Virus record (IMG/VR): IMGVR_UViG_3300034407_002444
Coordinates: 1-28,558 of that record
Length of the DNA stretch: 28,558 nucleotides
Reading direction: 5' to 3' (one strand)
DNA from: a virus
Shown: positions 1 to 28,558 of the stretch, in pieces
Layout: every line of letters begins with the position of its first letter
Numbering within the stretch: position 1 is the first letter of the stretch
Program-made: the position numbers and the translations under genes
Notes under the pieces: generated by a model
Seen by the model: only the letters and a program-made list of their open reading frames with translations
Databases searched by the model: none
Told to the model about the DNA's origin: nothing

Positions 1-12
1 TGTAGCAAGTTA

Positions 13-40
13 AATGGATGCGATTTTATTCGCATCCATT
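13..40 (+). terminator. Hairpin, probable terminator of the gene upstream of the window
   Basis: A perfect 11-bp stem (AATGGATGCGA at 13-23 pairing with 30-40) closes a 6-base loop. Only a weak T-rich stretch follows, so it may be a weak terminator or a processing hairpin. It lies directly before the late-promoter-like motif of the next gene, as expected for a boundary between transcription units. Confidence 0.5.
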
Positions 41-53
41 ATCTGTTTAATTT

Positions 54-61
54 GATAAATA
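54..61 (+). promoter_or_regulatory. T4-type late promoter motif GATAAATA
   Basis: GATAAATA resembles the T4 late promoter TATAAATA, which is read by a gp55-like phage sigma factor and needs no -35 box. The start codon at 67 lies only 5 bases downstream, so initiation at the usual distance would fall on or next to the A of ATG. Similar motifs occur at 17474, 19526 and 23381. Confidence 0.45.
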
Positions 62-66
62 CTATT

Positions 67-273
67 ATGAAAATAAATGAGATCATATCTGAAAACTTTG
101 CCGGAGCATTTGCTAGTGTTCCCATGGGATTGGGTGCGGGTGATCCAAATGCAAGTGTGTATGCAAAAAAGCCTGCCACTAAAAAGAAAAAGAAATCAAA
201 GATGGGCTATAGTGCAGATGTAGGCAACCTTGCTTACACAACTCCAGTAAAAATCCCAATGATTAAACGATAA
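67..273 (+). CDS. Small basic protein with capsid-targeting-like N-terminus
   Basis: The 68-residue product is not a named family that I can identify. Its N-terminus, MKINEIISE, resembles the T4 capsid-targeting sequence of internal proteins (MKTYQEFIAE type), which the prohead protease cuts after a [LI]-x-E site. Here the matching site would be I-S-E at residues 7-9. A Gly/Ala-rich stretch (about 11-30) and a lysine run (about 40-48) follow, suiting a DNA-associated internal head protein. An alternative TTG start at 52 has no better ribosome site, and no clear Shine-Dalgarno precedes either. The next gene starts 11 bases downstream with a similar N-terminus, so the pair may be co-packaged. 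The internal-protein role is inference. Confidence 0.65.
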   Translation: MKINEIISENFAGAFASVPMGLGAGDPNASVYAKKPATKKKKKSKMGYSADVGNLAYTTPVKIPMIKR

Positions 274-284
274 GGTAGATTAAA

Positions 285-1676
285 ATGAAACTGTCACAAC
301 TAATTGAATCTTTTGTAATCTCAAATGACGCATTTGAAGATTATTTAAATAGAGCAACTGAACAACTAATATCAGAATTATCATCAGGCAAAAATCCACG
401 TGATGCGGTTCATGATTTGGCATTAACTTTTGCAGATCAACATAATAAATCATATGATGCATACACACGTATGGCAGAATCATTATCAGCAAGAATGCAT
501 ACCCTAGAACTTGATGGATCAACGTCAACAGACATTGCACCAATGGGCATGGACATGAACTTACCGTCAGATGACGAAATGCCAGGTGACAGTGACATGG
601 AAGATTATTCAGCGGTAATGAACAATAAACCAGAAATTGAAAATATCGAAGAAGGTCGTATGAGTGATAAACTCATTGGTGATTCGGAAACAATGACAAA
701 GACAGAGTTTACTAAAAAGTATGGTAAAGATCTTGCTGATGAAATGTATGAGTCGATTAATGAAGACGATGACGCTAAAAGAGTTATACGTGCACTTGCT
801 AAAGCAGACGAACCAGAGCGCGGCGAAGAGAGAAAGAAAGTATCTCTGAAGAAAGCACCTTGGGAAGAGTCAGTTAATGAAGGTGGCGATCAAATTAAAG
901 TTAAAGTAATCTTTAGAAAATTCCCCGAGGGTGATGTGATTGCGTTGTTCCCAGAAGAAGATCAAGGTCGTGGACTGATTGGTTCATACATGACCGTTGG
1001 TCAGCATAGTGACGCATCTAAATCATTGATTACTGAATTAGAACCAGCTTCAAAAGAAGAAGCTGCAAAACTAGCCGATGAACTAAAGCGCATTGGTTAT
1101 GATGTTGTTATGGCAGAGTCAGTTAATGAAGCGAAAGCATCAGTGATAGACCAACTACAAAGTATTGTAGATGACAGGCAAGCAAAATCAATTAAGTTTG
1201 ATGACGGTTCTTCAAAAGTAGACATGTTCACAGCATCGGCTATAACACAGGTATATGCTAACGTAAACGATGCTAACAAAGCAAAGATTGAAAAAATGCT
1301 TAACAGTCGCGCAGGATTAATTAAGGTTGCTAAATTTGCAATGGGTGCGTTAAAAGAAGGCAAACTAAATGAAGTGCCTTTAGTAGCGCCTTTACTTGGA
1401 TTAGTAGGCAGAGCGGTTGCAGGTGCTGCAGGTAGAGCGGCTACAGGGGGCGTTGCTAAAGGCGTTGCTAAAGGCGTTGGTAAAGCAGCCAAAGCAGCTA
1501 ATGTAGCAAGAAAAATAGGACCAGCTATTTCTACAGCTAAAGCCTTTGTTAAAGGGGCGCAGGACGCTTATACAAAAGACCCTTATACAAAAGCAACTGG
1601 GAGACACTTAGAATCAACAGAAAAAAAAGCAGATGATATAATGAAATCTGCAATTAATAAAGTAAATAAAAAATAA
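285..1676 (+). CDS. Modular putative internal head protein with repeated cleavage-like sites
   Basis: This 463-residue protein appears built from modules joined by near-identical linkers: ESINE (156-160), ESVNE (195-199), ESVNE (278-282) and KLNE (360-363). These resemble the hydrophobic-x-E sites cut by T4-type prohead protease. The N-terminus MKLSQLIES looks like a capsid-targeting sequence. Segment 200-276 contains an FRKFPEGDVIALFP...VGQHS stretch, a type I recall from phage and bacterial small proteins of unknown function. Segment 283-358 is a separate helical module. The Ala/Gly/Lys-rich C-terminus (about 364-463) is amphipathic and basic. AAGGT at the preceding stop codon provides a ribosome site. 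Function as a proteolytically processed internal or core protein is inference; a plain multidomain unknown is the alternative. Confidence 0.75.
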   Translation: MKLSQLIESFVISNDAFEDYLNRATEQLISELSSGKNPRDAVHDLALTFADQHNKSYDAYTRMAESLSARMHTLELDGSTSTDIAPMGMDMNLPSDDEMPGDSDMEDYSAVMNNKPEIENIEEGRMSDKLIGDSETMTKTEFTKKYGKDLADEMYESINEDDDAKRVIRALAKADEPERGEERKKVSLKKAPWEESVNEGGDQIKVKVIFRKFPEGDVIALFPEEDQGRGLIGSYMTVGQHSDASKSLITELEPASKEEAAKLADELKRIGYDVVMAESVNEAKASVIDQLQSIVDDRQAKSIKFDDGSSKVDMFTASAITQVYANVNDANKAKIEKMLNSRAGLIKVAKFAMGALKEGKLNEVPLVAPLLGLVGRAVAGAAGRAATGGVAKGVAKGVGKAAKAANVARKIGPAISTAKAFVKGAQDAYTKDPYTKATGRHLESTEKKADDIMKSAINKVNKK

Positions 1677-1685
1677 AATATTCTA

Positions 1686-1714
1686 TTGACAGTCTAACAA
1701 TACTATGCTATATT
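1686..1714 (+). promoter_or_regulatory. Sigma-70 promoter for the DsbA-like/polymerase operon
   Basis: TTGACA (1686-1691), a 17-bp spacer and TATATT (1709-1714). The predicted start near 1721 lies inside the left arm of the terminator hairpin that follows. Confidence 0.8.
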
Positions 1715-1715
1715 A

Positions 1716-1744
1716 AATGGAGTTCTCATAGAACTCCATTTTTT
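1716..1744 (+). terminator. Rho-independent terminator overlapping a promoter start site
   Basis: An 11-bp perfect stem (AATGGAGTTCT pairing with 1730-1740), a 3-base loop and a run of six T make a strong terminator for transcripts arriving from the head-protein gene. The left arm begins one base after the -10 box of the promoter at 1686. Confidence 0.8.
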
Positions 1745-1767
1745 ATATCTAATTAGGAGATTATTAT

Positions 1768-2028
1768 ATGTCACTAGGTTCAATCACAAGCGAAGAAAAA
1801 GCAAAACTAAAGCAATTGGTAGACGAAGGATGCTCTGTTCTTCAGGAAGTAGACGACCTTAAAGGTGGGTTACGTGATACAGTTAAGGCAATTGCCGAAG
1901 AACTTGATATTAAACCTGCCGTACTCAATAAAGCCATCTCACTGGCACACAAAGCAAATCTACAGGGTGCAAAGCAAGACTTTGAAGATGTAGAAACCGT
2001 ACTTGAGACTGTGGGGCGCACACTATAA
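1768..2028 (+). CDS. DsbA-like double-stranded DNA-binding protein
   Basis: An 86-residue helical protein. The stretch around residues 20-55 (EGCSVLQEVDDLKGGLRDT followed by a short helix containing EELDIKP) resembles small dsDNA-binding proteins of T4-like phages annotated as DsbA, the late-promoter DNA-binding protein of T4 (about 89 residues). The size agrees. A strong AGGAG lies about 8 bases before the ATG. It is the first gene after the promoter at 1686, and its stop codon is immediately followed by the polymerase ATG, so the two should be translated together. The family call rests on recalled pattern similarity; the role in late transcription is inferred. Confidence 0.55.
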   Translation: MSLGSITSEEKAKLKQLVDEGCSVLQEVDDLKGGLRDTVKAIAEELDIKPAVLNKAISLAHKANLQGAKQDFEDVETVLETVGRTL

Positions 2029-4827
2029 ATGAGCTATGTAGACGCATACTACAACAAAGATAAAGATATTGTACAAGTCGTTGAACGCAAAGATGGCAAA
2101 CGTATCTACCAAGACTTCCCTGCGTGGCGTACATTCTATGTGCGGGACGATAGGGGGTCACATACTAGTATTCATGGAGAGAAAGTTCGCCAGGTGAAGG
2201 TTAAAAGACTCAAAGATATGCACAAGGAATTGCGACTTTGTAGTGATAAAAAGATATATGAAAGTGACATTAAACCAGAGGTTAGATGTCTTGCTGAAAA
2301 TTATTTAAACTTAGATTCACCAAAATTGAATGTAGCGTTTTTCGACATTGAGGTTGATTTTGATGCTACTAAAGGATTTGCCCCACCTGAAGATCCGTTC
2401 ATGCCTATCACTGCAATTACGGTACATTTACAATGGACAGACCAACTTGTTACATTTGTTATGCCACCAGAGCATATGAGGGATGGCGAAGGTTTAGTAG
2501 AAGCACAGCGTCTATGTGATAAATTCCCAGATACATTTCTGTATCTAAGCGAAGCAGACTTATTAAACGACTTCTTAACATTAATAGAAGATGCAGATGT
2601 TCTTAGCGGATGGAACAGCGAAGGTTTTGACATTCCATATATAGTAAACCGTATTATTCGAGTTTTAAGTAAATCACATACTCGTAAGTTATGCTTGTGG
2701 GATCTTCTTCCAAAAGCAAAGACTATTATTAAATATGGCAAAGAACAAATTAGTTATATATTGAGTGGGCGCATTCATCTAGATTATCTAGAATTGTATC
2801 GTAAGTATACATATCATGAAATGCATTCATACTCACTTGATGCTATTGGCGAGTATGAACTTAATGAACGTAAAATTGCGTATGAAGGCACACTAGACCA
2901 ACTGTATAATCAAGATTTTTATAAGTTTATAGAATACAATAGACAAGACGTTGCATTACTTGATAATTTAGACAAAAAACTGAGATTTATTGATCTGGCA
3001 AATGAAATTGCACACGACAACACTGTTAATATCCAAACTACGATGGGTGCTGTGGCTGTTACCGAACAAGCAATTATTAATGAAGCACACAGACGAGGAA
3101 TGGTTGTTCCCGATAGAAAGAAACGTAGTTGGGATGTCGAAGATGAAGATTATGAGCCAACACTAGAAGAAGAAGCGGCTGCAGAAGCACAAAAAGCAGC
3201 AGGAGCGTTTGTTGCTAATCCTCAAACTGGTATACAGAAGTGGGTTGCAGGCATTGATATTAATTCACTATATCCCAGTATCATTCGTGCATTAAACATG
3301 TCACCTGAAACTATTACTGCACAACTCCGCCAAGATTACACAGAAGAAATGATACAAAATCGTATCAAGGCTGGACGTGGCAGTAAGAACAAAGGATTTG
3401 GTGCTGCGCAGGCTTGGGAGGATACATTTTCAACTGAGGAGTTTCGCTTCTTAAATGAAAAAGATAAAACAAATATTATGAACTTAGACATGGAAAATGG
3501 AGAAGTGCACGAATTATCAGGTGCAGAAGCATTTGACTTAGTATATAACTCAGGTCTTCCATGGGCTATAAGTGCTAATGGTACAGTTTTTAAACAAGAT
3601 GTCCAAGGTATTATTCCCAGTCTATTAGAACGTTGGTATGCCGAACGTAAAGTTCTTCAAAAAAATATGCGTGAAGTTAGAGAAAACGGTGGGACAGACG
3701 AAGAGATTGCGTTCTGGGACAAACGACAATTAGTTAAAAAGATTAACTTGAATAGTTTGTATGGTGCGATTCTAAATCAAGGTTGTAGATTTTATGATAA
3801 ACGTATCGGCCAGTCAACCACACTGTCTGGTCGTTGTATCACACGGCACATGGGTGCAAAAACTAATGAAGTTATTGACGGCACGTATGATTATAAAGGT
3901 AAGTCTATAATTTATGGCGATACGGACTCTATCTACTATTCAATGTATCCATCATATCAAAAAGAGATTGATAATGGAGAGATCGAATGGGACAAAGAAA
4001 TTGCCCTTACGATGTATGATGAAATCGCTAATCAAGTTAATGCCAGTTTTCCAGATTTTATGAAAGAGTTCTTTAATTGTCCTCGCAATCAAGGTGAAAT
4101 CATTGCTGCTGGTCGTGAAAACTTGGCAACTATGGCTATCTTTATTAAGAAGAAAAGATATGCTATGCTTATATATGACGATGATGGCGTACGGCGTGAT
4201 ATCAATGGCAAACCCGGCAAAGTAAAAGCAATGGGACTTGACTTGAAGCGGAGTGACACTCCTGATTACATGCAAAACTTTCTTAGCGAATGTCTTGTTA
4301 AAGTTCTAACGGGCGGTGTACAAGATGATATCGTTAACATGGTTAAAGAATTCAAAAAAGAGTTCCGTGGAAAGCCTGGTTGGGAAAAAGGTACTCCCAA
4401 GCGTGTCAATAACTTAACTAAGTTTAAGAATGATGTTGCCAAATACAAACGTGCAAAAAATGCAGATTTCAAATTACGAAGTTCAGAAAATAAACTGGAA
4501 AAGCCACGTTTGCCAGGTCATGTCAGTGCAGCATTAAATTGGAATACGCTACGTGAAATGAATAGCGATAGATATTCAGTTGAGATAACAGATGGCATGA
4601 AAACTATCGTATGCAAACTCCGTGATAATCCAATGAAAATGACAAGCATCGCATATCCCATTGATGAACCTCGCATCCCACAATGGTTTCAGGATCTGCC
4701 GTTTGACCACGAACTAATGGAAGTGGCAATCATTGATAAAAAAATTGATAACTTGATTGGTGTTTTAAAGTGGGATTTGAGTGCTGCAAATGCTAGTGAA
4801 CAATTTGAAAGTTTATTTTCATTCTAA
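2029..4827 (+). CDS. 43: Family B replicative DNA polymerase (T4 gp43-like)
   Basis: This 932-residue enzyme replicates the phage genome and proofreads. The 3'-5' exonuclease motifs are visible: D106-I-E108 (Exo I), N196...F200-D201 (Exo II) and Y303-x3-D307 (Exo III). Polymerase motifs follow: DINSLYPS (410-417, motif A), K571...NSLYG (575-579, motif B) and YGDTDS (629-634, motif C with both catalytic Asp). The protein ends QFESLFSF, matching the C-terminal clamp-binding tails of T4/RB69 polymerases; a gp45-like clamp is encoded at 8297. Length is close to T4 gp43 (898 residues), and the gene is uninterrupted, with no intron, intein or split. It starts directly at the stop of the DsbA-like gene and is followed 12 bases later by a methyltransferase. 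Confidence 0.97.
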   Translation: MSYVDAYYNKDKDIVQVVERKDGKRIYQDFPAWRTFYVRDDRGSHTSIHGEKVRQVKVKRLKDMHKELRLCSDKKIYESDIKPEVRCLAENYLNLDSPKLNVAFFDIEVDFDATKGFAPPEDPFMPITAITVHLQWTDQLVTFVMPPEHMRDGEGLVEAQRLCDKFPDTFLYLSEADLLNDFLTLIEDADVLSGWNSEGFDIPYIVNRIIRVLSKSHTRKLCLWDLLPKAKTIIKYGKEQISYILSGRIHLDYLELYRKYTYHEMHSYSLDAIGEYELNERKIAYEGTLDQLYNQDFYKFIEYNRQDVALLDNLDKKLRFIDLANEIAHDNTVNIQTTMGAVAVTEQAIINEAHRRGMVVPDRKKRSWDVEDEDYEPTLEEEAAAEAQKAAGAFVANPQTGIQKWVAGIDINSLYPSIIRALNMSPETITAQLRQDYTEEMIQNRIKAGRGSKNKGFGAAQAWEDTFSTEEFRFLNEKDKTNIMNLDMENGEVHELSGAEAFDLVYNSGLPWAISANGTVFKQDVQGIIPSLLERWYAERKVLQKNMREVRENGGTDEEIAFWDKRQLVKKINLNSLYGAILNQGCRFYDKRIGQSTTLSGRCITRHMGAKTNEVIDGTYDYKGKSIIYGDTDSIYYSMYPSYQKEIDNGEIEWDKEIALTMYDEIANQVNASFPDFMKEFFNCPRNQGEIIAAGRENLATMAIFIKKKRYAMLIYDDDGVRRDINGKPGKVKAMGLDLKRSDTPDYMQNFLSECLVKVLTGGVQDDIVNMVKEFKKEFRGKPGWEKGTPKRVNNLTKFKNDVAKYKRAKNADFKLRSSENKLEKPRLPGHVSAALNWNTLREMNSDRYSVEITDGMKTIVCKLRDNPMKMTSIAYPIDEPRIPQWFQDLPFDHELMEVAIIDKKIDNLIGVLKWDLSAANASEQFESLFSF

Positions 4828-4839
4828 TGGAGAATTATA

Positions 4840-5415
4840 ATGGCTAAGAAAACACACCTAGAATTAGTAAGAAATTTAGGCAGAAACGCTGCATCAGATG
4901 AATGTTACACTCCGCCTGATAGCGTAGAACCATTATTGAAGTACTTAGATAAAGATGCGACTTACTATGAAGCAACAAGCGGAAAGTCAGGTCTTATCGT
5001 AGAAGGGTTTACCAAGTTTGGTTACAATATTGTACCAAGTCTTGGCAAAGATTTCTTTGAATGTGTGCCAAGTGACGTACACGATGGAGTAATCACAAAT
5101 CCACCCTACTCACTGAAAGATAAGTTTATTAGACATTGTTATGATTTGGGTAAGCCGTTTGCTCTATTCCTACCAGTAGCAAGTTTTCAAGGCTCAGCAC
5201 GTGGTAAGATGTTTATGGAGTATGGTATGTCGGCACTGGTATATAACAATCGTGTTGATTTTACTGGAGGAGGATCTCCACCATTCGGTAACGCTTGGTT
5301 TATACATGGATTCTTGCCGCCCAATACAATCTATTGGGTAGATAATCCATCCACAGCAAATCCAAGAAAAGAAAAGGTGGAAGAAAGTTGCATTTTTAAC
5401 GATTTATTTGAATAA
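4840..5415 (+). CDS. Putative phage DNA adenine N6-methyltransferase
   Basis: A 191-residue protein with the catalytic NPPY motif at 87-90, typical of enzymes that methylate the exocyclic amine of adenine (sometimes cytosine) from S-adenosylmethionine. The N-terminal DECYTPP segment (about 20-26) and the following EATSGKSGLIVEGF stretch sit where a SAM-binding region is expected, but the classic FxGxG motif I is not clear. It is compact and shows no obvious target-recognition domain. AATGGAG provides a ribosome site after the polymerase stop, placing it in the polymerase operon. It may protect phage DNA from restriction alongside the deazaguanine genes further on. Specificity cannot be read from the sequence. 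Confidence 0.75.
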   Translation: MAKKTHLELVRNLGRNAASDECYTPPDSVEPLLKYLDKDATYYEATSGKSGLIVEGFTKFGYNIVPSLGKDFFECVPSDVHDGVITNPPYSLKDKFIRHCYDLGKPFALFLPVASFQGSARGKMFMEYGMSALVYNNRVDFTGGGSPPFGNAWFIHGFLPPNTIYWVDNPSTANPRKEKVEESCIFNDLFE

Positions 5416-5420
5416 AACAC

Positions 5421-5449
5421 TTGACATATTTTTCGGTATCTGATATAAA
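5421..5449 (+). promoter_or_regulatory. Sigma-70 promoter with extended -10, for the autotransporter-like gene
   Basis: TTGACA (5421-5426), a 17-bp spacer and TATAAA (5444-5449). TG at 5441-5442 gives an extended -10 element. It lies just after the methyltransferase stop. Confidence 0.8.
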
Positions 5450-5486
5450 ATAATCATAGATAGAATCATTTCCGAAAGGTTTAAAA

Positions 5487-8204
5487 ATGCTAATAAATAT
5501 GTCAAGCAATAAAATAACGATGGCCAGTACATTAACAATGTTACTGTGTTCCACAGCTATCGCTGATACTAGTTATATGCAAGCAGATAATGACGGTACA
5601 CTACAAAATCAATGGATTAAAACTGGTATCAATAAAGAATCTGGTACATTTGGTAGTGGCGACAGCCAAACTCCTGGTATATTGTTTGATCCCACAGGTA
5701 CAGGATCATTTGATAATAACTATGACTATCTAACACCCGGTGCACCATTCGATGGGCAAGCACTTATGGTGGACGGCGACAATTACAAAAATAATAACTG
5801 GTCAGTATATACAACTGATATAGTAGACTCTGATGGACTTTCAAATGAAACTGATAAGTTGGAATGGAGCGGTGATGTTGAACACGATGATTCCACGTGG
5901 AGTGTTAAAAATGTCTTTAAACTAGAAGATAATAAATCTTACATTGATGTTACAACAACTATAACTGCTGGGTCTGATGCAGAATCAGTGAGTTATGGAA
6001 AGTTTATTGATCCAGATTCACAGGGCACACCAGGAGATACAAGTGCAACTGAAAATGTACTAGGATACTCTGGTATTCCAGAAACTAACATAGTCATTAG
6101 TGAAGCAAATGTTTCAAAATATGCGCTAGGATTATACACAACAGATACTAACACAACAGCAGGTATCCAATCATGGACAACAAATGCAGATGCGTTTGAT
6201 GGTTCAAAATATGAAAATGCTGACGGTGAAGAGATTCCATATGGGACCGGCGATGATATAATTGGTATCAGTTGGAATTGGACTAATGTTGTCTTGGGCG
6301 ATATTCTTTCAGTAAATTATGCATACATTTTAGGCGAAACTATCTTTGATGCAATTGAAAATTCTGAGGGATCAGGCGGAGATGCAGATAATGATTGGGT
6401 GGTGGAAGATATTGGAACCGCAACTGAAGCAGCAATATCAGCACCTGAACGTGAAGCGGCAGCGGAGGAAGCAGCACGGGTAGCGGCAGCGGAAGAAGCA
6501 GCGCGTGTAGCGGCAGCAGAAGAGGAAGCAGCACGGGTAGCGGCAGCGGAAGAAGCAGCACGTGTAGCGGCAGCAGAAGAGGAAGCAGCACGGGTAGCGG
6601 CAGCGGAAGAAGCAGCACGTGTAGCGGCAGCAGAAGAGGCTGCGCGTGTAGCAGCGGCAGAAGAGGCCGCACGTGTAGCGGCAGCGGAAGAGGCAGCGCG
6701 TGTAGCGGCAGCGGAAGAGGCAGCGCGTGTAGCAGCGGCAGAAGAGGCAGCGCGGGTAGCGGCAGCGGAAGAGGCGGCACGTGTAGCATCGGAAGAGGAA
6801 GCCGCACGTATAGCAGCGGAGGAAGCAGCACGTGTAGCAGCGGCAGAAGAGGCGGCACGTGTAGCGGCTGCGGAAGAGGCGGCACGTGTAGCGGCTGCGG
6901 AAGAGGCGGCACGTGTAGCGGCAGCGGAGGAAGCAGCACGTGTAGCGGCAGCGGAAGAGGCGGCGCGGGTAGCGGCTGCAGAAGAGGCGGCGCGGGTAGC
7001 GGCTGCAGAAGAGGCCGCACGTGTAGCAGCGGCAGAAGTAGCCCGGGTAGCAGCGGCAGAAGTGGAAGAAGTGGCGGAAGAGGTAGTTGAGTTTGCAGTA
7101 ATGGATATAAGGGCGATGGGGTTTGGTATTATGCGAGTAATGGCTTTACCAGAACCTATTATCACAGATACATCCAATGAAACTATTTCATCAATAACTG
7201 AAACACAAAGCACTACGTTACCAGTACTAACATCAAATATCATAAAACATGATTCCACAGTTGATAATAACTTACAAACTATTTCCAAAGAAACTATTAC
7301 AGTAGTAACAACCCCAATGAATATCACAACAAATTCATTTGTTCGTACTACAGAAACATATGATGATGGTTCAGAGGTAGTAACAGACGGAGATACAACT
7401 ACCACAACAATCGTGCGAAATGATATTGTCAGAACATCTAGTGATATTGAATCGGTTGTTGGTAGAGTTGACCAGGTAGAACAATTGTTAGGCATTGACA
7501 TTCATAGAAATATGGATATTAATAATGGCATCACTTTTACAAAAACAGATCATGAGATGAATAATGGCTATAATGCAAATACGAATGTGTATAGCATTGG
7601 AATTGAAGATATTTCAAGTAATGATAATATGTTGATTGGCGTAGAGTATAATGAAGTTAATACCACTATGACAGGAAGTGATAGTAATGGTAGTATGAAA
7701 ACACACGCATATAAAATTGATATTGGTAAATCATTTGATAACAATGATGCAAAATTAACCACATCATTTAATCATACAACATCTGATATTTCATATTTTA
7801 GAACAGTTGGCGACTATGCAGCATCCGGCGAAACTACATCAATTGACAATTATGCAAGTTTTATGTTAGAAAAAGAAACTGGTAATGTTCGTCCGTTCTT
7901 TGGTTACACACTCGGACACAGGAAAACACAAGGTTATACCGAAATTGGTAATGCACTCGCAGTTCTAGATTATAAAACTAAGAGTGATGTATATAATTAT
8001 GCAACACTTGGTTTTAACATTGACTATGACGAAATCAAAGTAAGTGTACGTAAAGACTTTGATGAATATGATACTACTAGGATTGACTTGGATATTAATG
8101 AATCTATCAACGATAAATTAAATTTAATGGTAGGATTTAATCGAAATATATCAAACTATGATACAAGTAATTCGGTAACTGCTGGTGTATCATGGACTTT
8201 CTAA
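5487..8204 (+). CDS. Secreted autotransporter-like outer-membrane protein with long AEEAARVA repeat
   Basis: A 905-residue protein. Residues 1-26 look like a Sec signal peptide with cleavage after AIA26. About 27-310 is a Gly/Asn/Asp-rich beta-type region resembling bacterial surface-protein passengers. About 322-535 is a near-perfect array of roughly 22 nine-residue units (AAAEEAARV), predicted long helix or coiled coil similar in style to TolA domain II. About 640-905 has alternating amphipathic strands and ends in Phe (GVSWTF), as in autotransporter or outer-membrane beta-barrels. AAAGG seven bases before the ATG fixes the start; ATG 5499 is an alternative. It has its own sigma-70 promoter, suggesting early expression in the host. 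Surface exclusion or envelope modification is a guess; a virion fibre is less likely given the signal peptide. Confidence 0.8.
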   Translation: MLINMSSNKITMASTLTMLLCSTAIADTSYMQADNDGTLQNQWIKTGINKESGTFGSGDSQTPGILFDPTGTGSFDNNYDYLTPGAPFDGQALMVDGDNYKNNNWSVYTTDIVDSDGLSNETDKLEWSGDVEHDDSTWSVKNVFKLEDNKSYIDVTTTITAGSDAESVSYGKFIDPDSQGTPGDTSATENVLGYSGIPETNIVISEANVSKYALGLYTTDTNTTAGIQSWTTNADAFDGSKYENADGEEIPYGTGDDIIGISWNWTNVVLGDILSVNYAYILGETIFDAIENSEGSGGDADNDWVVEDIGTATEAAISAPEREAAAEEAARVAAAEEAARVAAAEEEAARVAAAEEAARVAAAEEEAARVAAAEEAARVAAAEEAARVAAAEEAARVAAAEEAARVAAAEEAARVAAAEEAARVAAAEEAARVASEEEAARIAAEEAARVAAAEEAARVAAAEEAARVAAAEEAARVAAAEEAARVAAAEEAARVAAAEEAARVAAAEEAARVAAAEVARVAAAEVEEVAEEVVEFAVMDIRAMGFGIMRVMALPEPIITDTSNETISSITETQSTTLPVLTSNIIKHDSTVDNNLQTISKETITVVTTPMNITTNSFVRTTETYDDGSEVVTDGDTTTTTIVRNDIVRTSSDIESVVGRVDQVEQLLGIDIHRNMDINNGITFTKTDHEMNNGYNANTNVYSIGIEDISSNDNMLIGVEYNEVNTTMTGSDSNGSMKTHAYKIDIGKSFDNNDAKLTTSFNHTTSDISYFRTVGDYAASGETTSIDNYASFMLEKETGNVRPFFGYTLGHRKTQGYTEIGNALAVLDYKTKSDVYNYATLGFNIDYDEIKVSVRKDFDEYDTTRIDLDINESINDKLNLMVGFNRNISNYDTSNSVTAGVSWTF
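6451..7090 (+). repeat. Tandem 27-bp coding repeat (about 22 copies)
   Basis: Units of about 27 bp encode AAAEEAARV inside the autotransporter-like gene. Copies differ mainly at synonymous positions (gcg/gca/gct, cgt/cgg, gaa/gag), and a few carry an extra Glu codon or are shortened. The block is much richer in G and C than the flanks, and the repeats create long meaningless open frames on the other strand. Confidence 0.95.
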
Positions 8205-8237
8205 GATTAGAAAAATACAAAACAAGCAATTACACTA

Positions 8238-8266
8238 TTGACAGATTGTTTGAATTGTGATAAGAT
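8238..8266 (+). promoter_or_regulatory. Sigma-70 promoter for the clamp/DpdA operon
   Basis: TTGACA (8238-8243), a 17-bp spacer and TAAGAT (8261-8266), a 4/6 match to the -10 box. It sits in the 92-base gap before the sliding clamp gene. Confidence 0.7.
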
Positions 8267-8296
8267 AAATTTATATAAATCAAATTGGAGAACGCA

Positions 8297-9052
8297 ATGC
8301 GTGACATTTTAAAAGATATAGTAAAACACACACACTCACTTGGTATCATCCAAGCAGTAAAAGTAACAACAGATGATACAAGTACAACGCTAGATGCTAT
8401 GGATGACGACCGAACAGTTGTACTTCGTGCTAAAATGCACAAACGTGTAGACGAATTTAATGGCAAATTTGGTATGGGACGTTTGGGAGTTCTTAATGGT
8501 TATCTGTCATATGAGAATCAAAATGAAAATGGTGATCGTATTGGCGCTGATATCACGGTGGGAACTACAGAACGCAATGGAGAAGTAGTTCCATCTGAAC
8601 TAGGGTTTTCAATGAAAGGAGTATTTGATTCAACTTATCGTGTTATTGTAAGTGAATTAGTTGATGCTCAAATCAAAACAGCAAACTTTAAAGGTGCAAA
8701 ATGGGATGTTGAGGTGATGCCTTCATCCAAAGCGGTTAAAGATTTACAAACATTTGCAGGTATTCTAGGTGCATACGATCCATTGTTTACAGTAAAAACT
8801 GAAGGTAATGACTTGATGTTTCATATCGGCGATGCATCAACCGATAAATTAAGTTTGAAGTTTGCCGCAAATGTAGAAGGTAAACTTAGCACAGGTTGGA
8901 GTTTTCCACTATCAACAGTTCTAACAATTTTAAAACTAGGTGATACTTCGTCTATGAGTATTAAAATTTCAGATCAAGGAGCAATGGCAATTCATGTAGA
9001 TTCCGGTATGGGACTATACGAATACATCTTACCAGCGAAATCAGGCAATTAA
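8297..9052 (+). CDS. 45: DNA polymerase sliding clamp (gp45-like)
   Basis: This 251-residue protein resembles the trimeric clamps of T4-like phages (T4 gp45 is 228 residues) that encircle DNA and hold the polymerase. The C-terminal part, with a TSSMSIKISDQGAMAIHVD stretch near residues 215-235 and a following YEYILPAK, fits the final beta strands of gp45/PCNA-type proteins. GGAG six bases upstream selects the ATG at 8297 over an earlier TTG at 8285. The partner polymerase encoded at 2029 ends in a clamp-binding tail. It is the first gene of an operon that continues into the DNA-modification genes. The clamp-loader genes are not in this window. The family call is by pattern and context. Confidence 0.8.
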   Translation: MRDILKDIVKHTHSLGIIQAVKVTTDDTSTTLDAMDDDRTVVLRAKMHKRVDEFNGKFGMGRLGVLNGYLSYENQNENGDRIGADITVGTTERNGEVVPSELGFSMKGVFDSTYRVIVSELVDAQIKTANFKGAKWDVEVMPSSKAVKDLQTFAGILGAYDPLFTVKTEGNDLMFHIGDASTDKLSLKFAANVEGKLSTGWSFPLSTVLTILKLGDTSSMSIKISDQGAMAIHVDSGMGLYEYILPAKSGN

Positions 9053-9057
9053 TAAAA

Positions 9058-10620
9058 ATGGTTAAAGATTTAGGCAAAAACAATATTAGTAGTGGATATG
9101 CAGTTTTCTTACCTGCTATCTCTAGCTTCTATGTTCGTAAAATTTCACAACATTATTGTGAAACAACAGATATGTTTCCACCCGAGCGTATACCGCAAGG
9201 GTTTGAACACGGACTAGAGGGCTTAAATATTTTTGACAAAGATAAAGGCTATGTGTATTATTCACATGGTCTTTATTCTGCTGGTCATGCTGAATTAGAT
9301 TTAGAAAAATCTAAAATTGAAGATGGTATGGTTGTTAACAGAGACCGAGATACAACAATTCTAGTAGGAGATTCTGGTGGGTATCAAATTGGTACAGGTG
9401 CTTGGAAACTTGACTGGACTACTTTCTATGACAAAGAAGGTGATTGGGCTGATACTAGGCACGGCATTATGCGTTGGCTAGAAGAATATTGTGATTACTC
9501 TATGACACTTGATGTTCCGGGATGGAGTTGCCTTCCACAATATCGTGAAAAGAATGGTATTAAAAACTGGGATGAATGTGTAGAAAAAACTATTTTTAAT
9601 CATGAATACTTTATTAATAATAGAATTCCAGGAAAGACAAAATTTCTGAATACGTTGCACGGAAGTAGTTGGGATACCAGTGAAAAGTGGTACCAACAAG
9701 TTAAACACTTCAATGATAAATCGGTATACGGCGATAGAGCCTTCGAAGGATTTGCTATGGCTGGTGACCACGCAGGTGATGCAGAACTACTATTACGCAG
9801 ATTAATTCGTTTACGCGATGACGGGCTTCTTGGGCAAGAAGACCAATCAGATGTTTGGATTCATACTCTTGGTATCAGTGTTCTCCCGTGGGGCGCAATG
9901 TTGACTGCAATTCAACGGCAACTACGAAAACATGTTAATTCAAATCTAACTATATCCTTTGATGCTGCGTCACCATATATTACAGCGGCAAAGGGATTAG
10001 CATATGATTATCCCGACTTGAATTCAAATGCGTGGAGTTATAAAACTAAGAAGTTAAACTGGCGCCAAGATATTACTGATGAAGCCCAGCCCTGGTTGTA
10101 TGAAGGGGAAATTGGTTCTAGACTGAATATGAGAGATATTAATTATATGCAGGCTGGAATGTTGAATCGTAATAAAAAAGAAGCAAAATCAAGTTGGGAT
10201 ACCCTTTCATATATTCTTATTCAAGCACATAATGCAGAATATCATATACGTGGTATGCAAGATGCAATTCGTAGATTCGACCATGAGTATGAAATGCTAA
10301 GGGACAAGATTGATATTAACACAATGAATTTGGGAAAAACAAATACACTATCAGATGTAGTTCCGGATAGAGTTTTATATTTTGCAAAGTTTGTTGAAGT
10401 ATTGTTTGACCCTAATACAAAAGATCCAATGAATATGCTTACTAATTATAAAGCATTCCTACGTAAGTGCGAAGGGTCGCGTGTTCAAAATATCTCAACT
10501 ACTCCAGACTTTATGGAGTTTGAAGAGGCTGGCGTCAAAACAGAAGAATATGTAGATGCTGTCAAAGGAAAGAAAAAAGAGTACGATACTCCGGTAGGGG
10601 TTACGGAACTATTCAGATAA
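9058..10620 (+). CDS. dpdA: DpdA-type 7-deazaguanine DNA transglycosylase
   Basis: A 520-residue protein of the tRNA-guanine transglycosylase superfamily. It shows DSGGYQ (105-110, substrate-binding Asp), LDVPGW (151-156), GFAMAG (231-236, counterpart of GGLAVG) and FDAASP (301-306), whose Asp302 matches the nucleophile in the FDCVxPTR motif of bacterial TGT. The C-terminal CxCxxC zinc site of tRNA-acting TGT is missing, and the protein is longer than the usual 370-380 residues. Both points fit DpdA, which exchanges guanine in DNA for a 7-deazaguanine such as preQ0. Genes for precursor synthesis (QueD-like, FolE, QueE) follow within 3 kb, supporting DNA rather than tRNA as target. It starts 5 bases after the clamp gene with a poor ribosome site, suggesting coupling. 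Confidence 0.85.
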   Translation: MVKDLGKNNISSGYAVFLPAISSFYVRKISQHYCETTDMFPPERIPQGFEHGLEGLNIFDKDKGYVYYSHGLYSAGHAELDLEKSKIEDGMVVNRDRDTTILVGDSGGYQIGTGAWKLDWTTFYDKEGDWADTRHGIMRWLEEYCDYSMTLDVPGWSCLPQYREKNGIKNWDECVEKTIFNHEYFINNRIPGKTKFLNTLHGSSWDTSEKWYQQVKHFNDKSVYGDRAFEGFAMAGDHAGDAELLLRRLIRLRDDGLLGQEDQSDVWIHTLGISVLPWGAMLTAIQRQLRKHVNSNLTISFDAASPYITAAKGLAYDYPDLNSNAWSYKTKKLNWRQDITDEAQPWLYEGEIGSRLNMRDINYMQAGMLNRNKKEAKSSWDTLSYILIQAHNAEYHIRGMQDAIRRFDHEYEMLRDKIDINTMNLGKTNTLSDVVPDRVLYFAKFVEVLFDPNTKDPMNMLTNYKAFLRKCEGSRVQNISTTPDFMEFEEAGVKTEEYVDAVKGKKKEYDTPVGVTELFR

Positions 10621-10631
10621 GGAGGATTATA

Positions 10632-10811
10632 ATGACACCCGAAAAGAAACAAGCAAGATTAGACGCATTGCGAATTAGGCATAGAAAACTTGACAGCCGT
10701 ATCATAGAAGAGTATAAATTACATATGGATGTTTCTCGACTGAAAGCAGAAAAACTTAAAATGAAACAAGAAATATATGAGTTAGAGCGGGAACTTGGAG
10801 ACAATGGGTAG
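10632..10811 (+). CDS. Small DUF465/YdcH-family coiled protein
   Basis: This 59-residue peptide has the pattern of the DUF465 (YdcH) family: an LRIRHRKLDSRI stretch near residues 13-24 and LKAEKLKMKQEI near 37-48, two helices expected to form a hairpin. Function of the family is unknown. AGGAGG ends about six bases before the ATG, a near-perfect ribosome site. The gene lies between dpdA and the QueD-like gene in one operon, overlapping a possible early start (10804) of the latter. Whether it contributes to DNA modification or is a bystander cannot be told. Confidence 0.75.
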   Translation: MTPEKKQARLDALRIRHRKLDSRIIEEYKLHMDVSRLKAEKLKMKQEIYELERELGDNG

Positions 10812-10851
10812 TTACTATAATTATATGCTGGACGAAACAAGGAAAGTAAAC

Positions 10852-11256
10852 ATGACAGAACAACAGAAAAATCAAAAAGCAACAGCCAATCGTTGGATTT
10901 GGGTAACCTTCCAAAAAGAAGGCATCCATTGCTATCCAGCCGCGGCGGATGATCCCAATCTTGCAACTGGTGGATGGGATGATGTGTCATTCTTAGGAGT
11001 TCCACACCGTCATATCTTCCATTTTCGTGTAGCAATAAAAGTAACACACAACGATAGAGATATTGAATTTATTCAATTCAAACGTTGGCTTGAAAGACTA
11101 TATAGCCTAGAAGTACTTTCACTAGATTATAAATCTTGTGAAATGATGGCAGATGATTTATTCGATAATATTTCCGAAAAATATCCAGAACGAGATGTAA
11201 AAATTGAAATCTCTGAAGATGGTGAAAACGGAGCATTGATTGAATACAACATCTAA
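10852..11256 (+). CDS. Divergent QueD-like (6-carboxytetrahydropterin synthase / T-fold) protein
   Basis: A 134-residue protein with the layout of QueD/PTPS T-fold enzymes, which turn dihydroneopterin triphosphate into 6-carboxytetrahydropterin. It has His26, then HRH (52-54) followed by alternating hydrophobics and DIEFIQFK (70-77), like HGHxYxVxV...GMVxDFxxLK of QueD. SCEMMADDL (95-103) mirrors the TSENLA substrate-binding Glu segment, and the C-terminal VKIEISED...IEY mirrors VxVxET...Y. The usual Cys just before HxH is absent (Cys27 is next to His26), so catalysis may differ. AAGGA eight bases upstream favours ATG 10852; ATG 10804 would add 16 residues. Lying between DpdA and FolE/QueE supports the role. 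Family assignment is inferred from motifs. Confidence 0.6.
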   Translation: MTEQQKNQKATANRWIWVTFQKEGIHCYPAAADDPNLATGGWDDVSFLGVPHRHIFHFRVAIKVTHNDRDIEFIQFKRWLERLYSLEVLSLDYKSCEMMADDLFDNISEKYPERDVKIEISEDGENGALIEYNI

Positions 11257-11262
11257 ACGAAT

Positions 11263-11286
11263 TCCATTACCAAATTTGGTAATGGA
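11263..11286 (+). repeat. Perfect 24-bp palindrome between the QueD-like and glycosyltransferase genes
   Basis: The half-site TCCATTACCAAA is followed directly by its exact reverse complement. No T-run follows, so it is not a standard terminator. It could be an operator for a dimeric regulator or an RNA processing/stability hairpin in the 94-base gap. Confidence 0.8.
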
Positions 11287-11350
11287 TAGTGGTATCTGGT
11301 TTGGATACTAGTACTAGAATATCTGAACATTCATTAAAAGGGCAAAAAGA

Positions 11351-12421
11351 ATGTTATATCTTATAGATTTGGAGAGTGTCGAAACACGCTACACTAAGCA
11401 GTGGAAAACACATCTTCCCACTTTGTTACGAAGCAACAGCATTGATGTTACTGTGATTGAAGGTCCAACTGATATCCCGGCAGCAACTACGCCTGGTGCA
11501 TTTCTTAACTTTGGTGGTACAAATATCTATAAGAGCGCACAGTTAGAACAAATAGCGAAATTGTTCTGTGATGGTAAAATCCGCGATGGTGATTACTTTC
11601 TTTATACCGATGCGTGGAATCCCACTGTTATCCAGTTGAAATATATGGCAGAATTACTTGGGATAAAAATCCGTATAGGTGGCTTATGGCATGCTGGAAG
11701 CTATGATCCCCAAGATTTTCTAGGTCGCTTAATTGGTGATGCCTCATGGGTTCGAAAAGCAGAAATGTCAATGTACGATTGTTACAATGATAACTTTTTT
11801 GCTACTCGCTTTCATATTGATCTCTTTACAAATACGTTTTGGGATAATGATCGTGACATCGACAGGCAACTACTTCACTCTATTAGACAAGTGGGTTGGC
11901 CGATGGAGTATATCGAAACTGATCTTGGTGCATATAAAAATAATAAAGCGAAAGAGGACATAATACTATTCCCACATCGTATCGCACCAGAGAAACAGCC
12001 AGAGGTTTTTGATTATATTGCTGAACAAATGCCCGAATATAAGTTCATCAAATGTCAGGAACTTGAATTGTCCAAACCAGATTACCACGACTTACTAAGC
12101 AGATCAAAGATGGTATTCAGTGCTAACTTACAAGAAACATTGGGTATATCAATGTACGAAGGCATTGTGGTTGGCAGTGTACCAATGGTACCCGACAGAT
12201 TATCATACAGTGAAATGTGGAGTGACCAATTTAAGTATCCAAGCGAATGGACAACTTCTTTAGATTCAACAAAAAAGAATATAGAAAATATCAAAGCATA
12301 TATTCATAAACAAATGAAGATGAACACTGATATTCAACCTATACTGGTAGAAGAAAGTAATAGAGTTAAAAGTTTTTATTCCGGAGATGACATGATAATT
12401 TACCTAAATAATAATACTTGA
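11351..12421 (+). CDS. GT-B-like glycosyltransferase in the deazaguanine cluster
   Basis: A 356-residue protein resembling GT-B glycosyltransferases, which move a sugar from an activated nucleotide donor. The C-terminal half shows the pattern of a GT4-like donor domain: ILFPHRIAPEKQPEVF (about 206-221), then SKMVFSANLQETLGISMYEG (about 253-272), equivalent to the E-x7-E donor-binding region, then GSVPMVPDRLSY. The N-terminal half contains a DAWNP segment and GGLWHAGSYDP. No membrane segment or signal peptide is seen, so it should act in the cytoplasm. It shares the operon with dpdA and the QueD-like gene and ends just before folE. DNA-base glycosylation is an attractive inference; glycosylation of a host or virion component is equally possible. 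Confidence 0.7.
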   Translation: MLYLIDLESVETRYTKQWKTHLPTLLRSNSIDVTVIEGPTDIPAATTPGAFLNFGGTNIYKSAQLEQIAKLFCDGKIRDGDYFLYTDAWNPTVIQLKYMAELLGIKIRIGGLWHAGSYDPQDFLGRLIGDASWVRKAEMSMYDCYNDNFFATRFHIDLFTNTFWDNDRDIDRQLLHSIRQVGWPMEYIETDLGAYKNNKAKEDIILFPHRIAPEKQPEVFDYIAEQMPEYKFIKCQELELSKPDYHDLLSRSKMVFSANLQETLGISMYEGIVVGSVPMVPDRLSYSEMWSDQFKYPSEWTTSLDSTKKNIENIKAYIHKQMKMNTDIQPILVEESNRVKSFYSGDDMIIYLNNNT

Positions 12422-12446
12422 CATAATGACGTATTTGTAGTAATAT
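12418..12446 (+). promoter_or_regulatory. Sigma-70 promoter for folE-queE
   Basis: TTGACA (12418-12423), a 17-bp spacer and TAATAT (12441-12446). A perfect TATAAT at 12444-12449 would need a 20-bp spacer. The -35 box contains the TGA stop of the glycosyltransferase gene. Confidence 0.75.
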
Positions 12447-12468
12447 AATATAGAAAGGAACATAGTAT

Positions 12469-13167
12469 ATGACAAAGACTTCCGACGAGATACGTAAACG
12501 AATTAATGCAGCAGGTGCTAGGTACTGGGCTGGAGATAATATTAGCCAATACATCAATGAAGGCGAAAAAGATAAACTAATCGATGAACTTACACTTAAA
12601 TTTGAGGATGTATTGGACAGTTTATTGATTGACAGACATACAGATCCCAACAGTATAGATACTGGTAGGCGTTTAGCAAAGATGTATGTACATGAACTTA
12701 TGTCGGGTCGCTATAACCCGGCGCCGCCTGCAACTGCATTCCCAAATGAACCTGATAACATTACAAATGAGCGGTATGAAGGTATGCTTGTAGTTCGAAG
12801 TGAACTAACAAGTGTATGCTCACACCATCATCAGCCTGTTAAAGGTGTAGCATATATTGGTATTATTGCAGCAGACACGTTAATTGGTCTAAGCAAATAT
12901 ACCCGTATTGCACAATGGTGTGCGCGGCGAGGAACACTTCAAGAGGAACTTGCTATGGATATAAACAGAGAAATTCGAAATGCTACTGGTTCAGGCGATG
13001 TTGGTGTTTATATTCAAGCAACACATGGATGCTGTGAGAACCGTGGTATTATGGCACATAGTTCACTCACACAAACTACAGTACTTAAAGGATCATTCTT
13101 TAATAATCCGCACGTTAAACAAGAATTTATGGATAACATTAAACTACAACAGGAGTTTAGTTGCTAA
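12469..13167 (+). CDS. folE: GTP cyclohydrolase I
   Basis: FolE opens GTP to dihydroneopterin triphosphate, the first step of 7-deazaguanine (and folate) synthesis. The 232-residue protein has SVCSHHHQPVKG (115-126), including zinc ligands Cys117 and His120, then IGLSKYTRIAQWCARR (about 145-160) and HGCCENRG (186-193) with the third zinc Cys188. The usual CEHH Glu is Ser118 here. Length fits bacterial FolE (about 220). A Shine-Dalgarno AAAGGA lies about 10 bases upstream and the gene has its own promoter. Its stop overlaps the queE start (TAATG), so the two are translationally coupled, pointing to deazaguanine rather than folate supply. Confidence 0.95.
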   Translation: MTKTSDEIRKRINAAGARYWAGDNISQYINEGEKDKLIDELTLKFEDVLDSLLIDRHTDPNSIDTGRRLAKMYVHELMSGRYNPAPPATAFPNEPDNITNERYEGMLVVRSELTSVCSHHHQPVKGVAYIGIIAADTLIGLSKYTRIAQWCARRGTLQEELAMDINREIRNATGSGDVGVYIQATHGCCENRGIMAHSSLTQTTVLKGSFFNNPHVKQEFMDNIKLQQEFSC

Positions 13168-14039
13168 TGAAACTAAGATATTCAGAAGCGTTTTATAGCG
13201 TACAAGGTGAAGGCAAGTTTGTAGGAGTGCCTAGTGTATTTCTACGCACATTTGGATGTAACTTTCGCTGTCAAAACTTCGGACTAAATAAAGATAGAGA
13301 AAAGACTCGTTACAATCCAGAAGTTGAACAACTTATCAAAGATGGGGTACATGAAAAAGTAGAAAAGTTTGAGGACTTGCCTATTATACATACTGGATGC
13401 GATACATATGCCAGTATATATCCAGAATTTAAACACCTTGTATTTGATAAAACGATTGATGAAGTTGTAGAACATTTATTGTCATTGACGCCGGAAGGCA
13501 AATGGACACAAGATAATGGACAGGATATTCATCTAATTTTAACAGGTGGCGAACCTTTACTTGCTTGGCAAAAATTATATGTAGAATTATTTCAACACCC
13601 ACGTATGCAGGATTTAAAAAATGTCACTTTCGAAACCAACACTACGCAGCATCTATACGATGAACTATTCAACTATTTCAACTATAATGATAGACTTCAA
13701 GTCACTTTTAGTTGTTCACCAAAACTATCCGTTTCGGGCGAGTCTTGGGATGACGCTATTAAGCCTAATATTGCTTGCGAATATAACATTTTGGATGATA
13801 GTGACGTTTACCTTAAGTTTGTTGTTGCTGATAGAAGCGATGTTGATGAAGTTACTAGGGCTGTTCAGCAATACCGGGATGCCGGGCTGGAATGTCCAGT
13901 ATATCTTATGCCAATGGGCGGACGCAGTGAGGAATATTCCCTCAACGTACAAGAAGTGGCGGAACTCTGCATGGAAAGAGGATGGAGATTTACACCCAGA
14001 CTCCACATTTCTTTATTCGGAAATGCCTGGGGGACTTGA
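13167..14039 (+). CDS. queE: 7-carboxy-7-deazaguanine synthase (radical SAM), insertion in the cluster motif
   Basis: QueE contracts the ring of 6-carboxytetrahydropterin to 7-carboxy-7-deazaguanine using a [4Fe-4S] cluster and SAM. The 290-residue protein begins with SEAFYSVQGEGKFVGVPS (6-23), the family signature, and ends RLHISLFGNAWGT, also typical. LTGGEPLL is present mid-protein. The cluster motif is unusual: Cys31-x3-Cys35, then Phe38 where the third Cys should be, with a CDTYAS motif only at Cys78, implying an insertion of about 40 residues. I recall similar displaced forms in other phage QueE proteins. ATG 13167 overlaps the folE stop by one base and is preferred over TTG 13161; AGGAG lies upstream. 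Confidence 0.92.
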   Translation: MKLRYSEAFYSVQGEGKFVGVPSVFLRTFGCNFRCQNFGLNKDREKTRYNPEVEQLIKDGVHEKVEKFEDLPIIHTGCDTYASIYPEFKHLVFDKTIDEVVEHLLSLTPEGKWTQDNGQDIHLILTGGEPLLAWQKLYVELFQHPRMQDLKNVTFETNTTQHLYDELFNYFNYNDRLQVTFSCSPKLSVSGESWDDAIKPNIACEYNILDDSDVYLKFVVADRSDVDEVTRAVQQYRDAGLECPVYLMPMGGRSEEYSLNVQEVAELCMERGWRFTPRLHISLFGNAWGT

Positions 14040-14109
14040 AGAAGTTGCAAAATATAATAGTGGTATTGTGTCGGAAGAGCAACTTGAGAATATTAGGAAA
14101 AAATTATGA
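14023..14109 (+). CDS. Possible 28-residue micro-gene linking queE to the next gene
   Basis: A short frame starting ATG-CCT-GGG overlaps the end of queE in another frame and ends with an ATGA overlap with the next start. It would encode an acidic/basic helical peptide ending in EEQLENIRKKL. The ribosome site is weak. It could instead be untranslated spacer, since queE itself has a normal C-terminus and shows no frameshift. Confidence 0.3.
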   Translation: MPGGLEEVAKYNSGIVSEEQLENIRKKL

Positions 14110-14288
14110 AAGATCCAAAAGTAGAAGAAATGATTAAGGAACTAAACACGTTGGTAAACAATATGAATAAACTAAATGTCAAATTGTATAAGCAAGGTGT
14201 GTCGTATAGACTAAACGATGGATTTAATGATGACCGAAGTGCAAAACTAGTTGAAATACAATATCTACAACAAACAGTGGAGTATTAA
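14106..14288 (+). CDS. Small helical protein of unknown function
   Basis: A 60-residue, mostly helical, charged protein starting MKDPKVEEMIKELN, with asparagine-rich heptad-like spacing (about 5-30) that suggests a short coiled coil. No family recognised. It starts at an ATGA junction and is followed 4 bases later by another gene, so it belongs to the folE-queE transcription unit. Confidence 0.65.
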   Translation: MKDPKVEEMIKELNTLVNNMNKLNVKLYKQGVSYRLNDGFNDDRSAKLVEIQYLQQTVEY

Positions 14289-14292
14289 TATC

Positions 14293-14763
14293 ATGAGTAA
14301 AGTTAAAGACTGGTTCATAACAATGCTTATGGATGCAAAAAGTAAAGAAAAATATATTATTGAAAAAATTACAGACGATGGCGCCAAAGCAAGAAAACTA
14401 TTGGATTATAAACTAAAGCATAACGAAATTTCAACTGATGAATTCAATAAGGCATCTGCAACTTTAAATGAAGAGCCATATATACGTGTTGTAAGTTTAG
14501 AAATGGATCCCACATCACCAAGTGCAGGATATTTTGAACTAGATTTCAATGAACACTTTGTCGAATATCTTGCCAATAGTGGTTATGAGGGTGTAGAACC
14601 TGATGAAATAGTTGACAATTGGTTCAATGATTTATGTCAAAATATTGTAATGGAAGGGCTTGAAGACAGTGAAGGTATTACAAAAAGTGTTGATTCTTCT
14701 AGTAAAGAAGGTCTAATCATCCAGCGTTTAAAAAATGATGATGGGAATACAGAATACTCTTGA
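14293..14763 (+). CDS. Acidic protein of unknown function (156 residues)
   Basis: No family recognised. The N-terminal third is basic and helical (MSKVKDWFITMLMDAKSKEK), followed by a KITDDGAKARKLLDYKL stretch, then an acidic region (about 70-125) with aromatic residues. No Cys pairs, signal peptide or membrane segment. ATG 14293 follows the preceding stop by 4 bases; a longer in-frame reading from 14251 overlaps the previous gene and lacks support. Its TGA stop lies within the -35 box of the next promoter. Confidence 0.7.
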   Translation: MSKVKDWFITMLMDAKSKEKYIIEKITDDGAKARKLLDYKLKHNEISTDEFNKASATLNEEPYIRVVSLEMDPTSPSAGYFELDFNEHFVEYLANSGYEGVEPDEIVDNWFNDLCQNIVMEGLEDSEGITKSVDSSSKEGLIIQRLKNDDGNTEYS

Positions 14764-14788
14764 CATTAGTATTCAAATCATCTATTAT
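14760..14788 (+). promoter_or_regulatory. Sigma-70 promoter for the exonuclease operon
   Basis: TTGACA (14760-14765), a 17-bp spacer and TATTAT (14783-14788, 5/6). The -35 box includes the stop codon of the upstream gene. Confidence 0.8.
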
Positions 14789-14816
14789 AGAATCATAATT
14801 AAAAACAGAGGTAATA

Positions 14817-15818
14817 ATGGCTACTTTCATTCTCGTTGACAGTCTTAATATGTATCATCGTGCAAAGCATGTAACACATCGCGGTGCTGATATAGATACT
14901 AAAATTGGTATGTCCTTTCACATTATGATGTCAAGTGTAAAGATGTGTTATAATATGTTTAACGCAGACCATGCAGTGTTTTGTTTAGAAGGGCGTAGTT
15001 GGCGTAAAGACTTCTATACCCCCTATAAGGCGCAGCGTAGGGTCGCCCAACAAGCAAAGAGTGAGCGGGAGCAAGAAGAAGACGCTATTATGTTTGGTGC
15101 GTATGATAGTATGATTAAGTTCCTAGATGAACGTACTAATTGCACATTGTTGCAGAACCCAGAAGCAGAAGCAGATGACATGATTGCTCTGTTCATTGAA
15201 TCACATCCCAATGATCATCACGTTATTATCAGTAGCGATAGTGATTATCAACAGTTAATATGTGACAATGTAACTATATACGATGGTGTACAAAATCGTA
15301 TCATCACACCAGATGGCTTTTTTAAGGATGATAAGAAACGCACTCCCATCAAAGATAAGAAGACTAAAGAGGTACTACCAGCACCTGATCCCGAATGGTT
15401 ACTGTTTGAGAAATGTATTCGCGGTGATACAAGTGATAATATCTTTAGTGCGTATCCTGGTTGTCGTAAGAAAGGCACTAAGAATAAAATTGGTATGATT
15501 GAAGCATATGAAGATCGTAATACAGGCGGTTTTAATTGGAATAACTTTATGTTACAGCGTTGGACAGATCATAATGGTGAAGAACATACCGTTCGTGATA
15601 TGTATGAGCGTAATAAAAAGTTAATTGATCTTACTGCACAGCCACACGATCTTAAAGTAAAGTTTATTGAAACTATTGCTGAACGTAGTATACCAAAGAC
15701 AAAAGCAGGCGTGGGTATTAATTTCTTACGCTGGTGTGGCGAATGGGACTTACAAAATCTAGCAAAAGCGCCTGACGAGATGGCTGCAATTCTTAATAAA
15801 GCATACCCACATGATTAA
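14817..15818 (+). CDS. 5'-3' exonuclease / flap endonuclease (T4 RNase H-like)
   Basis: A 333-residue nuclease of the FEN/5'-exonuclease superfamily, expected to remove RNA primers and flaps from Okazaki fragments. Metal-binding acidic motifs are in order: VDSLNMY (Asp8), EADDM (118-122), SSDSD (139-143) and RGDTSDN (202-208), which precedes the usual helix-hairpin-helix region. The length is close to T4 RNase H (305 residues). AGAGGT precedes the ATG, and the gene has its own promoter. The HAD gene start overlaps its stop by 8 bases. It likely acts with the polymerase and clamp encoded earlier. Confidence 0.9.
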   Translation: MATFILVDSLNMYHRAKHVTHRGADIDTKIGMSFHIMMSSVKMCYNMFNADHAVFCLEGRSWRKDFYTPYKAQRRVAQQAKSEREQEEDAIMFGAYDSMIKFLDERTNCTLLQNPEAEADDMIALFIESHPNDHHVIISSDSDYQQLICDNVTIYDGVQNRIITPDGFFKDDKKRTPIKDKKTKEVLPAPDPEWLLFEKCIRGDTSDNIFSAYPGCRKKGTKNKIGMIEAYEDRNTGGFNWNNFMLQRWTDHNGEEHTVRDMYERNKKLIDLTAQPHDLKVKFIETIAERSIPKTKAGVGINFLRWCGEWDLQNLAKAPDEMAAILNKAYPHD

Positions 15819-16527
15819 ATATATTTTTGATGTAGATGGTACACTGACTCCAAGTAGAGACAGAATTAATCCTTCTTTTCTAAAATTTATGTTGAAGTTT
15901 TCAAAGTCTAATTCAGTATACTTGGCAACAGGCAGTGATGCGCCAAAGACTATTGAACAAGTTGGTGATATGCTATTCAACAGTGTAGCACGTTCTTATA
16001 ACTGTAATGGAAACTCTGTATGGGAGAAAGGGGTTAACGTACATAACAACCCTTGGAAGATACAAGTTCCAGCACACCAAACATTGAGATACTGGTTAGA
16101 GAATACACAGTTTCCGCATCTTACTGGTACTCATATTGAAGAACGTCCAGGTATGGTTAATTTCTCAATTGTAGGGCGAGGCGCCAATGCTGAACAACGT
16201 GCAGAATATGTAAAATGGGATAAGCAATACAATGAACGTGATAACATGGCATTGTATATTAATTATAATGATGATGAATTTGAAGGTATAACTGCTACCG
16301 TAGGAGGTGAAACTGGAATCGATATTGCTCCTACTGGTTCAGATAAAAGCCAAATACTCAAAGATTTTACAAAGACTGACACACTGATATTCTTCGGTGA
16401 TGCTATTTTTGATGGTGGCAATGATTACACAATAGCACAAGCAATTAAGAAAAAAGGTGTAGGTAGAACCCATAAAGTATCTGGATGGGAAGAAACATAC
16501 AAAATATTAACAGATGTATACAGTTGA
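15811..16527 (+). CDS. HAD hydrolase of the phosphomannomutase (PMM) type
   Basis: A 238-residue HAD-superfamily protein with the catalytic DVDGT (Asp7 and Asp9), LATGS (motif II) and a C-terminal DKSQIL...IFFGDAIFDGGNDY block. That last block closely resembles the FFGDKTxPGGNDxEI motif of eukaryote-type phosphomannomutases, which interconvert mannose-6-P and mannose-1-P. Size matches PMM (about 245). It could feed a nucleotide-sugar for the glycosyltransferase at 11351, or simply be a sugar phosphatase, the common activity in this subfamily. It overlaps the exonuclease stop by 8 bases and is itself overlapped by the next gene. Confidence 0.8.
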   Translation: MIKYIFDVDGTLTPSRDRINPSFLKFMLKFSKSNSVYLATGSDAPKTIEQVGDMLFNSVARSYNCNGNSVWEKGVNVHNNPWKIQVPAHQTLRYWLENTQFPHLTGTHIEERPGMVNFSIVGRGANAEQRAEYVKWDKQYNERDNMALYINYNDDEFEGITATVGGETGIDIAPTGSDKSQILKDFTKTDTLIFFGDAIFDGGNDYTIAQAIKKKGVGRTHKVSGWEETYKILTDVYS

Positions 16528-16990
16528 AATTGTAAAAGATAAATTCTGGATTGTTGAAGATGCAGGAATAAAACTTGGTCTTATTCGCAAGACAGAGTCT
16601 TCCGACTTTGAAGTAATCATCAGAGAGGATGGATTTGAAACCCTTAGCCTCGATGCTCTAACTTCAAGGTTCGGGAGTAAGATACTAGAATCTAAACAAG
16701 TCAAAAAAATTGAAAGTGTAGAATATGGGAAAGATATAGATGAAGTTGAAGGTTATCCTAGCAAGCATCGTGCGTATAATAAATCTAAAGATGATAAAGG
16801 TATACCAGTTTATACTAAAACAGAAAAATCAAAAGTGATATATGCAGCAGGATATTATGGATTACATTTCACTGGCGTGTGGAGAAATGCATATTGTGTA
16901 AAACGTGAAACCTTAGATACATATGAATATATCGGACCATTTAAAACAAAGACACAACTGGAAGCAGAAATTGCTAGAATTAACAAATGA
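16514..16990 (+). CDS. Conserved phage-type protein of unknown function (158 residues)
   Basis: A YPSKHRAYNKSKDDKGIPVY stretch (about 76-95) and KVIYAAGYYGLHF (about 103-115) resemble proteins I recall from marine T4-like phages with no assigned function. The N-terminus begins with beta-like strands (YTVEIVKDKFWIVED). No catalytic motif is evident. It starts inside the end of the HAD gene (14-base overlap) without a clear ribosome site and ends in an ATGA overlap with the next gene. Confidence 0.7.
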   Translation: MYTVEIVKDKFWIVEDAGIKLGLIRKTESSDFEVIIREDGFETLSLDALTSRFGSKILESKQVKKIESVEYGKDIDEVEGYPSKHRAYNKSKDDKGIPVYTKTEKSKVIYAAGYYGLHFTGVWRNAYCVKRETLDTYEYIGPFKTKTQLEAEIARINK

Positions 16991-17190
16991 ATGATTATAA
17001 CCAAATAAAAAGTTTTCTAATGTCTGTTAATAAAGCAGCAGTTAGAAAAGATGCACAAATTCGTATGAGTATGGAAGATGCTATTAAACTACAAACAGAA
17101 TTATCTTTACTTTTATTAGAGTTGAAAGATACAAATAAAACACCAGAAACAGTCATATTTGATGGAGGAAAATTTAATGCCCGAATTTAG
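16987..17190 (+). CDS. Small helical protein of unknown function (67 residues)
   Basis: A mainly helical protein with RMSMEDAIKLQTELSLLLLEL (about 27-47), a form common among short phage proteins. The start overlaps the previous stop (ATGA) and the end overlaps the next gene by 14 bases, which is typical of dense phage operons. No function can be proposed. Confidence 0.65.
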   Translation: MNDYNQIKSFLMSVNKAAVRKDAQIRMSMEDAIKLQTELSLLLLELKDTNKTPETVIFDGGKFNARI

Positions 17191-17464
17191 CGCAGTAATG
17201 ATTATTGGACACTTTGTTGTGTCATTATTTCAAGTCCCATTGGGACAACCATTGTACCAATTTGTACCATATCCTAGTATGGAGAGATGCCAAGAGTACT
17301 CACAATATTTGCAAACACCAAGTGGTGGTCACACAATGAGTCTAGAATACAAAATGTACAAAACTATAGAGTGCATATCTAAAGAAGAATTTGAACGCGA
17401 AATGAAAAAAATGCAACAACAAAACAACAACAGCGGCGATACCGAAACAGATAATTGGAATTGA
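17177..17464 (+). CDS. Small protein with N-terminal hydrophobic segment
   Basis: A 95-residue protein. Residues 4-21 (FSAVMIIGHFVVSLFQVP) form a possible signal peptide or membrane anchor. The middle carries two Cys (in MERCQEY and TIECIS) that could pair in the periplasm, and the C-terminus is Gln/Asn-rich and acidic. GGAGG lies eight bases before ATG 17177, which is therefore preferred over upstream in-frame starts. Last gene of the exonuclease operon, ending before a late-type promoter. No family recognised. Confidence 0.6.
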   Translation: MPEFSAVMIIGHFVVSLFQVPLGQPLYQFVPYPSMERCQEYSQYLQTPSGGHTMSLEYKMYKTIECISKEEFEREMKKMQQQNNNSGDTETDNWN

Positions 17465-17473
17465 TATTATTTA

Positions 17474-17481
17474 GATAAATA
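17474..17481 (+). promoter_or_regulatory. T4-type late promoter motif GATAAATA before the protease/transporter genes
   Basis: GATAAATA inside TTTAGATAAATA, a 12-base string repeated exactly at 19522-19533. Start of transcription near 17487 leaves a short leader with a TAAGGA ribosome site before ATG 17507. Confidence 0.6.
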
Positions 17482-17506
17482 GACTATAGAATTAAGGATA
17501 TAGTGT

Positions 17507-18376
17507 ATGAAATATTTAAATAAGGCACGTGGAATAATAATAACAGTTATAAAATCAACATGGATTTATAAAGTAATAAAAAATACTATATCTAACCCTG
17601 TATATTTAATCTTAACATTAGCAGTTTTGTTCTTAGGTGGTATACAAGTAAAACAATATGTTGAAGATTATATGGTAGAATTTAAAAGACTTAATGATAT
17701 AGCAACTAAAGCGGCAGAATTAAGTAAAGAAGAAGAACATCTATCTTTCACTAAGATAGATGATTTTCTGTATACATTGACAGGGAGTGTCGGGTCAGGC
17801 GACTGTGATCGTATTGTTCCTGATATGCCAATGGACTTCACTGTTATATTAGAAAGTCCCGGTGGTAATCTTGCAGAAGGTTCATGTATCGCTGCACATT
17901 TTAAATTGCGTAATGTTGTTACAGTTGTACGTGATACACAGGTAATGAACGCAGATGGAAAAGTAATATATTTACCTGGAAAAATAGGTGACGAATTAGA
18001 AATAGATCATTTAAAAAATAAAACAGTATGTGCAAGTGCCTGCGGTCTTATGTTTTTAGGTGGTGATAGAAGATATTTAATTGGTGATGTTTGGTTCGGT
18101 ATCCATGGGCCAGGCACACCAGAACAGTTTATCAATATGATGCACCCAAAACAAGCAGAATCTGGCGCATATCGTACTGCTAGTAATCTATTGGGCTTGT
18201 TAGAAGAATTGGGGGTAGACGACCCAGAAGTAAGAAAACTGTTCATACAAATCCCAAATCAAACAATGTATTGGTTGAAACCAAATGACTTTCAAGTAAA
18301 GCCAGGATTAATTAAACTAGCAACAAACTACGTTAACTTTTGGGGTTTATCAACAGCATCACTCGATCCACTATAA
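17507..18376 (+). CDS. Membrane-anchored ClpP-like serine protease
   Basis: A 289-residue protein with a basic N-terminus, one membrane segment at about 28-45 (VYLILTLAVLFLGG) and a ClpP/crotonase-fold domain. It shows ILESPGGNLAEG (about 111-122, oxyanion-hole glycines), CASACGLMFLGG (175-186) with Ser177 as likely nucleophile, and FGIHGP with His200. This layout is that of periplasmic ClpP-like or SppA-like proteases. The topology predicts the catalytic domain outside the inner membrane. Cys175 and Cys179 flank the Ser. The SbmA-like transporter follows 30 bases later under the same late promoter. A substrate is unknown; envelope protein cleavage or peptide processing for the transporter are guesses. 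Confidence 0.8.
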   Translation: MKYLNKARGIIITVIKSTWIYKVIKNTISNPVYLILTLAVLFLGGIQVKQYVEDYMVEFKRLNDIATKAAELSKEEEHLSFTKIDDFLYTLTGSVGSGDCDRIVPDMPMDFTVILESPGGNLAEGSCIAAHFKLRNVVTVVRDTQVMNADGKVIYLPGKIGDELEIDHLKNKTVCASACGLMFLGGDRRYLIGDVWFGIHGPGTPEQFINMMHPKQAESGAYRTASNLLGLLEELGVDDPEVRKLFIQIPNQTMYWLKPNDFQVKPGLIKLATNYVNFWGLSTASLDPL

Positions 18377-18406
18377 GGACAGGATGCTATATAGGAGGAC
18401 TACCAA

Positions 18407-19444
18407 ATGCTAAAGAGTTTCTTTTGGACTCCAGCAGAATTTTTATATGCTTGGCTAATGCTTGCTTGGCTTTTATTTGTTGGCTGGTACAATGTTCAGA
18501 TACTAGTTTATTATAATGCGTGGAACAGAGAGTTCTACGATGCAATACAAACACTACAGGAAGCAAGATTTTGGGAATTATTCTGGAGTTTTAATCCAGT
18601 TAGATTATGGGAATTTATTTCATTTCGTATGGATGAAACGACTACCGTTCCAAGTTTCTTAGAAATATTACTTATATATGTTCCAATGGCAACATATGCT
18701 ACATGGCAAACGCAACGCTTTACTTTTCGATGGAGAGAAGCAAATACAAAATATTACTTAACCCGTTGGGAAAGTTCTACAGCAAAAATTGAAGGTGGTT
18801 CACAGCGTATCCAAGAAGATTTAATGATCTTTGGTAAAACATTACAGTCACTATTTACTGGTTTCGTCAACAAGATTTTCATTCTTGCTGCTTTCTTACC
18901 AGTACTGTGGACACTCAGTGAAGGTCTTCCTGTATGGAATGGACAAATAATTCCTGGATTCCTAGTATGGGCAGCATTAATAATGAGTATTGGCGGAACG
19001 CTACTATCATTCTTGCTGGGTATTAAATTACCTGGTTTGGAATATAAAAATCAAGTTGTTGAGGCAAAGTTTCGTAAAAAACTTGTACACAGTGAAGATG
19101 ATTTCAATGAGCGTTTAACTGCCGATCTGTTTCCAATGTTTGCATCAATTAAACGCAATTACTATCGTCTGTTTAATTACTATATGGGATTTGGTATTTG
19201 GCAAACAGGCTTCTCACTACTAGCAGGAAATGTTGCTATTGTAGTATTAGCGCCAAGTTACTTTGCACAATTAATTACATTCGGTGTTCTAATTCAAGTA
19301 CTTAATGCGTTTGGTAGAGTAGAAGGTGCATTGACATTCTTTATCGATAGATGGACAACAATTGTTGACTTCCAATCTGTTATTAAACGACTTCGTGAAT
19401 TCAATAAAGTATTAGATGAAGCAGAAAATAACGCTACGTCATAA
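18407..19444 (+). CDS. SbmA/BacA-family peptide transporter homologue
   Basis: A 345-residue inner-membrane protein of the SbmA/BacA family, proton-driven importers of peptides such as microcin B17, bleomycin and proline-rich antimicrobial peptides. Visible hallmarks are the N-terminal WYNVQI..YYNAWNREFYDAIQ segment (about 27-45), WRxxxTKYYLTRW (about 104-116), a GGSQRIQED stretch and the C-terminal FGRVEGALTFFIDRW (about 305-319). About five or six hydrophobic helices are seen. It is shorter than E. coli SbmA (406 residues) and has no ATPase domain. AGGAGG precedes the ATG. It is co-transcribed with the protease gene and followed by a terminator. Use by a phage is unusual; peptide uptake or altering envelope permeability are inferences. 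Confidence 0.85.
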   Translation: MLKSFFWTPAEFLYAWLMLAWLLFVGWYNVQILVYYNAWNREFYDAIQTLQEARFWELFWSFNPVRLWEFISFRMDETTTVPSFLEILLIYVPMATYATWQTQRFTFRWREANTKYYLTRWESSTAKIEGGSQRIQEDLMIFGKTLQSLFTGFVNKIFILAAFLPVLWTLSEGLPVWNGQIIPGFLVWAALIMSIGGTLLSFLLGIKLPGLEYKNQVVEAKFRKKLVHSEDDFNERLTADLFPMFASIKRNYYRLFNYYMGFGIWQTGFSLLAGNVAIVVLAPSYFAQLITFGVLIQVLNAFGRVEGALTFFIDRWTTIVDFQSVIKRLREFNKVLDEAENNATS

Positions 19445-19472
19445 TAACAGTGTTAATATAACATATAAAAAA

Positions 19473-19495
19473 GCGTCCACTAGTGGGCGCTTTTT
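19473..19495 (+). terminator. Rho-independent terminator after the SbmA-like gene
   Basis: GCGTCCAC pairs with GTGGGCGC (one G-T pair), preceded by A-run and followed by five T. It ends the protease/transporter unit. Confidence 0.85.
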
Positions 19496-19525
19496 GCATT
19501 ATATATAGACATAATTACGTTTTTA

Positions 19526-19533
19526 GATAAATA
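19526..19533 (+). promoter_or_regulatory. T4-type late promoter motif GATAAATA
   Basis: Same extended TTTAGATAAATA string as at 17470-17481. Predicted start near 19539, about 35 bases before ATG 19574. Confidence 0.55.
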
Positions 19534-19573
19534 TATGTAACAACTAAAAAAATAATAGGGGCATATCAATACA

Positions 19574-19864
19574 ATGGCTAGACCTAAACCTACGATAATA
19601 TTAGAATATACTGATTCTAAAACATATAGAAGTGAACAAGTACTTAAGGCATCGGCAATATATGCTGTTTTCTATAAAGGCGAGGCAATAAACCTGCGTT
19701 CATTAAATAGTCTGATTAATTTTCCAGGACCTAAATATAAAAAGTGTTCATTCTCAAATCCGGGGCATGCTTATAATTTAGCAGAAAAATTAAATGATTT
19801 ATTTAAGTGTGATGATTTTGAAGTTTACATGCTAGATAAAGGACAAAAGTTATCTCCCAAGTAA
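19574..19864 (+). CDS. Conserved marine-phage-type protein of unknown function (96 residues)
   Basis: Starts MARPKPTIILEYTDSKTYR and carries NLRSLNSLINFPGPKYKK (about 40-57) then FSNPGHAYNLAEKLN. I recall very similar small proteins in marine T4-like phages, all without a known role. It has a mixed alpha/beta look, no Cys motif and no signal peptide. It lies behind a late-type promoter, hinting at late expression. A ribosome site (AGGGG) is about 14 bases upstream, somewhat far. Confidence 0.75.
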   Translation: MARPKPTIILEYTDSKTYRSEQVLKASAIYAVFYKGEAINLRSLNSLINFPGPKYKKCSFSNPGHAYNLAEKLNDLFKCDDFEVYMLDKGQKLSPK

Positions 19865-19876
19865 CTTACTAGTAAA

Positions 19877-20242
19877 ATGACCAAAAATGAACTACTAACA
19901 TATCTGAATGCTAATACAAAAGGTAAATGCACAGGTAGAAAAGAATTTAAATTATATGATATTTTTATTAGTGATACTAATCAAACATCAAATTTTAGGT
20001 TAACAACTATGGGCAAAGATATTATGTCCAAACATTTTGATACCTATAATATCACATTATATTCTACTAAAAAAGGCGAAACTGGCTCACAAGTTATAGA
20101 ACTAGATAGATATATGATTTCTCCTTACTATCTGCGGCACGGTAAACTTATTATTTTTGAAGAATCTTTGGCTGCAGAGTTTACATTATTATCTGGAGAT
20201 TTCGATCTTTGGATTCAAAATAAAAAATATATGCCAAAATGA
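19877..20242 (+). CDS. Hypothetical protein (121 residues)
   Basis: No family recognised. The N-terminal helix (MTKNELLTYLNANTKGK) is followed by alternating strands (FKLYDIFISD, NITLYSTKKGE), tyrosine-rich. It follows the preceding gene by 12 bases, probably in the same transcript. The start lacks a strong Shine-Dalgarno. Confidence 0.65.
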   Translation: MTKNELLTYLNANTKGKCTGRKEFKLYDIFISDTNQTSNFRLTTMGKDIMSKHFDTYNITLYSTKKGETGSQVIELDRYMISPYYLRHGKLIIFEESLAAEFTLLSGDFDLWIQNKKYMPK

Positions 20243-20267
20243 CTATTATAATTACGTGGGAGATAAA

Positions 20268-20498
20268 ATGATACGTAAAAAAAGATTTGGTCTTACTGAG
20301 CAAGAAAAAGTAGAACGCCAAGCCAGACGTAATAATCTTATCCAACAAAAAGAAAAAATATTATTACATGACCCTTGGCAAGGGTATTGTGATAATACTG
20401 ACCACCCGTTGTTTACTATTAAAGTCACAAAAGAAAAACCTTATGCAGCATGTTATTATTGCAGCAAACTATGGATATTAACAACATTTTCAAAATAA
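20268..20498 (+). CDS. Small basic protein with CxxC (76 residues)
   Basis: The N-terminal half is a basic helix (MIRKKRFGLTEQEKVERQAR). The C-terminal half has YCDNTDHPLF and ACYYCSKLW, giving three Cys and one His that might hold a zinc ion. GGGAG seven bases before ATG 20268 supports this start over in-frame codons upstream that overlap the previous gene. Function unknown; a nucleic-acid-binding peptide is possible. Confidence 0.65.
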   Translation: MIRKKRFGLTEQEKVERQARRNNLIQQKEKILLHDPWQGYCDNTDHPLFTIKVTKEKPYAACYYCSKLWILTTFSK

Positions 20499-20501
20499 AA
20501 C

Positions 20502-20530
20502 TTGACAAATTAAACGAATCACTGTATAAG
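20502..20530 (+). promoter_or_regulatory. Sigma-70 promoter
   Basis: TTGACA (20502-20507), a 17-bp spacer and TATAAG (20525-20530), directly after the previous stop codon. Confidence 0.75.
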
Positions 20531-20560
20531 TTAATAGTAATCAGATAGAAGGAGAATCAC

Positions 20561-20743
20561 ATGTTTGACAATTTTTACAATGATATGGTCAACCTCACTA
20601 GTGAAAACCAAAATCCAGATGGCTCTATTAATTGGAACTTTGTCGATAGTGACCTGTTTGAAAAATATCAAGTCATTCTAGACGGAGAAACATATAGTAA
20701 ATATTTCGATAAAGCCGCGGATATTGTAGAAAGTGATATTTAA
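20561..20743 (+). CDS. Small acidic protein of unknown function (60 residues)
   Basis: An acidic, aromatic-rich peptide starting MFDNFYNDMVNLT and ending DKAADIVESDI. It has a strong ribosome site (AAGGAG, about 7 bases) and its own sigma-70 promoter, and is followed at once by another promoter, so it can be expressed alone and probably early. This resembles small host-takeover peptides in T4-like phages, but no family is recognised. Confidence 0.7.
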   Translation: MFDNFYNDMVNLTSENQNPDGSINWNFVDSDLFEKYQVILDGETYSKYFDKAADIVESDI

Positions 20744-20747
20744 ATAC

Positions 20748-20776
20748 TTGACATTCATATCTATTAACGCTATACT
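20748..20776 (+). promoter_or_regulatory. Sigma-70 promoter for the MoxR-like gene
   Basis: TTGACA (20748-20753), a 17-bp spacer and TATACT (20771-20776). Confidence 0.8.
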
Positions 20777-20808
20777 ATCTAAGTAATCAACAGAGAAAGA
20801 GAATCATC

Positions 20809-21942
20809 ATGGCAATTGCAAATGTTTCAACCGCAGATTTAGATGTACGTTTAGTTCGCCCAAGTGATATACGCTACGAAATTAATTACGCTATGAATCG
20901 TAAGCGTCCGGTCTTTATTTGGGGTCCTCCGGGTATTGGCAAATCTGAGATTGTTGACTCAATCACACAAGATCGTTCAGGCTATATGATTGATATGCGT
21001 CTTGCTCTTATGGAACCCACTGACTTGCGTGGTATCCCAGTACCGAATATAGAAACAGGATTGATGGAATGGCTTCCGCCTGCTGATCTTCCTACTCAAG
21101 AACTTGCTGATCAATTCGAATGTATCACGTTATTTCTTGATGAAATGAATCAAGCACCTCAGTCTGTACAGGCTGCAGCGTATCAGTTGATTCTGAACCG
21201 CCGCTTGGGCAAATATCGTCTCCCAGATAATGTTAACATTGTAGCAGCCGGTAACCGCGAAAGTGATCGTGGTGTCGCATATCGTATGCCTACTGCACTT
21301 GCTAACCGATTTGTTCATCTTGAAATGACTACGGATTTCGAAGATTGGCAGACATGGGCTTTGCAAAACAATATAGATGCTGAGGTTGTAGGCTATGTTA
21401 CTGCAAACAAGATGGATCTAATGAACTTTGATCCTCGCACTGCATCACGTGCATTTGCTACTCCTCGTTCATGGACGTTTGTATCACAAATGCTTCCAAT
21501 GGAAGGTGAGCAAATTTCAGATAGTCGCTTGCACGATTTGATTGCAGGTACAATTGGCGATGGCATTGCTACTAAATTTATGGCTCACCGTGCAGTAGCA
21601 GGAAAACTTCCTAATCCAACAGATATCTTAAATGGTAAAGTTACTACATTAACACCAGAGGCACGTGAAATCTCTGCTATGTTCTCACTTACTGCTTCAC
21701 TTTGTTACGAACTCAAAGACTTCTTGGATCGTAATGGTAAGGAAAAAATGGACGAGTTATACAAAATGGCAGATAACTTTTTTAACTTTATGATGGATAA
21801 TTTCGAAACAGAAATGACCGTACTTGGTGGGCGTACTGCATTAAAAGTTTATAAATTGCCACTTGAACCTCGTAAAGTTCCTTGCATTGAAAAGTTTTTC
21901 AAAAAATATGGTAAACTAATCATTGATGCTCATAATAATTAA
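20809..21942 (+). CDS. MoxR-family AAA+ ATPase
   Basis: A 377-residue AAA+ ATPase with Walker A GPPGIGKS (39-46), Walker B LFLDE (108-112) and an AAGNRE sensor-1 segment (about 145-150). MoxR ATPases act as chaperones that assemble or activate partner proteins, typically with a von Willebrand A-domain protein encoded beside them. The next gene is exactly such a protein. The gene has its own promoter and terminator, so the two partners are transcribed separately though adjacent. The AGAAAGAGAA ribosome region is modest. The role in the phage cycle is unknown. Confidence 0.93.
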   Translation: MAIANVSTADLDVRLVRPSDIRYEINYAMNRKRPVFIWGPPGIGKSEIVDSITQDRSGYMIDMRLALMEPTDLRGIPVPNIETGLMEWLPPADLPTQELADQFECITLFLDEMNQAPQSVQAAAYQLILNRRLGKYRLPDNVNIVAAGNRESDRGVAYRMPTALANRFVHLEMTTDFEDWQTWALQNNIDAEVVGYVTANKMDLMNFDPRTASRAFATPRSWTFVSQMLPMEGEQISDSRLHDLIAGTIGDGIATKFMAHRAVAGKLPNPTDILNGKVTTLTPEAREISAMFSLTASLCYELKDFLDRNGKEKMDELYKMADNFFNFMMDNFETEMTVLGGRTALKVYKLPLEPRKVPCIEKFFKKYGKLIIDAHNN

Positions 21943-21954
21943 TTAATAAAAAAG

Positions 21955-21974
21955 GGCGCTTAGGCGCCTTTTTT
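21955..21974 (+). terminator. Rho-independent terminator after the MoxR-like gene
   Basis: GGCGC (55-59) pairs with GCGCC (64-68) over a 4-base loop, flanked by A-run and six T. The next promoter's -35 box begins two bases after the T-run. Confidence 0.85.
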
Positions 21975-21975
21975 C

Positions 21976-22004
21976 TTGACAATCTATATAGTAGATGTTA
22001 TATT
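21976..22004 (+). promoter_or_regulatory. Sigma-70 promoter for the VWA/metallopeptidase gene
   Basis: TTGACA (21976-21981), a 17-bp spacer and TATATT (21999-22004). Confidence 0.8.
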
Positions 22005-22034
22005 AATGTTGAAATAGATGAAAAGGTGTATCGT

Positions 22035-23369
22035 ATGCGAATCGAACCAGAAAAAATTACTACTGAAGACGATTTCAATTCAATATTTGATGATCTATTA
22101 AAAGAAAATGGCATTGAAGTTGATGAAAATTCAGACGAACCGGTAGTATTCGAATACACCGATAAAGAAGTCAAAGAAATGATTGTCTCTGGCCGTGTGC
22201 GCCTGTTGATTAAACATCCGTTCTTTGGCACACTCGCTACACGTTTAAAACTAGTGGAAGCAGAATGGTGCCCAACTGCTGCGGTAGATGGCAAGCACTT
22301 CTATTATAACTCAGATTTCTTCCGCACTATGACACCAGAAGAGATTGACTTTATTGTTGGACACGAAGTATTTCATTGTGTGTATGATCACTGCGGTATC
22401 GGTAGTCGGCTAATGGACTTTGCAGAAAATGAACGTGATGCAAAATTATGGAATATTGCTGCTGATTATAAAGTTAACCAGGCAACAGTAGAAGCAAAAA
22501 TTGGCACAATGCCAAAACAAGCCCTATATGACCGCAAGTATTATAAATCATATACAGAAGAAATCTATCGTGATCTATTGCAACAGCAAGAAAACGGCAA
22601 AGATTTTAGTGATACTGATACACTTGATGAACATATGTTCGGTGACGGTGATGGTAACGGTGATGGCAAAAATGATCCCACTGGTCGCAATGCGCCCATC
22701 AAAATCTCTAAAGAAGAAGCAAAAGAAATAAAAGATCAGATGAAACAGGCTGTGTTACAGGCTGCACAAGCATCCGGTGCTGGTAATCTACCCGGTGATA
22801 TCAAACGTATGATTAAAGATATGACTGAGCCCAAAATGGATTGGCGTGAGTTTATTAATCTAAGTATTCAAAGTTCACAAAAATCAGACTTTACATGGAT
22901 GCGTCAATCTCGCAAATCACGTAGTATGGGTATATATCTACCAGGTATGGACAATGAGGTTATGGTTGATGCTGCAATCGGTATTGATGTTTCCGGTTCT
23001 ATATCTAAAACAATGATACAAGATTTCTTAGGTGAAATCTATGGCATTATGCAACAGTTTCAGGACTTTCGTTTAAAAATCTGGACATTTGATACACAAG
23101 TATATGCTGAATCATTTAAAGAATTTACACCTATGAATGCAGAAGAATTAAAAGAGTATGAAATTATTGGCTGTGGTGGCACAGACTTTGCTTGTAACTG
23201 GAACTTCATGGATGAAAATCAAATCGAACCAGACAAGTTCATCATGTTTACCGATGGCATGCCATTTGGTTCGTGGGGGAATCCTGCATACTGTGATACA
23301 TTGTTTGTTATTCATGGGTCACAGCATATCATTCCACCATTCGGTGAATATACATATTACGAATCGTAA
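22035..23369 (+). CDS. VWA-domain protein with putative metallopeptidase domain
   Basis: A 444-residue protein of the DUF2201 type. The N-terminal domain has GHEVFHCVYDH with an HExxH zinc motif (His110, Glu111, His114). The middle is an Asp/Gly/Asn-rich linker (about 200-225) and a basic helical stretch. The C-terminal von Willebrand A-like domain has the MIDAS sequence DVSGS (318-322) and later CGGTDF with the Thr ligand and FTDG. It is the expected partner of the upstream MoxR ATPase. AAAAGG eight bases before ATG 22035 favours that start over the GTG at 22026. Whether the HExxH site is catalytic is unknown. Confidence 0.9.
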   Translation: MRIEPEKITTEDDFNSIFDDLLKENGIEVDENSDEPVVFEYTDKEVKEMIVSGRVRLLIKHPFFGTLATRLKLVEAEWCPTAAVDGKHFYYNSDFFRTMTPEEIDFIVGHEVFHCVYDHCGIGSRLMDFAENERDAKLWNIAADYKVNQATVEAKIGTMPKQALYDRKYYKSYTEEIYRDLLQQQENGKDFSDTDTLDEHMFGDGDGNGDGKNDPTGRNAPIKISKEEAKEIKDQMKQAVLQAAQASGAGNLPGDIKRMIKDMTEPKMDWREFINLSIQSSQKSDFTWMRQSRKSRSMGIYLPGMDNEVMVDAAIGIDVSGSISKTMIQDFLGEIYGIMQQFQDFRLKIWTFDTQVYAESFKEFTPMNAEELKEYEIIGCGGTDFACNWNFMDENQIEPDKFIMFTDGMPFGSWGNPAYCDTLFVIHGSQHIIPPFGEYTYYES

Positions 23370-23380
23370 TAAAATACAAG

Positions 23381-23388
23381 TATAAATA
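23381..23388 (+). promoter_or_regulatory. T4-type late promoter motif TATAAATA
   Basis: An exact T4 late consensus octamer. Only 5 bases separate it from ATG 23394, the same spacing as at 54-61/67, so a transcript from it would be leaderless or nearly so. Confidence 0.5.
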
Positions 23389-23393
23389 TAATT

Positions 23394-23933
23394 ATGAGCA
23401 ATGATACACTATTATTAAATGCTAATGGCGCACCTTTAAGTGTGACGCCGTTATCTACTTTGTCTTGGCAAGAGAGTATAAAGCTTATATGGTTAGATAA
23501 AATAAATGTACTTGAATGGCATGATTGGACTGTACATTCAGTTAATCATAGTATGCAAGTACCAAGTGTTATTTGTGTGAGGGAATATATGCCACAGTCG
23601 GGAACGATTAATTTCTGTCGATCAAATGTCTTTATACGTGATAGATATACTTGCCAGTATTGTTATAATACATTTAATAAGACAGATTTAACACTTGATC
23701 ATATCTTACCAAAAAGCAAGGGCGGCAGAACTAATTGGCATAATATTGTAAGTGCATGCAAAAAATGCAATCACAGTAAAGGAAATAATTCAAATATTGT
23801 TCCCAAAGTTATGCCAGATAAACCCAACTTCTATCAAATGTATGGAAGTAAAAATTTTACATTACATATAAAGCATGAAATTTGGTTAAAATATCTAAAA
23901 TGGCCAGACGAATTTGTTAATATGGTTGCATAA
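23394..23933 (+). CDS. HNH endonuclease
   Basis: A 179-residue HNH protein. The nuclease domain spans about 80-140: FIRDRYTCQYC (first zinc pair), LTLDHILPKSKGGRTNWHN (catalytic His in DH, then N and H) and CKKCNHSKG (second zinc pair). The N-terminal part (LLLNANGAPLSVTPLSTLSW) matches a bacterial HNH family seen as stand-alone genes. It may be a homing-type nuclease or serve DNA processing or host-DNA breakdown. No intron or intein lies next to it. It has no visible Shine-Dalgarno, and follows a late-type motif by 5 bases. Confidence 0.9.
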   Translation: MSNDTLLLNANGAPLSVTPLSTLSWQESIKLIWLDKINVLEWHDWTVHSVNHSMQVPSVICVREYMPQSGTINFCRSNVFIRDRYTCQYCYNTFNKTDLTLDHILPKSKGGRTNWHNIVSACKKCNHSKGNNSNIVPKVMPDKPNFYQMYGSKNFTLHIKHEIWLKYLKWPDEFVNMVA

Positions 23934-23939
23934 AAGCAC

Positions 23940-23968
23940 TTGACATCAATCACGTAATGTAGTATAAT
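23940..23968 (+). promoter_or_regulatory. Consensus-perfect sigma-70 promoter for the thyA operon
   Basis: TTGACA (23940-23945), a 17-bp spacer and TATAAT (23963-23968): a 12/12 match, the strongest promoter of the window. Confidence 0.92.
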
Positions 23969-23974
23969 CGTAGT

Positions 23975-23994
23975 ATGAATAAGAGTTTATTCAT
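23975..23994 (+). other. 5'-terminal mRNA stem-loop
   Basis: ATGAATAA pairs exactly with TTATTCAT over a 4-base loop, starting at the predicted transcription start (about 23975). A hairpin at the very 5' end can protect mRNA from pyrophosphohydrolase and RNase E. It is not followed by a T-run. Confidence 0.55.
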
Positions 23995-24032
23995 ATTATA
24001 TATAATAAATTGACAAATAGGAGAAACTTAAT

Positions 24033-24308
24033 ATGTCAGAAGAAACTCAAGCACCAGAAGTTGAAGCAGATACTGCTGTGGCACCTACAGAAACACCAGC
24101 AGTTACAGTTAACGATCTTGTTAATGTATATGCAATTATTGATCTAGCATCAAAGCGTGGAGCATTTCAAGCAGGTGAACTTTCAGCAGTAGGAAATACT
24201 GCAAACCGTGTTAAAGCATTTGTAGATCACGTACAATCACTAAGTGCAGCATCGGCTGAAACAGCAGGTGAAACTGAAACACCTGCAGCGGAAACATCGG
24301 AGTCATAA
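24033..24308 (+). CDS. Small acidic Ala/Glu/Thr-rich protein of unknown function
   Basis: A 91-residue protein with acidic, low-complexity ends (about 1-25 and 72-91) around a compact core, VNVYAIIDLASKRGAFQAGEL (about 30-50) and VGNTANRVKAFVDHV. This core resembles a small protein I recall from marine T4-like phages, without known function. GGAG about 9 bases upstream and the strongest promoter of the window with a protective 5' hairpin suggest high expression. First gene of an operon ending in thyA. Confidence 0.75.
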   Translation: MSEETQAPEVEADTAVAPTETPAVTVNDLVNVYAIIDLASKRGAFQAGELSAVGNTANRVKAFVDHVQSLSAASAETAGETETPAAETSES

Positions 24309-24309
24309 T

Positions 24310-24948
24310 ATGGCCCGGGCACCTTTCATCAAACACGTTGGTAGACATGCAGGAACAGGACAGCGTTTAAGTGTTGTTTTTATGTCTCTCCCAGATGAAC
24401 CAGATAGTGCGTTGGCAGTGTATAGTGATACATTGCCTGACCGCTATCATGATTCGTATATGGAAGCAATTGAGTCAAATGAAGGCCAATCAACTAATAA
24501 TCTATATGAAGTTCTTTCACGTAAAGTATTTTGGCACGGCAAAGTAATGCTAGACACACTTCATTCTGAAGGACATCTTTCAAAGATTCCAACAAATCAG
24601 ATTATTATGACTCCAAATACACAAACAAATGTACCATTGAACGAGATCAATGACGCAATGAATTCTACAGAAGACACAACAGTGGAAAATGTAGAGCCAC
24701 AAGAATCACGTATTGATTCAAATGTTAAATTATCTAAACAAGATGAAAATAAACAAATTGCACAAAATCTTTTGGTACAAGCAAACCTATTGGCATCTGA
24801 AGCAGAAGCAAAAAGACAAGAGGCATACACGTATGATTCTAGTCTGAAGCCTAAAACAGTTAAAGCGAAGGCGAAAGTGTCAGTAGAAACATCTGCAGTC
24901 CCAGATGTTCCTAAAAAACGTGGACGTCCAAGGAAGTTAGCAACATAA
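24310..24948 (+). CDS. Conserved phage-type protein with C-terminal AT-hook-like tail
   Basis: A 212-residue protein. The N-terminal domain (about 1-100: RHAGTGQRLSVVFMSLPDEP..., ending in IPTNQIIMTP) resembles a conserved protein of unknown function I recall from marine T4-like phages. A Glu/Gln-rich helical region (about 135-175) follows, and the basic C-terminus ends KKRGRPRKLAT, whose RGRP core is that of an AT-hook that binds the minor groove of AT-rich DNA. ATG 24310 one base after the preceding stop is preferred; an in-frame start at 24244 would overlap that gene. DNA binding is inferred from the tail. Confidence 0.75.
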   Translation: MARAPFIKHVGRHAGTGQRLSVVFMSLPDEPDSALAVYSDTLPDRYHDSYMEAIESNEGQSTNNLYEVLSRKVFWHGKVMLDTLHSEGHLSKIPTNQIIMTPNTQTNVPLNEINDAMNSTEDTTVENVEPQESRIDSNVKLSKQDENKQIAQNLLVQANLLASEAEAKRQEAYTYDSSLKPKTVKAKAKVSVETSAVPDVPKKRGRPRKLAT

Positions 24949-25226
24949 TGTCTGTTAATAGTAAGCGTAGTAGCATTCTAAGTAGAATTGAACAAGAACG
25001 TGTTCGCCAATATGATTTAGCGGGCAGCGAATATGATGCGAAAAACTCTCCAAATGATTGGATTGCAATAACATCTTATTATTTGGCACAAGAAACTAAA
25101 CGTGCAACTATGCTTACTCCACCAAATTCTAAAGATTTTGAAAGAGAATTAATAAAGGCGGCGGCGGTAATCTTGGCATCACTTGAACATATTGATGTTA
25201 TGAAAGAACGTGGACATCTAAGTTAG
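24948..25226 (+). CDS. Small phage protein, possibly of a dNTP pyrophosphohydrolase-like family
   Basis: A 92-residue helical protein. IEQERVRQYDLAGSEYDAKN (about 13-32) and FERELIKAAAVILASLEHID (about 64-83) resemble small phage proteins with an I..ER.RQ...D pattern and a C-terminal LxKAxAxIxAxxD helix, some described as dATP/dGTP pyrophosphohydrolase-like. The match is partial and metal-binding Glu clusters are not clear, so the enzymatic role is tentative. TAATG overlap with the preceding gene indicates coupling. A nucleotide-pool role would suit the nearby thyA. Confidence 0.6.
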   Translation: MSVNSKRSSILSRIEQERVRQYDLAGSEYDAKNSPNDWIAITSYYLAQETKRATMLTPPNSKDFERELIKAAAVILASLEHIDVMKERGHLS

Positions 25227-25234
25227 GAAAATGC

Positions 25235-25549
25235 ATGGAATTTGATAGAGAAGGCGAATTTGATAGAATAATGGAAGAAGTGGTTCCAATTAGCATTCCA
25301 TCTTCATTCATTAAAGGTATTCAAGTAACAATGACAAATGGTCACCAGGTAACACTAACCGGCGATGACTTGTTAACCCCATTGCCACTTAGTGGTGAGT
25401 TTAGTTGGGCAGATATGGCAAAGAATTTCGAAGCAATTGACGATGTTGAAATATTACTTGATATCCCAAACTTACGTGAAAGTGTAGTAAAAAGTGTAAA
25501 AGAAATTTTAAAACAACATTTTCAAAGTTACAAGGACAACGACAAATAA
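25235..25549 (+). CDS. Hypothetical acidic protein (104 residues)
   Basis: No family recognised. It is acidic at the N-terminus (MEFDREGEFDRIMEEV), then beta-like (KGIQVTMTNGHQVTLTGDDL), then helical, ending in KEILKQHFQSYKDNDK. AGGA about 8 bases upstream supports ATG 25235 over the ATG at 25231 in another frame. The thyA ATG directly abuts its stop. Confidence 0.65.
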   Translation: MEFDREGEFDRIMEEVVPISIPSSFIKGIQVTMTNGHQVTLTGDDLLTPLPLSGEFSWADMAKNFEAIDDVEILLDIPNLRESVVKSVKEILKQHFQSYKDNDK

Positions 25550-26419
25550 ATGCTAAACTATGAAGAAGAAGAATACCTAGATTTACTACATACTGTAATG
25601 CACAAAGGCGAAGAACGGAAAAACGAACGTACCGGTATAGGTACACTTTCTATATTCATGAATACAATTCGATATGATCTTAGTAACGGATTTCCTCTAC
25701 TCACAACAAAACGTGTACCATTTAAATCAGTTCTAAGTGAATTACTTTGGTTTTTAGAAGGCTCAATGAATGAACGTAGACTTGCCGAAATTCATTACGG
25801 TAAACCTAGAGATGAACTAATTGGTAAGAAAACTATTTGGACTGCAAATGCAGACGCGCAAGGCGTTGCATTAGGACATTACAATAGCGACACAAACAAA
25901 GATTTAGGTCCAGTATATGGAGTACAATGGCGAAATTGGAATGGCATAGATCAAATTACCAATCTCATAGATGGTATTAAAAGTAACCCACAATCACGTA
26001 GGCATATTTTAAATTCTTGGAATGTTAGTGACTTAGATAAAATGGCACTACCGCCATGCCATGTTATGTCACAATTTTATGTGAGCAATGAAGGAAAACT
26101 AAGCTGTAGTTTATATCAACGTAGTGCAGATTTATTTTTAGGCGTACCTTTTAACATTGCAAGTTATTCATTGTTGACACATATGATTGCACATGTTTGT
26201 AAATTTAGTGTAGGAGAATTTTTTCACGTTACAGGCGATGGGCATATATATACTAATCATTTAAAGGCGGTTGAGGAGCAACTACAGCGCGAACCAGTAG
26301 CCTTTCCAAAGTTAGTAATAAAACGTGATGTAAGTTCTATATTCGATTTTAAAATGAATGATTTTGAAATAGTAGATTATGATCCATATGATACTATTCG
26401 AGCGCCGATGGCAGTATAA
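25550..26419 (+). CDS. thyA: Thymidylate synthase
   Basis: ThyA methylates dUMP to dTMP with methylenetetrahydrofolate. The 289-residue protein shows NERTGIGTLSIF (about 24-35, phosphate-binding Arg), LLTTKRVPFKSVLSELLWFL (about 49-68), the catalytic Cys170 in LPPCHVMSQFYV, QRSADLFLGVPFNIASY (dUMP-binding) and GDGHIYTNH. This is the canonical enzyme, complete and of normal length (E. coli 264). The C-terminus ends in APMAV, as expected for ThyA. The start abuts the preceding stop with an AAGGA about 13 bases upstream, suggesting coupled translation. It supplies dTTP for an AT-rich genome. Confidence 0.98.
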   Translation: MLNYEEEEYLDLLHTVMHKGEERKNERTGIGTLSIFMNTIRYDLSNGFPLLTTKRVPFKSVLSELLWFLEGSMNERRLAEIHYGKPRDELIGKKTIWTANADAQGVALGHYNSDTNKDLGPVYGVQWRNWNGIDQITNLIDGIKSNPQSRRHILNSWNVSDLDKMALPPCHVMSQFYVSNEGKLSCSLYQRSADLFLGVPFNIASYSLLTHMIAHVCKFSVGEFFHVTGDGHIYTNHLKAVEEQLQREPVAFPKLVIKRDVSSIFDFKMNDFEIVDYDPYDTIRAPMAV

Positions 26420-26422
26420 AAG

Positions 26423-26447
26423 AAAAGCACCGTAAGGTGCTTTTTTT
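26423..26447. terminator. Bidirectional terminator between thyA and the radical SAM genes
   Basis: AAAAGCACC pairs with GGTGCTTTT over a GTAA (GNRA-type) loop; seven T follow on the plus strand and a T-rich run on the minus strand. It separates convergent operons, and its end overlaps the stop codon of the minus-strand gene. Confidence 0.9.
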
Positions 26448-27558
26448 ATATCTTTTGTTTAGGTATTTTACTATCAGCACTTGACACACAACTCTTACTG
26501 ATACATGGCATAGGCTTATCAAATAGTTTAAATCCACTTTCTATATATCCCAACGGTTGGTCAGCACAACTATATGAACGCTTAATACTACCATCAGGTT
26601 CTCTTATAATAATACCTTGATACCCACTGTTACAACTCCAGCCTTCAAAGTTATTAAAGTTAAATGCATTAAAACGTTCTGCCTGATCCATATACCATTT
26701 TTTGCCTTTTGAATCAGTAAACTCTACTTGCATATGCCACGGTACGCTTTTATCATTTTGACCAATTGCATACTCAGGTACATCAAAGTTTGCCTTTGGT
26801 CTATTTGACCACTTACGTTTCACTTCAGTATACGCAAGTTGAGGCATACCATTCCATAAACGCTCCATTTGTTCCTCAGTATACCCGTCAACTACTCGAC
26901 TTGCTGTTGGATCGGATTGTGGTTTTAAAGTTACATTGATTCCTTGTTCGTGGAAAAACAATGCATTATCCCAATCTCTGTCAAACCAGTCTGGAACCAT
27001 AACCATATTAACAGTTATTTGAACATCGTTTTCTTGACACAATACTAATTTGTCTGCGAATTCTTGCATTTTATCTCTAGTATTAAGATGTTCAGTATGT
27101 AAACTAGCAGTTGCACTTGCTCTATGAAATGGTTTTACTTTTTCTACATAGTTTTCGAACCATTTCATATTACGCGACATATTTGAAGTCATATGTACAG
27201 AGGTATAATTAGTGTTATCAACATCATCAGCCAAATGCTGCAAAATATCCAAGTATCCTGGATGAAAAGTAGGCTCACCGCCAGACAAAGAAAAATGGAA
27301 ACTATTAAAACTGTTATCACGTGCTTGCCTCTTAATTTCATCTATAGTTGCTAGGCATAGTTCGGTAGGTCTATGATCTTTTCTGTTGCTTCTGGCATAT
27401 GGCCAACAATAACTACAATTATAGTTACAGAACCTACCCAAAAGCCAACTAACAGTGAACAAGTCTCTATATAATAGAGTACGTTGTCCAACCTGTACGA
27501 TATCGTCAAATGGTATTTTTGTAAAGTCGTAATCAGACCATTTCAAATCTTCGCTCAT
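26446..27558 (-). CDS. Radical SAM protein with C-terminal cysteine cluster
   Basis: A 370-residue radical SAM enzyme. Cys44-x3-Cys48-x2-Cys51 binds the [4Fe-4S] cluster, SLSGGEPTFHPG (GGEP at 93-96) contacts SAM, and a VHMTSNMS stretch matches the later strand. The C-terminal third holds several Cys (WSCNSGYQG, YSCADQPLG, PMPCISKSC), suggesting SPASM-like auxiliary clusters, typical of peptide- or carbohydrate-modifying members. The start follows the upstream minus-strand gene by 3 bases with GAGGA in its end, so both form one operon. Substrate unknown; no obvious precursor peptide gene lies beside it in the window. Confidence 0.88.
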   Translation of the reverse strand: MSEDLKWSDYDFTKIPFDDIVQVGQRTLLYRDLFTVSWLLGRFCNYNCSYCWPYARSNRKDHRPTELCLATIDEIKRQARDNSFNSFHFSLSGGEPTFHPGYLDILQHLADDVDNTNYTSVHMTSNMSRNMKWFENYVEKVKPFHRASATASLHTEHLNTRDKMQEFADKLVLCQENDVQITVNMVMVPDWFDRDWDNALFFHEQGINVTLKPQSDPTASRVVDGYTEEQMERLWNGMPQLAYTEVKRKWSNRPKANFDVPEYAIGQNDKSVPWHMQVEFTDSKGKKWYMDQAERFNAFNFNNFEGWSCNSGYQGIIIREPDGSIKRSYSCADQPLGYIESGFKLFDKPMPCISKSCVSSADSKIPKQKI

Positions 27559-27561
27559 AAT

Positions 27562-28518
27562 CTATAAGTCCTCTTTAATAAATGTATCACGCTTCATCTG
27601 TTTGCATACTTGCATACAGCGAGGCACAGGATTATCACTATCCCAACTATTAACTATACCTTGCCATACATCGCTACTTATAGCATCTTCAACACTTACA
27701 TTATTCAAGTTAATTGAATTTTTATAATCAGTATCTCTAAGTAATGTCTCATAACTATCTTTGGTATTACCACTTACGCCATACTCCAATGTCTTTGCAT
27801 TTAGATGACAACAAGGAATAACATCACCTGTATGGTTTATAAAAATTCGTTTTTGATTTCCATACTTACAACTTACATAAGGAATTTCTTGTGCAGTATC
27901 AATCTTCTCTGTATTTGCTGCTTTTACATTTCCAGTAGTGTCTTTACGATGACTAATAATAGTTTTGAAGTTTTTAAAACCCTCATTCGTGGCTTTGCTT
28001 TTGGCTTCCTCCAACTGATGTTGGTTATGTTCGAACACGATAAACTGCCATACACTTTTGCCACCTGCTGCATTGAAAGCTCGATAGTTTTGTTCGACTT
28101 TTTTGAAATTACTACCCTGACGATATACTTCACTTAGTTCATCACTGCCGTCAATTCCCCAAGTAACATTATGGCTACTTGGTAAAATACCTGCTAACTC
28201 AGTCCACCAGTTAGTAGTTCGCAAACTACCGTTTGTTGCAATATTGATGTGCGTATTCCAATCAGCAAAATGGCGTATAATATCAAAGAACTGTGGATGA
28301 CTTGTTGGTTCGTCTATACTGCCACAAAAGTTTACAATTTTAATACTAGGAAATAATTCTTTTTTAAATTTTTCACGTATAGTTTCTATTGTAAGATATT
28401 CTTTATTGATAAGATCATCAGCGTGTTTAGATATAACTCGCAAACAACCTTTGCACTCAATATTACAAAAACTAGTAAGTTCTATATCTAACCATTCTAT
28501 TGTATCCATATTCCACAT
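27562..28518 (-). CDS. Radical SAM/SPASM-like protein
   Basis: A 318-residue radical SAM enzyme with Cys18-x3-Cys22-x2-Cys25 (LTSFCNIECKGCLR), a FCGSIDEPTSHP segment replacing the usual GGEP, and NIATNGSLRT. The C-terminal part, SCKYGNQKRIFINHTGDVIPCCHLN and VPRCMQVCKQM, has the SPASM/Twitch arrangement with 'G-x-hydrophobic-x-CC' that usually binds extra clusters. GGGGAG nine bases before the start supports ATG at 28518. It lies upstream of the second radical SAM gene on the minus strand, in the same transcript. Such proteins in phages have no established function that I can name. The operon may extend beyond the window. Confidence 0.88.
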   Translation of the reverse strand: MWNMDTIEWLDIELTSFCNIECKGCLRVISKHADDLINKEYLTIETIREKFKKELFPSIKIVNFCGSIDEPTSHPQFFDIIRHFADWNTHINIATNGSLRTTNWWTELAGILPSSHNVTWGIDGSDELSEVYRQGSNFKKVEQNYRAFNAAGGKSVWQFIVFEHNQHQLEEAKSKATNEGFKNFKTIISHRKDTTGNVKAANTEKIDTAQEIPYVSCKYGNQKRIFINHTGDVIPCCHLNAKTLEYGVSGNTKDSYETLLRDTDYKNSINLNNVSVEDAISSDVWQGIVNSWDSDNPVPRCMQVCKQMKRDTFIKEDL

Positions 28519-28558
28519 ATTATTATTCTCCCCGCATTGAATTATTTTTTAGATGGTG

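Follow-up and report, generated by a model that had tools for sequence, protein, structure and literature searches.

A glycosyltransferase in the company of phage 7-deazaguanine genes and its possible role in decorating a DNA base

A glycosyltransferase (GT) gene accompanies the genes for 7-deazaguanine modification in large phages, and we consider it fairly likely that the DNA of these phages carries a glycosylated 7-deazaguanine. The folds, motifs, gene linkage and missing QueC that lead to this reading were computed directly, and the GT may be a new DNA or base glycosyltransferase that would transfer sugar to deazaguanine. If true, the sugar-decorated deazaguanine of large phages would protect their DNA with a new type of armour, and since isolates carry the gene set, the claim is directly testable by mass spectrometry. 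The window, meaning the whole stretch of DNA analyzed, is the 28,558-nt IMG/VR record IMGVR_UViG_3300034407_002444, which is a genome fragment.

Gene content of the cluster

Six open reading frames follow one another on the + strand between 9058 and 14039 (Table 1), as an earlier note on this DNA had described, and its assignments of a DpdA-type transglycosylase, an embedded glycosyltransferase, a FolE and a QueE were borne out by the analyses below. FolE matches Pfam GTP_cyclohydroI (1.8e-34), phrog_2197 (5.6e-41) and, under their cut-offs, the NCBIfam FolE models. QueE matches phrog_2076 (5.4e-55) and five NCBIfam QueE models (1e-13 to 1.7e-8, all under cut-offs); it departs from the canonical CX3CX2C motif in that C31 and C35 are kept and the third cysteine is displaced to C78, all three being present in 144 of 145 sequences. 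The folE stop codon and the QueE ATG (13167) overlap as TAATG. A neighbour cluster at 13621-14109 was discarded, since its reading frame lies across QueE and its recurrence was put down to the conservation of that gene.

Table 1. Features of the window with their positions, strand and basis of assignment
Feature	Position	Strand	Basis
DpdA-type guanine transglycosylase (predicted), 520 aa	9058..10620	+	TGT superfamily; structure model, fold matches
DUF465-like peptide, 59 aa	10632..10811	+	Pfam DUF465 E 3.2e-4, under cut-off
QDL, small QueD paralogue (by sequence)	10804..11256	+	phrog_17812 8.7e-33
Perfect 24-nt palindrome, between QDL and GT	11263..11286	.	Sequence only
Glycosyltransferase (GT), 356 aa, GT-B fold, GT4-like	11351..12421	+	Model, fold matches, motifs, linkage
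Promoter-like TTGACA-17-TAATAT, upstream of folE	12418..12446	+	Consensus match only
FolE, GTP cyclohydrolase I, 232 aa	12469..13167	+	Pfam, phrog_2197
QueE-like radical SAM enzyme (7-carboxy-7-deazaguanine synthase-like)	13167..14039	+	phrog_2076
HAD-type phosphomannomutase	15811..16527	+	Pfam PMM, PDB 5ue7

The fold of the first product was settled by a structure model (pLDDT 87.9), because sequence searches of Pfam, PHROGs and the PDB gave nothing usable, with no Pfam or PHROG match at E 0.1. The model has the (beta/alpha) barrel of the tRNA-guanine transglycosylase (TGT) fold; at E <= 0.001 Foldseek matched it to six PDB entries, every one a TGT-family protein and the DpdA 7ui4 among them, and all 50 VIA matches listed are TGTs (Z 19.3 to 17.9). 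D105 (DSGGYQ, residue 105) and D302 (FDAASP, residue 301), which by the residue roles of TGTs would be the catalytic aspartate pair, are invariant in 220 aligned sequences. The product is predicted on its model to be a transglycosylase of TGT/DpdA fold and is probably of the DNA type, one of two sequence-divergent DpdA types that occur alongside the GT.

The GT likewise gave weak sequence-family matches only (Pfam, PHROGs) and an empty or weak PDB sequence search, and its model (pLDDT 93.8) has a two-domain GT-B fold that matches GT-B/GT4 enzymes in both Foldseek and VIA, the best VIA match reaching Z 25.6 over 317 residues at 3.0 A. It carries ESVETRYT at residue 8, R210/K215 and an EX7E motif (E262-X7-E270), the last of which, together with the basic donor-site residues, is presumably the GT4/GT-B motif; R210, K215 and E270 are found in >99% of 272 GT sequences.

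The third frame, which the earlier note had called QueD-like and placed in the pathway as QueD, turned out differently. QDL is the name we give to this phrog_17812 paralogue (residues numbered from codon 10807); its likely start, ATG 10804, overlaps the stop of the DUF465-like peptide, and its PDB sequence search was empty or weak. Among 241 sequences H41, H67, H69 and E112 stand at 99.6-100%, and SCE 110-112 and E137 are also conserved. QDL keeps the zinc-type histidines and the base-binding Glu, their correspondence to QueD residues being drawn from the order of the motifs and from a weak match between profiles (probability 71%). C28, D71 and H72 are invariant in 22 canonical phage QueDs, and QueD's catalytic Cys and Asp-His have no counterpart among the conserved positions of QDL. 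As judged from sequence, then, QDL is a QueD paralogue and not the pathway QueD. A canonical QueD is absent from the window, itself a genome fragment, and is found elsewhere in the record in 12 of 14 GT-bearing records, and so of the FolE, QueD and QueE set previously proposed, FolE and QueE are in the cluster and QueD is not.

The smaller elements are less certain. Relatives of the DUF465-like peptide occur in 38 of 80 GT loci (best 80 of 301), and the DUF465 assignment made earlier does match, weakly, because its 21.1 bits fall under the Pfam cut-off of 25. The promoter-like sequence makes the two linked operons of the earlier note possible, but such sites are no commoner in the window than in shuffles (19 found against 21.4 expected). 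The palindrome was rejected as a conserved operator or terminator: among 432 loci, an exact match to its inner 22 nt was found only in L001, which is the window's own DNA, and the other 431 had none. A thymidylate synthase-family gene also lies in the window.

The company of the glycosyltransferase

GT loci were selected by patterns in the GT itself. Among the best 80 of 301, with duplicates still included and many contigs ending early, DpdA is present in 70, QDL in 75, FolE in 71 and QueE in 66. The 264 non-duplicate loci among those listed, which came from the best 80 matches of each scan, several scans having at least about 600, were then reduced to 106 with more than 8 kb on both sides, the 158 with shorter flanks being dropped. 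These loci are non-independent, many being close relatives and only those with an identical 300-base GT core having been taken out as duplicates, and the loci counted also served to iterate the profiles. All of these 106 listed full-flank loci have at least one of DpdA, FolE, QueE and QueD; DpdA is present in 101 (each at least 236 bits), QDL in 104 (each at least 70 bits), FolE in 95 and QueE in 81. DpdA of either type is absent from the records L168, L170 and L172 (95, 21 and 48 kb), and QDL from the two GT loci L279 and L340. In 206 of the 264 listed non-duplicate loci QDL lies within 600 nt of the GT and shares its strand, and QDL occurs without the GT in 11 of 27 phage records. The recurrence of the set in relatives indicates, at the level of sequence, that the cluster is more than chance.

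The linkage also holds from the other side. A scan with an alignment of the window DpdA and the DpdAs from GT loci, which is not an independent sample because its DpdAs came from GT loci, found GT and QDL in all 25 loci that have 6 kb flanks (best 80 of at least 587); in the same best 80, the GT is present in 54 of 72 non-duplicate loci, and the 18 without it all run out no further than 3.2 kb past dpdA. The earlier note had proposed a deazaguanine cluster that includes the GT and had considered the converse, GT homologues mainly away from dpdA; near-constant co-occurrence is what we found, with DpdA in 101 of the 106 listed GT loci and the GT in 25 of 25 DpdA loci.

Of 50,697 annotated phage records, 20 match the GT. 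Sixteen of these are 7-deazaguanine phages, made up of five phages examined, a second ACP17 record and ten PA5oct-like records, the last judged from side-by-side GT and DpdA matches. The other four hold PhiXhv-type GTs, rejected as functional relatives because they are distant and without the ExxExRYT motif; in the one such locus examined (L008), the GT adjoins an aminotransferase and a deacetylase. Isolates with the gene set are PA5oct, Paride and relatives, Sinorhizobium phage Phosso, Acidovorax phage ACP17, Xanthomonas phage X1 and Synechococcus phage BUCT-ZZ01, and the set is also found in many uncultured viruses.

Genes for sugar supply vary. An epimerase, UDP-glucose dehydrogenase or Gfo/Idh/MocA gene is present in 64 of the 106 listed full-flank GT loci, with an epimerase within 150 nt after the GT in 61 of 237 listed loci; the absence of all three kinds from the other 42 and from the window counts against a sugar-decorated base. 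The window's phosphomannomutase (Pfam PMM 1.7e-26; PDB phosphomannomutase 5ue7 2.8e-30; DVDGT motif) could possibly supply mannose- or glucose-1-phosphate for the sugar donor, and homologues occur in 57 of the 264 non-duplicate and 25 of the 106 full-flank loci among those listed, and in 4 of 11 large records compared with 1 of 14 control genomes. Its position 1.8 kb beyond QueE, its rarity among the full-flank loci and the lack of a sugar-nucleotide pyrophosphorylase in 10 of 11 large records count against the same reading. The pairing of QDL with the GT, the sugar-nucleotide genes near the GT in relatives and the phosphomannomutase were absent from the earlier note.

A possible pathway and its rivals

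Our results lead us to propose that FolE and QueE, together with a QueD from another part of the phage genome or from the host, would make 7-carboxy-7-deazaguanine (CDG), which QDL, with its zinc-type site, may alter or present. The base would stop short of preQ0, because QueC is normally absent. DpdA would exchange guanine in phage DNA for the modified base, and the GT would glycosylate this base with a nucleotide-sugar, either before insertion or in DNA, while a phosphomannomutase, GalE-like epimerase or UDP-glucose dehydrogenase might tune the sugar donor. As these donor genes vary by phage, the sugar probably differs between lineages. The acceptor, the sugar, the order of steps and the presence of the base in virion DNA are what we infer here; the purpose is likely evasion of restriction and other nucleases, and phrog_17812, whose function is so far unknown, would gain a role.

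The missing QueC speaks for this pathway: there is none in the window, and among 14 GT records 11 give no QueC match and the other 3 a weak or partial one; a strong QueC match is found in Vibrio phage 2.275.O, which is GT-less. Weighing against it are a QueC match in 1 of the 106 listed full-flank loci, a host QueC, which could still make preQ0, the three GT loci without DpdA and the two without QDL, and the side group of CDG, which has no hydroxyl and so offers no obvious linkage for a sugar. It is conceivable, if quite improbable, that QDL removes or activates the CDG carboxyl and the GT puts the sugar on C7, bonded directly, giving a C-linked glycosyl-7-deazaguanine in DNA; which sugar it bears would depend on the epimerase, dehydrogenase or phosphomannomutase that the lineage has. 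This would fit because QDL nearly always accompanies the GT (104 of 106 listed loci) but also occurs without it, and a DNA base would then carry a carbon-linked glycoside, but the idea leans on the prediction of a CDG decarboxylase.

It is unlikely, though the likeliest of the rival explanations, that the GT acts on a pterin or other soluble intermediate, like the cyanobacterial tetrahydrobiopterin glucosyltransferase, and that the DNA carries plain deazaguanine. Small-molecule enzymes are among the GT's fold neighbours, which counts against a DNA role, and they include the pterin glucosyltransferases PsBGluT (9v0l, Z 21.1, also a Foldseek match) and PCC 7942 BGluT (5zes, Z 21.0); the product of FolE is a pterin precursor, and tetrahydrobiopterin is chemically near to deazaguanine. 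Yet these two enzymes rank 43rd and 46th in VIA, behind many other GT4 enzymes, they share the GT-B fold (Z 21) at about 12% identity, we know of no link between BGluT and DpdA, and an action on pterins leaves DpdA and QDL in 101 and 104 of the 106 listed loci unexplained.

We regard as improbable a GT whose target is another DNA base, such as hydroxymethylpyrimidine, or the host surface, and which is a mere neighbour in a replication and modification block. The block does hold a polymerase, a clamp and a 5'-3' exonuclease, and the thymidylate synthase-family gene of the window would suit such a role; however, the GT stays with deazaguanine genes where the gene order is unrelated and on bacterial contigs that have no such replication block, keeps the same company in X1, BUCT-ZZ01, ACP17 and Phosso, and is closely paired with QDL on the same strand. 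In Phosso, it sits beside FolE, QueE and QDL even though DpdA is 170 kb away.

Insertion of the base into tRNA by a tRNA-type transglycosylase, the GT making a sugar-bearing base like glycosylated queuosine, is very unlikely. The model resembles tRNA TGTs no less than it does DpdA, but the sequence is far from tRNA TGTs, with no Pfam TGT match at E 0.1, and hhalign ties it to the phrog_10773 DpdA type of other phage deazaguanine clusters (probability 97%). In phages with tested DNA deazaguanine, too, the DpdAs have a TGT fold but a sequence remote from the tRNA enzymes (PMC6884629).

Relation to known systems

A glycosylated deazaguanine in phage DNA is our preferred reading, and its nearest precedents are the deazaguanine phages 9g, CAjan and Rosebush (Hutinet 2019), which likewise have FolE, QueE and a transglycosylase of TGT fold and make the base before DpdA inserts it. 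In that study (PMC6884629), groups 1 and 2 rely on QueC, with or without an amidotransferase, and none of QueA, QueG and QueH was found in phages; in contrast, QueC is mostly missing here and a GT and QDL are present. That same text has no word starting with "glyc" and mentions "glucosyl" solely for the glucosylation of phage T4. No description of glycosylated deazaguanine in phage DNA was found in the available texts of the literature searched (PMC6884629, PMC10761892, PMC12783734, PMC13329287, PMC12707154, PMC11990801, PMC13390438, PMC12028318), a set that leaves a 2023 NAR paper on further deazaguanines and a 2024 review outside.

Cellulophaga phage phiST, with its set QueD-QueE-FolE-MazG-QDL, shares the CDG genes and QDL and is also without QueC, but its genome is smaller and no GT of this family was found in it; with two GT queries, tblastn at E 0.01 found none in phages such as phiST, a search that a very distant GT could escape. 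Cui and colleagues, in 2023, reportedly worked on phage deazaguanines of the carboxy- and unsubstituted kinds and put forward DpdL as a putative CDG decarboxylase; our literature search found no paper naming DpdL together with DpdA.

Sugar on a 7-deazaguanine derivative is found in the glycosylated queuosine of vertebrate tRNA, where it sits at the cyclopentenediol. That system differs in concerning tRNA and not DNA, and these phages are without known genes for the queuosine cyclopentenediol. The GT-B enzymes of T-even phages glucosylate the hydroxymethylcytosine of DNA, and the GT described here would likewise be a phage GT-B enzyme that puts sugar on phage DNA. The two differ in the base and in the GT4 relatives of our GT, a distinction drawn from the fold neighbours listed; T4 DNA glucosyltransferases are not among the 50 VIA matches listed, an absence that excludes nothing. 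If our reading is true, two phage DNA armours, the deazaguanine exchange of 9g and its like and the sugar decoration of the T-even phages, would be combined in one base.

Enzymes of the six-gene set

The 28,558 bases are the full extent of the window's virus record, and its polymerase is closest, within the phage collection, to that of Sinorhizobium phage Phosso (49% identity), followed by Agrobacterium phage Atu_ph07 (45%). Relatives of its glycosyltransferase (GT) that are 82 and 71% identical were found on contigs of about 342 kb among the best 80 of 301 matches in a viral contig scan. Six genes encode, in order, a transglycosylase, a 59-aa peptide, a small protein, the GT, FolE, and QueE.

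Coordinates of the genes discussed, in the window and in related loci (L-numbers)
Feature	Location	Strand	Match or remark
905-aa repeat protein	window 5487-8204		27-nt repeat, about 22 copies at 6449-7038, encoding an Ala/Glu/Arg-rich stretch
Six-gene set	window 9058-14039	+	
Transglycosylase (DpdA)	window 9058-10620	+	
Small QueD paralogue (QDL)	window 10804-11256	+	phrog_17812 (unknown function)
GT	window 11351-12421	+	
QueE	window 13167-14039	+	cysteines C31, C35, C78
Phosphomannomutase	window 15811-16527		Pfam 1.7e-26; PDB 2.8e-30
SbmA/BacA-like transporter	window 18407-19444		Pfam 2.9e-79; sole PHROG match of unknown function
AAA ATPase, then DUF2201 metallopeptidase/VWA-like protein	window 20809-23369		
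Two adjoining radical SAM genes	window 26446-28518	-	one with SPASM domain
S-adenosylmethionine synthetase	L016:10495-11592		Pfam 1e-56
Second glycosyltransferase-like gene, Synechococcus phage BUCT-ZZ01	L009:5001-6341		Glyco_trans_1_4 3.4e-5, below cut-off
C5 protein	L126:8763-9293		about 180 aa, without clear family
QDL fusion, Chryseobacterium phage MA9V-3	L430:6524-7402		C-terminal to endonuclease-like domain
QDL fusion, Vibrio phage Bakedbeans	L427:6278-7426		C-terminal to unknown domain

The GT model (pLDDT 93.8, built from 76 sequences) is that of a GT-B enzyme, and structure searches returned GT4-type fold neighbors: sucrose-phosphate synthase, MshA, BshA, SenB, and tetrahydrobiopterin glucosyltransferases. 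It carries EX7E at 262-270 and R210/K215, together with a family signature, ExxExRYT, that begins at residue 8 in the N-terminal half; E8, R13, Y14, T15, Q64, D87, and D122 are each more than 99% conserved (n = 272 sequences). This half usually houses the acceptor in GT-B enzymes, so the signature hints that the acceptor is constant.

The transglycosylase had no match in Pfam or PHROGs. Its model (pLDDT 87.9, built from 44 sequences) matched six PDB chains at E <= 0.001, all TGT-family members that include 7ui4, the DNA preQ0 insertase DpdA; in a second look with VIA, the 50 matches listed were TGTs throughout (best Z 19.3 over 310 residues, 4.7 Å). D105 (DSGGYQ) and D302 (FDAASP) never vary across 220 sequences. 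ACP17, X1, and BUCT-ZZ01 carry a second DpdA type, phrog_10773, which profile comparison relates to that of the window (probability 97%).

Other features of the window deserve mention. The third cysteine of its QueE is displaced, and all three are present in 144 of 145 sequences. An SbmA/BacA-like transporter is, to our knowledge, unusual in a phage. The repeat protein, which has no match in Pfam or PHROG searches, has ends that by eye resemble a signal peptide and an outer-membrane barrel. The PHROGs label of HNH endonuclease for the DUF2201 protein looks wrong, and the radical SAM pair is encoded on the other strand from the window's remaining long genes.

Linkage of the glycosyltransferase to deazaguanine genes

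Four viral contig scans and one scan of bacterial and archaeal genomes (19 loci) yielded, among the matches listed (best 80 per scan, many of them close relatives), 264 GT loci without duplicates, 106 of them with more than 8 kb on both sides. The earlier note had tied the GT to dpdA, and its homologues do not lie mainly away from that gene: DpdA is present in 101 of these 106 loci, QDL in 104 (not found in L279 and L340), FolE in 95, QueE in 81, canonical QueD in 22, and QueC in 1, and all 106 have at least one of DpdA, FolE, QueE, or QueD. Where the locus lacks DpdA, the gene is elsewhere in the record for L175 (E 3.5e-145) and perhaps for L173 (4.5e-8), and neither type was found in the whole records of L168 (95 kb), L170 (21 kb), and L172 (48 kb). 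In 206 of 264 loci, QDL and the GT share a strand and lie no more than 600 nt apart. From the other side, a scan with DpdAs from GT loci found GT and QDL in 25/25 loci with 6 kb flanks among the matches listed, and 12 of the 13 annotated phage records matched by the window's DpdA also have the GT, Vibrio phage 2.275.O having instead QueC and a gene annotated as preQ0 reductase (QueF). Compact GT-QDL-DpdA-QueD or GT-DpdA sets also occur on Magnetospirillum (L333, L335, L337-L339) and Sulfitobacter/Shimia (L331, L332, L340) contigs.

The small protein, earlier read as the pathway's QueD, does not hold up in that role, as it has no counterparts of Cys28 and Asp71-His72, which are invariant in 22 canonical phage QueDs. 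It keeps H41, H67, H69, SCE (110-112), and E137 (241 sequences), and profile comparison ties it weakly to QueD (probability 71%). Of 14 GT-bearing records, 12 have a canonical PTPS/QueD at another place, and in ACP17 and BUCT-ZZ01 both proteins sit beside the GT. QDL matches 27 of 50,697 phage records, 16 of which also match the GT and 11 of which do not. FolE is annotated nearby in 6 of 7 GT-less regions inspected; the remaining one, from phage Roos, has a queuine-transferase-like gene adjoining QDL, and in Cellulophaga phage phiST QDL comes after QueD, QueE, and FolE. This occurrence near deazaguanine genes makes QDL seem a marker of a deazaguanine pathway without QueC, to which the GT looks like an addition needing QDL's product. 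Two phages carry QDL as a fusion. The C5 protein, usually encoded directly upstream of QDL in 219 loci (duplicates included) and in ACP17 and absent from the window, is possibly a further pathway member.

QueC gave no match in 11 of 14 GT-bearing records; of the others, one (G006) has a partial match just above the cut-off and two have weak ones below it. With QueC mostly absent, the end point of the pathway is most likely 7-carboxy-7-deazaguanine or QDL's product of it, while a host QueC could conceivably act in place of a phage enzyme.

Sugar genes and a proposed route

In relatives, a GalE-like epimerase (TIGR01179 1e-60, below cut-off) often follows the GT directly, at a distance of no more than 150 nt in 61 of the 237 loci having downstream sequence; in the PA5oct-type cluster an epimerase-like gene sits between GT and QueE. 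Among the 264 loci, 105 have an epimerase, 54 a UDP-glucose dehydrogenase-like gene, and 36 a Gfo/Idh/MocA-like oxidoreductase (any of these: 150/264, and 64/106 with full flanks). No gene of these kinds occurs in the window; homologues of its phosphomannomutase are present in 57 of 264 and 25 of 106 loci. Short of proof, these genes favor a true role of the GT in sugar transfer and suggest that the attached sugar varies. A search of 11 large records for a sugar-nucleotide pyrophosphorylase came up empty in 10, which would leave that step to the host. The second glycosyltransferase-like gene of the BUCT-ZZ01 cluster could lead to a disaccharide.

Folds, motifs, linkage, and the usual absence of QueC were computed directly. 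Our results lead us to propose that QDL would alter or present the base, that DpdA would put it into DNA, and that the GT would attach a sugar, whether on the free base, the nucleotide, or DNA. A xanthine phosphoribosyltransferase-like gene lies near many clusters (137/270 loci), and its product might recycle guanine released by DpdA. An S-adenosylmethionine synthetase gene lies near many window-like clusters (L016 and relatives) and perhaps feeds the radical SAM enzyme QueE. The conserved, widespread association makes sugar-decorated deazaguanine DNA in these phages a well-founded prediction, testable in the cultured phages that carry the GT set.

Relation to known deazaguanine phages

Two deazaguanines of phage DNA, the carboxy and the unsubstituted form, are reportedly described in Cui 2023, which is also said to predict a decarboxylase, DpdL. 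We found no description of glycosylated deazaguanine in DNA in the literature searched, partly available as extracts and not covering Cui 2023. The available portion of the Paride paper has no word starting with "deaza" (PMC10761892). In a 2025 study, a QueF-bearing vibrio phage contained dPreQ1 (PMC12028318). In the accessible text of Hutinet 2019, the only glucosylated base is that of phage T4, and deoxyqueuosine was not found in the phages tested (PMC6884629). Besides QueC-based groups, some with an amidotransferase and some without one, the same text covers phages that have DpdA alone and others that have pathway genes and no DpdA; it also points out that Bipper, a phage missing QueC alone, could bear the QueC substrate (PMC6884629).
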